Both the position numbers and the translations under genes were made by a program. Shown here in pieces: positions 1 through 64,000 of a stretch of 64,000 nt of DNA. The stretch's first letter is position 1, and each line of letters starts with the position of its first letter. Source of the DNA: Acidimicrobiales bacterium (GTDB taxonomy: Bacteria; Actinomycetota; Acidimicrobiia; Acidimicrobiales; SZUA-35); contig JABDIY010000137.1 of the NCBI GenBank assembly GCA_013003535.1, positions 1-64,000 on the forward strand. The letters run 5' to 3'. A model generated the notes under the pieces. That model was not told where the DNA came from. It worked only from the letters and a program-made list of their open reading frames with translations, and did no database searches.

Positions 1-1
1 C

Positions 2-277
2 CCCTATCCCATCCTCCAAGCTGCCTCGGATCGGTTTCAGGCTCTGGTCGAAGTCGGCCAGGCACCAACGTTCGATCCGGTCCTCGATGAGGAATCTTCT
101 GAGTCGGCGGGAGTCCGCAACGACGGGATCGACCGTGATACTGCTCACCTGGCTGGGGATGCAAGCATCGGTAGCGAGATCGTTTCCCTCTCATCAGAAG
201 ACGGTGACCCCGCTCGTGTCGAGGGTGCGATTTCCAACACCATCGAGTTTGCGGAACTGACCAGCGAGACCGATTGA
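2..277 (+). CDS. C-terminal fragment of an acidic protein of unknown function (5' end outside window)
   Basis: Frame 2 is open from the window edge to TGA at 275-277; ends ...NTIEFAELTSETD*. Confidence 0.5.
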   Translation, partial: PYPILQAASDRFQALVEVGQAPTFDPVLDEESSESAGVRNDGIDRDTAHLAGDASIGSEIVSLSSEDGDPARVEGAISNTIEFAELTSETD

Positions 278-288
278 ACCCTTTTGGC

Positions 289-1065
289 TTAGGCCGTCTG
301 AATCACCACATCTCCCACCGTGATGCGATGATGCTGACCTCCCCGATCCACGATCAACTCGCCAGAATCGGCCACTTCCAAGGCTCGCCCGCTGAGCAGT
401 TCACGAGCTAGTTGGAATTCGACCGGTTGGCCAATGGTGCAGCAATTCTCCCGGTACTGCGCCATGACTGCTTTTGGATCACGCCGGAGCCACTCGGTCC
501 AATGCTGCAAACGGTCACAGAAAGCGTGAAAGATTTCTGGTGCGTCCGGGGCTTCACCCGAGATGAGCTCAGCGAGCGAGATCGCCCGTGAGGTGACGAT
601 CTGGTCGGCGGAATCTCGAATGGGCTGTAAGTTCATCCCGACGCCGACCGCCACACCAAGCGCGCCATCGGCGATCGGACAACTTTCCACCAGTATTCCC
701 GCCAACTTCCGCCACCCTCCATCCCGCTGCACCACCACATCGTTCGGCCAACTCAATTCCACCCCGCCCTGATCTCTGGTCGGCCCAGCTATCGCGGCAG
801 CCTCCACCGCCGCCAACCCGGCTGCGAACGGGACAAGCGACACCTCGGCTTGACCCGCCGCCCACGTCTGAGGAACCGAGCCGAGCATCGCTTGAACGGT
901 GCTCGAGTCAGTGGGTCTGTCGTTGTGCCAGATACGCCCGAGGCGACCACGGCCGGCGGTTTGATGGTCAGCGAGGATCGGCTCCGGCGACGTCCCCTCA
1001 CGGAAGGCTCGTAGGACATCCTGATTGGTGCTTCCCGTGCTGGACACATGGAGAAAGTTGGCCAT
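289..1065 (-). CDS. birA: Biotin--[acetyl-CoA-carboxylase] ligase, without an N-terminal HTH
   Basis: STGSTNQDVLRAF, ADHQTAGRGRLGRIW, LSWPNDVVV..KLAGILVE motifs; start set at MANFLHVSS inside the longer track ORF. Confidence 0.92.
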   Translation of the reverse strand: MANFLHVSSTGSTNQDVLRAFREGTSPEPILADHQTAGRGRLGRIWHNDRPTDSSTVQAMLGSVPQTWAAGQAEVSLVPFAAGLAAVEAAAIAGPTRDQGGVELSWPNDVVVQRDGGWRKLAGILVESCPIADGALGVAVGVGMNLQPIRDSADQIVTSRAISLAELISGEAPDAPEIFHAFCDRLQHWTEWLRRDPKAVMAQYRENCCTIGQPVEFQLARELLSGRALEVADSGELIVDRGGQHHRITVGDVVIQTA

Positions 1066-1126
1066 TACTCCGAAATCATTTCGTCGATACTTTGCAATTC
1101 GGCTGCGCTCGACTAACCATAGGCGG

Positions 1127-2875
1127 GTGTTCACAAAGGTTCTGATCGCAAATCGTGGAGAAATCGCCGTTCGGGTCATCCGTGCCTGCCAGGAGATGGG
1201 AGTGGCCACGGTGGCGGTGTACTCCGACCTTGATCGAGAGGCTCTCCATGTCCGACTCGCCGATGAAGCGTTTGCGCTCGGAGGCAAGACCGCGGCCGAA
1301 AGCTACCTGAACACCGACGCCATCCTCAATGCGATCGAGCGCTCCGGAGCGGACGCCGTCCATCCCGGCTATGGATTTTTCAGCGAGAACGCCGACTTCG
1401 CACGGGCCATTTCCGATCGGGGGGTTGCCTTCATCGGCCCACCCCCCGAGGCCATCGAAGTCATGGGCGACAAGGTCAGCGCCCGCGAAGCGGCCGAGAA
1501 GGTTGATGTCCACGGGGTTCCTGGCAACACGGAGTTTTTGACCGACGCCAAACAAATCACCGACTTCGGTTCCGAGGCTGGCTATCCGCTAGCGATCAAA
1601 GCGGCTTACGGCGGCGGCGGACGCGGCATGAAAGTAGTGAACTCGGCCGAGGAGGCCGGATCGGCACTGGAGTCTGCGCGTCGCGAAGCCCTCGCCTACT
1701 TCGGAAGAGATGAATGCTACGTGGAGCGTTACCTCACCGCTCCCCGTCACATCGAGATTCAGGTCCTGTGCGATCAACACGGCAACGGCGTACACCTCAG
1801 CCAACGAGACTGCTCGGCCCAGCGACGACATCAAAAACTCATCGAAGAAGCCCCGGCGTTCAACCTCCCTGCCGACATTGCGGCCTCGATGGGCGACGAT
1901 GCCGTGAAGGTGGCGCTCGGATGCGGGTACACCAATGCCGGAACAGTGGAGTTCCTCTATGAAGATGGAGCGTACTTCTACCTGGAGATGAACACCCGGC
2001 TTCAGGTGGAGCACCCGGTCACCGAGATGGTCACTGGACTGGACCTGGTTCGCCTCCAACTGATGGTGGCCTCGGGCGAACCGCTGCCGTTCAACCAAGA
2101 AGACGTCGTAACAAACGGGCACGCCATCGAGGTGCGGATCAACGCCGAGGACCCTGCCGAAGGCAAATTCCTACCCTCCCCCGGACCGCTTACCTCCATG
2201 CACTTCCCCTCCGGTTACGGCGTTCGCTGGGATGGAGGCTATGAACAAGGCGACGAAATCAGCCAGTTCTATGACAACCTGGTCGGCAAACTGGTGTGTT
2301 GGGGGACAACCCGAGATATCGCCATCGCCCGTACGCTCCGGGCTCTTCGAGAATTCCGGATCGAGGGCGTTGCAACCACCATTCCGGCCGACATCGCAAT
2401 TCTCGAACATCCTGACTTCGCGGCCGGAAAACACTCCACGAAGTGGGTGGAAGAGACACTGAATCTCAAGGGTGTGACCGGCACCACCGCACCGGTGAGT
2501 GACCCAGAAGATCCCAAGGTGCAACGAAACGCCACCGTCGAGGTCAACGGCAAGCGCTTCGATGTTGCCATGTGGGTGCCAGAAAGTCAGATGGGAAGCG
2601 CGGCACCGGCAAAAGCCGCGCCCCGGCGAAAGGCCAGCGGTGGTGGTGCCGCTGGCGGCGGGTCGGGGTCGATCACTGCTCCGATGCAGGGCACGATCGT
2701 GAAAGTGCTGGTGGAGCAGGGGGCCGCGGTGGAGGTAGGTCAGACGCTGGTAGTGCTGGAAGCGATGAAAATGGAAAACAACATCACCGCAGACAAAGCC
2801 GGCACCGTTTCGGTGTTGAACGTAGAAGCCGGCCAAGCGATCCAGACCGGTGATGTCATCGCCAAGATCGAATAG
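1127..2875 (+). CDS. Acetyl/propionyl-CoA carboxylase alpha chain (biotin carboxylase + BCCP)
   Basis: GTG start VFTKVLIANRGEIAVRVIRA; biotin carboxylase ATP-grasp; C-terminal VLEAMKMENNI biotinylation motif. Confidence 0.95.
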   Translation: MFTKVLIANRGEIAVRVIRACQEMGVATVAVYSDLDREALHVRLADEAFALGGKTAAESYLNTDAILNAIERSGADAVHPGYGFFSENADFARAISDRGVAFIGPPPEAIEVMGDKVSAREAAEKVDVHGVPGNTEFLTDAKQITDFGSEAGYPLAIKAAYGGGGRGMKVVNSAEEAGSALESARREALAYFGRDECYVERYLTAPRHIEIQVLCDQHGNGVHLSQRDCSAQRRHQKLIEEAPAFNLPADIAASMGDDAVKVALGCGYTNAGTVEFLYEDGAYFYLEMNTRLQVEHPVTEMVTGLDLVRLQLMVASGEPLPFNQEDVVTNGHAIEVRINAEDPAEGKFLPSPGPLTSMHFPSGYGVRWDGGYEQGDEISQFYDNLVGKLVCWGTTRDIAIARTLRALREFRIEGVATTIPADIAILEHPDFAAGKHSTKWVEETLNLKGVTGTTAPVSDPEDPKVQRNATVEVNGKRFDVAMWVPESQMGSAAPAKAAPRRKASGGGAAGGGSGSITAPMQGTIVKVLVEQGAAVEVGQTLVVLEAMKMENNITADKAGTVSVLNVEAGQAIQTGDVIAKIE

Positions 2876-3012
2876 GACCGTCGTGCCGGACGCACCGAGG
2901 CACTTCACCCAAATTGCAACTTCAGAGCTCTGGCGCGGCCTCTGATCAAGTATTCGCTGGCAAACTGACGATGTCCCAAGACCATTCACCCCACCGGGAC
3001 AGGGAGAGAACA

Positions 3013-3900
3013 ATGAAAAAGACACTTCTAGGGATGCTTCTGGCCTTCGCTCTGCTCGGCGCCGCATGCGGCAGCGATGCCGTAGAGAACGTCACCGCCG
3101 ACGACAGCTCTTCAACCGACGACGGCGAGATGGCTGCCGATAGCGGCGAGATGACCGAAACCGACCACTGCAGTGCGATCAAAACCAAAGGCACCCTCAC
3201 CGTCGCAACTGGCGACCCGGTGTTCCCCCCGTGGATGATCGACGATGACCCCACCAACGGCGAAGGCTTCGAGTCCGCTGTGGTGTACGCGGTTGCCGAC
3301 GAGCTGGGCCTGGATGTCACCTGGGTCCGCACCACCTTCGATCAGTCCTATGCCCCCGGTGCAAAGGATTACGATTTCAACGTCCAGCAAATCTCGATCA
3401 CCGAGGAACGTGAGGCGGCGGTCGATTTTTCCACGCCGTACTACGTAGCCGAACAAGCGATCATCGCCACCGATGAGAACGCCTTCGCAAACGTGACATC
3501 GGTGGAGGATCTGAAGGGTCTGAAACTGGGAGCCGGCCTCGGCACCACGAGTTTGACCTACATCGAAGACGTGATCCAACCCGACACCGACGCGGCAGTC
3601 TTCGATGACAACGTGGCAGCAAAGGCGGCTTTTGACGCCGGTCAGATCGACGGACTGGTCCTCGACCTGCCCACCGCGTACTACGTCTCGGCAGTGGAGA
3701 TCGACGGAGCATTCATCGCTGGCGTGCTCCCTGAGATCCAGGAAGGCGCCGACTCCCTCGGCTTCGCATTCGAAGAAGGAAGCGAGTTCACGCCGTGCAT
3801 CAACGCAGCCCTCGAAACCCTCCGAACCGACGGCGTGCTCGAAGCACTCGAGGAGCAGTACCTCAACAACGCCGGGGAGATCCCCACCTTCTCCAACTAG
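3013..3900 (+). CDS. ABC transporter substrate-binding lipoprotein (polar amino acid type)
   Basis: Lipobox signal MKKTLLGMLLAFALLGAACGS; periplasmic binding protein family 3 architecture; followed by permease and ATPase. Confidence 0.9.
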   Translation: MKKTLLGMLLAFALLGAACGSDAVENVTADDSSSTDDGEMAADSGEMTETDHCSAIKTKGTLTVATGDPVFPPWMIDDDPTNGEGFESAVVYAVADELGLDVTWVRTTFDQSYAPGAKDYDFNVQQISITEEREAAVDFSTPYYVAEQAIIATDENAFANVTSVEDLKGLKLGAGLGTTSLTYIEDVIQPDTDAAVFDDNVAAKAAFDAGQIDGLVLDLPTAYYVSAVEIDGAFIAGVLPEIQEGADSLGFAFEEGSEFTPCINAALETLRTDGVLEALEEQYLNNAGEIPTFSN

Positions 3901-3996
3901 AACAGCACGGGGTTTTCCTGCTCGTGAGCCGGTGGGCGGAGGGGCGTAAGTCTCAACGACCACTGGCACACTGGGCACGGTGACCAAGGAACGCAG

Positions 3997-4875
3997 GTGA
4001 CAGCAGACCGGCGCGACACCCAACCCGTCTCCAGCGACGCTCGCCCCGTACCGCCATCAATCCTTGGCAACTACTTTTCCCAAGAAGGGGCCAAGGGTGC
4101 CCTGGTCGCCTTCTTTTCGACGCTCGGATTCTTTCTCCTGGCGATCGTCATCATTGGTCGGAGCGAAAACTGGCCGGCTGTCCAACGGTCGTTCTTCAAC
4201 TGGGACATCATCGTCGACTCGTTTCCGAAGGTTTGGGAGGGCTTTCGCACCAACGTATGGATGTTCCTGATCGGTCAGGTTGCGATCATGGCCCTCGCAC
4301 TGGTGATCGCCATGATGCGCAGCTTGAAGGGGCCGGCGTTCTTCCCTCTCCGACTTTTGGCCATCGTCTACATCGATTTCTTTCGGGGCATTCCCATCAT
4401 CCTCGGCCTCTACCTTTTCGGTTTCGGCGTCCCGGCGCTTCGGCTCACCGGAGTGCCAGGAAGTGCGGCGTTCTGGGGACTCCTGGTCGTGGTGTTGTCG
4501 TACTCGGCCTACACCGCCGAGGTGTACCGCTCCGGCATCGATGCGGTGCCAGACAGTCAACGGCTCTCCGCAGCATCTCTGGGTCTCACCCAATTTCAAG
4601 CGCTCCGCTACGCCGTCCTTCCCCAGGCGATCCGCAACGTCATTCCGGCCCTTCTCAACGGTTTCGTTTCTCTCCAGAAGGACGTGGCCCTGTTGGCAGT
4701 GTTGGGAGTACGTGAGGCTGTCCGCGAAGCCCAGATCGCATCCGGTCGTGACTTCAACTACTCGCCCTACATCGCCGCCACGCTCCTGTTTCTGGCGATA
4801 AGTGTTCCATCGGCTCGATTCGCCGACTGGTATACCGCCCGCGATCGAGCTCGACGCTCGCAGGGTGTCGGCTGA
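3997..4875 (+). CDS. Amino acid ABC transporter permease (HisM/GlnP type)
   Basis: FFRGIPIILGLYLFGFG, YTAEVYRSGIDAVPDSQRLSAASLGLTQFQALRYAVLPQAIRNVIPALLNGF. Confidence 0.93.
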   Translation: MTADRRDTQPVSSDARPVPPSILGNYFSQEGAKGALVAFFSTLGFFLLAIVIIGRSENWPAVQRSFFNWDIIVDSFPKVWEGFRTNVWMFLIGQVAIMALALVIAMMRSLKGPAFFPLRLLAIVYIDFFRGIPIILGLYLFGFGVPALRLTGVPGSAAFWGLLVVVLSYSAYTAEVYRSGIDAVPDSQRLSAASLGLTQFQALRYAVLPQAIRNVIPALLNGFVSLQKDVALLAVLGVREAVREAQIASGRDFNYSPYIAATLLFLAISVPSARFADWYTARDRARRSQGVG

Positions 4876-4876
4876 G

Positions 4877-5623
4877 ATGAAGGTAGAACTCACCGGAATT
4901 CACAAGTCGTTCGGCACCAACCACGTGTTGAAGGGGATCGACCTCGCAGTTGACGAACATCAGGTGGTGTGCCTGATCGGCCCCAGCGGCTGCGGCAAGA
5001 GCACCCTTCTCCGCACGATCAATCTCCTTGAAAAGATCGACGAAGGAGAGGTTCGACTCGACGGACTGTTGATCTCCGGTGCTGGCGTGGATGCCAACAG
5101 TGTTCGCCAGCGGATCGGGATCGTTTTCCAGAGCTACAACTTGTTTCCTCACATGAGTGTTCTCAAGAATCTCACGCTCGGCCCCATCAAAGCCTCGGGA
5201 ATTCCCAGGCCCGAAGCCGAGGCCAAGGCGATAGACCTTCTGGAGCGCTTCGGACTCGGCGACAAGGTGCAGGAGTACCCTGACCGTCTGAGTGGCGGGC
5301 AGCAACAGCGAGCCGCCATCGTGAGGGCGTTGGTGGGCGATCCCGAAGTACTGCTGCTCGATGAGATCACCTCCGCGCTCGACCCCGAACTGGTTGGCGA
5401 AGTCCTCAGCGTGATCAGAGAGCTCGCCACCAGAGGCCTCACCATGGTGCTTGCTACGCACGAAATGGGCTTCGCCCGCGACGTCGCCAATAGGGTCGTC
5501 TTCATGGACGCCGGTCGTGTCGTCGAGGCGGGGCCGCCAGACCAGGTGTTACGAAAACCCACTCAAGCGCGCACGCAACAATTCCTCAAACGCGTGATCC
5601 AAGGCGGCCGTCTGTCTCAGTGA
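4877..5623 (+). CDS. Amino acid ABC transporter ATP-binding protein (GlnQ type)
   Basis: Walker A GPSGCGKSTLLRTIN, LSGGQQQRAAIVRAL, LLLDEITSALDPELVGEVL; start MKVELTGIHKSFG. Confidence 0.95.
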   Translation: MKVELTGIHKSFGTNHVLKGIDLAVDEHQVVCLIGPSGCGKSTLLRTINLLEKIDEGEVRLDGLLISGAGVDANSVRQRIGIVFQSYNLFPHMSVLKNLTLGPIKASGIPRPEAEAKAIDLLERFGLGDKVQEYPDRLSGGQQQRAAIVRALVGDPEVLLLDEITSALDPELVGEVLSVIRELATRGLTMVLATHEMGFARDVANRVVFMDAGRVVEAGPPDQVLRKPTQARTQQFLKRVIQGGRLSQ

Positions 5624-5644
5624 CAACCGCCGACCGCTCGCAAT

Positions 5645-7015
5645 CTACTCGGCGGCCTCGCCCAGAACCTCAGCCAAGGCGGGGTGGACAAACGCAGACT
5701 CCACCAGATCGGTGACGGTCAAGCCAGCAGTCACCGCAAGGGCGAGAACGCTGACGAGCTCGGCGGCATGCTGCCCCACGATGGAACCGCCCAGCACCAC
5801 CCCGGTCAGTGGATCGCTCACGATCTTCACGAAACCACGAGGGTCGGAGTTGATCAGCGCTTTGGCTGAAACGCTGAATGGCACCTTGGTGACCCGGATC
5901 TTACGGCCTTCGGCGAACGCATCGGCTTCGGCCAAACCGACGTCGGCTATTTCCGGCTCGGTGAAGATGGCTGACGCCACCTTTTGGTAATCGATATGGC
6001 GGTGTGGGGCCTGGTGTAATCCCATTGCATGTTCGGCAATCTTGCGGCCCTGAATCGAAGCGACCGAACTGAGAGGGAGCTTGCCGGACACGTCGCCGCA
6101 CGCATACACCCCGGCGACATTGGACAGACAGTTGTGGTCAACCTGCACGTACCCCCACTTCGAGTCAACGCCTGCGACATCCAGGCCGAGTTCTTCAGAG
6201 TTGGGGATCGAGCCGATCGCCATCAATGCATGCGATCCGGTGGCAATCCGACCATCATCGCAGTGCACCCGTACCACCGGCCCGTCAACCTCGATTCGTT
6301 CCGCCCGTGCACCTTTGAGAAGTTTGACCTCTCGGTCCACGAATGTTTGTTCGAGCGCTGCGGCTACCTCGGGATCCTTGTAGGGAAGAACATGCTGCCG
6401 GCTAACCACCAGCGTCACCTTGGATCCGAAGGCGGAAAACATGTGAACGAACTCCACACCGGTTACCCCGGAACCGATCACGACGAGGTGCTCAGGTAGT
6501 TCCGGTGGTGGGTAGGCGTGGCGGGTGGTGAGCACCCGTTCGCCATCGATTGGCGCCCAATCCGGGATCCGGGGACGGCTTCCCGTGGAGAGAACGATCA
6601 CGTCGGCCTCGAAGTGCTGTTCGGAACCATCCTTTAGCGTGGCTTTCACCGAATTGGGACCGGTCATCTCACCTGTCCCCTCCACAAGGTTCACACCCTG
6701 GGACCGCAACTGCGTGGAAACCGAGGTCTCCAGCCGGTTTTCGATGCCATTGATTCGCTCGCGCAACGCATTGAAGTCAAGCTGAGCTTCCACCGCCACG
6801 AGGCCCATCTCACTGGCACGCATCATGTCGGACATCATCCCGCCTGTGGCGATCATCGCTTTTGACGGAATGCAATCGAGTAGATGCGCAGCTCCACCAA
6901 CAATGTCGCGTTCGATGAGTGTCACCTTTGCGCCGAGGCGGGCCGCGTGGGTAGCGCAGGTGGTACCACCGGGACCCCCGCCAATAATCACGAATCGTTT
7001 CGCTATACCAGCCAT
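5645..7015 (-). CDS. FAD-dependent pyridine nucleotide-disulphide oxidoreductase, LpdA-like NAD(P)H dehydrogenase
   Basis: FVIIGGGPGGTTCATHAARLGAKVTLIE; VVIGSGVTGVEF; GVYACGDV; dimerisation domain. Confidence 0.85.
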   Translation of the reverse strand: MAGIAKRFVIIGGGPGGTTCATHAARLGAKVTLIERDIVGGAAHLLDCIPSKAMIATGGMMSDMMRASEMGLVAVEAQLDFNALRERINGIENRLETSVSTQLRSQGVNLVEGTGEMTGPNSVKATLKDGSEQHFEADVIVLSTGSRPRIPDWAPIDGERVLTTRHAYPPPELPEHLVVIGSGVTGVEFVHMFSAFGSKVTLVVSRQHVLPYKDPEVAAALEQTFVDREVKLLKGARAERIEVDGPVVRVHCDDGRIATGSHALMAIGSIPNSEELGLDVAGVDSKWGYVQVDHNCLSNVAGVYACGDVSGKLPLSSVASIQGRKIAEHAMGLHQAPHRHIDYQKVASAIFTEPEIADVGLAEADAFAEGRKIRVTKVPFSVSAKALINSDPRGFVKIVSDPLTGVVLGGSIVGQHAAELVSVLALAVTAGLTVTDLVESAFVHPALAEVLGEAAE

Positions 7016-7116
7016 CGGATCAGTGTATTCACCTGATGCACTGAGCTGCGGTTCTGGTGCGCCTCCAGTCCCACCGTGTCCTGGTGGAAGTGGGGTTTAC
7101 CACTACGCTGAGCCCA

Positions 7117-8289
7117 ATGGCCAAGGGCGAGTTGCTGACAAGCACGGAAGTGACACACACGCTCGGCGCCGAACAGTTCAACGGGATCCACCGCGTAGCT
7201 CTCGAACTCCTGCGCCGTTCGCCAGATATCGAACCGCTCCGCTCACTCGCCGACGCTCCGGGCCAATTCCGGCGTCTGACGCCCGGGGAGCGCTTGGCGG
7301 TTGGACGCGGCTTGGTTCCCGGCCGCGCGTTGGCAACGAGACTCGCCAAGAGACTTCCCGATGATGCTCGCCGCCGTTTTTCCGAGACGTTCAATCTTGC
7401 GGTCGACGTGGCGGAGTCCGATGTGTTTCTGGACCTCGAAGCTGCTTGGCTCAATCCCTGGAGCCGAAGTGACCTCCTGCCCCATCTTCAGCGATTTGCT
7501 GTTGCCACCGCCACCGTGGTCCACGACGTAGCACCGATCACCAACCCTCAGTGGTTCGAGCCAGCTTCCACGTTCCGATTCGAACGCTACCTAAAAGCCC
7601 ATCTTCAACATGGGTCGCACTTTTTCTGTATTTCTCAACACACCCGTTCCCAGCTGGACCGGGTGGCTGATGGTCTTGGCTTCAGGGAGCCGTCTTCTTC
7701 GGTGCTGCCCATGGGAGCGCTCGCTGTTGAATCCATCCGAATAGGCCAGAGCGAGGATGACCGAGCCATGCTGCTGATGGTCGGCACGTTGGAGCCGCGG
7801 AAGAATCACGGCTTCGCCCTCGATCTGCTGGACCGTCTCCTCTCCGAAGGCGCCAACGTGGAACTGCAATTAGTGGGGAGTCGGGGATGGAAGAGCTCTG
7901 ACCTTGTTGCCCGGATAACCAGTCACCCGCAGTACGGAGACCGCCTCCGCTGGCGAAGCGGTCTGAGCGACAGCGCGCTGGCCGAACTTTACAGCGATGC
8001 CGTCGCCGTGTTGGTTCCGTCCCACGATGAAGGGTTTGGCCTTCCGGTGATCGAAGCGCTGGCCCACGGCACACCCGTGATTGCCTCCGACCATCCTGCG
8101 CTACGCGAAGCCGGAGGAACGTTTGCCAAATATGCCGGTTCTCCCGACAGCTGGCACACCATGGTGACCCACTTGCTGGATCCAGCCGAGCAAGCCGCGG
8201 TTCGGCACCGACTTCGCCGTTACGAACCGCCCTCGTGGGACCGCACCGCCGACGTCCTCCACCAGCAGCTTGCCGAGTTGGTTCGCTAA
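7117..8289 (+). CDS. Glycosyltransferase family 4/1-like
   Basis: MLLMVGTLEPRKNHGFAL...VLVPSHDEGFGLPVIEALAHGTPVIASD. Confidence 0.85.
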   Translation: MAKGELLTSTEVTHTLGAEQFNGIHRVALELLRRSPDIEPLRSLADAPGQFRRLTPGERLAVGRGLVPGRALATRLAKRLPDDARRRFSETFNLAVDVAESDVFLDLEAAWLNPWSRSDLLPHLQRFAVATATVVHDVAPITNPQWFEPASTFRFERYLKAHLQHGSHFFCISQHTRSQLDRVADGLGFREPSSSVLPMGALAVESIRIGQSEDDRAMLLMVGTLEPRKNHGFALDLLDRLLSEGANVELQLVGSRGWKSSDLVARITSHPQYGDRLRWRSGLSDSALAELYSDAVAVLVPSHDEGFGLPVIEALAHGTPVIASDHPALREAGGTFAKYAGSPDSWHTMVTHLLDPAEQAAVRHRLRRYEPPSWDRTADVLHQQLAELVR

Positions 8290-9623
8290 CTCTGCGGCGG
8301 TTCCCGGCGATCCTCCAACGCGGCGACGCGAGCTTCCAGAAGGGTGATCGCATCACGTAGTGCCGTGGTGGATTCGTTGGCGTTCACCACCAGCGGATGG
8401 ATCTGCCAGTTGGTGGCCCGCCCGATCAGAGATTTGGTCTGATTGATCCACGGTTTGAGGCTGATGGGGTGTGGCATGGGGAGAACCTCGAGATCCGCCA
8501 GTCTGTCTTGCACCGGTGACGGGTCGGCCTCCAAAGGACGGTCATCGGTCCGAGCCCGGCGCCGAATCTCAGCCTGGATGCTCATGTAATCCGAGCTTCC
8601 CTCGGTCCATTCGGCCTCGGAGACAAGCGCTGCCTCGGCTCCGACTGCTCGAGCCATCGCAGCCATCAGCTCCCCATCATTCTTGATCAACGTGATCGAT
8701 GAACTCTGATCGGCGATGCCACCAACCGCAGCGGCAATAACCGGTGTCTCGAAGAGCTTGGCCCGCTCCACCACGCCACTACTCCAAATCTCCCGGTATG
8801 GCAGAACCACGGTGTCAGCGGCCTGAAGCCAGGTGTCAAATTCGGCGTCTCCTACAAAGCGACGGTGCAAATGCACTTTTGGCGAGAGTTCGGCGAGCAT
8901 GGCCAGAGTGCGAGCATGAGCCTCCAGCTCAGGGTGGTAGACGCGGACATCCCCAACCACGTGCAGCGACGCTCCATCGGGGTCCAGACGCAGAAAGGCC
9001 TGGATAGCCCGGTCGAATCCCTTGTGGGCTTGGAGGAAACCTATGCACAACAAGACCTTGTCGTCGGGCGGCAACCCCAGCAGTGAGCGAGCCTCGGCCT
9101 GGTCCATCCTGGAGTGGGCCGCGAAGTTTGTCCCATGGTCCAAGAGCTTTATTCTCATGGGCGACAGACCAGCCGCATCCGCCAGTTCTTGCCGTTCCTG
9201 CGCGGTGTGCACCGTGATCTCGGCGGCCTGATCGAATACTCGGTGAGCGGCCCGTCGCTCACTGGCATGCTCACGCATTGGTTGATACTGGACCTCGTGG
9301 ATTCTCAACTCGGTCGGCACAAGTTTTGTGATCCCGGCCAGCGCGGTCCAGATCGCCAACCGTTCCGCTCCAGTTCTGGTTCGACCGAAGATCATCTCGG
9401 GGAAGAACTGAATGACCAGCCGGTCGTAGCGGCCGGCCATGGCCGCCAGTTTGGCCATTCCAGCAACGCCACCCAGTCGGATGTGGTGGTGAGCGGCGGA
9501 GGGAAAGGGTGAGAGCACCTCGAGGTCCTCGCCAGCGGCCCGGCGGCGACGGACCTCCTGGACTGCGTAAGCTGCGATCCCGTCTCGGTAAGGAGCGTAC
9601 GGCGTGACCATCAGCACCCTCAT
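8286..9623 (-). CDS. Glycosyltransferase (GT4-like)
   Basis: LCIGFLQAHKGFDRAIQAFLRL...ADTVVLPYREIWSSGVVERAKLFETPVIAAAVGGI. Confidence 0.8.
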   Translation of the reverse strand: MRVLMVTPYAPYRDGIAAYAVQEVRRRRAAGEDLEVLSPFPSAAHHHIRLGGVAGMAKLAAMAGRYDRLVIQFFPEMIFGRTRTGAERLAIWTALAGITKLVPTELRIHEVQYQPMREHASERRAAHRVFDQAAEITVHTAQERQELADAAGLSPMRIKLLDHGTNFAAHSRMDQAEARSLLGLPPDDKVLLCIGFLQAHKGFDRAIQAFLRLDPDGASLHVVGDVRVYHPELEAHARTLAMLAELSPKVHLHRRFVGDAEFDTWLQAADTVVLPYREIWSSGVVERAKLFETPVIAAAVGGIADQSSSITLIKNDGELMAAMARAVGAEAALVSEAEWTEGSSDYMSIQAEIRRRARTDDRPLEADPSPVQDRLADLEVLPMPHPISLKPWINQTKSLIGRATNWQIHPLVVNANESTTALRDAITLLEARVAALEDRREPPQS

Positions 9624-10870
9624 ACCGGAATCTCCGTGGAGTCAGCTCCGGCCACCGAAACGGGCTTGGTCCATTCCAACAAACTCGCCTCCATTTTGTC
9701 CAGAACGGTGGTCGGCTCGTAGTTGTCCAGGACGTACGGTCGGCCACTCACGGCTAACTTCTTCGCCACCTCCGGTTGCGATGCCACAAAGCGCAAACAT
9801 TCCACCAGCTCTGTTGGTGTTCGATACGTGAGACCGGCCTCCGATCGCTCTACATGCCAAGAAACGACGTCACTGTCCGCATTTGCGATGACCGGAGTTC
9901 CCGCCAACCAGGCTTCCATGACCGTTCTGGAGAAGCTTTCCATTGCGCTGGGTTGCACATAGGCAGTTGCCGCCGCCATGGCATCGTTACGCTGTCCGTC
10001 GGTGATGAACCCGATGTCGATGACTCTGTCGGTGAGGTGAGTGGGAATGGTCGGATCTCCCACGCCGGCGGTAACAAGTTTCAGATCTACGCCCTGGGAA
10101 ACCGCAAATGCAAAGGCATCTAGCAGTTCGGTCCAGCCCTTTCCCCACTCCCGACGACCGGCGAAGAAGACAAACTGGCCGTCAATTCGAAAGTCGGCGC
10201 GGAACTGCTGGGGGTCGTAGGCCGGTGGGACTTCGATGCCCGCCCCCACCACTTCGGTACGAAGCGGAAGGTGAAAGATCCGCTTGGCCAGCGCCTCCTC
10301 GGGACCTGACAAGAACCAGATCCCGGCTGCCCCGTTGATGAGCGGCTGGAAGAGATCTAGATACGCCGTTTCTTCATCATGAAGGCAGGGCATCACGATC
10401 GTCTTGATGGGGTCTATTTGGCCGCAGCAAAAACTTGTCCAAAACATGTACGGGGCCACAACAATCGCTCGGTACCGGTGACTGTTGTCGAGCACGTAGT
10501 GCCATAGCTCGGGGACCCGGAGCCCGTCGTTCATCCAAAGCTGTTGATCCTGTATGGGGACGTCTTGGCCGGCCAGAATCATGCCGCCAATTCGATCCCG
10601 GTCCCGGGCCGGGCTATTGACCACGGTAGGAAACCGGCGGAGGGTGATCTCGTCGTCCATCGTCTCCCCGGCCGGGTAATGATTTGCCCAGGTGTAGTGA
10701 TCTGCTGCGCAGGTGGTGAGGACATCCACTTGCCAGCCGCGGGCGGCGAGGCCGTGAGCGGTCTCGGCCACCACGGCTTCTGCGCCCCCCACAACATCGG
10801 GGCCATAGCGGGGCGGAATGAAAGCAATCCGACCTGGACGATGCGAGTGATCTACTGACGAACCCACCAT
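9620..10870 (-). CDS. Glycosyltransferase (GT4-like)
   Basis: PPRYGPDVVGGAEAVVAETAHGLAARGWQVDVLT...AYVQPSAMESFSRTVMEAWLAGTPVIAN; overlaps the preceding minus-strand GT by a few nt. Confidence 0.85.
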   Translation of the reverse strand: MVGSSVDHSHRPGRIAFIPPRYGPDVVGGAEAVVAETAHGLAARGWQVDVLTTCAADHYTWANHYPAGETMDDEITLRRFPTVVNSPARDRDRIGGMILAGQDVPIQDQQLWMNDGLRVPELWHYVLDNSHRYRAIVVAPYMFWTSFCCGQIDPIKTIVMPCLHDEETAYLDLFQPLINGAAGIWFLSGPEEALAKRIFHLPLRTEVVGAGIEVPPAYDPQQFRADFRIDGQFVFFAGRREWGKGWTELLDAFAFAVSQGVDLKLVTAGVGDPTIPTHLTDRVIDIGFITDGQRNDAMAAATAYVQPSAMESFSRTVMEAWLAGTPVIANADSDVVSWHVERSEAGLTYRTPTELVECLRFVASQPEVAKKLAVSGRPYVLDNYEPTTVLDKMEASLLEWTKPVSVAGADSTEIPV

Positions 10871-10930
10871 GGGCCCCGAAACTAGTCGAATTCTGGCCCC
10901 CCGCAGGTGAGGCCGTAGTCTGGAGGCACT

Positions 10931-13069
10931 ATGGCATTTGATCCCGGTTTAGATCACCTCGCACGATGGCGTGCAGCTGCAGAGAAAGAACTCCGCGGCC
11001 GACCCCTCGCCGAACTGACGGTGACCACGCCCGAACGCATCGCCGTCGCCCCGCTCTATACAGCCGCAGATCTGGAGGACTTGGATCACCTGAACTCTGT
11101 GCCCGGTGAAGCCCCGTACCTTCGAGGGCCAAGGGCCACGATGTACACAAATCGGCCGTGGACTATTCGGCAGTACGCCGGCTTTAGCACGGCCGAGGAA
11201 TCCAATGCGTTCTACCGAGCCAACCTGGCCGCCGGACAGAAAGGCCTCAGCGTGGCCTTCGACCTCGCCACACATCGAGGCTATGACTCGGACCATCCGC
11301 GGGTGGAGGGCGACGTTGGCAAAGCCGGCGTGGCCGTCGACAGCGTTGAGGACATGAAAATTCTCTTCGACCAAATCCCGCTCGACAAGATGAGTGTCTC
11401 GATGACCATGAACGGTGCAGTCCTCCCGGTTCTCGCCTGCTTTGTGGTTGCCGGCGAGGAACAGGGAGTTGAGCAGAGCCAGCTCAGCGGAACCATCCAA
11501 AACGACATCCTGAAGGAGTTCATGGTCCGCAACACCTACATCTACCCGCCCGAACCGAGTATGCGGATCGTTGCCGACATCATTGCGTTCACGGCGATGC
11601 ACATGCCGCGATTCAACAGCATCAGCATCAGCGGATACCACATCCAAGAAGCCGGCGCCACGGTGGACCTGGAGCTGGCGTACACACTGGCCGATGGCGT
11701 GGAGTATGTGAGGGCCGCGTTGGCGCAGGGGCTGGACGTCGACGCGTTCGCCGGGCGACTCAGCTTCTTCTTCAACATCGGTATGGACTTCTTCATGGAG
11801 ATCGCCAAACTGCGGGCGGCCCGATTGTTGTGGGCTGAACTCATGGCACAGTTCGAACCCAAGGAACCGGCGTCATCGATGCTACGGACCCATTGCCAAA
11901 CCAGCGGCGTCAGCCTCACCGAGCAAGATCCCCACAACAATGTCATTCGCACAACAATCGAGGCCTTGGCCGGGGTTCTGGGGGGCACCCAGAGCCTGCA
12001 CACCAACAGCTTCGACGAAGCACTCGGTCTGCCAACCGAATTCAGTGCTCGAATCGCCCGCAATACCCAACTCATCCTCGCCGAAGAGACCGGAATTACC
12101 CGAACGGTTGATCCTTTGGGAGGAAGTTATTACGTGGAGAAACTGACCTCTGACCTGGCCCAGCGAGCACGAGAGCATCTGGCGGAGATCGCCGAACTCG
12201 GAGGGATGACCAGAGCGATCAACTCGGGAATGCCAAAGCTCCGGATCGAAGAGGCCGCAGCAAATCGCCAGGCTCGCGTCGACCTTGGCCACGACGTGGT
12301 GGTCGGTGTGAACAAATACACCGTTGAGAACGCCGAGCGCGTCGAGGTGCTGCAGATCGACAACACCGCAGTACGTGAGGCGCAGCTCGCTCGATTGGAA
12401 ACCACCAGATCCAACCGCGATCCTGCCGCCGTGACCGCTGCCCTCGCAGCCTTGACCGAGGCGGCCGGTTCGACCGACAACCTGCTGGCGGCCTGCATTG
12501 AAGCGGCGCGGGTACGGGCGACCGTCGGCGAGATGAGCGATGCCATGGAAGCGGTATTCGGACGACATAGTGCCGAGACCCGTACGATCAGCGGTGTGTA
12601 CTCTGCGAACTACGACGGCGACCACGATTTTGCCGAAGTGTTGGCCAAGGCCGATGCCTTCGCAAAGCTGGCGGGGCGCCGACCCCGAATGCTGGTCTGC
12701 AAGATGGGCCAGGACGGCCATGATCGCGGCGCCAAGGTGATCGCAACCGGTTTTGCTGATCTGGGATTTGATGTGGATGTGGGACCTCTCTTCCAAACCC
12801 CTGCTGAGGTCGCCCGCTCCGCGATCGACAACGACGTGCACGTGGTTGGAGTCTCCAGTCAGGCGGCGGGCCACACCACGCTGGTGCCGCAGTTGATCGA
12901 TCAGCTCCGGGAACAAGGTGCCGACGACATCAAGGTGATCTGCGGCGGTGTCATACCCCCCGATGACTACCAGTTCCTTCTGGATGCCGGTGTGGCAGCG
13001 ATTTTCGGTCCGGGATCGAATATCGTCTCGGCAGCCGACGACGTCTTGGCACTTCTGACCGTCAACTGA
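10931..13069 (+). CDS. scpA: Methylmalonyl-CoA mutase
   Basis: [62 protein letters not shown]-terminal B12 domain [31 protein letters not shown]. Confidence 0.97.
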
Positions 13070-13075
13070 CCGCCG

Positions 13076-14407
13076 ATGACGAATCTGCCCGGCCTCGTTG
13101 CCAACTTGCGGGCGGGCGATCGGCGCGCCCTCGCCAAGGCCATCACGCTAGTGGAGAGCCGCAACCCCGCCCATCTGACGGACAAGGCGCATCTTCTGGA
13201 CCTGTTAATTGGCGGACATCGCCCGGCGGACACCACTCGACTGGGGATTTCTGGGACGCCCGGGGTGGGAAAGTCTACGCTCATCGAGGCCTTCGGTAGG
13301 CGTTTGATCAGCCAGGGACGGCGGGTGGCGGTCCTGGCAGTTGATCCCAGTAGCGCCCTTTCTGGCGGGAGCATTCTTGGCGACAAGACTCGAATGCCCG
13401 AGCTCGCAATATCACCCGATGCCTATGTCCGCCCGTCCCCTGCCGGTGGAGGCCTCGGTGGCATTACCAGTGCAACGGCAGCAACGATTACCTGCTGTGA
13501 AGCGGGCGGCTTCGACTACATCATTGTGGAGACCGTCGGCATTGGGCAGAGTGAGACGGCGGTCGCCGGTGTCACCGACCTTTTTCTTCTTCTCCACTCC
13601 CCCGGCGGCGGTGACGAACTCCAGGGAATCAAGCGCGGAGTGATGGAACTCGCTGACAGGGTGGCGGTCACCAAAGCCGATGGCGAGCTCCTACCGGCTG
13701 CAAAACGGGCCCAGGCCGAATTGCGTTCAGCGCTTCACCTTCTCCGCCCCAAACCGGGCCGGGAGCCAACCGAAGTAGATCTGGTGTCGGCCCGCACCGG
13801 TGATGGAGTGGACAATTTGCTGCTTGCCCTCACCCACCAGCACACAGGATTAAGCCGCTCCGGAGCGTTGAAGGAACTGCGCGAAACCCAGGTGCGGCAA
13901 CAGTTTGAGGAGGCAATGACGGATGGGATTCGGGCACGAGCCTTCCGCATCGGATCACCGGCTTTGCGAAATAAACTCCAGATTGAGGTGGAGGCTGGCC
14001 GCAAAGCCCCAATGGCCGGAGCGATCGAGTGGCTGGCCCACGAGCCGATTCAGCCAACCGACCGAGCCACTGAGATCAATGCCATCACGCTCGGAGTGGC
14101 CGAGATGACTCGGTCCATCGCCTTCTACCAGGCGCTGGGGCTGGAACTGCAGTTTCGGGCCAACGACAACGGTTTCGCCACCTTCCGTCACGGTAGGAAC
14201 TTCATCAATCTTGAGAAAAACGAAAGACCCGGCTCCAACTGGGGCCGGGTAGTCCTCTTCGTGCCTGACCCTGATGCCATCCATAAGCTCGTGGTAGGTG
14301 CCGGCTTCACTGCTGAGACTGAACCTCAGGACGCCCCTTGGGGTGAGCGGTACTTCCACGTCCGGGATCCCGATGGCCACGAACTCAGCTTCGCTCGGAA
14401 GTTGTGA
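13076..14407 (+). CDS. meaB: MeaB/ArgK-family methylmalonyl-CoA mutase GTPase fused to a C-terminal VOC (glyoxalase-like) domain
   Basis: GTPGVGKSTLIEAFGRRL, AVDPSS..GGSILGDKTRM, VETVGIGQSE; then AITLGVAEMTRSIAFYQALGLELQF...HVRDPDGHELSFARKL. Confidence 0.93.
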   Translation: MTNLPGLVANLRAGDRRALAKAITLVESRNPAHLTDKAHLLDLLIGGHRPADTTRLGISGTPGVGKSTLIEAFGRRLISQGRRVAVLAVDPSSALSGGSILGDKTRMPELAISPDAYVRPSPAGGGLGGITSATAATITCCEAGGFDYIIVETVGIGQSETAVAGVTDLFLLLHSPGGGDELQGIKRGVMELADRVAVTKADGELLPAAKRAQAELRSALHLLRPKPGREPTEVDLVSARTGDGVDNLLLALTHQHTGLSRSGALKELRETQVRQQFEEAMTDGIRARAFRIGSPALRNKLQIEVEAGRKAPMAGAIEWLAHEPIQPTDRATEINAITLGVAEMTRSIAFYQALGLELQFRANDNGFATFRHGRNFINLEKNERPGSNWGRVVLFVPDPDAIHKLVVGAGFTAETEPQDAPWGERYFHVRDPDGHELSFARKL

Positions 14408-14409
14408 GC

Positions 14410-14466
14410 TCGACTAGGCACCGCCGCCCAGGCGCATCAGCTGAAGAAGATGAGGTGCCTAGTCGA
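14410..14466. terminator. Perfect 13-nt inverted repeat (tcgactaggcacc / ggtgcctagtcga) after meaB-VOC; possible transcription end structure
   Basis: Arms 14410-14422 and 14454-14466 read from sequence; starts 3 nt past the meaB stop; no T-tract. Confidence 0.5.
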
Positions 14467-14710
14467 ACTGCCGTGGAGGGGTACTCCACGTTGAATTGAG
14501 CGGCTCTTGGAGCCAAGTCTGCATCTGCTTCTCCATGAACGAGATGAGCTGCATGCGCTGATCAATACGGTCGTCGAGCAGATCGTGGACGTCGGTGCCC
14601 TCGAGACCGTCGAGAATCATCTCGAACGCATTCACCTTTACCCGACAGCCGCTGATGCGGTTTGGTGTGGGTGCGAAGACTGAGGCGGTGGTGGTGTGAG
14701 GCCGAAGCAT
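14459..14710 (-). CDS. Small hypothetical protein (true start may be GTG at 14635)
   Basis: ORF track; NAFEMILDGLEGTDVHDLLDDRIDQRMQLISFMEKQMQTWLQEPL looks protein-like; no family recognised. Confidence 0.3.
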   Translation of the reverse strand: MLRPHTTTASVFAPTPNRISGCRVKVNAFEMILDGLEGTDVHDLLDDRIDQRMQLISFMEKQMQTWLQEPLNSTWSTPPRQFD

Positions 14711-14788
14711 GATTCTTGTATCGGCGTGGAGATCGAGCCTCAGTATGGGCCAACGGCAGAGTCCGCACTAGGGAGAATTGCTAACGAT

Positions 14789-14860
14789 CTACCCCAGAAT
14801 CCCGGTTCGGTTCCGAAATTCCACCGATTCGCCGAATCCCAGCAACACATACTCCCTGCT
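14789..14860 (-). repeat. Remnant/duplicate of a DUF4214 C-terminal segment outside the gene
   Basis: Minus translation VLLGFGESVEFRNRTGILG* matches the neighbouring CDS tail VLIGFSESLEFKRRTGILG* at 14/19 positions, in a different frame. Confidence 0.65.
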
Positions 14861-14874
14861 CGGCGAGGATTTCG

Positions 14875-16206
14875 TCAGCCGAGAATTCCGGTTCGACGCT
14901 TGAACTCGAGCGATTCGCTGAAGCCGATCAGCACGTCCGCTCGATCGATCCCGTCCTCCAGCAAACCGGTCCAATACCGGGCACCCTTCGCGTCTGGTCC
15001 ACGGCCCAGGACGTTGAGATACACACGCTCTACGAACGCCCCGTTCGTCAGCGTTCCATAGCGGTTTCGGAATTCCGCACTCGCGGCGAAATATGATGCG
15101 ATGTCGATCAGATGAATGCGCAGTGACCGCCAGTAGCTAAAACCGGACGAATCGGGGGCTCGATCGAAAGCGGCGAGATACAGCCGGACCAGGGTGGCGT
15201 CGCGTCCGGTCATCGATCGGTACGGCTCATCGACCAAACTTCCCGTCGGGGCGGGTTCCGGCATGGGCGGCTCGGGCTGAGCAGGCTGAGCAGGCGCCGA
15301 AGGAGCGGGGGTGGAACCGACGAACCGAGAGACCGTGTCGCGAACCCGTCCCGAGGTATCAACGAATTCGATCGTCATCCGCGAAGCCGAAGCGGTAAGT
15401 CGGATCGCACCGTTCTTGTCAGCGACTCGCTTTTTCGATCCGGGAATGGGGTTGCCGCTGAATCCGAACGGCGCCCCACCGAGTCCGTTCACGAAATAGA
15501 GAATGTCTTTCTCGATGCGCTCGTAGTGGTGCCAGTGACCGGCAAATGATGCATCGATCCCCCACTGCTCAAACGGCCAGCGGATGCTCGCTTTGCCGCC
15601 TAATGGGGAGGCATACGGTGGGTAATGATGGGTCACGATTTTCCAGACCGCATTGGATGCCGCGGCGGTAGTGCGGAGCCACTCAGCTTGTTTGGATCCC
15701 GCCTTGTTTCCGTCTGGTTCGAGGTAATAATCGTCAAGGACGAACACGTGCAGCGGGCCGATTCGCACGTCGTAGTAACGACCATTGCCTGGCAGTGTCA
15801 TCAGATCGTGCCAAGCACCTCGCGTGCCGCCGTTGCCGTCACTACTCAGAAGCGGCGTTCCAGGGTCCCCCCAGTCATGGTTGCCCAGCGCGGGGAAGAA
15901 GGTTCCGGCATCCACAAAACGCTGGTAAAACCGGAGCGCTTTCCGGGGCAGGACTTCGTACGGGTCAACATCATCGGCGCTGTAGACGTTGTCACCCAGT
16001 GTGAACACGGCATCGGGCTGCCAGCGATCGACCATCCGAGCTACAGCATCTTGTCCGGGCGAGTCGACTCCATAATCACCAAAGAGCGCCACACCGACGG
16101 TTTCTTCCGCCCCCGCCGGCAGCGTCAGAAACGGAGCGACCGCCGCGGCGGCCCCGATGGTTCCAATCGCGCCAGCCCGTCCCAGAAAGTCCCGCCTCGA
16201 TTCCAC
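14875..16206 (-). CDS. Secreted (Tat-type signal) metallophosphoesterase with C-terminal DUF4214 domain
   Basis: MESRRDFLGRAGAIGTIGAAAAV; FGDYGVD, TLGDNVY, ALGNHDWGDP, HHYPPYAS, AGHWHHYER; YLNVLGRGPDAKGARYWTGLL. Confidence 0.88.
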   Translation of the reverse strand: MESRRDFLGRAGAIGTIGAAAAVAPFLTLPAGAEETVGVALFGDYGVDSPGQDAVARMVDRWQPDAVFTLGDNVYSADDVDPYEVLPRKALRFYQRFVDAGTFFPALGNHDWGDPGTPLLSSDGNGGTRGAWHDLMTLPGNGRYYDVRIGPLHVFVLDDYYLEPDGNKAGSKQAEWLRTTAAASNAVWKIVTHHYPPYASPLGGKASIRWPFEQWGIDASFAGHWHHYERIEKDILYFVNGLGGAPFGFSGNPIPGSKKRVADKNGAIRLTASASRMTIEFVDTSGRVRDTVSRFVGSTPAPSAPAQPAQPEPPMPEPAPTGSLVDEPYRSMTGRDATLVRLYLAAFDRAPDSSGFSYWRSLRIHLIDIASYFAASAEFRNRYGTLTNGAFVERVYLNVLGRGPDAKGARYWTGLLEDGIDRADVLIGFSESLEFKRRTGILG

Positions 16207-16296
16207 CGCCCCAAAAGTACCGGGTTGGCAGGGACCACGACCGTGCTCAAACCCGATGATCGATGAGCAATGCCACCCGGAGTGGTGCTTTTACCA

Positions 16297-17472
16297 CTAT
16301 TTCGGCGGCTCCTGCGTGGGTTTCTGGTCATGAGTTTCGGCCGCTTCGATCGCCAGTTCCAACTCGTGAGCGCGATGCAAGGACGGCACAAACTCGGTGA
16401 GCGCTATGCGGATGGCCGCAGCGGCGGGCACGGCGAGCAAGGCGCCCCAAATGCCGGCTACTGTGGCTCCGATCGCCAACGACAACAAAATCGTCACCGG
16501 ATGCAGCGCCACCGCTCGCCCGAGAAGCAACGGTGCCAGGAAGTTGCCTTCCAGCTGCTGCACGCCCAGCACTACCACTACGACGATAAGAGCCGTTCCC
16601 GGGCCGTTGGTGGCCAGCGCTATACCGGCGGCCAAGATCCCCGCCAACGTGGCACCGACGACGGGTATGAAGGCCCCCATGAACGTGAGCAGCGCCAACG
16701 GGACATACAGCGGGACGTCGAGAATCGCCAGCGCGATTCCGATAAGGATTCCATCAACAAGGCCGGTCAGGCCGACGCCTCGAAGGTAGCTCGCCGTGGT
16801 CTGCCAAATTTCGGACCCAACTCGATTCAGCCGGTCGGCGCGGCCGTCACCGACCAGAACTGCGAGGTAGGCAGGAAATCGATCTCCATCTTTGCAGATG
16901 AAGAACAAGACGGTGAGAGCGATAAAGAGGCCAGAGAATACGGAGGTGGCAAAGCCTCCGATGCTGGCGGCGCTGTCGGCGTTGACGATCCCGGAGTCGT
17001 TGATCCAGTCACCTAGCTGCTCATCGAAATTGTCCATCCGTTCGGGATCCACGTTGAACGGAGGTTTGGTGAGTCGATCCTGCAACTCATCGATGGCTTC
17101 GTTGGCACGGAGCTCGATCTCCGGCGCCTGATCAACTACTTGACGGACCACGAAGGACCCCATCAGGGTCAACACCAGGATCGAGCCGACAAAAACGATC
17201 ACCGCAGCCAAAGATCGCGGCACACCCACCTTCCGGAGTTTCGTGGCTAGCGGCTGGAGGACGCTACCGATGAGCATCGCCGTGATGATTGGTAGCGCCA
17301 CCGCGCGAACACGGATGAAGAGCAGGAAACCCAGATACGCCACGGCGGCAACCGAAAGAATCCGGAGGCTGATGATCCCCGCGGTCTCCAGCACCTTGGT
17401 GTCCGCTCCATCGGAGATCATCGGGACACGATCTCGTATTCCCCGCCGAGCCTTAGCATTCGAATCAACCAC
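16297..17472 (-). CDS. AI-2E family transporter (start may be 17421)
   Basis: Multi-TM; YVPLALLTFMGAFIPVVGATLAGILAAGIALATNGP; VGIWGALLAVPAAAAIRI-type C-terminal signature. Confidence 0.88.
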   Translation of the reverse strand: MVDSNAKARRGIRDRVPMISDGADTKVLETAGIISLRILSVAAVAYLGFLLFIRVRAVALPIITAMLIGSVLQPLATKLRKVGVPRSLAAVIVFVGSILVLTLMGSFVVRQVVDQAPEIELRANEAIDELQDRLTKPPFNVDPERMDNFDEQLGDWINDSGIVNADSAASIGGFATSVFSGLFIALTVLFFICKDGDRFPAYLAVLVGDGRADRLNRVGSEIWQTTASYLRGVGLTGLVDGILIGIALAILDVPLYVPLALLTFMGAFIPVVGATLAGILAAGIALATNGPGTALIVVVVVLGVQQLEGNFLAPLLLGRAVALHPVTILLSLAIGATVAGIWGALLAVPAAAAIRIALTEFVPSLHRAHELELAIEAAETHDQKPTQEPPK

Positions 17473-17584
17473 GGCTCAACTGTGGCAGATCATTCGGTCC
17501 GATCTAGTTAGCCTGCGTCAACTCGTACCCGATATCTGGCGACTGGTCACTCCTGGCCTTCTGGCGGCATGCAAGTATCGCCTC

Positions 17585-18694
17585 GTGGATGTCAACGAGC
17601 TCCTGCATCATCAACGCTCCGCTCATGTTGCGCAAATGCCTCCGGGAGCTCAGGTACTCCTCAGCGCTGGCTGTGCCGGGGCCTGGTACTTCGATTGGAT
17701 CGAGCGGTACTACGGCAAGGTCCCGTTGCATATTGGCGTGGAGTACTACATGCCCCGGCCCGAGACCCTGCCGAACAACGTCCAGTGGATAGAAAACACC
17801 GCCGGTGACATGCGAGACGTGCCGACCGCCTCGGTCGACATTGTTCTCAGCGGACAGAATATCGAGCACCTTTGGCTCGATGACATGGTCAGTTTCATGC
17901 TCGAAGCGTCGCGAGTTCTCCGGTCTGGAGGACATCTCGTTGTCGACAGCCCCAACAGGACACAGACCGCCGCACTTCAATGGCCCCACCCTGAGCACAC
18001 GGTGGAGTTGACCTATGAAGAGGCCGTGAGGACCATGGAGCTAGCTGGCTTCGCAGTGACGAAGCGAGCCGGGCTTTGGCTGATAAACGAAGACGGGAGG
18101 GTACGCGACTACGAACCGGCGGATCCGACCGATGAGGTCGTTCGGGCTGTCCGAGCGGTCAATCACCCAGAAGAATCCTTTGTCTGGTGGATCGAGGGGC
18201 AGAAGGCCTCCGAGCCTGATGAGGACGGCCTGCGGAGACACCTCGCCGCCATCTTTGAGCTGGCTTGGCCCGAGCGTTTACAGCGTTTCCGGATTCTCGG
18301 TGCCACCGAACTTCCAGGGTCAAATGTGCTTCTGAACGAGCTCGGCTATCCATCTGTCGTCATGTTTGGACCATACACCCCCTTACCGGCTGGCCGATTC
18401 TCCGTAACCTTCAGAATCACAGGCGAGGACGAGATGGCGGAAAGCCCCGGCGCCTTAGATGTTCTAGCCGACGAGACGGTCATCTGGTCCGAGTCGATTC
18501 CTCCGCTCGCGCCAGGTGAGGTGTTCACGCCAACCGCATCCTTCGAGCTGACCGAAGAAATAACCTTCGGCGTCCAGTTCCGGGTTCACTCCAACGGGAC
18601 CGCCCACTTTCACACCCGTCGGTCGGTCGACTTCGTGGACCATCTCGAGACCACAGCCGGGCCGGCGTACTGTCGCCGATTCGACCCCCTCTAG
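17585..18694 (+). CDS. Class I SAM-dependent methyltransferase with C-terminal beta-rich extension (start uncertain)
   Basis: VLLSAGCAGAWYFDWIERYY...VDIVLSGQNIEHLWLDDMVSFMLEASRVLRSGGHLVVDSPN. Confidence 0.75.
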   Translation: MDVNELLHHQRSAHVAQMPPGAQVLLSAGCAGAWYFDWIERYYGKVPLHIGVEYYMPRPETLPNNVQWIENTAGDMRDVPTASVDIVLSGQNIEHLWLDDMVSFMLEASRVLRSGGHLVVDSPNRTQTAALQWPHPEHTVELTYEEAVRTMELAGFAVTKRAGLWLINEDGRVRDYEPADPTDEVVRAVRAVNHPEESFVWWIEGQKASEPDEDGLRRHLAAIFELAWPERLQRFRILGATELPGSNVLLNELGYPSVVMFGPYTPLPAGRFSVTFRITGEDEMAESPGALDVLADETVIWSESIPPLAPGEVFTPTASFELTEEITFGVQFRVHSNGTAHFHTRRSVDFVDHLETTAGPAYCRRFDPL

Positions 18695-18700
18695 GCACTA

Positions 18701-19822
18701 GTGTCACTGCTTGGCAAATCCGCGAAAAGGAGCATGATGCCAAACCCCCAAAGTCTCCCCAGGCGTGCAAAAGCCGCAGCGAAGTCCATAATCGGAACGG
18801 ACCAAAACCTCGTTCACCTCATACACGCCGTGAAGAACGAGGTGACTGGGAAATTGGCCCAGATGCACGAGGATCTGAACTCAGGCTTCGTGTCCATTTC
18901 GGAAGAGGCGGCGATCCTGGCGATGCAGATCAGGAGTGTCCGTGACAACTTCTCCAGTCAAACCGAGCTCACCCAGGCCGCGATCGACGAGGTTCGCGCC
19001 ATTCGATTCGAGCTCGCACAACATCGAGCGGAGATGGCTGACACCCTCGCCCACCTGGCCCCTAGTGTGCGCCTGAAATCACTCCAGGAGGGCTCAGTCG
19101 GAATCGACCAGGTGGACGAGTCAGCCGCAGCCTTCCTGAACTACGCCGCCTCCCATCGCGGTCCGCTGGCGGAGAAAAACCTCTGGATCAACAACCCCGT
19201 CGTCGTGGAGTGGCTGGAAGGTAATGCCCGAATCGGAGCGGTCAACGAGCGAATCATGGAGGTCCCGTATGTGCTCCAGAGCCTGGCACCCCTCCCACCG
19301 GGTTCCGCCGTGTTGGACATTGGCGGAGGCGAAAGTACGTTGGGTTTCTCCTTGGCATCCCTTGGCTATCGGACCACAGTCATCGAGCCCCAGGGATACC
19401 CGTTTGAACATCCAAACCTGGAAGTATTGCTCCATCCTCTCGAAGATCTCCCGCCTGGGCGGACCTTCGATGCAGTGGTGCTCTTATCGACCATCGAACA
19501 CTTTGGTATCGGTCATTACTCAGGCGGGCCAGAGCCCGACGAAGATGCCGACCTCGCTGCGATGAAGTTAGTGGCCAAGCTGTTGTCACCGAACGGTTTG
19601 CTTTCGCTAACAGTTCCATATGGCCCTGCCGAGGTGAACGAACTGGAGAGGATCTACGACCTCGAACGTTTGCAGCGGCTCCTTGAAGGTTGGGACATTC
19701 TGGATGCCAGAATTGGCCGCCGGGCCGACGCCACTACGTGGGTTCTCGAATCGAACGAACTATCCAGTCCAAGCGGGCCCGGTCGAGTCGCAATGCTGAC
19801 AGCTCGTCCCCGCCAGTCGTGA
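18701..19822 (+). CDS. Class I SAM-dependent methyltransferase with N-terminal coiled coil
   Basis: GSAVLDIGGGESTLGFSLASLGYRTTVIEP...FDAVVLLSTIEHFGIGHY; GTG start. Confidence 0.75.
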   Translation: MSLLGKSAKRSMMPNPQSLPRRAKAAAKSIIGTDQNLVHLIHAVKNEVTGKLAQMHEDLNSGFVSISEEAAILAMQIRSVRDNFSSQTELTQAAIDEVRAIRFELAQHRAEMADTLAHLAPSVRLKSLQEGSVGIDQVDESAAAFLNYAASHRGPLAEKNLWINNPVVVEWLEGNARIGAVNERIMEVPYVLQSLAPLPPGSAVLDIGGGESTLGFSLASLGYRTTVIEPQGYPFEHPNLEVLLHPLEDLPPGRTFDAVVLLSTIEHFGIGHYSGGPEPDEDADLAAMKLVAKLLSPNGLLSLTVPYGPAEVNELERIYDLERLQRLLEGWDILDARIGRRADATTWVLESNELSSPSGPGRVAMLTARPRQS

Positions 19823-22185
19823 CCGTTGTCTATGACCTGCTCGGGGTCCAGAGCAAGGAACACGGCGAAAGAGGCATCGCGCGATACGTTCTGAGCCTCG
19901 CCCTGGCAATCGAGGAGCTCGATCCCAGCGCAATCGATGTCTACCTCGTCCGGGAGTACTTGCCGATACCTGGGGTCATGGAGCCACTGATCCGGTCTGG
20001 GAAGGTTCGGACGTTTCGTGACATGCAGTCCAATCCGCCGAAATCGGGGGTCTTCGTAGTGGCATCACCCTACGAACTCGGGGAACCGCTGGACAGCATC
20101 CTCCCGGACTGGGCCCGCGATGGGCACTGGCAACGCGCCGGAATTCTCTACGACCTGATTCCTATGATCTTCCCAGAGATCTACTTGACCGATCTCTGGA
20201 GCAAGCGCTATCGCGCCCGCACAAACACCGTTGCCAACCTGGACCATCTGTTCGCAATTTCAGAAGCATCGAAGGCTGACGGAGTTCGGTTACTCAACAA
20301 AACCCCGGAGTCAATCACAGTGATCGGAGCTGGGGCTGACACTCGATTTGCCCCACCCCAAGAACCGCAAGCCGACGTACTCTCAGAATTGCAGAGGCGA
20401 CTACCCGACCTCCGAGAGTCCTACCTGCTGTTCCCCAGCGGAATCGAATGGAGAAAGAACCTCATTCGAATGTTCGATGCATATAGCCAACTCCCGGCAG
20501 ACATGCGCGCCGAGCACCAGCTCGTCATGGTGTGTCGGACCAACAGTGCAGAACAGGAAATGCTGGAACACGAGACAAGCACTCGAGGGATACAGAACGA
20601 CTTCTTGGCAACCGGCTTTGTGGATGATGCTGACCTGGTTCGCCTCTACCAAGCCGCCGGGCTTGTGATTTTCCCCTCGCTCTATGAAGGCTTCGGGTTG
20701 CCGGTGCTAGAGGCCAGGGCGTGCGGAGCTCCCGCTATCTGCTCCGACTCGTCCTCTCTCAAAGAGGTCCAACCCGATCCCACTGCGCGATTCGACCCAA
20801 CCGATGTGGATGAGATGACCGCGGTTCTGCAGCGAACTCTCGGCAACCCTGATGAGCTCAAACGCCTGCAAGATGCCGAGATGCCTCCATTCACTTGGAA
20901 GTGGGGGGCCGAGCGAACCCTTCCGGTCCTCGCCGAGCTCGCTCGCCGGTCTAGTACCCGAGGCATGACCAAACCTCGGCTCGCAATCGTGAGCCCGCTG
21001 CCTCCTCAACGATCGGGCATCGCCACCTACACCTACCGTCTTTGCGCCCATCTGGCGAACGAGGTGGACGTCACGGTTCTTGTTGACGACGAGACCTTCG
21101 CCTTGGAAGCGCCCGACGGAGTCCGTATAGCAAAGGTCAAAGAGCTCCTGGCTCTGGAACGGATGGACGGCCGCTTCGACGAAGTCATCTATTTTATGGG
21201 GAATAGCCATTTCCATGTTGCGGCACTGGAGATGCTCCGGCAACGTCCGGGCGCGGTGTTGATGCACGACGTCCGGATGACCGGCCTCTACGAATCGGAG
21301 TACTACCTCGCCGGCGATCGTCTTCCCCAAGGAACCGTCGGGGGGCTGCTCCATCAGCTCTACCCATCTAGATACCGGGACGTCCTATACAAACAAGACA
21401 TCATCTCCCCCACCGTGGCCGATCGTTTCGGGATCACTCTCACAAGAGAGATCGCAGCACATGCAACCAGGGTCTTCACTCACTCACAGTTCGCCGCGGA
21501 CTCCATCATGCTGGACTCCGGTGTTGTTCCCGAAGTGTTGTTTCCCATTCCGGTGCACACTGCCCATTCGATCAACGGTGCTCCCAAGGGCGCCGGCCAC
21601 CCACCGGTCATATCAACTTTTGGGAAAGTCGACCCGGTGAAGCAGCCATTCTTGTTGATCGAAGCATTCGCGCACGTGCGTCAACAATTCCCCAACGCTC
21701 AACTCGTATTTGTGGGTGACCACGACGAGCAACAGGAAGCCGCCCTCCTGGCTGCAATCGAGCGAGGAGGCGTTGGCGATGCAGTTGAAATCACCGGGCA
21801 TCTGAGCGACGCAGAGTACGAAGCCGCGATTGCCGCCACGTCGATAGCGGTTCAGCTGCGGGCATTCACCAACGGAGAGTCATCGGCAGCAGCCGCCGAT
21901 CTCATTGGGAGTGGTGTTCCTGTGGTCGTCTCCCAGCTGGGGGCGATGGCAGAGTTGCCTGAGGATGTGGTCGTGCACGTTGAGCAGCACGCCACCGCCG
22001 CCGAATTAGCCGAGCTCCTCGTGAAGTTACTCGGCGACAACGCTCGGCTTGAATCGATGATGGAAAACGGACGGCTATTCGCCAAGGCGAATTCCTACCG
22101 AGCAGCAAGCGATGCTCTGGTTGAACGACTGTTTCCTGCCAACCCCTGGAACGAGCGAAGGGTCAGTAGCGATGCGTTTCGGTAG
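19819..22185 (+). CDS. Two-module glycosyltransferase (tandem GT4-like domains)
   Basis: GTG start overlapping the previous stop; module 1 RGIARYVLSLALAIEEL...LVIFPSLYEGFGLPVLEARACGAP; module 2 PRLAIVSPLPPQRSGIATYTYRL...ISTFGKVDPVKQPFLLIEAF. Confidence 0.88.
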   Translation: MTVVYDLLGVQSKEHGERGIARYVLSLALAIEELDPSAIDVYLVREYLPIPGVMEPLIRSGKVRTFRDMQSNPPKSGVFVVASPYELGEPLDSILPDWARDGHWQRAGILYDLIPMIFPEIYLTDLWSKRYRARTNTVANLDHLFAISEASKADGVRLLNKTPESITVIGAGADTRFAPPQEPQADVLSELQRRLPDLRESYLLFPSGIEWRKNLIRMFDAYSQLPADMRAEHQLVMVCRTNSAEQEMLEHETSTRGIQNDFLATGFVDDADLVRLYQAAGLVIFPSLYEGFGLPVLEARACGAPAICSDSSSLKEVQPDPTARFDPTDVDEMTAVLQRTLGNPDELKRLQDAEMPPFTWKWGAERTLPVLAELARRSSTRGMTKPRLAIVSPLPPQRSGIATYTYRLCAHLANEVDVTVLVDDETFALEAPDGVRIAKVKELLALERMDGRFDEVIYFMGNSHFHVAALEMLRQRPGAVLMHDVRMTGLYESEYYLAGDRLPQGTVGGLLHQLYPSRYRDVLYKQDIISPTVADRFGITLTREIAAHATRVFTHSQFAADSIMLDSGVVPEVLFPIPVHTAHSINGAPKGAGHPPVISTFGKVDPVKQPFLLIEAFAHVRQQFPNAQLVFVGDHDEQQEAALLAAIERGGVGDAVEITGHLSDAEYEAAIAATSIAVQLRAFTNGESSAAAADLIGSGVPVVVSQLGAMAELPEDVVVHVEQHATAAELAELLVKLLGDNARLESMMENGRLFAKANSYRAASDALVERLFPANPWNERRVSSDAFR

Positions 22186-23101
22186 GGCTTATCGGCGTGC
22201 TCCAAACTCGCCCCTTCGCCCTCTGCTCTACCACATGCATATCCCCAAAACTGCCGGCACGTCTTTGCGGCGGTTGCTCGAATCGCAATTCACAACAGCA
22301 GAAACATTTCCATCCTTACTTTGGGCACAGCACTGGCAACAAACGGATGCGCAGGAACAAAGCCTTCGCCAACGAATTCGTCGCACCGTCGATTACCGCT
22401 TCATAGGTGGCCATTTCGACTATCAGCTCAAAGGGCTCTTCTTACCCCGACCGGTGCGTCGACTAACCGTTTTGCGAAACCCCGAAGATCGGGCCCTGTC
22501 GTTCTACCACCACATCCTCGCCAACACCGAGACCGACTTTTTTGTGGAAGATGCCACCGGCCGGTGGCATGAGTATCCCCGACCATTCCCCTCGTTGGAG
22601 GAAACGTTGTCCCATCCCGTCTTCGCCACAATGTTCTCCAACACGATGTTCCGGCAGTTTGCGATCGACTACAACCCCGAAGAACTTCGTGCAAAACCGC
22701 ATCGAATGGGCCCTCATTTTTCGTTTCCATTCGTCGGCGCGCCACTAAGCAAAGATCTCTATCCACTGGTTCGGGAGCGCCTGGCGAAGACCGTTGTGGG
22801 AATCCAAGAACATTTCTTGGTCTCGCTGTGGCTGTTTCGGTGCACTCTCGACCTGCCTATTCCACTAGACGCCGAGACGAGGGAGCGGCCGGGCAAACAC
22901 CTCGGCCTGAGCGGGCAAAGTGCCGCTGCGCTCGAATTGTTACGACAGCTGAATGTTTACGACAGATGGCTCTATGAGCGCGGGGTTGAACAGTTCCTGA
23001 CTCACGTTCAGACGACGGCAGCCAAGCATGGCCTGACCCCGCCGCGGGGCTTGAACGAACTCGACGCGGATTTTGCGGATCAGATTCGGAGTTGTCCCTA
23101 G
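22172..23101 (+). CDS. Sulfotransferase family protein (heparan 2-O-sulfotransferase-like fold)
   Basis: LLYHMHIPKTAGTSLRRLLESQF (5'-PSB loop), LTVLRNPEDRALSFYHHI (3'-PB). Confidence 0.8.
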   Translation: MRFGRAYRRAPNSPLRPLLYHMHIPKTAGTSLRRLLESQFTTAETFPSLLWAQHWQQTDAQEQSLRQRIRRTVDYRFIGGHFDYQLKGLFLPRPVRRLTVLRNPEDRALSFYHHILANTETDFFVEDATGRWHEYPRPFPSLEETLSHPVFATMFSNTMFRQFAIDYNPEELRAKPHRMGPHFSFPFVGAPLSKDLYPLVRERLAKTVVGIQEHFLVSLWLFRCTLDLPIPLDAETRERPGKHLGLSGQSAAALELLRQLNVYDRWLYERGVEQFLTHVQTTAAKHGLTPPRGLNELDADFADQIRSCP

Positions 23102-23148
23102 ATGTGGCTTAGCTCAGATGTTCAGCCGATCCGGGCAATACTGGGGTC

Positions 23149-24198
23149 GTGAGATTTTTTGTCACGGGCGGTTTAGGGTTCATCGGCTCAGCAGTTGTTC
23201 GCCGGGCGATTGCGGACGGACATGAAGTGACGAATGTGGACCTCCAGACTTATGCTGGCGACCCTCGAACGGTGGCCTCGGTAGAAACTGCCGAAACCTA
23301 TCGGTACGTGAAGGCAGACATCCGCGATGGGGCGGCCATCCGCTCGATCATCCATGAAGCAAGGCCAGATGCGATCATTCATCTTGCCGCGGAAACCCAC
23401 GTTGACCGAAGCATTCAATCGCCGGATGAGTTCGTTAGCACCAATGTCATGGGCACGGCAACGGTCTTAGCTGCGGCCCGGGAGTACCTCGGTTCCAACA
23501 ACGCCACGCCCGCCGATTTCCGTTTCATTCACGTCTCGACCGATGAGGTATTCGGATCGCTCAGGAGCGGCGACAAACCGTTCACGCCCTCAAGTCGCTA
23601 TGACCCGCGCTCCCCCTACTCGGCTAGCAAAGCCGCATCAGACCATCTGGCCAGAGCCTGGTTCCACACCTACGACCTACCAGTCATCGTCACCAACTGC
23701 TCCAATAATTACGGGCCATTTCAGTTCCCTGAAAAGCTGGTGCCGCTCATGATCATTGCTGCGCTTGGTGGCCAGGACCTCCCCCTCTACGGTACGGGCG
23801 AAAACGTTCGCGATTGGCTACATGTGGACGATCATGCGCAGGGTCTACTTCTCACCGCAGCTGGCGGCGAACCCGGTGAAACCTATCTTTTTGGTGGTGG
23901 GGCAGAGCGGACAAACCTCGAAGTGGTCTATCAGATCTGTGATCTCATCGATGAGATGGCTGACTCATACCCGAAGCAGCGTCGTGATCTCGTCCGTTTC
24001 GTAGCGGATCGCCCCGGTCATGACTACCGATACGCAATCGACTACAGCCTCACCGAACAGACATTGGGTTGGGCGCCAACCCAAACCTTCGAAGACGGCC
24101 TTCGAGCGACGGTCCGATGGTATTTGTCCAACAGCACCTTCTGGCAGTCGCTTCTCCACACCAACCGATCCTTCCAAGACCTGGGATCAACGTCGTGA
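23149..24198 (+). CDS. rfbB: dTDP-glucose 4,6-dehydratase
   Basis: [52 protein letters not shown]. Confidence 0.96.
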
Positions 24199-25076
24199 GA
24201 GGAATCGTCTTGGCTGGAGGGAGCGGGTCACGCCTGCACCCCCTGACGTTTGCAGTGTCGAAACAGCTTCTCCCCGTCTACGACAAGCCGATGGTCTACT
24301 ACCCCATCGCCACGCTGATGCTAGCCGGGATCAAGGAATTGCTGGTGATAACCACACCCGAAGATGCTCCGGCATTCCATCGCCTACTAGGCGACGGATC
24401 GCAGTTCGGCATCTCGATCGAGTTCGCCATGCAGCCCAACCCAGAGGGACTTGCTCAGGCATTCGTCATCGGCTCCGACTTCATCGACGGTAAGGGTTGC
24501 GCCATGGTGCTGGGCGACAATCTGTTCTACGGGACTGGGATGGGTACCCAGCTCCGCTCAGCCGCTCAAATTGCGTCCGGCGCAACGGTTTTCGCACAGC
24601 AGGTTCGCCACCCTCATCGCTACGGGGTCGTGGGTTTCGACAACAACGGGAGCCCCACCAGCATCGAAGAGAAACCCGCGGCACCGAAATCAGCATGGGC
24701 AGTCACAGGTCTCTACTTCTTCGACAGTCAAATCACCGAGATCGCCAGCGCCGTTAAGCCATCGGCGCGGGGAGAGCTGGAGATTACCAGCGTCATCCAG
24801 GTCTATCTCGATCAAGGAGATCTGGCAGTCACTCGCCTCGGGCGAGGGGTTGCGTGGTTGGACACGGGAACGTTCGACTCACTGGTGGAAGCCGGCGAAT
24901 TCGTTCGGGTAGTCGAGCAGCGGCAAGGAATGAAGATCGCCTGCCTCGAGGAGATTGGGTGGCGTATGGGCTGGCTGACCGACGACCAACTTCGCGCCCG
25001 TGCTCAGCCGCTCCTGAAGAGCGGGTATGGCGAGTATTTGCTGGGTCTACTCAACGCACTCGATGATACGGCGTGA
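24195..25076 (+). CDS. rfbA: Glucose-1-phosphate thymidylyltransferase
   Basis: [36 protein letters not shown]; overlaps rfbB stop. Confidence 0.95.
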
Positions 25077-25134
25077 GCTGAGGGCGTTCCCCACCGAGCC
25101 CGGGTGACCGGACTACGATCGACGGGGAGGTCCT

Positions 25135-26139
25135 GTGCGGCTCGTTGTTTTCTCTATTTGCAAAGATGAGGCGGCCACGATCGCTCGGGTGATCGAAGGG
25201 ATTCCTCCCGAGATAGCTGGCATTTCCGAGGTCCAGGTTCTGGTGGTCAGTGATGGCAGCACCGACGAGACGGCGGAGATCGCCCGCCGGAGCGGCGCCA
25301 CGGTGATCGAGGGTCGCGTCCAACGACGATTAGCGTTCCGGTTCCAACAGGCGGTGAACGAAGCGCTCGCCATGGGTGCCGACATCGCCGTCAACATCGA
25401 TGGCGATCTCCAGTTCGACCCGGCCGAGATCCCTCAGCTCGTCGCACCGATCGTGGCTGGTGCCGCTGACTTCGTTGCCGCCGACCGCTTCGCATCCTCC
25501 CTCTCCGGGCAGAAACGGAGGCCCGAGAACATGCCTCTGAGCAAGTACTGGGGAAACCGGTTGGGGGCCCGTGTCGTCAGCACACTTTCGGGCGGCTCGT
25601 TCAACGACGTGACATGTGGTTTCCGGGCGTACAACCGAACGGCCCTGCTCGCGCTCAACATCAATACCAAACACACCTACACCCAGGAGTCCTTCCAGTT
25701 GCTCACGGAAGCGGGCCTGGATGTTGAGACACTCCCGGTTGAGGTTACGTACTATCCCGGACGCGAGTCTCGGGTTGTCACCAGCATCTGGACGTTTACC
25801 GCTACCAGTGCAGTCAACATCCTGCGGGCGTACCGAGACTTCGCCCCACTCCGCTTTTTCTTCATGCTGGGGCTCCTGGCAGTACTCCCGGGATTCGCCG
25901 CCAGCGCATTCGTCGGCGGCCACTGGCTCGTCACCGGGCGGACCTCGCCGTACACATCGCTGGGGCTTGTCGGCGTCTACATTTTCTCACTCGGCCTTCT
26001 TCTCTGGGTCGTCGGGCTGCTGGCCGACATGCAGGTGCGCACCACCCGCAATCAGGAAAAGATTCTCCGGATGCTGAAGGACGTCACCTACAGCACGGAG
26101 GCGGAGTTCATCGATGTACGGACGTCGGAGGATGACTGA
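25135..26139 (+). CDS. Glycosyltransferase family 2 (dolichol-phosphate-mannosyltransferase-like) with C-terminal TM segments
   Basis: EVQVLVVSDGSTDETAEIARRSGATVIEG; NIDGDLQFDPAEIPQLV. Confidence 0.9.
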   Translation: MRLVVFSICKDEAATIARVIEGIPPEIAGISEVQVLVVSDGSTDETAEIARRSGATVIEGRVQRRLAFRFQQAVNEALAMGADIAVNIDGDLQFDPAEIPQLVAPIVAGAADFVAADRFASSLSGQKRRPENMPLSKYWGNRLGARVVSTLSGGSFNDVTCGFRAYNRTALLALNINTKHTYTQESFQLLTEAGLDVETLPVEVTYYPGRESRVVTSIWTFTATSAVNILRAYRDFAPLRFFFMLGLLAVLPGFAASAFVGGHWLVTGRTSPYTSLGLVGVYIFSLGLLLWVVGLLADMQVRTTRNQEKILRMLKDVTYSTEAEFIDVRTSEDD

Positions 26140-27073
26140 TGAACAACCGCGCCAGCGGCCGATCTACTTGTTGCTGGCTCCGCTGCTGATCGTCGTTGCG
26201 CTCGGCTTCGCGCTGCAACAGTTTCAGGGCGGCGGCGAAATACTCTCCCGGTTGACAAGCGCTTCACCCGCGCTGCTGGCGATCTGTGTTGTGAGCCTGC
26301 TGCTCTACTGGTGGATTACCGTCTCATCGTGGTCTTTGATCGCCCGAATCGGCGCCAATGCCAAGATGCCCATCTCGGCGTCGTTAGCGCAGATCGTGAC
26401 TGTCAACCTCGGTAAATACGTACCCGGAAAGATCTGGGGCATCGTTGCTCGCGGCACGTTGATGACGAAATACGGTGCCACCGCGCGCGGGATAATGAAT
26501 GCCTCAGTTCTGGAGCAGTTCTACCTTCTCTTCACCGCGTTGTGCGTTGGCACCTTCTCGTGGGGCCTGAGTCGGGCCGGCGTGCTCCGTGGCGTGCTTG
26601 TCGTCGCATCGATGGCCCTCGCGGCCGCTGGTGTTCTGGCACCCCGGGTCTTCCTTTCAGCGTGGAACCGTACGCTCCACAAGCTTCGGCCGGGAACCGC
26701 AATATCCACAATTGCACCCCCCACCTTCTCCGAGGGCGCTGCGCTGATTGGTCGCTACATCCTCATATGGATCTCCCTCGGAGTTTTCTTCGCCGGCCTC
26801 ACCGTCGCCATCACTGATATCGAGAGGTCGCTGTCCACACTCGGCCTGCTCGTCTTCACCAACACCACTGCTTACGTGGGCGGATTCGTTGCACTCTTCG
26901 CTCCTGGTGGCCTGGGTGTTAGGGAGTCGATTGGTGCCGGCCTACTGGCCAGTTCCCTCGGTCTTGAGGAAGCGGCATTTGTCATGGTCGCCTACCGAAT
27001 CCTGATCATGATCAGCGAGCTCATTGCGGCCGCACTTGCCATCCCACGCTTCGCCGAGGTGCTCCGTGGCTGA
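26132..27073 (+). CDS. Membrane protein, lysylphosphatidylglycerol synthase TM-domain/UPF0104-like
   Basis: NLGKYVPGKIWGIVARGTLMTKYG..., GGFVALFAPGGLGVRESIGAGLL; multi-TM. Confidence 0.7.
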   Translation: MTDEQPRQRPIYLLLAPLLIVVALGFALQQFQGGGEILSRLTSASPALLAICVVSLLLYWWITVSSWSLIARIGANAKMPISASLAQIVTVNLGKYVPGKIWGIVARGTLMTKYGATARGIMNASVLEQFYLLFTALCVGTFSWGLSRAGVLRGVLVVASMALAAAGVLAPRVFLSAWNRTLHKLRPGTAISTIAPPTFSEGAALIGRYILIWISLGVFFAGLTVAITDIERSLSTLGLLVFTNTTAYVGGFVALFAPGGLGVRESIGAGLLASSLGLEEAAFVMVAYRILIMISELIAAALAIPRFAEVLRG

Positions 27074-28178
27074 GGGCATCCCGATCAGGGTCTGCTACGT
27101 CTTGGCCTACCGCGACCCCGAATATGTACGAACCCGGACCTTGATTGCCGCCTTGGAATCACTCGGCCACATACAGCTGACCACCGTGATCAATACCCAG
27201 CGAGGGGTGCGTCGCTACGGCGAGGTTCTTCGGATGTTGGTGAAGCAGCGTCGCCAGAAACCCGATGTGTACATCCTGGGCTTCCGGGGCCATGAGTTGT
27301 ACTGGCTGGTCCGGATGATCGCGGCAGGGCGACCCATCATTTTCGACGCATTCCTCTCCCCTTCCGACGTGCTCCAGAGCGAAGCCAAACATGGCAGAAG
27401 CGGTCAGCTCCTCGGACACATAGTCGCTCCAATGGAGCGGGCCATTCTCCGGAATGCGTCGGCGGTGCTCGTTGATACCCAGAACCACGCCGAACTCTTC
27501 TCGGAAAGATTCCGGGTGGCTGCAGAGCTGATCACCGCTCTGCCCGTTGGGGCCTACCCTGTTCCGGACGTGGACCGTGCCGTCGAGAACCCTGATTCTC
27601 CGCTGCAGGTACTTTTCTACGGCAGCGTCCTGCCTCTCCACGGGCTGAGCGTCGTCTTCGCAGCACTCGAGCGCCTGGAAAACGTCGCCCTTCGGCTGCG
27701 TACGATCGGCGGCACGGCCGAGAGTATCGAACAGCTTCGAGGCTCGCTGGTCCATGGCCCAAAGATGGAAATCGCCCACAGCGAATGGGTTCCGCTCCCA
27801 GACATCATCGCCTCCGAAATCCCCGCGGCGGATTTGTGCCTTGGCGGACCCTTCGGAGGCACCCCGCAGGCCCTGAGAGTCGTGACCGGAAAGACCTACC
27901 AGTTTTTAGCGGGCTGCCGAGCCACCGTGGTGGGCCGCACTCCCGATCATGAGTTGTTGGGCTTCGCCGATCGGTACAACTGCCTCATCGTCGATCAAGA
28001 CGATCCGCAACAACTGGCCGACACCATCCGGTGGGCGGATGAAAACCGAGACGAGCTCCCCGAGATCGGAATGCGGGGGCGGGAACTGTTCGATCGAAGC
28101 TTCACTGTCGAAGCGATCGCTACCGCGCTCGAACCGGTCCTCGGTCGCTTCGGCCCAGCGGAACGGACGGGTCCGTGA
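27066..28178 (+). CDS. Glycosyltransferase
   Basis: IRVCYVLAYRDPEYVRTRTLIAALESLGH...; PLQVLFYGSVLPLHGLSVVFAALERL; overlaps both neighbours. Confidence 0.8.
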   Translation: MAEGIPIRVCYVLAYRDPEYVRTRTLIAALESLGHIQLTTVINTQRGVRRYGEVLRMLVKQRRQKPDVYILGFRGHELYWLVRMIAAGRPIIFDAFLSPSDVLQSEAKHGRSGQLLGHIVAPMERAILRNASAVLVDTQNHAELFSERFRVAAELITALPVGAYPVPDVDRAVENPDSPLQVLFYGSVLPLHGLSVVFAALERLENVALRLRTIGGTAESIEQLRGSLVHGPKMEIAHSEWVPLPDIIASEIPAADLCLGGPFGGTPQALRVVTGKTYQFLAGCRATVVGRTPDHELLGFADRYNCLIVDQDDPQQLADTIRWADENRDELPEIGMRGRELFDRSFTVEAIATALEPVLGRFGPAERTGP

Positions 28179-28930
28179 AGTATCTCCCACCCCGCTACCT
28201 GTTTCGCAGATACGAAGTCCTTCGAAACCTCCAACCGGGTGAGCGGTTCCTGGAGATCGGAGCCGGCGATCTGACACTCAGCCTTGAGCTACTCGAGCAT
28301 TTCAAGCAAGGGGTTGCAATCGAACTCACCGATGACATGCATGTAGTGCACGCTGCGCTACCCGACGATGCCAGGGAGAGGCTCACACCAATCACCGGAG
28401 ATTTCGCAACGATTGATCTGGATGGCCAGTTCGATGCTGTGATTTCTTGCGAGGTCCTGGAACACGTCCTCGAGCACGAAGAATTCCTTCGTCGCATGAA
28501 CAGCGTTCTTCGGCCCGGTGGTCAACTGATCCTGGCCGTGCCCAGCCGTATGAAGTATTGGACCGAGCATGACGAGCTCGTGGGCCACGTACGTCGCTAC
28601 GAGAAAGACGACATCCGAGGTCTTCTCGAACAGGCCGGTTTCGTGGGCGTCAGAATCCTGTCGTATGGCTTTCCGTGGGTCAACATGCTTCGTATTCCTC
28701 GTCGGATCCTGGCACGCCACCAACGTACTGAGCGTTCTCAATGGGATCTGGACACGCGAACCCAACAGAGCAATCATCGTCAGATACCGGAAGCGCTCAG
28801 CCAATCGCCTCTTCGATTCTTCACACGCCCGACCTTGTTCCAACCGTTTGCCGCTATTTCACGGCTCTTCAATTCTTACGACCTCTCCGATGGCTATGTC
28901 GTGGTGACCATGAGGCCGCCGTGCCCGTAA
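28175..28930 (+). CDS. Class I SAM-dependent methyltransferase
   Basis: GERFLEIGAGDLTLSLELLEH...FDAVISCEVLEHVLEHEEFLRRMNSVLRPGGQLILAVP. Confidence 0.88.
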   Translation: MKYLPPRYLFRRYEVLRNLQPGERFLEIGAGDLTLSLELLEHFKQGVAIELTDDMHVVHAALPDDARERLTPITGDFATIDLDGQFDAVISCEVLEHVLEHEEFLRRMNSVLRPGGQLILAVPSRMKYWTEHDELVGHVRRYEKDDIRGLLEQAGFVGVRILSYGFPWVNMLRIPRRILARHQRTERSQWDLDTRTQQSNHRQIPEALSQSPLRFFTRPTLFQPFAAISRLFNSYDLSDGYVVVTMRPPCP

Positions 28931-28946
28931 GGCCCGAACTTCTCTG

Positions 28947-30875
28947 ATGGGCCTTCTCACTGCGGCCGGTGGACTCCTCGGTCTTCTCTTTCTCGGCGCC
29001 GGCGTTATGCGCCTATGGCAAAACTCCCTCAAAGACCCGGGCGATTTCATCCAACGTGTGGGCGACTCGCTCGCTCTGGCCGTTCCCGCCGTCCTGCTCC
29101 TCAGCCTCGTAGCAATCAGGCTGGAGGTCCTCAACCGTCCGCTGGTTCTCCTTGGCTTGGCTCCAATCGTCGGGCTTGGAATGATTTCCACAATTCAAGC
29201 AGTTCCACGGCTCCCCCAACGTCTCCCCGCCATGGCGGGAATAGGCCTGGCTGCCGTCGCCCTATTCCAGAGGCGGAACCCCGTCTACTTCTTGGGCGAG
29301 TGGAGCGACTTCGGTGAGTATGTGAATCGCGGCAACGCCATAGCCGATGGTGGCTCGCCCGGTGGATATTTTCCTCCGCTGACCGAGACATTGATGGCGT
29401 TCGGACATCTCGTTTTCGGCGAGGCCCAAGCGATCCAGATCATCCCGGTGATCGCAGTCTTGACGGGCTTGTTCCTCGCCGCCTGCACGTTCATACTCAC
29501 ACGATCCATGGCCGGAGCGGCGTTCACAGGAGCCGTATTTGCGGTGCACCCGGCGGCCGTTTGGTTTGGTCGCCTCCCTACAAGCGAGGCCCTGTACGGG
29601 TTTCTCGCCACAGTGTTCCTCTACCAGTGCCTGCGATCGCGCCAGGGTGCTCCGAGCCTCCCGCTGTTTGTAACCATGATGGCAATGATCACAACCCGCC
29701 CGAACGGCCTGGTCGCAATCGCTCCATTCGCGGCAGCGGTACTGCTGGGATCGCTGGTGGGTGACGGCGTTCGCTGGCGACGCCTTATCACTCCAGTCGC
29801 CGGCGGTTGGCTGGCGGGGTATCTGTGGCTGGCCAACTTCGGTTTCCTGCGGGGGGTGTTCGTCTCGGTCGGCAGCCTGGTGGGTGCAGGAACAGACGAT
29901 TTGGCTGAAACTCTGTCATCGCCCGGCGCCCAGGTCGGCGTCGTTATCGCCGCCACCGTCGGCGCTTTGTTGCTTCGGCAACTCTCGCTGGTCGTAGAAC
30001 GATCGGCTCCGGCATCCTTGCGGCAGTATCCGTCGTCAATTCTCCTCGCCGCCGTTTGCGCCATTGGTCTGGCCATCCTCGCTTCGGGCCAACTTCCGAT
30101 TCTTCGAGATGGGTTGCGTAGTTTCGGCATAGTGATCCTGATTCTGGCTGGAGCTGGTGCGCTCATCATGATCCTCGGTCCGGTTGCAACCGATCGAGGT
30201 GGCGTTGCCTTGATCACCGCCCAGACGGCAATGTGGAGTTTCGTCTATTCGATGCAGTTCGACGAGGCCGTTCCCCATTACATCTACCTCTACTGGGAGC
30301 GGTATCTCTATCCCACCGTGATGCTCCTCAGCTTCGTGTTTGCGGGAGCGGTGCTCCCGTTTGCCCAGTCGCTGTTTACCTCGGCCAGAACAAGCGTTGG
30401 AGTGCTGAGCAAGGGCATCGCGGTTGTGGTCACGATCGCGATACTGCTCGTACTGGTGCCAGGTGACACCTTGCAACACCACGAGCAGTACCACGGGAAG
30501 GACTTCTACGAAGATCTTGCGGCGGTGGCCGAGTCATTGCCCGAAAATGCCATCGTTACCTACGACGGCGTAGCGGCCGAGGAGATCTGGGAGCGGTACT
30601 TCTTCTTCTATCCCAACACGTACCGGGTCATCGGCAGCCCACTGGTAAACACCTTCGGTGTACAGTTCAACAATCTTCCTGTAGATGCCCGCGCCCCCGA
30701 TCCCGCCGCCAACCTCGAAGGCGCAACTCACAGACTGACCGTGCGGATCGAACCGTCAGATGCCGCGCTGAATGAGACCACTCGTTTCACCCCGATCTCG
30801 GTGCTTCCTCGTGACTCCACCACCAGTGATGACTGGGCCACTTGGACCCTGGCAATCACCGTTGATGCTCTCTAA
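28947..30875 (+). CDS. Polytopic membrane protein, likely GT-C type glycosyltransferase
   Basis: Many TM helices; GTC-like N-terminal region EWSDFGEYVNRGNAIADGG; C-terminal extracytoplasmic region. Confidence 0.6.
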   Translation: MGLLTAAGGLLGLLFLGAGVMRLWQNSLKDPGDFIQRVGDSLALAVPAVLLLSLVAIRLEVLNRPLVLLGLAPIVGLGMISTIQAVPRLPQRLPAMAGIGLAAVALFQRRNPVYFLGEWSDFGEYVNRGNAIADGGSPGGYFPPLTETLMAFGHLVFGEAQAIQIIPVIAVLTGLFLAACTFILTRSMAGAAFTGAVFAVHPAAVWFGRLPTSEALYGFLATVFLYQCLRSRQGAPSLPLFVTMMAMITTRPNGLVAIAPFAAAVLLGSLVGDGVRWRRLITPVAGGWLAGYLWLANFGFLRGVFVSVGSLVGAGTDDLAETLSSPGAQVGVVIAATVGALLLRQLSLVVERSAPASLRQYPSSILLAAVCAIGLAILASGQLPILRDGLRSFGIVILILAGAGALIMILGPVATDRGGVALITAQTAMWSFVYSMQFDEAVPHYIYLYWERYLYPTVMLLSFVFAGAVLPFAQSLFTSARTSVGVLSKGIAVVVTIAILLVLVPGDTLQHHEQYHGKDFYEDLAAVAESLPENAIVTYDGVAAEEIWERYFFFYPNTYRVIGSPLVNTFGVQFNNLPVDARAPDPAANLEGATHRLTVRIEPSDAALNETTRFTPISVLPRDSTTSDDWATWTLAITVDAL

Positions 30876-30881
30876 CCCAAC

Positions 30882-31376
30882 CTAAGCCGGGAGCCAAGCC
30901 ACCCACTGCGGGTGGGCCTTGGTCTTGAGGACCGCGGAAAAAGCGGGAGCCCGAGGGGGCCGCTTCAAAGTGAGGCCGGCACCGGCGAGGGATCGCGAAC
31001 CCTTGCGCTGATTATGCAACTTGCACATCAGCACGGTGTTCTCCCACGTGGTGTCGCCACCTCGACAGCGGGGCACGATGTGATCCACGGTGGACCCGTT
31101 GGCGTGACATCCTGCCACCTGACAGGTGTTCTCATCCCGAGCTCGCAGGGCTGATCGTGTCCAGGGAGCCTTTCCACCCCGACGGAAGGCCTTCACCATG
31201 TTGAAGAGTCGTACGACCACCGGAAACGGGAATTCGGCCCCGCCGCAGGTTCGGATCGTCCGATCCTCGGACTGCTCGAGCAATTCGCATTCGCCCTCGA
31301 GCACCAGGACGATCGCCCGCCGCCAACTGATAACGGTCAGCGGCTCGTAGCTTGCGTTTAACAGAAGTACCGACAT
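30882..31376 (-). CDS. HNH endonuclease family protein
   Basis: CQVAGCHANGSTVDHIVPRCRGGDTTWENTVLMCKLHNQRKGSRS. Confidence 0.9.
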   Translation of the reverse strand: MSVLLLNASYEPLTVISWRRAIVLVLEGECELLEQSEDRTIRTCGGAEFPFPVVVRLFNMVKAFRRGGKAPWTRSALRARDENTCQVAGCHANGSTVDHIVPRCRGGDTTWENTVLMCKLHNQRKGSRSLAGAGLTLKRPPRAPAFSAVLKTKAHPQWVAWLPA

Positions 31377-31468
31377 GGACTACTCACCTCCCTCCGTGAA
31401 CCTTTCCGAGACAGTAAACGTTACGCGATTCTGTCGCCAATCATTTGCCACTCTGTGCACTGGGTACT

Positions 31469-32248
31469 TCACGTTGGTTGTAGACCTTCGATTTCGATGT
31501 GTGCCTGTTCATAGAGCCAGACGTCGAACCGGTTGAACTCTGAGATTACCTCGCGGGTACGGGGCTTCAGATCGTCGAGACTGGGTCGAGACGGGGTGAT
31601 GTGGGCCCGTGGTCCTCTGCCGCTTGGCACAACCCAGCCGAACCGAGTGGCGAGCTGGGCGTAGAAGTCTTCGATTCGAGCGAGGTCACCAACAACTTCA
31701 ATGCCTGTGGTGAGGTTGAGCAAAGCTCGTTCCGCGTCGGCGGCCGTACAACTCCCGATCGGGGTTTGGGTGTTGGTGCCGCAGAGCTGCCGAACCATTT
31801 GGTTGTCGAAATTGTGGCTGGAGCCACTGGCCACAGCACCCTCCAATCCCATCGAGATGAGATCCCGTTCGACTTCGGACAGCGACTCTGGCGGAACCGC
31901 CGAGAGGTAGTAGTACGCACTGATCACACGGTCGATCGGGTCGCGGAGCAAGGTGAAGTAGCGGGCTCGCTCCAGCCCCAAACTCTCATGAACCCCGTAG
32001 GGCAGGTGGCCGTGCACAATCGTGGTCAGACCTCGCCCAGACCGATTCTGTACTGTTGCCACCAGCTGGTCCGGGACGGCACTTGGCGCGGCGTCACAAC
32101 GCAGGTTTCCCGCCTTCTCAACCTGGCGGTCCAGCGTTTGGAGAACGCTCACTCCCCCGGTCTTGGGTATGTGAATGAACACAAAAGTGCTCCCCATCTC
32201 GGCTGGAGTTGACTGGCCCGGCCTCGAACGGAATCTCGGCAGTCTCAA
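31469..32248 (-). CDS. Sulfotransferase family protein
   Basis: FVFIHIPKTGGVSVLQTLDRQ; YFTLLRDPIDRVISAYYYLS. Confidence 0.85.
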   Translation of the reverse strand: MRLPRFRSRPGQSTPAEMGSTFVFIHIPKTGGVSVLQTLDRQVEKAGNLRCDAAPSAVPDQLVATVQNRSGRGLTTIVHGHLPYGVHESLGLERARYFTLLRDPIDRVISAYYYLSAVPPESLSEVERDLISMGLEGAVASGSSHNFDNQMVRQLCGTNTQTPIGSCTAADAERALLNLTTGIEVVGDLARIEDFYAQLATRFGWVVPSGRGPRAHITPSRPSLDDLKPRTREVISEFNRFDVWLYEQAHIEIEGLQPT

Positions 32249-33480
32249 ACCTCCGAGACCTCCGCGTTCCGGTTTGTCTGGCTGTGCTCCAGGCTGGTCT
32301 TCAGGCGAATTCGGCCCGCGGCCGTTCCCCCGCTCACCACCGAGAATCGCTCTGGCGATTGGTTGCGATGATATTCGACGGTTTCATCGGTGTCCTGCAA
32401 CGCCACGGTCACTTCGAATGACCCTTGGAGAAGTGGCAGATCCTGGACCCGTAGGACGATCTCTCCTACACCGGGTTGGAGCTGACGAAGATCATCGCCA
32501 GCGATGTCCGCGCTGGAAACATTGGCGATGGCCAAACCATCATGGCTGAAGAGCCAGACCCGCAGGCGAACCGAGTCCAGCGGTGATCGACAAACGTAGC
32601 GAATTCTGGTGACCAGCTCATCCCCGGGGCGAAAGCTCTCGGATCCCGACGCCGGAGGATCGAATGCGACGCTGGTTATTTCAACCGGTCGACGATCGGC
32701 CGCTGGCAGCTCGGTCGCCACGCCATCACCATGGCGAATTCCGGTGCGGGCTTCCAGCGCGTCTCGATACACGACAACGCCGTCGCCGGGATCGCCTTCA
32801 TAGATCATCTTGCCGCTGTTGAGGACCACTGCCTTGTTGCAGAACAACCGCACCATGTCGGGCGAGTGAGTAACGATGATGATGGTCCGCCCGTCACGTT
32901 GAAAGCCCCGGATTCTTTCGAGACATTTGCGCTGGAAGGCTTCATCTCCCACTGCCAAGACCTCATCGATGAGGAGAACGTCTGGCTTCAGATTCACTGC
33001 CACGGCGAAACCTAGCCGGGCGAACATCCCTGAGCTGTAATGTTTGACCTGAGTGTCGATGAACGCCGGGATCTCAGAGAAGTCGATGATGTCAGCGATC
33101 ATTTCGTCGATCTGAAGCCTCGAGAAGCCTAAAATCGAGCCGTTCATATAGACGTTTTCCCGGCCGGTAAGGTCGGGGTGGAATCCGGCGCCCAACTCGA
33201 GCAATGCGCTCATCGACCCTCGAACGCGGACGGCTCCCGTATTGGGCCGGATGGTGCCGGAGATTATCTTGAGGAGCGTGCTCTTGCCGCTGCCGTTGTG
33301 ACCCAGGATTCCGACCGTCTCCCCGGCCTGCACGTCGAATGCGACATCGTCCAACGCATGGAATGTCTCGGAATTCCCCCGACCGATAGAGAGCATCCGC
33401 TCCATCAACGAGTTCCCAACGCCGGTCTGGCGCTTGAAGGTTTTGGAGACGTGGTCTACCTCCACTGCCGTGTAGCTCAT
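32245..33480 (-). CDS. Polysaccharide ABC transporter ATP-binding protein with Wzt-type C-terminal domain
   Basis: GILGHNGSGKSTLLKIISGTIRPNTGAVRVRGSMSALLELGAGFHPDLTGRENVYMNGSILGFSR; ~170-aa C-terminal beta domain. Confidence 0.95.
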   Translation of the reverse strand: MSYTAVEVDHVSKTFKRQTGVGNSLMERMLSIGRGNSETFHALDDVAFDVQAGETVGILGHNGSGKSTLLKIISGTIRPNTGAVRVRGSMSALLELGAGFHPDLTGRENVYMNGSILGFSRLQIDEMIADIIDFSEIPAFIDTQVKHYSSGMFARLGFAVAVNLKPDVLLIDEVLAVGDEAFQRKCLERIRGFQRDGRTIIIVTHSPDMVRLFCNKAVVLNSGKMIYEGDPGDGVVVYRDALEARTGIRHGDGVATELPAADRRPVEITSVAFDPPASGSESFRPGDELVTRIRYVCRSPLDSVRLRVWLFSHDGLAIANVSSADIAGDDLRQLQPGVGEIVLRVQDLPLLQGSFEVTVALQDTDETVEYHRNQSPERFSVVSGGTAAGRIRLKTSLEHSQTNRNAEVSEV

Positions 33481-34403
33481 CAGAGCGCCTCACCAAAGTC
33501 GCCTTCGAGACGAGCGAATACCTTGATCCCGACGAGGCAGAGGACCAGGGAAGTGAGCAGAGAGATAGCCAGCATTGTGATCAGGAACCCTTGACCTCTC
33601 ATCAGAAGTTCGAAATGCGCTTCTTGATCGGCGGGAGAAAGGTTGGATGGGTTGTAGAGAACCCTATGGAAAGTGACCATGGGTGCGATCATCGGGTTGA
33701 GCACGGTCAGCCACTCGGCTCGCTCCCCGCCCCAGTCGCGCAGGGCGCCTGCCACGAAGTCGTACTGGTAGACGATCGGTGTGAACCAGAAGAGCGAAAG
33801 CAGTGCCAACTCCAGAAAGTGGCCCGTGTCTCGGTAGTACACGTTGTAGGCGCTGAGAATGAAGCCCAGGCCCGTTGCGAGCAAGATCGTGGCCAGCAGC
33901 GCAGGAATGAGCATCCACAGCATGCTCCATGCCGGCACTTGACGGAAGACGGCCAGGCCGATCACCAGGACCACGATTTGAAAGAAGAAACTGATGATCG
34001 ATGCACCAACGGCGGCGATCGGCAGAATTTCCCGAGGGAACCACACCTTCTGAACCAGCGCTCCGTTGCCGATGATCGAAGACGTGGCACTTCCCAATCC
34101 CACCGAGAAAAGGTTCCAGACGAGAAGACCAGACAGAAAGAGCAGCCCATAACGCGGCGGTCCTCCCTTGAGAACGAAACCGAACACGAAGCTGAAGACC
34201 AGCAGGTAGAGCAACGGATTCAAAAGGGTCCAGATGAAGCCGAGGAAACTCTCCTTGTAGCGGACTTTGAGTTCCCGGCGAACCAGGTTCCCCAGTAGTT
34301 CTCGGTACTCCCAAACATCTCGGAGGCGCTGGGGCAGCGACCGTGGCACGCTCCCGTGCTCGATGAGAGGGGGAATTCCATCCGCCGATACTGCTGCAGT
34401 CAC
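33480..34403 (-). CDS. ABC-2 type polysaccharide exporter permease (Wzm/TagG-like)
   Basis: LVRRELKVRYKESFLGFIWTLLNPLLYLLVFSFVFGFV; directly upstream of the Wzt-like gene on the minus strand. Confidence 0.94.
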   Translation of the reverse strand: MTAAVSADGIPPLIEHGSVPRSLPQRLRDVWEYRELLGNLVRRELKVRYKESFLGFIWTLLNPLLYLLVFSFVFGFVLKGGPPRYGLLFLSGLLVWNLFSVGLGSATSSIIGNGALVQKVWFPREILPIAAVGASIISFFFQIVVLVIGLAVFRQVPAWSMLWMLIPALLATILLATGLGFILSAYNVYYRDTGHFLELALLSLFWFTPIVYQYDFVAGALRDWGGERAEWLTVLNPMIAPMVTFHRVLYNPSNLSPADQEAHFELLMRGQGFLITMLAISLLTSLVLCLVGIKVFARLEGDFGEAL

Positions 34404-34454
34404 TCCACGATCGTAGTGCCGGAGCCGGCCCGCATCGGGTACCCCGACTCTCGA

Positions 34455-35867
34455 TCAGCTTGCGGTTCGGGGGGTGCGGGTAGCGAAGAAGATCGTTCGT
34501 GACCCGCCGGTGAGGGTCTCGCGGCGACGCACCTCGAACCGTTCGCCGAGGAGACGTTCAAAGTTGTCCAGGGTGTAATGGCTATAGATGCCCGGGCGTT
34601 TGTTGCGGAGCAGTTTCTGTACCATCTGGTCATTCTCGTCAGGGAACTCGATCACCAGATTTTCCGTAGAGTCGGCGAGAAGATCGAGTTGTTGCTGCAG
34701 CGGGATGTTGAAGGTCAAAGCCAAATGGTGAATGACCGCCAGATAAATCACGGCGTCGGGGCGGCTGCGGTGAAACAGCCCGGGACGCTCTGAACCCCGC
34801 CAGCCAACGCCGCCCCCGGCGGTGGAGAGATCCACGACCAATGGAGTGATCCGGTTTGCTTCTACCGAAGTCTCGGTCCGGAGCTGCTTGTAAAGCTGGT
34901 CGATCACAAGTTCGTCGGCATCCATGGCCAGGACCACATCGGCATGGTTGGCGGCGATTCGGCTGAACATCCCGTCATTACAGCCAACATCCCATACGTG
35001 GCCCAGTGCTCCAGCACCGGCGAGACTGTCGTCGACAAACGCCGCCTTCTCGGCCAGGCTCCTGGATTCGTAGTGGCCACGATCGCTGTAGTCGGACCAG
35101 AGCGATTCGTCCAGACCAGTGTCCATGCTTTCCACGAGTTTGCGCGTCTTGGCCACCGTGGCCAGAAGGAGTTCCGTCTTCATTCCGGACTCCGCCACGT
35201 CTTCAGCGACCCCCTCGTCAGAATCGGCAAGTTTGGCCTGCGCCAACGCGTGAAACAAGACGTGGGTGAAGCGGCCCCGCTGGCGTTTGAGACGTAGCGG
35301 CCCCAGGAGACCCTTCGCCTGATCGACGGGAATCCCGTGTACGGAGCCTCGCAGGAACGGTTGAAACGAAACTCCGGCGTAGGCCTTCAACATCAGCGGG
35401 TACAAAAAAAGTTCGCAGAACTGCTGGTAACCGAACCAGGGATCAGACCGCTTACGCGGTTGAAATGATCCAACGTCGATGAAGATCGGTGTAGTTCCCA
35501 CGAACTGGATGTTGTAGGACGAGGCGTCCTTTACACCAACTCCAGCCAGGGCGCCGGCCCGAACCAAATCCAACTGGAGAAGCGCGGCGTCTTTGAGCAT
35601 CTGGAACGACCATTCGAACGGAAACGTGATCAGATCCAGTTTCGGGTGGCGCAGGATCGAGGTGGCGGGGGCAACATGATCTTCGACCGCCATGAGTTCT
35701 GATTCGATGACAGTGCCCAGCTGGATCTGGGATTCAACGAAGGGCCAGACGGCGACTCGATCGGACTCACCCATCTCCGAAAACAGTCGATACACACTGT
35801 CATCAGCCACGACGACTCGGCTGAGAGGGTCTCGAAACGACCCGGAGTCCGCTTCGAGGAGAGCCAC
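34455..35867 (-). CDS. SAM-dependent methyltransferase, NoeA-like
   Basis: SGSFRDPLSRV, FPFEWSFQMLKDAALLQLDLV..GVKDASSYNIQFVGTTPIFIDVGSF; C-terminal GHVWDVGCNDGMFSRIA. Confidence 0.75.
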   Translation of the reverse strand: MALLEADSGSFRDPLSRVVVADDSVYRLFSEMGESDRVAVWPFVESQIQLGTVIESELMAVEDHVAPATSILRHPKLDLITFPFEWSFQMLKDAALLQLDLVRAGALAGVGVKDASSYNIQFVGTTPIFIDVGSFQPRKRSDPWFGYQQFCELFLYPLMLKAYAGVSFQPFLRGSVHGIPVDQAKGLLGPLRLKRQRGRFTHVLFHALAQAKLADSDEGVAEDVAESGMKTELLLATVAKTRKLVESMDTGLDESLWSDYSDRGHYESRSLAEKAAFVDDSLAGAGALGHVWDVGCNDGMFSRIAANHADVVLAMDADELVIDQLYKQLRTETSVEANRITPLVVDLSTAGGGVGWRGSERPGLFHRSRPDAVIYLAVIHHLALTFNIPLQQQLDLLADSTENLVIEFPDENDQMVQKLLRNKRPGIYSHYTLDNFERLLGERFEVRRRETLTGGSRTIFFATRTPRTAS

Positions 35868-35870
35868 GGC

Positions 35871-36062
35871 TCAGGAGGCAGTTTCGGAAGCGAGTGGTTC
35901 GCCGACGTTCTCGACGACTTCGCCTTCGGGCTTTGCGCCCTTCCCAAGGCGAGCCTTCAAACGCCGCATCCCCATTTTCCCGGCGACGGAGAGCCCTGCG
36001 GCACCACCTGCCACTGCGGAAGCGATCATGCTGCCGGTTGCAGCGTCTAGGTAAGAGAACAT
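35871..36062 (-). CDS. Small one-TM membrane protein with N-terminal YLDAATGS motif
   Basis: MFSYLDAATGSMIASAVAGGAAGLSVAGKMGMRRLK...; ends 3 nt before the NoeA-like gene. Confidence 0.7.
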   Translation of the reverse strand: MFSYLDAATGSMIASAVAGGAAGLSVAGKMGMRRLKARLGKGAKPEGEVVENVGEPLASETAS

Positions 36063-36142
36063 TCCCTAAACGTTAGGGCACTGGCGCAGGCAACCCGTGG
36101 CACTATGCAGGATCAACGATTGTTCGATCCGGCTCAGTTGGC

Positions 36143-37876
36143 TCATCGCGGGAGTGCATCGAAGAGAGGTTCGGCCGATTGCCCGGGCGGTACAAAAGAG
36201 TGGAACCGGTCCACGGCTGCTTGAAACTGCTGGGGATCGACGGACAGGATCTGTGTCCGGCCCGGCGGCGGTTCGCCGTTGAGTCGATGACCCGCCATCC
36301 GTTCCGCAGGTAATTCACCGATTCCCATCACGTCCATGATGGTGGGAAACACGTCGGTGATCTCGGCCAACCGGTCGTCCTCAACCCCGACCGATTGACC
36401 GGGGTATTTCACGAACAGGGGGACCGCCGCCAATTCTGCGGTGGTTTCCGGCAGCAGGGTTCGGGCGGGGAGACCTTCTTGGAGCGCACCACCATGGTCC
36501 GCGACAACCACGATCAGCATCTCATCCATGCGCCCGGTGGCCTCGACGCTATCGAGGAACTCCCCCAGCAACATGTCGGTGAGTTCGAGCTGCATTGCAT
36601 ACATCAACACGCCGCGCCGATGATCGGGCCCAACCGGCCAGGTGTTGTCGTCAAGCCACGGGATCCACTCGGCCTCATTGCCTGACCCGTCGGGCCGAAA
36701 ATACCAGGGCGAATGCGGTAACAGCACGTGTTCGTAGTAGAAGGCCGGTTCGTCGAGGGTTCCGATCTGGCCGGTCAGGGATCGGAACTGACCTTGTAAA
36801 TCTTGCTCCAGATCGTCCCACGGGAACTCCCAATCGTCCTCGGCGGTGACGTCGCGGGGTCGGGTGACCCGGGGTTGCCGGAACCGAGTCCACTGGTTGT
36901 TTATGTTGGGCACCCACCGCTGTGCGACTCCGGGAGGCAGAACCTGGTTCTGAACGACGATCAGACTGTCGTCCAGCAACAAAGACCAACCAAGATCGGG
37001 AAACTCGCATACGTCGCTAGGGCACAATCGTGTAACGCTCTCCCATGCCTCGACCCGATGCGTTGTAGCGAGTTCGGTGAACAGATTGCTGGGATAACTG
37101 GACACGGTGGGTGCGGGATCGTCGGTCCTCAGCTCACCGGAGAGAAGCGCCGGCACCGCCACCGATGTCTGCGTGGAGACCGTTGTTGCATTCCGGTACC
37201 ACGTGCTCATTTCAGCCAACCGGGCGAAGTTCGGGAGCCGCGCCCGGTCGATCTGACCCTCCTCATCCAACATTGTGGCGAGTGGCAGTTCGTCGAAAAC
37301 GATCAGCGCGACCGAGGTGTCGTTCAGGGCATCCGGAAGACTTCCCGATTCCGATGAGCTGCTGCCGTTCCCACCGAGAAGCCCCGATACGGGGCTGAGG
37401 CCGAGGAATAACACCGGGAAGATGAACGAAATCCAACCGAGATTGATCATCAGCCGTTGAACCAGGTCCATCCGCAACGCGACCCAGGCCAGGATCGAGA
37501 GCAAGATGACGAGCGGTAACGCCACTTCGATTTGAAGATCGAGGGGCCGCCACGCGTACCCCGCCAAGGCCACGGCGGTGAGCAACGCCATTCCAACCGG
37601 AAGCAACGGGCGGGCTAAGCTCGGTGCCAGACGCTCGACTGCGAAAGCGATCGACCAGACCGCCGCCGCCGGGCCAAGGAAGATCAGCAGTGTGAGACCA
37701 ATGATGTCCGCAGTGCCGCTGCGGTGAGCTACGAAGAACGTGGGATTCTCCCCGATCAACCCGAAAAAGGGCTGGCTGAGTCCGATCCCGAAGATCCCGA
37801 GCAGGATGAGGAATAGTCGCCAATCCGCCGAGAGACCCCGGTGTACTACAGCGCGGTCTCCAGTCTCAGCCTGCAC
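36143..37876 (-). CDS. Membrane-anchored alkaline phosphatase/sulfatase superfamily protein
   Basis: N-terminal TM helices; IVFDELPLATML..., NATTVSTQTSVAVPALLSGE, MLIVVVADHGGALQEG, DVFPTIMDVMGI. Confidence 0.8.
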   Translation of the reverse strand: MQAETGDRAVVHRGLSADWRLFLILLGIFGIGLSQPFFGLIGENPTFFVAHRSGTADIIGLTLLIFLGPAAAVWSIAFAVERLAPSLARPLLPVGMALLTAVALAGYAWRPLDLQIEVALPLVILLSILAWVALRMDLVQRLMINLGWISFIFPVLFLGLSPVSGLLGGNGSSSSESGSLPDALNDTSVALIVFDELPLATMLDEEGQIDRARLPNFARLAEMSTWYRNATTVSTQTSVAVPALLSGELRTDDPAPTVSSYPSNLFTELATTHRVEAWESVTRLCPSDVCEFPDLGWSLLLDDSLIVVQNQVLPPGVAQRWVPNINNQWTRFRQPRVTRPRDVTAEDDWEFPWDDLEQDLQGQFRSLTGQIGTLDEPAFYYEHVLLPHSPWYFRPDGSGNEAEWIPWLDDNTWPVGPDHRRGVLMYAMQLELTDMLLGEFLDSVEATGRMDEMLIVVVADHGGALQEGLPARTLLPETTAELAAVPLFVKYPGQSVGVEDDRLAEITDVFPTIMDVMGIGELPAERMAGHRLNGEPPPGRTQILSVDPQQFQAAVDRFHSFVPPGQSAEPLFDALPR

Positions 37877-37953
37877 GGCCCGACACTAGCCGACCACCAA
37901 GAGGGTCCGACCCATACTCGCCGGTGCACCCGCCCCAGCGTCGTTGATCCCTT

Positions 37954-38000
37954 GGTCACCTGCGATCACCGGGCGGGCCTACCGGTGAGTGCAGGTGACC
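37954..38000 (-). terminator. Hairpin ggtcacctgc ... gcaggtgacc downstream of the SpoIID gene
   Basis: Perfect 10-nt arms 37954-37963 / 37991-38000 plus inner tcacc/ggtga pairing; begins 7 nt past the stop; no T-tract. Confidence 0.5.
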
Positions 38001-38007
38001 GGGACAC

Positions 38008-39888
38008 CTAACCTCGAGTTTGGGCCTGATTGAAGTAGCGGTCCGTGGAAGCCAGTTCCACCGCCAAACCAATGTCGTCGACGGCGATCAGGCGAGCAGA
38101 CCAGTACTCGATGGAGGCCTCACTCGGTGCGAAACCGAGAATGCGGGTGTACATGAGGATGGTGCGGTCCCGGCGGGATTCGGCAGAGTAGTAAAAGTTG
38201 GCAGCAACGGCGGTTCTACTGGCCTGCCGGGAATCGAGAAGGCCAACCCAATACGCCAGACCTCCTGCATCAGCCGGGCGGCCGAGGATGTCGGTGTAGA
38301 GCTGGCTCACAAATCCGCTGTTGGTTCCACCGGCCGTAAGGAAGTACTCCTCAGAAGCAAAGAAGTAGGACCCGATGGCGTCGATCTCCGCTCCGTCGCG
38401 AAGTGTCTTGCGCCAGTAGGCTTCGCCTGCGGCGTCGGCTGGACGACCGAACGCCGTTTGATACAGCTGGGCCAGCATCACGCCGGCGAATTGATCACTT
38501 TGAGCCAACTCGGTGGCGAGGCCTGATCGACTTTGATCCGAGTAAACCCTGCTGGCCCACTCCTGTCGCGTTCCGGCATCGGGCTTTGCCCCGAGGAATG
38601 TCTCGGCGAGAGAGTCGACATAGTTGGAGATCTGTTCGGTCTCACCGCGCACGATCGGGCCGAGCGTAAACCAGTCGGATTTCAGGCCCAACGTGGTGCG
38701 AGCGACCCAGCCGGTCTGCGTTACGGTTCCCTGCTCGAATCGGAACTCGATGAGAGACACGCGGCCGCCGTCGGCTCCAAGGCCGTTCCGCGCCGTGACG
38801 ACAAGTTCGAGGAGCTTCCCCTTACCGAACTTGCGTTCCAACGAAGAGACGTCGACCACCTTGGTCCACTGCCGATTGGGGTTGGCGGTGGTGGCGTCGC
38901 CGTCATCCTGGACCGACGGAAAGGTTCCCCCGGCGGTGAATCCGCCGGTACTGGAGGAGAACTCGGTACGGGCCACCCGCCCGGCGGAGTTCAGACGAAC
39001 CAGTCCAGCCGTTGCGGCGATGGCGGCATCAGTACGAGGATCAGTGGTGGCGTAAATACTGCCGCCTGCGGCTTGGTGGAATCGTCCCTTGAACACTTGG
39101 CATCGGGTGGTCTCACAGGTATCGGCGAAAGGCAGATGGCGAGTATCACCGGCCATGGCATAACTTCGAGCGGCCACGGCCTGCGCCTCGAGTGCCGGAG
39201 CCGGCCAGCTGGCCGGAGACTCGTTTGGAACAACGCCGCGCAGGTATTCCTCGATCGTGGTCACGTTGACCGTTCGGCGGGTTCCGGCGTGTTCGGCGGC
39301 AACGATCTCACCTGAATACCAGGTTCGGGCGCTGCCACTTCGGCACACGTGCAGCATCGACTCATGCGAGTCAGTTGCGGCAGGACTATCGGGAACCAAA
39401 CGCACGTAGTCGTGTTGGGCGATCCCGCCGACCAGGGTCCAGGGGCCGGCACACGATGTGGCATAAGAAACCAGAAACTGCGAACCGTCATGGCTGAGCC
39501 GCACCGCTCCGTTGGAAATGTAACCCAAGTCTTCATTACCGGGGCCCCGCAAGAGGATGTTTCCCGACTCCAAGCCAACGGTGGTGCTCTGGCCGGCGTT
39601 GTAACTGAGGTCCGCCCGAACCCGATTTGGGGCGACCATGTTGTCCGTCGGAACAGCACCAGCCACGGTTCCACCATAGAAGTGGTCGAGAATCTGGGCG
39701 CTGGACCAACCCTCATTGGCGTAGCCATATGCCCCGTATTGGCCGAGACCCCGACCGTGACCCCAGCCCCGACCGGTGATGGTGATCGTGGCCGTTTCGT
39801 CGGCGGCGCCGACAGGCGGCGACCACGCAAACGGAAGTAGGAGTATTGCAGCAGCGGCGGCGATGAGCCGGAGGCGGAGTGAACGCAT
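38008..39888 (-). CDS. Secreted SpoIID/LytB-domain protein with C-terminal DUF4214
   Basis: ITGRGWGHGRGLGQYGAYGYANEGWS; EEYLRGVVPNESPASWPAPALEAQAVAARSYAM; LYQTAFGRPADAAGEAYWRKTL / LYTDILGRPADAGGLAYWVGLL. Confidence 0.93.
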   Translation of the reverse strand: MRSLRLRLIAAAAAILLLPFAWSPPVGAADETATITITGRGWGHGRGLGQYGAYGYANEGWSSAQILDHFYGGTVAGAVPTDNMVAPNRVRADLSYNAGQSTTVGLESGNILLRGPGNEDLGYISNGAVRLSHDGSQFLVSYATSCAGPWTLVGGIAQHDYVRLVPDSPAATDSHESMLHVCRSGSARTWYSGEIVAAEHAGTRRTVNVTTIEEYLRGVVPNESPASWPAPALEAQAVAARSYAMAGDTRHLPFADTCETTRCQVFKGRFHQAAGGSIYATTDPRTDAAIAATAGLVRLNSAGRVARTEFSSSTGGFTAGGTFPSVQDDGDATTANPNRQWTKVVDVSSLERKFGKGKLLELVVTARNGLGADGGRVSLIEFRFEQGTVTQTGWVARTTLGLKSDWFTLGPIVRGETEQISNYVDSLAETFLGAKPDAGTRQEWASRVYSDQSRSGLATELAQSDQFAGVMLAQLYQTAFGRPADAAGEAYWRKTLRDGAEIDAIGSYFFASEEYFLTAGGTNSGFVSQLYTDILGRPADAGGLAYWVGLLDSRQASRTAVAANFYYSAESRRDRTILMYTRILGFAPSEASIEYWSARLIAVDDIGLAVELASTDRYFNQAQTRG

Positions 39889-39970
39889 GTGTAGGCCATC
39901 GGACCTACGGCGCGCCAGTGAAGGGGTTCCCCACAACATTTCAAAAGTTCAGCCGAAATCCCGTCAAATA

Positions 39971-39985
39971 GCCACTGGAAGTGGC
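39971..39985 (-). terminator. Short hairpin GCCACT-TCC-AGTGGC followed by TATTTGAC downstream of the 40014-40982 gene
   Basis: Perfect 6-bp palindrome read from sequence. Confidence 0.4.
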
Positions 39986-40013
39986 CGATTATTGCCTGAA
40001 GTGGGAACTTTCC

Positions 40014-40982
40014 TTACTCGATGAGTGTGGCCAGGGCTTCGGCGGTCTGGAGCGAGAACCGGCGTGCGGCTGCTTCCCCCAGGTGGGTGAAGTCCACGAA
40101 GTCGTTGTTGGTGAAGTCCTCGGCCACCGAAACCACGGGCACGTCCAGTTCGGCACCAAGGGCGGTCACGGTGGCATGAACCAATTCATGTTCGGCCGGG
40201 CCGGATCGATAAAGGTCGGTGAAACGAGGTGGGACCGGGAGTTCGACGAGAACAACCGCTATCCCGGCAGCAAGCAATTGGTCGACGGTTCGGGCAATCG
40301 CCGCAAGATCGTCTCGGTCCAGAACGAAAGGCGTGATCCGACCCCGCATCTCCGCTTGGCGTGATGGTGCAACGACGCGTCGAAAATCGATGCGTTCGCC
40401 TCGGTCACCCATATTGGTCTCAGCCTCCCCTCGGTCCGTCAATCGCTGGTTCGCGATCACACCTGCTAGGGCGGATGGCTCTCGAAGAATGGTGCGGTTC
40501 CTGACCAACGCCGAAAACGATGCTGCGGTGCGCTCCACCGACGCCGAGGCCCCGTCCTTGGTGTTGAGTGCCGATCGATACGCGGACTCGGTGGCCTGGC
40601 CGTACGCGGCCGAGATATCCAAGGCCGAGAGCCCCCACACCACGGTGGACACGTTCAGACGGTCCATCACTTGATCCAACAACCATGGTTCCACCACCAC
40701 CGGGACGCCACCGTTGATGCCGGCGTTGTAGACAGATACCAGGTTGAGCTGGGCCGAAAGGACCGATGGAACGAGATCCTGCTGGGCCATGGACGTTCCC
40801 ACCACGACCAGACTCGGATCTGATCCCAGCGCATCCATCTGATCGATCTTGAGTTCGACAGCGTAGTCATGCCAGCGAAGGGCCTCAGAACCCGGAGCTA
40901 CCGCCACGCGGGCGATGCCCTCGGCGACGCCAGCAACTATCAGCGCGGCGACGAGGAACCGCAGCACCGCCACTCGACTCAT
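40014..40982 (-). CDS. SGNH/DltD-like extracytoplasmic protein
   Basis: SLVVVGTSMAQQDLVPS; C-terminal DFTHLGEAAARRF (DxxH); signal-like N-terminus. Confidence 0.65.
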   Translation of the reverse strand: MSRVAVLRFLVAALIVAGVAEGIARVAVAPGSEALRWHDYAVELKIDQMDALGSDPSLVVVGTSMAQQDLVPSVLSAQLNLVSVYNAGINGGVPVVVEPWLLDQVMDRLNVSTVVWGLSALDISAAYGQATESAYRSALNTKDGASASVERTAASFSALVRNRTILREPSALAGVIANQRLTDRGEAETNMGDRGERIDFRRVVAPSRQAEMRGRITPFVLDRDDLAAIARTVDQLLAAGIAVVLVELPVPPRFTDLYRSGPAEHELVHATVTALGAELDVPVVSVAEDFTNNDFVDFTHLGEAAARRFSLQTAEALATLIE

Positions 40983-42547
40983 CACGGGCCGATCCCCCGC
41001 TCCTTGAACCGCTTGGTCAGGAGTTGTGTAAACCGGCTGGCGCCCGCCTGGTTGAGGTGGGTCAGGTCGGCCCAGAGTCCGTCATCGTCCAAATCACCGC
41101 TGAGGTCCACGAACGTTGCGCCGGTTGGTGCGATCACCTCACGTTCGAGCTGATCGAACGACGCAGCAATGGTTTCCCTGCCACCGGGGATGAGCTCCAC
41201 CGCCTCGGGGCTCACCGTCATTCCAACGATCACCACCTCAGCGCCCCACGCCTGGAGCTGCGCTACGACCTCGGCTGTGACCGCCGCCCGATCGCCACAG
41301 AAGGTGGGATCGGCGAACTGATTGGTGTAATCGGGGATCTGCGCGGCGATCGCATCTGGGTTCCGGGAGTTTCCCTTCGGCGCATTGCCCATGTTGGCAT
41401 TGGGGAACCCGGTGTCCCGGCCGAGCAAGATGTCGAGGTTGTCTACGCCGGCGAACCAGCCAGAGGCGGCAAATGTCATCTGGCGGTTGGCCAAGCGGTC
41501 CGAGAACTGTTCGGCTCGCCCCGGTGTAATGCAGGTTCCGAGAAGATCGACCGGCCCCATGAGCCACACGATCGTGGTGGGTGAGGCATAGCGATACACC
41601 TCGGGTACCCAAAGCTGTTGTACCTCTGCCAATGACCCCGGCAAGAAAGCATTGCCCACCGACACCCCCAAACCGCTGGACAGGTCCGATACCTCGATCG
41701 CGGCACCGGCTTGGGAGCTTCCAAGTACCACAAGGTCCACCGGGGCCAGCGGATTGCGCAACCACCGATATGCCGGCAAGGCCGAGTAGAAATGGAAGAG
41801 ACGCGTCATGATCGATCCGCTCAACAAGCGGTCGACTTCCGCTACCGATGCCGATGCGGTAGATGTCAATGCCAGAAGGTCACCCAACGACGGATCGTCG
41901 ACGGCTATCGGGAGAGCATCGGGGGCCAAACAGCCAGGCTGGAACAAGGTTCTCTCAAACAACGATCGTCCCAAGGCGCGCGCAGGAGACGAGCCGATGA
42001 AGTCTTCGGGTGGGGAGTCGGCGAGTTTGGTTTCCAGCCCACTGGTCACAACAAGAAGTCGAGATAACGCATCTCGCCAGGTCTCGACGTCCACTCCACA
42101 CGCCCTATCGAGCTCATCCAAGAGTTGAGTCAATTCCACGAATGAGGGGCGAACGGATTCAGGGGCGGCGTTGGCCAGTGGTTCATAAACGAAGGCCGGA
42201 AGAACGCCCTCCATGGCGATCACCTGATCCGCGTTAATCGGATCGCCCGGCTGTAACCAGTTCGTTTCTACCGCCTCGGGCAGGGCTTCGTCCGGACAGG
42301 TAACGGCTTCGGACTCGAAGCCGTATTCGTCTATGGTCACGGTCCGCTCGCAACCCGAGTCGAAAACGACAACGCTCTCCGTCGGCGCGCCAACTGTAGC
42401 TATCACCCGATCAGCCACGTCATAACCGCCCTCTACTCCCGAGCCACATGCGGAGACGAGCAAGACCAGAACAAGGCTGATGGAGACGCGACTCTGTGAT
42501 CGCCGAACTCGGTCGAAGGCAGGAGGCGGGGGCGGCGGAGGCGACAT
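40982..42547 (-). CDS. SGNH-like lipoprotein, partner of the MBOAT protein
   Basis: Lipobox LVLVLLVSACGSG; LVVLGSSQAGAAIEVSDL; DLTHLNQAGASRFTQLL; start overlaps MBOAT stop. Confidence 0.7.
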   Translation of the reverse strand: MSPPPPPPPAFDRVRRSQSRVSISLVLVLLVSACGSGVEGGYDVADRVIATVGAPTESVVVFDSGCERTVTIDEYGFESEAVTCPDEALPEAVETNWLQPGDPINADQVIAMEGVLPAFVYEPLANAAPESVRPSFVELTQLLDELDRACGVDVETWRDALSRLLVVTSGLETKLADSPPEDFIGSSPARALGRSLFERTLFQPGCLAPDALPIAVDDPSLGDLLALTSTASASVAEVDRLLSGSIMTRLFHFYSALPAYRWLRNPLAPVDLVVLGSSQAGAAIEVSDLSSGLGVSVGNAFLPGSLAEVQQLWVPEVYRYASPTTIVWLMGPVDLLGTCITPGRAEQFSDRLANRQMTFAASGWFAGVDNLDILLGRDTGFPNANMGNAPKGNSRNPDAIAAQIPDYTNQFADPTFCGDRAAVTAEVVAQLQAWGAEVVIVGMTVSPEAVELIPGGRETIAASFDQLEREVIAPTGATFVDLSGDLDDDGLWADLTHLNQAGASRFTQLLTKRFKERGIGP

Positions 42548-43950
42548 CAGAACTGGAAATACACGAAAGGGCGGGGCGAACCGCCGGAAAACAGTACAAC
42601 GCCCACGACCGCAGCGGAGACCAGCGCCCCCGCAATTTCTGGGCGGCGGCGGACGGCGGCGATGGTGATCCAGTCCAAACGGGCGGCCACGTCGATACAC
42701 ACCATCGTGGCGAAGGCTGCAGCCACCAACATGAGGTCCGCTCCGCTGGATACTCCGCTCTGGAAAGCCATGGCCCGGAAGACCTTCACGGACGCACCAA
42801 GGTCCTCGGCGCGGAAGAAGACCCATACGGCGCATACGAGCATGAACGTGATGGTGACTGCCGGGATATCGGTGAATCGGAGCGGACGATCAGGAACCGA
42901 ACCATTCCGCACGAGCCGATGAATGACCAGCAACAGACCGTGCAGAGCACCCCAAATCACGAAGTTGAACGATGCTCCATGCCATAGACCGCCGAGCAGC
43001 ATCGTGAGCATCAGATTGGTGTACGTGCGGACGGTCCCTCGACGGTTCCCGCCCAGGGAGATGTAGAGGTAGTCGCGCAGCCAGTTGGACAAGGAGATGT
43101 GCCATCGCCGCCAGAACTCAGTGATGTTTCTGCTCAGATATGGCTGGGCGAAGTTGAGTGATAGCTCGATGCCCATGAGTCGCGAGACGCCACGCGCCAT
43201 GTCTGTGTAGCCCGAGAAGTCCCCGTAGATCTGAATTGCGAACGCCGCGATTCCCGTCCCCATCGCAACCCACGACATCTCACCGGGGGCTGCGAAGGAG
43301 CGGTCCACGACGTCAGCGACGCCATCAGCCAGCACCACTTTCTTGAACAGGCCAAGAAGAATCAGTGTGAGGCCCGAGGTGATTTGATCTGTTGAGACAC
43401 GACGGTTCAGCTCCTGGAGCTGGGGTAGGAGCACGTTGGCCCGCTCGATCGGGCCAGCGACGAGTTGGGGGAAATAGGCGACGTAGGTTGCAAAGGTCAC
43501 CACGTTTCGGACGGGCCGTAACCGGCGTCGGTAGACGTCGATCGTGTACGACAATGTCTGGAACGTGTAGAAACTGATCCCTACCGGCAACACCACCTGG
43601 AGAAACGGCCGGTTCGGTTCCGCCCCGGTTCTACCAATCAGGTCAACGAAAGAATCGACGAAGAAGTTCAGATACTTGAAGATGCCCAGGATCCCAAGAT
43701 TGACGACCAGCGAGGCGATCAGCAGCAGCTTGCGTGCATGCGCCCCGTCGGCTACTTCCAGACGACGGCCGATCGTGTAGTCGACCACCGTGCTGATGGC
43801 GAGAAGGCTGAGAAACCGCCAGTCCCACATCCCATAGAAGAAATAGGACGCCACCAGGACGATCGGATTTCTCAGCCGGGGTGGTGCGCCCCAGTAGAGC
43901 GCCAAGACAACCGGGAGGAAAATCGCAAATGCAATCGAGTTGAACAGCAC
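42547..43950 (-). CDS. MBOAT family O-acyltransferase (AlgI/DltB-like)
   Basis: LFNSIAFAIFLPVVLALYWG; VLPVGISFYTFQTLSYTIDVYR; LPQLVAGPIERANVLLPQ; EFWRRWHISLSNWLRDYLYI; LLGGLWHGASFNFVIWGALHG. Confidence 0.96.
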   Translation of the reverse strand: MLFNSIAFAIFLPVVLALYWGAPPRLRNPIVLVASYFFYGMWDWRFLSLLAISTVVDYTIGRRLEVADGAHARKLLLIASLVVNLGILGIFKYLNFFVDSFVDLIGRTGAEPNRPFLQVVLPVGISFYTFQTLSYTIDVYRRRLRPVRNVVTFATYVAYFPQLVAGPIERANVLLPQLQELNRRVSTDQITSGLTLILLGLFKKVVLADGVADVVDRSFAAPGEMSWVAMGTGIAAFAIQIYGDFSGYTDMARGVSRLMGIELSLNFAQPYLSRNITEFWRRWHISLSNWLRDYLYISLGGNRRGTVRTYTNLMLTMLLGGLWHGASFNFVIWGALHGLLLVIHRLVRNGSVPDRPLRFTDIPAVTITFMLVCAVWVFFRAEDLGASVKVFRAMAFQSGVSSGADLMLVAAAFATMVCIDVAARLDWITIAAVRRRPEIAGALVSAAVVGVVLFSGGSPRPFVYFQF

Positions 43951-44043
43951 CGAAGGCCTACCGAACTCTGGCCGCTACGGAAAACGCCTGCACTCCCAGA
44001 AGGTAGCGAGCACGCGACCTCCAGCGAGGGATAGGACCGCCTT

Positions 44044-46734
44044 CTAGGTCACGAGCCGGTAGTAGCTGGGACTGGCGATCATGTTGGCCGCAACGGTGAG
44101 ATCATCGGTTTTCAGAAGCATCCCGGCCCAGTTTTCACGGTCGGCTTCGGATGGAGCCGCACCGGCAACCCGTGTGTACAGCCGGGTAGCACGGTCCCGC
44201 CTACTTTCGATCGAATCATAGAAGCCGGCAGTCACTTGAGAAGGGGTGGCCTTGCCGCTGGTGAGCAGCCCGGCCCAGTACGCCCGACCCGAGGCATCGG
44301 GGCTCCGGTGCAGAAGTGATGCGTAGAGTTTGTCCACATAGCCTTCCGCTCCACCCGAGCGTTGGAAGAGCTCGCGGGAGCCATAGAAGTAGACACCCAT
44401 GTCCCGAATCGAAAGCTGCCCGGTGTTCAGAAGATTGCTCCAGTACGCCAGACCTTTGGCGTCGCCGGGACGGCCCAGAGCGCTGGCGTACATGTCCGCC
44501 ACGGTCGAATCGGTGAAACCGCTCGTCCGGACCATGGCCGATCCGAGTGCCGTGGTTCCTCGGAAGTCGGTCTTCCAGCGCCAGTGGTCCAGTTCGTTGG
44601 TCCCGGGGGCCCGGCCGAGAAGATTCCGGAACACCGCGTCGATGTAGCGAGCGTCGCTGCCCTGTAAGAATGAAGTGCCAGTGAGGTCATAGCCGGTCAG
44701 GACTGCATCAACGATGGCATTGGTTCCGATGTTCGTGGTGCTCGACACGACAGGACGCTCGTCGCCGAAAGTCCACCACCGCCCCTCGGTATCAACTACC
44801 CATCCGCCGTTGAGATTGGGGCCGGCCACCACTGCGGTAGGACGGGACGGTACAACATCGCCGAAACTCGTTGCCGAACCGAAACCGATCACCTCGCCGA
44901 TGTGGGTCAGGACGTAGCCGGAGGTTCCAGATGGCCAAACCACGATGTCGATGACGTTGCCAACGGGTCGAACCCGCAGCGATCCTGCCGGTGTGTTGAA
45001 CACTGGGAACAACGTTCCCGCCGAATTGACGGTATAGCCCACCTTGGCGTCGTTCACGTCGCCGGCGACCACTCCGGACCCTCTGGAGGATCGGTCCTGC
45101 ACCTGGCCGCCGAACCCATGCAGGTACCCGTCAGCTGTTACGACATAGCCGCTTTTGCCGCTGTCCCGAACGATGAGGTCAACGGGGTTCGCGCCGCCGG
45201 GCTGACCGCCGACCGCCGGAGCATCTCCGTAGGGACGAAGTGTGCCGTTCGAGGCCAGGACATAGCCCGCGGTCGCTGTGCCACCGATCGCGATAGCAGG
45301 TGCAGCTGCAGGAGGATTGGTGGGCGCTGCCTGGCCCAGCGCTGGCCGCAGGCCGCCCCACACGTCAGCGGCGAGAAGCTTGGGCCCGAAATCGTCGCCC
45401 ACAATTCCATCCTGGGCATAGGGAGGGCTGCCGGCGTGAAGAGGCGTGAACTTCGCCTTCATGTCACTAACTACCGGCATGGTCCAGTTGCCCGGACAAG
45501 ACGTCACTCCGAGATCACGGTGGCCCATGATGGTGGGAACCTTGACATACTCGCTGGAGGGGTGTTTGAGCACGCCACCGATGGCGGTGTTCTTCAGCAA
45601 CGTTGTCCCATTTGGATCCACACCATGAAGGCGCAACTTCCATGCACCCAGCGCCTGAACCGCTTGCAGCTGAGCACTGCTGGGCCGGGCAGGAGCTGGG
45701 CTCTTGACGTTGCTTTGGTGCTGACCCAAAAGCGCTACAGCGAACGTGTTGTCGTTGAATCCACGAGAGTGCCCACCGATCACCGGGCTGGCAATGCCAC
45801 CCGATCGCCCTTCCCAGAGCGTCCCGAATTTGTCTACCAAGAAGTTGTACGCCACATCACACCAGCCCCGGGTGCCGGTATGAAACCGATGGATGCCCTG
45901 CAACAGCTTGGGCACCTCGGCCTGGGAGTAGTTGTTGGTGGTGACCGTGTGATGGACCACCATGGCGCGCAGGCTGTTGGTATACCGTGGCCCATCTTCA
46001 CATCCCGAGTTCTGTCGTTGATAACCGGGACTGCCCCATTCTGAGTTGGAATGGATCGTGGGCTGAGCACCCCAGGTGGCTGCCACCTTGGCGCTCGCAC
46101 TGGGAGAAGAGATCAGCGATGACGAAGCACCCGGAGCGTCCAGGGCCTCGACCCTGACCGCCGATACATCCCCGTCCATCAAGACAACCTCAACGTGCTT
46201 AGCACCTTCTCCTACCCAGATCGGCCCCACCGCCCCCGCCCCCTCGGCTGCCGCGGATCCAGAGCCCTCGCCGCCAGGAAGGCCATCAGGACCCTCTTCT
46301 CCGTCGCTGTGAAGGAGTGCCCACTCGCTCCAACCGTCTTCGTCGCCAGAGCGAATTGCCATCTGGGTGTGGACCACAGGATTCCCATCCGCCCCCAGGG
46401 GTTGAACGATCACCATTTCCGACACACCGTCGAGCGCCACTGCCGTGGATGGCAACGGCGTGGATTTCGCCAAGATCGGGTGGTCATCAACGTGCTCGTC
46501 ATCGCCGTCGGTGTCCGCACCGGCCGCGAGGGCGATGAGTTCATCATCGGGTGTCACCGAGTGATCCAACGCGGTCGTCTGCTCGGTGATACGGATCTCG
46601 TCTGTGTCCGAGCCGGTCTGGTCCGAAAGCGCCTGGGCCGGGCCCGGCAAAAAGGCGGCGACAGACGAGATGAGCAGGGCAAAGGTCGCGAAGGTGGCTC
46701 GTACTGATCGCCGTTGAGAAAGAAAAGTCATCAA
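44044..46734 (-). CDS. Secreted PGRP/N-acetylmuramoyl-L-alanine amidase-like protein with propeller-like repeats and C-terminal DUF4214
   Basis: MVVHHTVTTNNYSQAEVPKLLQGIHRFHTGTRGWCDVAYNFLVDKFGTLWEGRSGG; GYVLASNGTLRPYGDAPAVG; MYASALGRPGDAKGLAYWSNLL. Confidence 0.93.
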   Translation of the reverse strand: MMTFLSQRRSVRATFATFALLISSVAAFLPGPAQALSDQTGSDTDEIRITEQTTALDHSVTPDDELIALAAGADTDGDDEHVDDHPILAKSTPLPSTAVALDGVSEMVIVQPLGADGNPVVHTQMAIRSGDEDGWSEWALLHSDGEEGPDGLPGGEGSGSAAAEGAGAVGPIWVGEGAKHVEVVLMDGDVSAVRVEALDAPGASSSLISSPSASAKVAATWGAQPTIHSNSEWGSPGYQRQNSGCEDGPRYTNSLRAMVVHHTVTTNNYSQAEVPKLLQGIHRFHTGTRGWCDVAYNFLVDKFGTLWEGRSGGIASPVIGGHSRGFNDNTFAVALLGQHQSNVKSPAPARPSSAQLQAVQALGAWKLRLHGVDPNGTTLLKNTAIGGVLKHPSSEYVKVPTIMGHRDLGVTSCPGNWTMPVVSDMKAKFTPLHAGSPPYAQDGIVGDDFGPKLLAADVWGGLRPALGQAAPTNPPAAAPAIAIGGTATAGYVLASNGTLRPYGDAPAVGGQPGGANPVDLIVRDSGKSGYVVTADGYLHGFGGQVQDRSSRGSGVVAGDVNDAKVGYTVNSAGTLFPVFNTPAGSLRVRPVGNVIDIVVWPSGTSGYVLTHIGEVIGFGSATSFGDVVPSRPTAVVAGPNLNGGWVVDTEGRWWTFGDERPVVSSTTNIGTNAIVDAVLTGYDLTGTSFLQGSDARYIDAVFRNLLGRAPGTNELDHWRWKTDFRGTTALGSAMVRTSGFTDSTVADMYASALGRPGDAKGLAYWSNLLNTGQLSIRDMGVYFYGSRELFQRSGGAEGYVDKLYASLLHRSPDASGRAYWAGLLTSGKATPSQVTAGFYDSIESRRDRATRLYTRVAGAAPSEADRENWAGMLLKTDDLTVAANMIASPSYYRLVT

Positions 46735-46749
46735 ATAATCCCAAATCCC

Positions 46750-46769
46750 GCTCCCCCGCCCGGAGGAGC
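46750..46769 (-). other. GC-rich hairpin (gctccccc-gccc-ggaggagc) between the rhodanese-ThiF gene and the amidase gene
   Basis: 8-bp stem with one wobble, 16 nt upstream of the amidase start; terminator or 5'-UTR structure. Confidence 0.35.
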
Positions 46770-46889
46770 GCTATGTCTATCGCCCAAATCCGCTCGCGGG
46801 CAAGGGGAAAAGAGCAATCGTCATTTGACCAGCGGCGATGTGACGGGTCGATCTCAATCCCGTGTCGAGAAGCGCCACCAGCGGTGAGA

Positions 46890-47984
46890 TCAGCTTGCTG
46901 TGAGCGTGGGACCAGCGGTGAGACGTAGTTCGGTGATATCCATTGCAAGGGCGTCGAACACGAGCATTCGCCCGACCAACGATTGGCCGATCCCGAGCAA
47001 CATCTTGATCGCCTCGACCGCCTGGATTGTGCCGATGATTCCCGGCAACACTCCCAAAACTCCCGCTGTTGAACAATTTGGCGCAACCGCTGCCGAAGGT
47101 GGGCTGGGCATGAAGTTTCGATAGGTGAATCCGCGACGCGGATCGAACACGGTGACCTGGCCCTCGAAACGGAAAACCGAGCCATAGACCACAGGAATCC
47201 CGGTTGCGCTGGAGGCATCGCTGAGGGCGTAACGCGCATCGAAGTTGTCGGATCCGTCGATCACGAGGTCGTAGCCCGAGATGAGCCCTTTGGCATTCTG
47301 GTCGTGGAGCCGTTCTCGGTGCTCCACCACATTTACGTCGGGATTCAGAGCGGTGATCGAGCGGGCCGCCGACGCAGCCTTGTTCCAGCCGAGCCTCAAC
47401 GAGTCGTGAATCACCTGCCGATGCAGATTGGTGAGGTCGACGGTGTCCATGTCGGCGATACCGATCGTTCCCACACCCGCGCCAGCCAGGTAGAGGGCCG
47501 CAGGACTGCCGAGCCCACCCGCACCGATGATCAGGACCTTGGAGGCGAGAAGTTTCTGCTGGCCGGCCACGCCCACCTCAGGGAGCAGTAGGTGGCGGCT
47601 GTAACGAGCCCGCTCGCTGGGTCCAAAGCCTGCCGGCACCGACCAATCTCGGGCATCGGCTTTCCAAGCGTCAAAACCGCCAGCCAGCGACGATACGTCG
47701 CGGTACCCCAGCGACTCCATTGTTCGCGCCGCCAACAATGACCGGACCCCGCTTGCACAAGTGACGACGATCGGCACATCTCGGTCCGGCAGGGCTGCCA
47801 TGACCGAGGTTTCCAGGAGACCGCGGGGCACTAAAACGGCGCCGCTGATCGTCCCTTGAGCGGTCTCGTCGGGTTCACGGACATCCAGGACAACGGCGCC
47901 GGCCGAGCGTCGCCGGTCGGCCTCCGCAACGTCGATCTCCTCGATGGAGCGACGCGCCTCCGCCAAGATTTGGTCGAGGTTCAC
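46890..47984 (-). CDS. Rhodanese domain fused to MoeB/ThiF-family adenylyltransferase
   Basis: VVLDVREPDE...VVTCASGVRSLLAARTMESLGY, then YSRHLLLPEVGVAGQQKLLASKVLIIGAGGLGSPAALYLAGAGVGTIGIADMDTVDLTNLHRQ. Confidence 0.93.
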   Translation of the reverse strand: MNLDQILAEARRSIEEIDVAEADRRRSAGAVVLDVREPDETAQGTISGAVLVPRGLLETSVMAALPDRDVPIVVTCASGVRSLLAARTMESLGYRDVSSLAGGFDAWKADARDWSVPAGFGPSERARYSRHLLLPEVGVAGQQKLLASKVLIIGAGGLGSPAALYLAGAGVGTIGIADMDTVDLTNLHRQVIHDSLRLGWNKAASAARSITALNPDVNVVEHRERLHDQNAKGLISGYDLVIDGSDNFDARYALSDASSATGIPVVYGSVFRFEGQVTVFDPRRGFTYRNFMPSPPSAAVAPNCSTAGVLGVLPGIIGTIQAVEAIKMLLGIGQSLVGRMLVFDALAMDITELRLTAGPTLTAS

Positions 47985-48805
47985 GATCCTTCTGTCACAT
48001 TTCTCGATTCCACATTTCTCGATTCCACATTTCTCAATTCCACATTCTCGATCCCGAGGATCGTTGGCAGAACTTCGCTGATCGAACGGTTGACCACGAC
48101 GTCCGCGAGGTGATCCATTTCCGTTTCCGAACCGTTGATGATCAGGATTCTGGCTCCGGAGTGAACCGCGACGGGAATCACCTGATTGATCGGCCCCACA
48201 GACAATGTGGAACCGATGGCGAGCAAGAGGTCACATTCCTGGGCAGCCCGGCTGGCTCGCTGAAGATCCCGCTCGACCAGACGTTGTCCGAAGCTGATCG
48301 TGGCGCTCTTCAGGATCCCTCCGCACATCGGGCAGGCTGGATCGGGATCACCATTCCGGACACGATCGAGCGCTTCGTGCATCGGTGCCCGGTAGGCACA
48401 CGATAGACACGCGACTTCTCGCACTGAACCGTGGACCTCGACGATCCGGGCTGGATCCGAACCGGCTTTGTGGTGCAGCCCATCGATGTTCTGGGTCACG
48501 AGCGTGTGTAACTTGTTGACCTTCTCCAAATGAACCAGTGCGAAATGACCAGCATTCGGTTCGGCCGTCCATACCGGAGAATCGAGTCGATTTCGCCAGG
48601 CCCTCTTCCTCACTTCGGGATCGGCAGCGTAGGTCTGGAGGGTGGATTGTTTCTCCGCACCTGGATTCTTGGTCCAAATGCCGTCGGGACCGCGATAATC
48701 CGGAATCTGACTGTCCGTGGAAATGCCCGCGCCTGTCAGGACGGTTATGGCCGAGGCATCCTCGACGAGGTTTCGGGCGTCCATCGCGCCGGCGGAAGGC
48801 GTCAC
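47981..48805 (-). CDS. Sir2-family NAD-dependent protein deacylase
   Basis: ITVLTGAGISTDSQIPDYRGPDGIW; VTQNIDGLHHKAG; CLSC...CPMCGG; LAIGSTLSVGP. Confidence 0.94.
   Translation of the reverse strand: MTPSAGAMDARNLVEDASAITVLTGAGISTDSQIPDYRGPDGIWTKNPGAEKQSTLQTYAADPEVRKRAWRNRLDSPVWTAEPNAGHFALVHLEKVNKLHTLVTQNIDGLHHKAGSDPARIVEVHGSVREVACLSCAYRAPMHEALDRVRNGDPDPACPMCGGILKSATISFGQRLVERDLQRASRAAQECDLLLAIGSTLSVGPINQVIPVAVHSGARILIINGSETEMDHLADVVVNRSISEVLPTILGIENVELRNVESRNVESRNVTEGS
47996..48054. repeat. ~3.9 copies of a 15-bp tandem repeat (cacatttctcgattc) inside the 3' end of the Sir2 gene
   Basis: Units at 47996, 48011, 48026 (one substitution), 48041 (one deletion); encodes ..ELRNVESRNVESRNV.. Confidence 0.9.
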
Positions 48806-48831
48806 CGGTTCAAGGGTAACGATTCACTAAC

Positions 48832-49212
48832 GTGGCCAGCGTGGATGTAGACCTGAATGACTTCGCCCAAGTGGTAGCAGAGACGGCCAAGCGGGCCCGT
48901 GGCGCCGAGCGACAACCGGCGCACCCTTTGGAAATCGATCGCGAGATCTCGCACCATCTTCACGACCTACAGATGAACAGCCACGCCCTTTCCATCGCCT
49001 CGCATCCGCAGGAGACTCCCCGGAACAAGGCCGGCCAGCTGGCCCGACGCCTCGCCCTGAATCCGGCCGAACAACGACGCCTGAATCGGTCGCTCGTCCA
49101 GTTGGTGGAGGCGATGGACGAACGGGCCCGTCGGCAAGATGACGAGATCAGCAGGCTTCGAGCTCAGGTCGACAGACTGCTGGCTTATCGCCTGGGGAAT
49201 GAAGTTCCGTGA
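48832..49212 (+). CDS. Hypothetical 126-aa protein, C-terminal coiled coil
   Basis: GTG start; translationally coupled to the next gene. Confidence 0.6.
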   Translation: MASVDVDLNDFAQVVAETAKRARGAERQPAHPLEIDREISHHLHDLQMNSHALSIASHPQETPRNKAGQLARRLALNPAEQRRLNRSLVQLVEAMDERARRQDDEISRLRAQVDRLLAYRLGNEVP

Positions 49213-51209
49213 CCGGTTTGAAAATCGGAATCATCAAGCCGGATTACGGCGTCACCGGGGGGTTCGAGCTGCACGTGAACGCCCTGGTGGCCGGCCTGGC
49301 CAGCCGGGGCCATTCCGTCAGCCTCGTCGGTGTCGATGCCACGGTTCGACCCCCCTCGGTCTATGGGTATCCGGTGACGCCAGTACTGCGGGAGTGGCAC
49401 GACGAATACTTTCGTTACCTGGAGCTCGCAGAACGGACCCAGCAGTTGGATCTCCAAGGCTTCGACGTCGTATGTGCCACGCAGCCTCCAACATACCTGG
49501 CCAACCACAACCGACTGTTCGCGCTCACCTACCACCACTACCGGGTGTTCTACGATCTAGCCGACGAGTTCGTAGCAGCCGGTTTCGTCGACGCCGACGC
49601 CCACGCCCACGCCACGGCGGCCGTGCGACAAATCGACAGCGACGCTCTTCCTCGTGTGCGGAGTTTCCTGGCAGGGTCCGACACCGTGGCGGAACGACTG
49701 CGACGGTACTGGAATGTCGGCTCGATCGGTTACCGCCACCCCAACGTGACCGACCTCCCTCCTGCGTCTGACCGAGACCCGGCCTCATCGGAAATCCTCT
49801 GCGTGTCCCGCCAAGAGTGGCCCAAACGGACCGAACTCTTCGTCGCTGCCATGCACCTCACCGCCGCGCAACGCAGCGGCAACCGACCGATCGGGCACCT
49901 TGTGGGAGGCGGCAGTCGGGCGAATTTCGTAGCGAGTCTCGACGCCGAATTATCGGCAAAACCAAACGAGCTTCAGCGGATTCAGGGTGACGAGTCCGGG
50001 GAGATCTGGCGCAACATGGGAATCTTCTCCAAGGGCTGGCGTCCATTCGACGGACCGCCAAGTGGCCGAATCCACTTTCACGGCCGCGTGAGCGACGAGA
50101 AACGAAATGACCTCTATGCGGCTGCGGCAGTCGTTGTTGCTCCAGCTCTCGACGAGGACTACGGCCTCACCGTTCTTGAAGCCTGGCAACAGCAGCGCCC
50201 GGTCATCGTGTGCAGTGATGGGGGTGGGCTGACCGAACTCGTGCAACATGGAGAAAACGGCCTGATCGCTGAACCGACCCCGTTCGCTATCGCTCAGGCC
50301 ATCGACCGTCTCTGTAACAATCCGGAGTTGGCCGCCTCACTCGTGGCAGCTGGCACTGAGTCTTTGGCGTCAATTCGGTGGTCTGAGGCCCTGGACACCT
50401 TCGAAGCCGTGGCACTCACCACAGCTGGACGTCGATCAGACAACTATGCCGACGCTCGGCTGTCGGCGCCCCATCAGAGCCCCGCTTTGCCCGCCGAGCT
50501 CGAAGCCTATGCCACCGGCGGGTTCTATTCGGTCGAGGGGTGGCTCTCCCCTGCCTCAGCGCATTCGATACAGCGTTTGTCCGAGGCCCAGATGATCGGC
50601 GGTGGGGTTGCGGAAATCGGCGTTCACCACGGGCGGCTCTTCATTCTTCTTGCCCTCTTGTGCGCTCGAGACGAGGTTGCTGTCGGCTTCGATCTGTTCG
50701 AGCGGCAGGACGAAAACGTTGACGGATCCGGCAGGGGGGACAGGGAGCAATTGGACCGCAACCTTCTGGAGGCTGGTGTTCCTGAAGAGACCGTGGTCCT
50801 CGTTGCGCAGAACTCCATGGATTTACAGCCAGCCGACGTGCTGGAATTGGCGCGGGGCCGGGTTCGACTGTTCAGCGTGGATGGTGGACATACAGCCGAG
50901 ATCACCATGAACGACCTCTGGATAGCAGATCGTGTTCTTACCCACGATGGAGTCCTCATCCTGGATGACGCCTTCAACACCATGTGGCCAGGCGTTGGCG
51001 AAGGCATGCACAACTACCTAAGGCATCCTCAGTGTGAGCTCATTCCCTTTGGAATAGTTGCAAACAAGACGTTCTTCACCAAGTCTGAGGCCGCCGCCGA
51101 CCGTTACCGCTCAGTTCTGGCGAGCCACCCCTATGAGAATCATCTCATACGAGAAGACGAGCTTCTTGGTTCACCGATGTTGTGCAGCCAGTTCGCTCCC
51201 GGGCACTAA
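49209..51209 (+). CDS. Glycosyltransferase (GT4-like) fused to class I SAM methyltransferase domain
   Basis: YGVTGGFELHVNALVAGLASRGHSV...VVVAPALDEDYGLTVLEAWQQQRPVIV; C-terminal GGGVAEIGVHHGRLFILLALLCARDEVAVGFDLF...RLFSVDGGHTAEITMNDL. Confidence 0.85.
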   Translation: MTGLKIGIIKPDYGVTGGFELHVNALVAGLASRGHSVSLVGVDATVRPPSVYGYPVTPVLREWHDEYFRYLELAERTQQLDLQGFDVVCATQPPTYLANHNRLFALTYHHYRVFYDLADEFVAAGFVDADAHAHATAAVRQIDSDALPRVRSFLAGSDTVAERLRRYWNVGSIGYRHPNVTDLPPASDRDPASSEILCVSRQEWPKRTELFVAAMHLTAAQRSGNRPIGHLVGGGSRANFVASLDAELSAKPNELQRIQGDESGEIWRNMGIFSKGWRPFDGPPSGRIHFHGRVSDEKRNDLYAAAAVVVAPALDEDYGLTVLEAWQQQRPVIVCSDGGGLTELVQHGENGLIAEPTPFAIAQAIDRLCNNPELAASLVAAGTESLASIRWSEALDTFEAVALTTAGRRSDNYADARLSAPHQSPALPAELEAYATGGFYSVEGWLSPASAHSIQRLSEAQMIGGGVAEIGVHHGRLFILLALLCARDEVAVGFDLFERQDENVDGSGRGDREQLDRNLLEAGVPEETVVLVAQNSMDLQPADVLELARGRVRLFSVDGGHTAEITMNDLWIADRVLTHDGVLILDDAFNTMWPGVGEGMHNYLRHPQCELIPFGIVANKTFFTKSEAAADRYRSVLASHPYENHLIREDELLGSPMLCSQFAPGH

Positions 51210-51270
51210 CACCAGGTCGACCCATGGAGAACCTTCGCAGCGATTCACAGACGGTGGCTACGATGCTGGC

Positions 51271-52170
51271 ATGACCGTCGTGGAGATCGTCGTTTCCCAC
51301 CCATCGCTATTAGGCGAGTGTCCGTTGTGGAGTCCCACCGAAGGGCTTTTGTATTGGATCGACATCGAAGGCCGGCAGATTCACCGGTACGACCCTACGA
51401 CAGGCAGAAATGAAACACAGGGGGTTTCGGCCCGGCCGGGCTCCATCGCGCTGACCGATGAGCCCGGAGTACTTCTGGTGGCGATGGAGCACGAGCTGGT
51501 GTGGTTCAGGTGGCAGACCGGGGAACTCAAGTCCTTTGTCGCCCTGGAGCCAGAAGGAAACGGAAATCGACTGAATGATGGGCGTACCGATCCGGCCGGC
51601 CGATTTGTGGTCGGTTCGATGTGGTCAAACCCCGGCGACGGCCGCTCGACTGGCTCCCTCTACTCAGTTGAAGGCGATGGTGCCTTCAATGTTGTGCGGA
51701 CGACGATCGGGGTCACAAACGGGCTGGCCTTCGACCCGATTCGCGAGTGGGCCTACTTTGCCGACACCTTCACCAAGAAGGTCATTCGCTGGAACTACGA
51801 CGTCGAGGCGGCTCGGCGAAGCAACGAAATCGTCTTTTGCGACTACCAAAACCTGCCCGGTCTACCAGACGGGGCCTGTGTCGACGCCGATGGCTGCTAT
51901 TGGTCTGCGTCGGTCTATGGTTGGTCGGTTGTTCGAATAACCCCAGATGGCAAGATTGACCGACGAATCGAGCTACCGCTCGAGAAACCATCGATGCCGG
52001 CTTTCGGCGGTCCCAAACTCGACACGCTCTTCATAACCACGATTGGATCCGAGGGCGGGCGACCGTCCAAACCGGGCAAGGACGGAGCTATCCCGGGCAG
52101 CCTTGTCGCGGTTGACGCCGGTGTGCTGGGACTCCCGGAAACACCGTTTGCCGGCTCGCCCGTTTTCTAA
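51271..52170 (+). CDS. SMP-30/gluconolactonase/LRE family protein
   Basis: LLGECPLWSPTEGLLYWIDIEGRQIHRYDP; RLNDGRTDPAGRFVVGSM; LPDGACVDADGCYWSASVYG. Confidence 0.93.
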   Translation: MTVVEIVVSHPSLLGECPLWSPTEGLLYWIDIEGRQIHRYDPTTGRNETQGVSARPGSIALTDEPGVLLVAMEHELVWFRWQTGELKSFVALEPEGNGNRLNDGRTDPAGRFVVGSMWSNPGDGRSTGSLYSVEGDGAFNVVRTTIGVTNGLAFDPIREWAYFADTFTKKVIRWNYDVEAARRSNEIVFCDYQNLPGLPDGACVDADGCYWSASVYGWSVVRITPDGKIDRRIELPLEKPSMPAFGGPKLDTLFITTIGSEGGRPSKPGKDGAIPGSLVAVDAGVLGLPETPFAGSPVF

Positions 52171-52173
52171 CGA

Positions 52174-52240
52174 TTGTTCATCACGGTTGTCTTCTCACTT
52201 ACTTCTAAGTACGTTTAACTACGTTCTCGGCGTTGAACAA
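52174..52240 (+). promoter_or_regulatory. AT-rich leader with helically phased acgtt repeats and flanking ttgttca/tgaacaa inverted repeat
   Basis: acgtt at 52211 and 52221, cgtt at 52231; ttgttca 52174-52180, tgaacaa 52234-52240. Confidence 0.35.
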
Positions 52241-52315
52241 AATGAAACGCTTCGGAACCTGCACCTCCCCCTCCCGCACGGTCCCATTTATGACGATCGA
52301 ACTACGGAGAGTCTC

Positions 52316-53083
52316 ATGCCCAACGACGGCCCACCACCTCATACCACCCATACCCCAGCGGCCTGGATCACGCCCTCGGCACCCCCTCCCGCCAAGTCAC
52401 CAGTTCCACTAGGAACACTGCTCCAGAGTTCACCGCAACGCGGTGCATCAATAACTCCGTCGCCTGCTGGCCCCGACGCCATCACCGGCGGAAACCGACG
52501 AGCGGGGCAACGCCGCCGTTCGGCGTCAGAACGGCAGCCAACACCGGACACGTTGCGCATATCACTATGGGCTGATCCACTGTTGGCCGAGCACGGATAT
52601 CCCGCCACTGGGTTTTATGTGGAGCGATACTTCGGTCCGGTCGTGGGGCCAACATGCATCGTGCTGTACCGCACGCTCGCCCGCCGTTTGGAAGCCGACG
52701 TCGACGGTTTCAGCATCCTGACCGCCACTTTGGCCCGGTCGGTTGGGTGTTCATCAAAGAATGGCGCAGCCAGCCAATTCTGGAGGGCACTTCGCCGGGC
52801 CCACCGTTTCGGCCTCCTCCGGCAGCATGAAGACCAGATCTTTGTGCGGTCGGCGCTTGGGCTGATGTCCAATCGAATGGCACAACGCCTGCCGCTGGAA
52901 CTCCGACATGAGCACAGGGTGTGGGTGGAGTCTTTCCAACCAGGCGAGGCCACGGAGCTCCACACGTCAGGGATTGAGGAAAAGCCGCCCGAGGCCGCTA
53001 TCACCCTGTTACGGTCGGCGGCACGTGGTCTCTGTACGCCAGAAGAGCTTCGTTTGCTGGATCGGGAACGCCGTATTCTGTGA
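52316..53083 (+). CDS. Hypothetical protein with winged-helix-like body and Pro-rich N-terminus
   Basis: ATG start MPNDGPPPHTTHTP; ADVDGFSILTATLARSVGCSSKNGAASQFWRALRRAHRFGLLRQ. Confidence 0.6.
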   Translation: MPNDGPPPHTTHTPAAWITPSAPPPAKSPVPLGTLLQSSPQRGASITPSPAGPDAITGGNRRAGQRRRSASERQPTPDTLRISLWADPLLAEHGYPATGFYVERYFGPVVGPTCIVLYRTLARRLEADVDGFSILTATLARSVGCSSKNGAASQFWRALRRAHRFGLLRQHEDQIFVRSALGLMSNRMAQRLPLELRHEHRVWVESFQPGEATELHTSGIEEKPPEAAITLLRSAARGLCTPEELRLLDRERRIL

Positions 53084-53105
53084 TCCAACCTAGGCCGATG
53101 GGCCC

Positions 53106-54566
53106 TTGCCACGGGGCGTGATTACTCTCCCCAACAGCACTCTTCAATGCGATTGTTGTGGCATGCATGCGGCGGAGCGAATTGGGGCGATACCTGTCCG
53201 ACCTCCCCCTGTATCCTCCTCGGCTAGCTCCACGAAGTGGGTAGTCGTCGGCGTCGACATGGTCATGGCGGCGTCGGGAATCGTGATCAGTCATGGGCTC
53301 GCCGATGCTGGTCCGCACGGCGTCGTGGCCTCTGCGGTGTTGCTCGTCTCCTGGGCGCTCTGGTTGACCCGGGCCCGTCTCTACAGCATTCGTTTCATCA
53401 CCCGGCGTTCCGAAGAGATTCGAAGGGTTATCGACGCCGGCATTCGGGCTGTTGGCACTATGGCACTTGTGGGCTTCCTCTTCCGTTGGGATGTGAGCCG
53501 AATCTGGGTTCTCCTGGCCATCACCGCCAGCACAGCGGCACTACTACTCGAGAGGGAGCTGCTACGGCGAGTCTTCAACGGTCGCCGCCGAAACGGTTCC
53601 ATGCGGCGCCCGATCCTGATCATCGGAGACAACGACGAAGGATCCGATCTTGCCCTGATGTTCGCGACCGATCCCAACCTCGGCTATCAGGTGTGCGGGA
53701 TGATCGCCACCACCAATCAGCCTGACCGGACCGAACTCGTCACGGACGTCTTCACCACGTTGGAACAAACGGGAGCCACCGGTGCCGTAATCGCCGCAAC
53801 GGCTCTTCCGTCCGACCATATGAACCGCCTCGTTCGAGATCTGCTCGATGCGGGCATTCACGTAGAACTCAGCTCGAGCCTTGCCGATATCGAACCGCAT
53901 CGACTCACGGTACGACCCCTTGGTCGCTATCCAGTGGTGTATGTAGAAGCCATCACACGACGAGGTTGGAGGGCCGGCGCCAAGCGCGGCTTTGATATCG
54001 CAGTTGCGCTTATTGGCCTTGTCCTTGCATCACCCATGCTCGTCCTGATCGCTTTGGCCATCCGGCTGGACTCACCAGGTCGGGTACTTTTTGCTCAGGA
54101 ACGAGTTGGCCGCAACGGTGTCCTGTTCAAGGTTCTCAAGTTCCGCACGATGGTGGCTGACGCCGAGCAGCAAAAGGTCACATTGCTGGATGCCAACGAG
54201 GGTGCCGGCCCTCTGTTCAAACTGAAGCACGACCCGCGGGTAACTCGGGTGGGCCACACGCTCCGAACCTTGTCGCTGGATGAGATTCCCCAGCTTTGGA
54301 ACGTCGTGCGCGGCGAGATGAGCCTGGTCGGTCCCCGACCTGCCCTCCCATCGGAGACAAAAGCATGGGACGACGACCTTTTCGGACGACTGCGTGTTCG
54401 ACCCGGTATCACCGGCATGTGGCAAGTTTCTGGACGGAGCGGAACGACCTTCGAGGAGTACACGCGCCTGGATTTGTTCTACGTTGACAACTGGTCGCTC
54501 GTGGTGGACCTTTCCATCCTCGTTCGCACCATCCCGGCGGTTTTGAAGAGCGACGGCGCCTACTAG
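53106..54566 (+). CDS. Polyprenyl glycosylphosphotransferase initiating exopolysaccharide synthesis (WcaJ/WbaP-like)
   Basis: KRGFDIAVALIGLVLASPMLVLIALAIRLDSPGRVLFAQERVGRNGVLFKVLKFRTM; LSLDEIPQLWNVVRGEMSLVGPRPALPSE; RPGITGMWQVSGRS. Confidence 0.95.
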   Translation: MPRGVITLPNSTLQCDCCGMHAAERIGAIPVRPPPVSSSASSTKWVVVGVDMVMAASGIVISHGLADAGPHGVVASAVLLVSWALWLTRARLYSIRFITRRSEEIRRVIDAGIRAVGTMALVGFLFRWDVSRIWVLLAITASTAALLLERELLRRVFNGRRRNGSMRRPILIIGDNDEGSDLALMFATDPNLGYQVCGMIATTNQPDRTELVTDVFTTLEQTGATGAVIAATALPSDHMNRLVRDLLDAGIHVELSSSLADIEPHRLTVRPLGRYPVVYVEAITRRGWRAGAKRGFDIAVALIGLVLASPMLVLIALAIRLDSPGRVLFAQERVGRNGVLFKVLKFRTMVADAEQQKVTLLDANEGAGPLFKLKHDPRVTRVGHTLRTLSLDEIPQLWNVVRGEMSLVGPRPALPSETKAWDDDLFGRLRVRPGITGMWQVSGRSGTTFEEYTRLDLFYVDNWSLVVDLSILVRTIPAVLKSDGAY

Positions 54567-54630
54567 AAAGCCTGCCCTCTCCCGGGGCCAAGATCCTTTC
54601 ACGAGACCGCTCCACAGCACCGGTAACCTG

Positions 54631-56079
54631 GTGACCATGGCTTCTCACGGTCCCGACCTCAAACTTGCCTCCTCAACCCCACGCGGTGCCACAGCAGTAG
54701 GTGTACTGGTCGACAGCGTTGATGCACTCTCCCCGGATCGAGCGCGCTACGCCGCCGTCCAAGGGTTTGAGGCCAAGGCAGGGCAAGCCATCGCCGTGGC
54801 GACCGAGAGCGGACCGCTCGAGGTCTTGGTGGGTATTGCAGGAACCGACGATTCCGACGAAATCGACGATCACCGCCTCGCCGGTGCGGCTTTTGCCCGA
54901 ACCGTTGCCCGCGAGAAATCAGTGGCCATGACCCTCCCAACTGAAGCTACTCCGGAGATCATTACCGCCCTGGTCGAAGGATTGGGGCTGGCGTCCTATA
55001 CCTACACGGCCCAGAAGGGATCGGGAACCAAGCCCGCACCCGCTCTCAATCGAATCACGGTTGTCGGCCGAGCAAAGGGGGCATCGGCCGCTTTTGCTGT
55101 CGGCCAGCAGATCGTGAGCGCCGTCGCGCTGGCCCGCGATCTCATAAACGAGCCTGGGGGTTCGCTTCTTCCCATGGAGTTCGTGAAGAAGGCTCGCTCA
55201 GTTGCGAATGGTTCCAGTCGACTGCGGGTAACCGTTTGGGACAAGGGGCGAATTGAAAAGGAACGCTTGGGCGGGCTTTTGGCCGTGAACAAGGGGTCGG
55301 TTCACCCCCCCGCACTCTTGATGATCAAGTACACGCCCGCCACCAAGAAACGGGGTGCGAAGAACCTCGCGCTCGTTGGCAAGGGAATCACATTCGATTC
55401 GGGAGGCCTGTCCATCAAAACGGGCTCAGGCATGATGACCATGAAGATCGACATGGCCGGTGGGGCGTCGGTCCTCGGTGCCATGACGTTGCTAGAGGCG
55501 ATGGGGTGTCCCAACTCGGTCACGGCGTATATCCCCCTCACCGACAATATGCCCAGCGGTGATGCCACCCGCCCCGGCGATGTGTTCACGGCCAGAAACG
55601 GCAAGACCGTCGAGGTGCTCAACACCGATGCCGAGGGACGCTTGGTCCTTGCTGATGCGCTGTCATTGGCGGCGGAGAAAAAGCCGGCAGCCATCGTGGA
55701 TATCGCCACCCTCACCGGGTCCGTCACGGCGGCACTAGGCCCGAAATTCACCGGGTTGATGGGCACCGACCAGGCGCTCATCGAAGCGTTGATTTCGGCC
55801 GCCAAGCAGACCGGGGAGAAGGTGTGGGCGCTCCCGCTGCCAGCTGAGTACCGCAAGGATCTTGATTCCGACGTTGCGGACCTGCGCAACATCGGCAAGA
55901 CGCCCTATGGAGGCGCACTCACCGCTGGCCTGTTCCTCAGCGAGTTTGTGGGTGATATACCGTGGGCTCACCTCGACCTCGGACTCGCCGCCATGTCCGA
56001 TAGTGATGACGGTGTGATCACCAAGGGCGGGACCGGTACCTGCACCCGCACTCTGGCTGCGTTCGCCACCAATTTCTAA
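54631..56079 (+). CDS. pepA: Leucyl aminopeptidase (M17)
   Basis: LALVGKGITFDSGGLSIKTG; NTDAEGRLVLADAL; DIATLTGSVTAALG. Confidence 0.96.
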   Translation: MTMASHGPDLKLASSTPRGATAVGVLVDSVDALSPDRARYAAVQGFEAKAGQAIAVATESGPLEVLVGIAGTDDSDEIDDHRLAGAAFARTVAREKSVAMTLPTEATPEIITALVEGLGLASYTYTAQKGSGTKPAPALNRITVVGRAKGASAAFAVGQQIVSAVALARDLINEPGGSLLPMEFVKKARSVANGSSRLRVTVWDKGRIEKERLGGLLAVNKGSVHPPALLMIKYTPATKKRGAKNLALVGKGITFDSGGLSIKTGSGMMTMKIDMAGGASVLGAMTLLEAMGCPNSVTAYIPLTDNMPSGDATRPGDVFTARNGKTVEVLNTDAEGRLVLADALSLAAEKKPAAIVDIATLTGSVTAALGPKFTGLMGTDQALIEALISAAKQTGEKVWALPLPAEYRKDLDSDVADLRNIGKTPYGGALTAGLFLSEFVGDIPWAHLDLGLAAMSDSDDGVITKGGTGTCTRTLAAFATNF

Positions 56080-56100
56080 CCGTCCAATCCGCCCAACAGT

Positions 56101-56122
56101 TCCTGGGTCTGGGGACCCAGGA
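56101..56122 (+). terminator. Hairpin tcctgggtc-tggg-gacccagga downstream of pepA
   Basis: Perfect 9-bp palindrome 22 nt past the stop; no clear T-tract. Confidence 0.5.
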
Positions 56123-56177
56123 GCAGCGGTGACTTCACTCTCAAGCCGAAACGGGTTCGTGCCATACCTTCAGGCGT

Positions 56178-58907
56178 ATGCGGCAACACAAGCGACTCCT
56201 GCTCTTCATCGGCTTCCTAGGTGCGGCGATCCTCGTGGCGACGCCGGCCTTCGCCGAATTCTCGAGCACGCCCCAAACAACCTGGGGAGTCCAAACAAAG
56301 GGAGCGTCCAATACGATCGCCCAATGGGATGCTCTCACCTGGGCCGTGGATCAGGTTGACAGCACAATTTTCATCGGCGGCAACTACCTCGAAGTCACCA
56401 ACGGCGATCAGGTCCACAGCCAGCCTTACCTCGCAGCCTTTGATGCAGACACTGGACGGTGGCAATCCTGGTTTCGCCCTCAGGTTGGTGATGCCGTGTT
56501 CGCATTTCAGCCCACTCCGGACGGCGGCCTGTTGGTTGCCGGCGAGATCGGCGAATGGAACGGCCTGACCCGCGGCGCGCTCGTAAAGATCGACCCCAAG
56601 ACCGGCGATCTATGGCCCGGCTGGAACACCCGGGCCTATGGCGGATCCTCGGTAATCCGCGATCTCTCGCTCGAGGCCGACGGCTTCGTATACGCGGTTG
56701 GCAACTTCACCACCGTCACCTCGGGCAATGGCCCGATCCCTGCGGGCGGGGCCTTCCGATTCGATCCGATCACGGGCGCAATCGACACCAACTGGCTTCC
56801 ATCACTGGAGAACGGCACTGGCTGGGGCGTCTCCCGCTCCAAGACTCAAGCGGTAACGTACATCGCAGGCTTCTTCCAGAGCGTCAACGGCGATGCGACC
56901 GCCCGTGGGTTCGTTGGCATCGACGATGCTGGGTCGGTCACGGCCAATCGAGATGCCATTCCTTTCAATGGTTGTACAACCTGGAGCTACTGCTCTCAGC
57001 TCTACGACGTGGAGGCCACCGAGTTCGGCGGCTTGTGGGTTGCCGGGGTTGAACACGCCTTGTACGTGGTCGATGAGGGCGATGGTTCCCTCATCAAAAT
57101 GCACTACAGCGGATGTGATCCCACCAGGAACGCCGACTGCCTCCCCAACAACTGGTATGGCGGAGAGTTCCAAGAGCTCGAGCGGGTAGGCGACCGAGTC
57201 TATGCCACCTGTCATTGCTGGTATGACCTCTTCAGCGCTGATGAAGTAATGGCCCATACCCGGCCAGAAGACACGCCGAACACGGTGCACTCCACCGTAG
57301 ATGCACTCATGGCTTTCGACGTGGCGACCGCCGAACGGGTGGGTTCCTTCCGCCCGTATCTTACCGGGACCTCTGGCGGGTTCGGAATGCATGTGAACCC
57401 CGACGATGGATGTCTTTGGGCTACCGGCGGCTTCCAGTCCTACGGCCAGCCCGGCGGGCCTCAACCAGCAGCTCGCGACGTCGTTCGCATCTGCGATGAG
57501 GCCGGACCAGCACCGCACTCCACTCCGGTGGCCGCTCCGCCCACTCCCGAAGCGTGCTCGGTCAGCCTCGTCGATCCAGCCGATCCATCTCTCGGGGCAT
57601 CGGTTACGTGGACCAACGCCCCGACGTCGGTCGGCACGATCATCTATCGCTCGGTCGACGGAGGCGGGTCATACTGGCGAGGGCGCGTCGATCCTCCGCT
57701 GCCTTCTGAATTTGTAGAGGTTCCCGCGCTCAACTCCATCTCGAGCTATTCCGTGTTGCACGTCTATCCCGCCGGTCAGAGATCTGCGTCAACACCGTGT
57801 GGATTAGTGGATCTCACCCCTCAACTCGCACCCCCGTCGGCCTGCGCCGGGACCGTGGATAGCCAAGGGATCCCTAGCGTTTCCTGGGACCCCGGCAACG
57901 ACGCCACAGCGTTCATCATCCGACGCTCGGTTGACGGCGGACCGGCCTATTGGCGGGGCCGGACCGCTGAGACAACTTTCATCGATACCGCTCTGACACC
58001 CGGTCGAAACTATGACTACACCGTCACCGCTCAGGCCGCCGATGGGTCCACGGCCGGGCCTGTGCCCTGTGACCCCACGCTCACGGTGGAACCCCCAGAA
58101 CTGATTCCACCGAGCGCCTGCACGGCGACCATTGACCTGGACGGTCGCGCCGCCCTGTCGTGGGATGCCGGCAGTAATGCAGCAAGTTTCGTGATCCGTC
58201 GCTCCGTGGATGGCGGCACCGCATACTGGCGGGGCGCTACACCGACAACGAACTTCAGTGGTGCCATCTTGGAGATCGGTCGGACCTACGCCTACAGCGT
58301 GTCCGCCAAGGCGGCCGATGGAAACACAGCGCCACCGGTCCCATGCAACCCGACGCTCATCGTCGAGGTTCCCCAGCTTGGGCTGCTCACTTCATGCGAT
58401 GCAACACTTCTCGTAGACAACGTGGTCGCAGTGGGATGGCAGCAGGTGGAGAACGCCCAGCGTTACGTGGTTCGCCGGTCGGCCAACGACGGACCGTTCT
58501 ATTGGAGAGGCAGCGTCAACGCAGACGAGGCCCCAGATGCAGCGTTCTTCGATGCGCCCCTCAGCGACACTCGAACCTATGTCTATTCGGTGAGCGCCAT
58601 CGGTTTGGACGGCACTACGGCAACACCGGTTGAATGCGCTCCCTCACTGGCCGTCGTTCCTCCGCCCCTCCCTGTCATCACTACCTGTACCGTCTCACCG
58701 GACTACACGGTGAGCTGGACGGACCTGATCGCCTTCGACGTGGTGATCTACCGCTCGGTCGATGGCGGGCCCGACTACTGGCGAGGACGAGTCAGCTCAG
58801 GCTCATCATCCTTTGCTGATACGGGTTCCCCTACGGCCTCATACAGCTACTCCGTGGTAGTGGTCGCACCGGACGGGCGACGAGGTGATCCCGGAATCTG
58901 CACGTGA
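56178..58907 (+). CDS. Secreted protein: N-terminal beta-propeller-like region plus five ~91-aa FN3-like repeats with RSVDGGxxYWRGR motif
   Basis: Signal peptide MRQHKRLLLFIGFLGAAILVATPAFA; motif repeats near 57645, 57919, 58193, 58467, 58743. Confidence 0.85.
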   Translation: MRQHKRLLLFIGFLGAAILVATPAFAEFSSTPQTTWGVQTKGASNTIAQWDALTWAVDQVDSTIFIGGNYLEVTNGDQVHSQPYLAAFDADTGRWQSWFRPQVGDAVFAFQPTPDGGLLVAGEIGEWNGLTRGALVKIDPKTGDLWPGWNTRAYGGSSVIRDLSLEADGFVYAVGNFTTVTSGNGPIPAGGAFRFDPITGAIDTNWLPSLENGTGWGVSRSKTQAVTYIAGFFQSVNGDATARGFVGIDDAGSVTANRDAIPFNGCTTWSYCSQLYDVEATEFGGLWVAGVEHALYVVDEGDGSLIKMHYSGCDPTRNADCLPNNWYGGEFQELERVGDRVYATCHCWYDLFSADEVMAHTRPEDTPNTVHSTVDALMAFDVATAERVGSFRPYLTGTSGGFGMHVNPDDGCLWATGGFQSYGQPGGPQPAARDVVRICDEAGPAPHSTPVAAPPTPEACSVSLVDPADPSLGASVTWTNAPTSVGTIIYRSVDGGGSYWRGRVDPPLPSEFVEVPALNSISSYSVLHVYPAGQRSASTPCGLVDLTPQLAPPSACAGTVDSQGIPSVSWDPGNDATAFIIRRSVDGGPAYWRGRTAETTFIDTALTPGRNYDYTVTAQAADGSTAGPVPCDPTLTVEPPELIPPSACTATIDLDGRAALSWDAGSNAASFVIRRSVDGGTAYWRGATPTTNFSGAILEIGRTYAYSVSAKAADGNTAPPVPCNPTLIVEVPQLGLLTSCDATLLVDNVVAVGWQQVENAQRYVVRRSANDGPFYWRGSVNADEAPDAAFFDAPLSDTRTYVYSVSAIGLDGTTATPVECAPSLAVVPPPLPVITTCTVSPDYTVSWTDLIAFDVVIYRSVDGGPDYWRGRVSSGSSSFADTGSPTASYSYSVVVVAPDGRRGDPGICT

Positions 58908-59017
58908 GTTGCAGGTTCACCCAAGTGTCAGCTCAGGGCTAGCTGGACCGCTCACCACAGTGGGCGAGAACACCCCGTCCTCGCCGTGACCACCTCATTC
59001 GATGTAGTGTCGTAGGT

Positions 59018-59947
59018 ATGCCCAGAGCTATTTGGAGTGGCGCGATCAGTTTCGGGCTCGTATCGATTCCGGTCAAGATGTACCCCGCGGTGAGCCCTAA
59101 GGCAGTGCGGTTCAACCAGTTGGACGGTCGCGACAATCAGCGCGTAAAGCAGAAGCGGGTGAATGCCAGCACCGGTGAAGAAGTTCCCTACGACGACATC
59201 GTCAAGGGGTACGAGATCATGAAGGACACCTATGTCGTCATTACCGATGACGATCTCAAGTCGCTGGCACCGAAGGCATCAAGGTCAATCGACATCGTGG
59301 AGTTCGTCGAGGAGGACGAAATCGACCCAGTGTTCTACCAGGCGTCCTATTATCTCGTCCCGGACGAACTGGCCCGGAAAAGCTATGCCCTCCTCACCGA
59401 GGCGATGGCCGAGGACGGACGTGTAGCGCTGGCCCGAGTGGTGATGCGTACCAAAGAGTATCTGGCAGCAATTCGTCCGACCGACGGCAAGTTGATGATG
59501 AACACCATGATGTACAGCGACGAGGTGGTGGACGCCGATGGGATACCCGGGTTTGAGGAACTCGACGACGTCAAGGTGACCGAGGCCGAACGGCTCATGG
59601 CGAAGACCCTCATCGAATCTCTGGCTGGTGGATTCAATCCCGACAAGTACGAAGACAGCTTTCGTAACGAAGTGCTGGACCTCATCGAGCGTAAGTCCAA
59701 AGGCGAGCTGGCAACTGCGGAGGTCCATGACGCCGATACCGACACAAATGTGGTCGATCTCATGGCGGCGCTAGAAGCCAGCGTTGCGGCAGCCAAGAAA
59801 GCCCGTAGTGGGCATCCTACGGGAGACGCATCCGGCGCAACCCCGGCAAAGCCAGCGAAGAAGGCAGCAAAGAAGCCTGCCAAGAAGGCGGCAGCGAAGA
59901 AGGCAGCGAAGAAAGCTCCGGCAAAGAAACGAGCGAAGTCTGCCTGA
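59018..59947 (+). CDS. ku: Ku protein (bacterial NHEJ) with Lys/Ala-rich C-terminal tail
   Basis: MPRAIWSGAISFGLVSIPVKMYPAV; tail AKKPAKKAAAKKAAKKAPAKKRAKSA. Confidence 0.97.
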   Translation: MPRAIWSGAISFGLVSIPVKMYPAVSPKAVRFNQLDGRDNQRVKQKRVNASTGEEVPYDDIVKGYEIMKDTYVVITDDDLKSLAPKASRSIDIVEFVEEDEIDPVFYQASYYLVPDELARKSYALLTEAMAEDGRVALARVVMRTKEYLAAIRPTDGKLMMNTMMYSDEVVDADGIPGFEELDDVKVTEAERLMAKTLIESLAGGFNPDKYEDSFRNEVLDLIERKSKGELATAEVHDADTDTNVVDLMAALEASVAAAKKARSGHPTGDASGATPAKPAKKAAKKPAKKAAAKKAAKKAPAKKRAKSA

Positions 59948-60866
59948 GTCCACCAAGGTCACCGTCGACGGTCGAATCCTGTCGCTGACCAATCTGGACA
60001 AGGTGCTGTACCCAGACGTCCACTTCACCAAGGGTGAAGTGATCAACTACTACTCACGGGTCGCAGCCGTGATGTTGCCGCACATCAGCGGCCGCTGTAT
60101 GACCCTGCGGCGCTGGCCAAACGGAGTCGATGGTGCCTCGTTCTTCGAGAAGCGCTGCCCAAAGCACCGCCCGGCTTGGGTGCCGGTGGCTGTAGGTCCC
60201 GGGAACGAGAGCAGTCGATCTCGTCAGCGAACCAACGATGACGACTCCCCAATCGAATACTGCAGAATCGAGGAACCGGCTTCGCTGGTTTGGACGGCGA
60301 ACCTGGCAGCACTGGAACTGCACGCCCCGATGGCTCGCGCCGAAGATCTGGCGACGCCGACACTGGTGGTATTCGATTTGGACCCGGGCGACCCTGCAAC
60401 GATCATCGAGTGTTGCCAACGGGCGCTGGAGATGAAGTCGATGCTCGATGCACTGGACCTTGCGGCATTCGCGAAAACCTCAGGCTCCAAGGGCCTCCAG
60501 GTCTACGTGCCGCTCAACACTCCCACTACCCACGACGCCTGCTCGGACTTCGCTCTGGGAATGGGGCACCTACTGATGAAACAGAACCCTGATGCCGTGA
60601 CGGTCACGATGACCAAAGCAGCCCGGCCAGGGAAGGTTTTCGTTGACTGGAGTCAAAACAGCCGACATAAAACGACAATCGCTCCATACTCACTGCGAGC
60701 CAAACCCACCCCCACGGTGTCAACGCCGGTCAGCTGGGACGAGGTCGCCGACTGTGCTGGCGGTGAGTACCTATCATTCACTGCGAGTGACGTTCTCGAA
60801 CGCATTGATGCCCTTGGTGACCTCTTCGCGCCCACTGCTCACCTCCAGCAAGAGTTACCAGTCTGA
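59940..60866 (+). CDS. LigD polymerase/primase domain protein (stand-alone); start uncertain
   Basis: LTNLDKVLYPDVHFTKGEVINYYSRVAAVMLPHISGRCMTLRRWPNGVDGASFFEKRCPKHRPAWV; VVFDLDPGDPATIIECC; SGSKGLQVYVPL; FVDWSQNSRHKTTIAPYSLR. Confidence 0.9.
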   Translation: MPESTKVTVDGRILSLTNLDKVLYPDVHFTKGEVINYYSRVAAVMLPHISGRCMTLRRWPNGVDGASFFEKRCPKHRPAWVPVAVGPGNESSRSRQRTNDDDSPIEYCRIEEPASLVWTANLAALELHAPMARAEDLATPTLVVFDLDPGDPATIIECCQRALEMKSMLDALDLAAFAKTSGSKGLQVYVPLNTPTTHDACSDFALGMGHLLMKQNPDAVTVTMTKAARPGKVFVDWSQNSRHKTTIAPYSLRAKPTPTVSTPVSWDEVADCAGGEYLSFTASDVLERIDALGDLFAPTAHLQQELPV

Positions 60867-60886
60867 CTGATTGGGCAATCACACCG

Positions 60887-61507
60887 GTGGGGTCCAACAC
60901 CTATAGCGCGATAGCTGCAAAGCTTTCGCCAGTGGATCGCATTGAGAGACATGACGTACTGAATGCTGCCATGTTGGCGGTCATCCTCATGGGGATGACC
61001 TTCACTATGCTTTGGGGCGCCCGCGGCCTCGTTAACTCTGCCGGCGGCGATGACGAGCCCGGTACCACCGTTCTGGCCAGTGGTGACGATGATTCCGCAC
61101 CGAGCTCCTCGGAAACCATTCCGGATGAAAGCACCACGACAACGACAACCCCTGCCACCACGACCACCACGGCCCCCACAACCACTACTACCGCGGCCGT
61201 AGCCCATGCCCCGAACGAGGTGAAGACACGGGTAGGTAATGGAGCCGAACGAGGCGGCGTTGCGGGAGCGGGGACCAACATTCTCGCCTCAGCTGGGTAC
61301 GTGACCCTGGCGCCCAAGAACGCTGAAACGATCGATGTAAGCACCGTTTACTTCACCGAAGGATTCTCCGAAGACGCAAAGCTTGTGGCCCAACTCTTGA
61401 ACGTTCCGGTCACCAATGTGTTTCCGATGCCCAGCAATCCTGGAATGCCCGTGGGAGACGCCACAGTGGTCGCGGTGCTAGGGCGAGACACCGCTGTAGG
61501 CAGTTAA
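60887..61507 (+). CDS. LytR C-terminal-domain protein, one TM, Thr-rich linker
   Basis: TM segment AAMLAVILMGMTFTMLWGARGL; TTTTTTPATTTTTAPTTTTTA; EVKTRVGNGAERGGVAGAGTNILASAGY. Confidence 0.85.
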   Translation: MGSNTYSAIAAKLSPVDRIERHDVLNAAMLAVILMGMTFTMLWGARGLVNSAGGDDEPGTTVLASGDDDSAPSSSETIPDESTTTTTTPATTTTTAPTTTTTAAVAHAPNEVKTRVGNGAERGGVAGAGTNILASAGYVTLAPKNAETIDVSTVYFTEGFSEDAKLVAQLLNVPVTNVFPMPSNPGMPVGDATVVAVLGRDTAVGS

Positions 61508-61521
61508 ACGAGAAAAGCCAC

Positions 61522-61548
61522 CGGCCCCGAAGCAATGCTCCGGGGCCG
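61522..61548. terminator. Strong hairpin cggccccg-a-agc-aat-gct-c-cggggccg; likely (bidirectional) terminator
   Basis: Perfect 8-bp outer and 3-bp inner stems; on the minus strand followed by TGGCTTTTCTC. Confidence 0.7.
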
Positions 61549-61605
61549 TGGTCAGAGTACTTCTGCCGAAATCTCTTCCGGTGAAGGTATCCGGTTCGTC
61601 TTAGC

Positions 61606-61728
61606 CTACCACCGAGCGGTAATTCCCTCCGGGGGCAGCTCAAACGCCGCTGATGCTTTGCCTCCGGCCTCCACCAGATCACTACTAGCCCTCAGCTCGA
61701 TCTGCTCAGAGATTCCCTCCGGGGGCAT
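61606..61728 (-). CDS. Candidate 40-aa small ORF overlapping the 3' end of trmI
   Basis: ATG..TAG: MPPEGISEQIELRASSDLVEAGGKASAAFELPPEGITARW; repeated PPEGI(S/T) motif encoded by a 16-bp direct repeat. Confidence 0.3.
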   Translation of the reverse strand: MPPEGISEQIELRASSDLVEAGGKASAAFELPPEGITARW

Positions 61729-62590
61729 CGAGAGGTTCCGCAGCGGCGTCCAGATCGGTGTCTGCGGGCTGGGGTTTCTCCAGGGATGGGCCTACGAGGC
61801 GGCCGCGGGTAAGGAAAGCGGTATGGCCCACCATCCGGTGATCGGGGCGCACCGCTTGCCCCTCGATGTGCCACGTCCGGTAAAGCACCTCGGTCGTGCT
61901 CACCTCGTCATACATACCGTTGTTCAACGCACGCCGAACCTGCTGAGCCTGCGTGATGCTTGGCGTGTACGCCACAATAATCCCGCCGGGCCGTAAAGCT
62001 TTTGGCGCATGAGCGATCACCTGCCACGGCTCCGGCAGGTCAAGGACAAACCGATCGAAGAGCGGTGTGTCCTCTTCCAGGCCGTCGCGACCGAGCTCGA
62101 TTCCCTCGTAGGCATCGGCAACGTGGACCTGGTATCGCTCGAAAACTCCTGCTCCCAGGAATCCCTCTACGTTCTTCTGCGCGCGAGCCAGGAAGTCCTC
62201 GCGAACCTCATATCCGGTCACGATCGCTCCGGCCCGCAACAGCGCCATGGACATTGCCCCCGACCCAACTCCGGTCTCAAAGACACGACACCCCGGGTAG
62301 ACATCGGCCATCATGAGGATTGCAGCAATATCCTTCGGATAGATGACCTGCGCACCCCGCTTCATCTGCAGGACATAGTCGTTCATGGTGGGTCGAAAAA
62401 CTCGGAACTTCTGACCCTTGGTGGTCGCCACCTGAACGCCCTCGGGCTGACCGATGATCTGACTGAAAGGGACGAACCCGGCATGGCTGTGGTATTGCTT
62501 CTCGGGGTCGAGGTTCACCAGATACCGGCGACCCTTGTTGTCAACCAGAAGTGCAGCCTCGCCTGCCCGTAATTCGCCGATCGAACTCAA
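61706..62590 (-). CDS. trmI: tRNA (adenine-N1-)-methyltransferase (m1A58)
   Basis: VIYPKDIAAILMMADVYPGCRVFETGVGSGAMSMALLRAGA; RFVLDLPEPWQVIAHAPKALRPGGIIVAYTPSITQ. Confidence 0.94.
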   Translation of the reverse strand: MSSIGELRAGEAALLVDNKGRRYLVNLDPEKQYHSHAGFVPFSQIIGQPEGVQVATTKGQKFRVFRPTMNDYVLQMKRGAQVIYPKDIAAILMMADVYPGCRVFETGVGSGAMSMALLRAGAIVTGYEVREDFLARAQKNVEGFLGAGVFERYQVHVADAYEGIELGRDGLEEDTPLFDRFVLDLPEPWQVIAHAPKALRPGGIIVAYTPSITQAQQVRRALNNGMYDEVSTTEVLYRTWHIEGQAVRPDHRMVGHTAFLTRGRLVGPSLEKPQPADTDLDAAAEPLDAPGGNL

Positions 62591-63321
62591 TTGGAGGCGA
62601 CCCGGCGGGCCGCTTTTGCAGCCTTGCGTTGGAGTCGTTGAGCTCGTTTCATATTGCGACGGTCCCGAAATGCCGCAACAGCTTCTTTTCGATCGGCACG
62701 GCGCTGGGCTTTCAGCGCCGCCCGGGCTTCTCGCTCGGCCCTTCGAACCTCGCGTTCCGCTCGCTTGGCAAGCTTACGTTGGGCCCGCAACTCGGCCTTG
62801 GTAGCCCGATCGATCTTCTTCTGCGCCTTTTGCGCATCGCGACGGATCCGACTGTCTTCTCGGGCCGCAGCCTTCTCCTGGCGAACCGCCGTCTTCGCCG
62901 CTTTGACCGCTGATTTCTGCTGTCGAGCCGCCAACTTCTCGGATTGATGAAGCTCGGCGGTCCGCCGTCTTATTTCGCGTCGGGTGGACCTGCTTGGAGC
63001 ACTCGCCTTCCGTGCCCGCATGTCAGCCTTCTTCCTGGCTTTGCTAGCCCGGCCATCAAGCTTGGCTGCTTTCTTGTTTCGTTTGGCTTCGGCCTTCATC
63101 TGTTTCATTTGTTCCTTGTGGGTGATGGGGAGGTGCTCAATCACGTACTTGGATCCCACACCGGCGCCACTGAGATCGATAATCTCCCGCTTTCCAGTCC
63201 GGCCCCGAATAAAATTGAACGCTGCGACGGCGGCCGTGCTGAATACCCATGACCCTGCCGGGCCCTTGATGAAGCTGTTCACGCCCGACACGATCAGGCG
63301 GTTCCGGATCGATCCGGCCAT
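62587..63321 (-). CDS. Highly basic Ala/Lys/Arg-rich coiled-coil protein with hydrophobic N-terminal domain
   Basis: GPAGSWVFSTAAVAAFNFIRGR...; long helical RAQRKLAKRAEREVRRAEREARAALKAQRRADRK tail; overlaps both neighbours. Confidence 0.7.
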   Translation of the reverse strand: MAGSIRNRLIVSGVNSFIKGPAGSWVFSTAAVAAFNFIRGRTGKREIIDLSGAGVGSKYVIEHLPITHKEQMKQMKAEAKRNKKAAKLDGRASKARKKADMRARKASAPSRSTRREIRRRTAELHQSEKLAARQQKSAVKAAKTAVRQEKAAAREDSRIRRDAQKAQKKIDRATKAELRAQRKLAKRAEREVRRAEREARAALKAQRRADRKEAVAAFRDRRNMKRAQRLQRKAAKAARRVASN

Positions 63322-63527
63322 CAGAGCCGGCGGATCTCGAGGACGGTGCTGTTCCGCTTGCCGGCGCGTCGGCCGAAGAAATAGATGGCACCCAAAAGGA
63401 CTACTGCCCCAACGACACCCGCTATCTGAACGAGTTTCTTGGAATCGCTGGAGACGGTTTCGATCTCACCTTGGATCGAGCGGAATTTCTGCTCTAGGTC
63501 AGCCGGAGTGATTGCGGGATCGGTCAT
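63321..63527 (-). CDS. Small one-TM protein
   Basis: MTDPAITPADLEQKFRSIQGEIETVSSDSKKLVQIAGVVGAVVLLGAIYFFGRRAGKRN. Confidence 0.65.
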   Translation of the reverse strand: MTDPAITPADLEQKFRSIQGEIETVSSDSKKLVQIAGVVGAVVLLGAIYFFGRRAGKRNSTVLEIRRL

Positions 63528-63871
63528 CGGACGGCCCTCGTAGCTTTCGACATGGCACGGGCCAGGAGTAGGACAAGCACACCCATCACAGCAATTGACC
63601 CTGCGTAGGGTCCCATGCTGGCGAAGCTCTGACCGTCGAAGACCGTGCCGGTTTCGGACTGGAGTAGACGAAGAACCGCAAGTCCGATGAACAACACGCC
63701 CAGGAAGACCAGCAACGCTCCTGCCAGCCCGAACGCCAGATACTTGGCGAGCGTCCCGAGGGGCTCGATCGTTTCCTGCTTCGCGTATCTCACAAGCATT
63801 GCTTGGAGATCCTTCGCTTCATCGATGGGGTTCACTTTCGCCACGAGAGCAGTGTAGGGGCTTGGGTCCAC
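63524..63871 (-). CDS. Two-TM membrane protein, actinobacterial Holin-X/phage-holin-family-like
   Basis: YLAFGLAGALLVFLGVLFIGLAVLRLLQSET...GSIAVMGVLVLLLARAMSKA. Confidence 0.6.
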   Translation of the reverse strand: MDPSPYTALVAKVNPIDEAKDLQAMLVRYAKQETIEPLGTLAKYLAFGLAGALLVFLGVLFIGLAVLRLLQSETGTVFDGQSFASMGPYAGSIAVMGVLVLLLARAMSKATRAVR

Positions 63872-63896
63872 CTCGCCTTATTCAAAAACCAACAGG

Positions 63897-64000
63897 TCAT
63901 TCGTCCCTAAGGGACTGCCCCATTTCCATCTCCACAATGGCCATCGCCGAGTTCAAGGTTTCGGCAAGCAGCGGTAGCCTGTCGGCCACGGTCGGAGCCG
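63897..64000 (-). CDS. C-terminal fragment of a CDS running off the window
   Basis: Open minus frame ...APTVADRLPLLAETLNSAMAIVEMEMGQSLRDE*. Confidence 0.35.
   Translation of the reverse strand, partial: APTVADRLPLLAETLNSAMAIVEMEMGQSLRDE

Follow-up and report, generated by a model that had tools for sequence, protein, structure and literature searches.

In the 1990s, noeA and noeB were reportedly characterised as nodulation genes affecting host range. On pSymA of Sinorhizobium meliloti (L136), the gene order is nodL, a 71-aa gene for an SP-YLDPGTGS protein, noeA and noeB, and the 71-aa gene carries only the label hypothetical protein in PLSDB. The same gene set is present in Rhizobium sp. T136, where noeB is annotated as sulfatase-like. 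According to the main text of a 2022 paper, Lani_1194 and its named homologue NoeA combine a kinase-like part and a methyltransferase in one protein with conserved neighbours (Lani_1193-1194-1195), one of which has an alkaline-phosphatase fold, the fold also given for NoeB (PMC9758233). Both activities are likewise united in WbdD of Escherichia coli O9a, which acts on an exported glycan by phosphorylating its end and then methylating that phosphate (PMC3482155).

Here, we analyzed a related locus in a 64,000-nucleotide stretch of contig JABDIY010000137.1 from an Acidimicrobiales bacterium (the window). A first-pass annotation had listed three successive minus-strand genes, a 3-nt spacing between a 63-aa gene and a methyltransferase gene, and the peptides MFSYLDAATGSM in the small protein and SGSFRDP and FPFEWSFQMLKDAALLQLDL in the methyltransferase. 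All three open reading frames were recovered in place, the peptides are present in the translations, and the distance from the stop codon of the small gene to the GTG start of the NoeA-like gene is exactly 3 nt, while 80 nt separate the NoeB-like gene from the small gene (Table 1). The genome (4.0 Mb, 221 contigs) contains one copy each of the small gene and the NoeA-like gene.

Table 1 Features of the cassette and adjoining genes in the window.
Feature	Position	Strand	Remarks
NoeB-like alkaline phosphatase (AP)-superfamily membrane enzyme (PF00884)	36143..37876	-	577 aa, GTG start; Thr237 at nucleophile position
63-aa YLDAATGS small gene	35871..36062	-	ATG start; predicted single-pass membrane protein, motif probably outside, basic tail probably inside
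NoeA-like kinase-like + methyltransferase protein	34455..35867	-	470 aa, GTG start
Protein-kinase-like N-terminal domain of NoeA-like protein	35118..35867	-	residues ~1-250; R27, K113-D114, N119, D131 invariant (n=57)
Class I SAM-dependent methyltransferase C-terminal domain of NoeA-like protein	34458..35105	-	residues ~255-470; D-x-G-x-N-D-G at 293-299
-10-like element TAACGT	36070..36075	-	7 nt 5' of small-gene ATG; TANNNT at equal spacing in 12/12
Wzm-type ABC-2 glycan exporter permease (neighbour)	33480..34403	-	51 nt past NoeA-like gene; outside conserved cassette
Wzt-type ATPase, C-terminal carbohydrate-binding domain PF14524 (neighbour)	32245..33480	-	PF14524 match 5e-8; outside conserved cassette
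Sulfotransferase-like protein (neighbour)	31469..32248	-	overlaps Wzt gene; probable end of transcript shared with Wzt

The pSymA set comprises the same three families in the order small gene, noeA, noeB, and its small protein reads AHA followed directly by YLDPGTGS. In the window, by contrast, the NoeB-like gene lies 5' of the small gene (in other genomes it is usually downstream), nodL is missing, and a Wzm/Wzt exporter follows. S. meliloti NoeB shares the PF00884 domain and a Thr at the same position with the window enzyme, although the two proteins are only weakly similar (26% over 145 aa). Since the kinase-methyltransferase reading was published in 2022 (PMC9758233), the present finding is a confirmation and an extension of it. 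The locus had been taken for a poorly characterised envelope-modification unit; it is indeed a conserved unit, but not a wholly new one, as the main text of PMC9758233 already covers the kinase-methyltransferase protein and its neighbours. The same text does not address the motif or topology of the small neighbour, NoeA-free pairs, fusions or a promoter, and the role of the small protein appears to be the new part of the finding.

Recurrence of the three families

The distribution of the cassette was examined in genome samples of the window's class (n=119) and phylum (n=297). NoeA-like genes were found in 22/119 and 34/297 genomes, respectively, the latter including one weak match to the methyltransferase half only and one gene cut by a contig end. 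Independently, a search using only the small protein as query (E <= 3e-5) identified it in 30/297 phylum genomes, and all 30 fall within the 34 genomes with a NoeA-like gene (Fisher p = 4e-37). The small gene is located directly upstream of the NoeA-like gene on the same strand in 21/21 loci of the class, 24/25 of the remaining phylum and 75/78 named loci from Actinomycetota, Alphaproteobacteria, Gammaproteobacteria, Planctomycetota, Binatia and Acidobacteriota; a sulfatase-like (PF00884) gene adjoins in 18/20, 21/24 and 63/73 loci of the same three sets. Up to 1.5 kb from a NoeA-like gene there are 65 sulfatase-like genes (425 kb of sequence within 3 kb), compared with seven in the 734 kb beyond 3 kb. 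No small gene was found more than 600 nt from a NoeA-like gene in 80 loci, and two NoeA-like copies (L043, L115) have no small gene nearby.

The locus counts, the Fisher test and the low distal background rule out a chance pairing of the three families. Gene-neighbourhood analysis across phyla thus bears out both the proposed three-family unit and the idea, put forward in the first-pass annotation, that the small membrane protein accompanies NoeA. With its same-strand small gene upstream of the NoeA-like gene and an adjoining Thr-type AP-superfamily membrane enzyme, the window locus almost certainly represents the small protein-NoeA-NoeB cassette in an actinobacterial version. A phage origin was rejected: phage records gave no match, and only two relatives occur in 2.9 million viral contigs. 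On two contigs labelled Bifidobacterium breve (L029, L030), the genes are ~52% identical to those of the window and closely resemble those of Ilumatobacteraceae-type loci; these contigs probably stem from mislabelled metagenome bins.

The two enzymes of the cassette

The NoeA-like protein combines an N-terminal protein-kinase-like domain with a C-terminal class I methyltransferase in one chain, so that its earlier designation as a methyltransferase was correct for the C-terminal domain and incomplete for the protein. It is 29% identical to S. meliloti NoeA along almost the entire sequence, in support of the NoeA link drawn before. Its AlphaFold model is confident (pLDDT 90). A broad Foldseek search with the whole protein returned mostly methyltransferases, and the N-terminal domain was therefore modelled alone (first 252 residues, pLDDT 87.5). 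The best 50 PDB matches of this domain are all kinase-fold proteins, although the structural match is weak (TM-score 0.3-0.45). The D-x4-N...D motif (D114, N119, D131), K113 and R27 are invariant in 57 NoeA-like sequences, and Arg occupies the position of the ATP-binding Lys of kinases. The kinase-like domain with this motif and this substitution, the C-terminal class I methyltransferase and the near full-length similarity to NoeA are all features of the NoeA/Lani_1194 family.

The second enzyme had been described as a membrane sulfatase-like protein, which holds with respect to its family (PF00884 match, 5e-19). Its active site, however, reads T-x-x-A-x-P at Thr237 instead of Cys/Ser-x-Pro-x-Arg, which rules out a true formylglycine-dependent sulfatase. 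D195, T237, H383, H388, D460 and H461 are conserved in 59 cassette sulfatase-like proteins; the Thr at the nucleophile position is still invariant in a wider set that includes NoeB and further remote members, and its counterpart in a phosphonate monoester hydrolase is the catalytic Cys. Given the missing sulfatase motif and the invariant Thr, the NoeB-like protein is better called a predicted Thr-type AP-superfamily phospho-enzyme, either a transferase or a hydrolase. It has a membrane N-terminus, an AP-superfamily catalytic domain and the Thr nucleophile position in common with LtaS and EptA-type enzymes, and LtaS-type structures are among its profile matches, but it scores far under the cut-offs of the corresponding NCBIfam models.

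The small protein and its partners

Across 114 distinct sequences of the small protein, the Tyr, Asp and Ser of the motif are present in 113, 114 and 105 cases, respectively. In 24/114 sequences, the residues immediately before the Tyr are AxA, resembling a signal-peptidase site. The octapeptide contains no Lys or Arg, while the 21 aa following the helix contain on average 4.5. Judging from these sequence features, we infer a single-pass protein with YLDPGTGS outside and the basic tail inside. Scans of the window protein and other members found no Pfam or NCBIfam model for this protein; the NCBIfam name LAVTG was discarded, as its match (0.011) is below the cut-off of that model. A literature search for the YLDPGTGS motif by its letters yielded no earlier description.

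The small open reading frame is very probably expressed, because TANNNT is kept at -13 to -8 from its ATG in 12/12 sequences (the window and 11 relatives); in 5000 shuffles, no single offset showed this pattern in more than 4/12. The -10-like element suggests a promoter and a leaderless transcript beginning at the small gene. Going by gene spacing (gaps of 3 and 51 nt, then overlaps), the window transcript could run from the small gene through the NoeA-like gene, Wzm and Wzt to the sulfotransferase gene.

A search seeded with the small protein gave 86 matches from Actinomycetota, Alphaproteobacteria, Planctomycetota, Gammaproteobacteria and the Binatia phylum. A NoeA-like neighbour accompanies 61/86, whereas 11/86 have a same-strand AP-superfamily neighbour without NoeA. 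In six further matches, a CDP-glycerol glycerophosphotransferase-type protein (PF04464) is fused to the small protein or encoded nearby, two carry a fused phosphodiesterase domain (PF01663), and the last six have no recognised partner (L207, L210, L226, L228, L234, L248). In L251, the AP-superfamily neighbour looks like an ordinary sulfatase, and its presence may be a coincidence. Additional NoeA-free pairs of small and AP-superfamily genes occur in L171, L172, L173 and L175, some of which are wider views of matches among the 86.

Fused forms are known from four (PF04464) plus two (PF01663) genomes. The PF04464 fusions are single open reading frames (L208:385-1689, L212:394-1767, L245:123-1448, L246:1351-2724) consisting of a signal-like leader, a YLDPGTGS/YIDPGTGS-type motif, one helix and the glycerophosphotransferase-type domain; L241 is a split version. 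In the PF01663 fusions (L249:6-1688, L250:1426-3108), a YIDPGTGG/YIDPGTTG leader and two helices precede an AP-superfamily phosphodiesterase. PF04464 enzymes use cytoplasmic CDP-glycerol. Both layouts fit the predicted topology, with the PF04464 domain placed after one helix and the phosphodiesterase, expected outside, after two. The small and AP-superfamily genes of L171 and L203 are accompanied by a glycerophosphotransferase gene instead of NoeA, and the cytoplasmic enzyme therefore seems exchangeable.

Proposed role of the cassette and alternative readings

The small protein probably serves as an adaptor, because its gene pairs with AP-superfamily enzymes without NoeA and occurs fused to enzymes; the anchoring function suggested in the first-pass annotation is thus one that we share. 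On balance, we lean towards an overall explanation in which this membrane adaptor would couple a cytoplasmic phosphorylation/methylation enzyme with a phospho-enzyme outside. The single-pass protein would expose its octapeptide to the outside and direct its basic tail toward the cytoplasm, where the tail may keep the NoeA-like enzyme at the membrane, beside membrane-embedded envelope or lipid-linked glycan intermediates. By analogy with WbdD, the NoeA-like enzyme might phosphorylate and methylate such an intermediate; this phosphate-then-methyl chemistry, including its order, is a speculative element of the scheme. The NoeB-like enzyme, with its catalytic domain outside, would transfer or remove a phospho-substituent on the exported molecule, and the YLDPGTGS end might be its docking point. 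In the window genome, an exported glycan would be the likely substrate, because the small and NoeA-like genes lead into Wzm and a Wzt ATPase that has a glycan-binding domain.

More broadly, we give a little less than an even chance to the idea that YLDPGTGS plus one helix forms an unrecognised, phylum-spanning adaptor, in which the octapeptide docks extracytoplasmic AP-superfamily phospho-enzymes and an exchangeable cytoplasmic enzyme, either a NoeA-type kinase-methyltransferase or one of the CDP-glycerol glycerophosphotransferase type, sits on the inner side, so that glycan modification is coupled across the membrane faces. The results tie noeA and noeB to a cassette spanning several phyla and make the 71-aa gene between nodL and noeA a candidate missing component. 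If the adaptor idea is true, envelope phospho-modification enzymes would be recognisable in many genomes by this small motif, which neither Pfam nor NCBIfam contains.

The exporter genes in the window allow a different reading: a WbdD-like terminator, in which the NoeA-like protein caps the non-reducing end of the Wzm/Wzt-exported glycan with phosphate and methyl, and the carbohydrate-binding domain of Wzt reads the cap. The genes adjoin, Wzt carries PF14524, and the two activities are those of WbdD (PMC3482155). In addition, the NoeA-like family profile matches the WbdD methyltransferase domain at 4e-4, and WbdD is also among the Foldseek matches. We nevertheless consider this reading unlikely, as WbdD belongs to a different family with the order methyltransferase, kinase and coiled coil, whereas the NoeA-like protein starts with the kinase-like domain and ends after the methyltransferase, with no coiled-coil ruler. 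The kinase-methyltransferase family that PMC9758233 describes as WbdD-like is a separate one, and the NoeB-like partner would be left unexplained. Moreover, the linkage to Wzm/Wzt seen in the window is rare elsewhere: only 7/80 homologous named loci have a Wzt relative in their 10 kb flanks. Among 108 genes around 30 cassettes, counted without the sulfatase-like genes, no family dominates, and these mixed outer genes offer no clue to the cassette substrate. Together, the 7/80 figure and the mixed flanks rule out glycan export as the general setting of the cassette; the unit therefore stands alone, and its embedding in a glycan-export locus, as first proposed, is a local circumstance of the window.

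Returning to the adaptor reading, several observations weigh against it: the NoeA-like copies of L043 and L115 have no small gene nearby, six small genes have no recognised partner, and the fused forms come from four plus two genomes. In addition, the activity assumed for the NoeA-like enzyme depends on its kinase-like domain, which could be inactive because of the Arg in place of the ATP-binding Lys and the weak structural match. As a pseudokinase, the domain would bind substrate or regulate, and the protein would only methylate an envelope glycan or lipid held by the small protein. The Arg substitution is likewise noted in the main text of PMC9758233, and the overall match to active kinases is poor. 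Against this stand the three catalytic Asp/Asn positions, which never vary in the 57 sequences. Dead kinases usually lose these positions, and we regard an inactive domain as improbable.

The small protein itself might also be a substrate or peptide carrier rather than an adaptor, its exposed Y-L-D-P-G-[ST]-G-S end being modified or bearing a group moved by the NoeB-like Thr enzyme. Such a role would be consistent with the near invariance of Tyr, Asp and Ser and with the repeated pairing with AP-superfamily enzymes, but fusion to the enzymes themselves looks more anchor-like and leaves it a minor alternative. Finally, the cassette might form a secreted-signal or host-directed system of the kind proposed for the Nod-factor operon and Legionella effectors, in line with the host-range role of noeA and noeB cited in PMC9758233 and PMC4053727. 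This reading is very hard to reconcile with the occurrence of the cassette in numerous environmental genomes of Actinomycetota, Planctomycetota, Binatia and Acidobacteriota that show no evident link to a host.

Besides the cassette, the window is rich in glycan genes, including glycosyltransferases, sugar nucleotide enzymes and an MBOAT and SGNH pair. Upstream of the cassette, two SGNH-like proteins and a DltB-like MBOAT are encoded consecutively (40014-43950), probably representing an envelope O-acylation set. The glycan locus contains two sulfotransferase-like genes (31469-32248 and 22112-23101), both with Pfam matches below the curated cut-off. Three window proteins carry DUF4214 fused to a metallophosphoesterase, a SpoIID/LytB domain and an amidase (14875-16206, 38008-39939 and 44044-46734).
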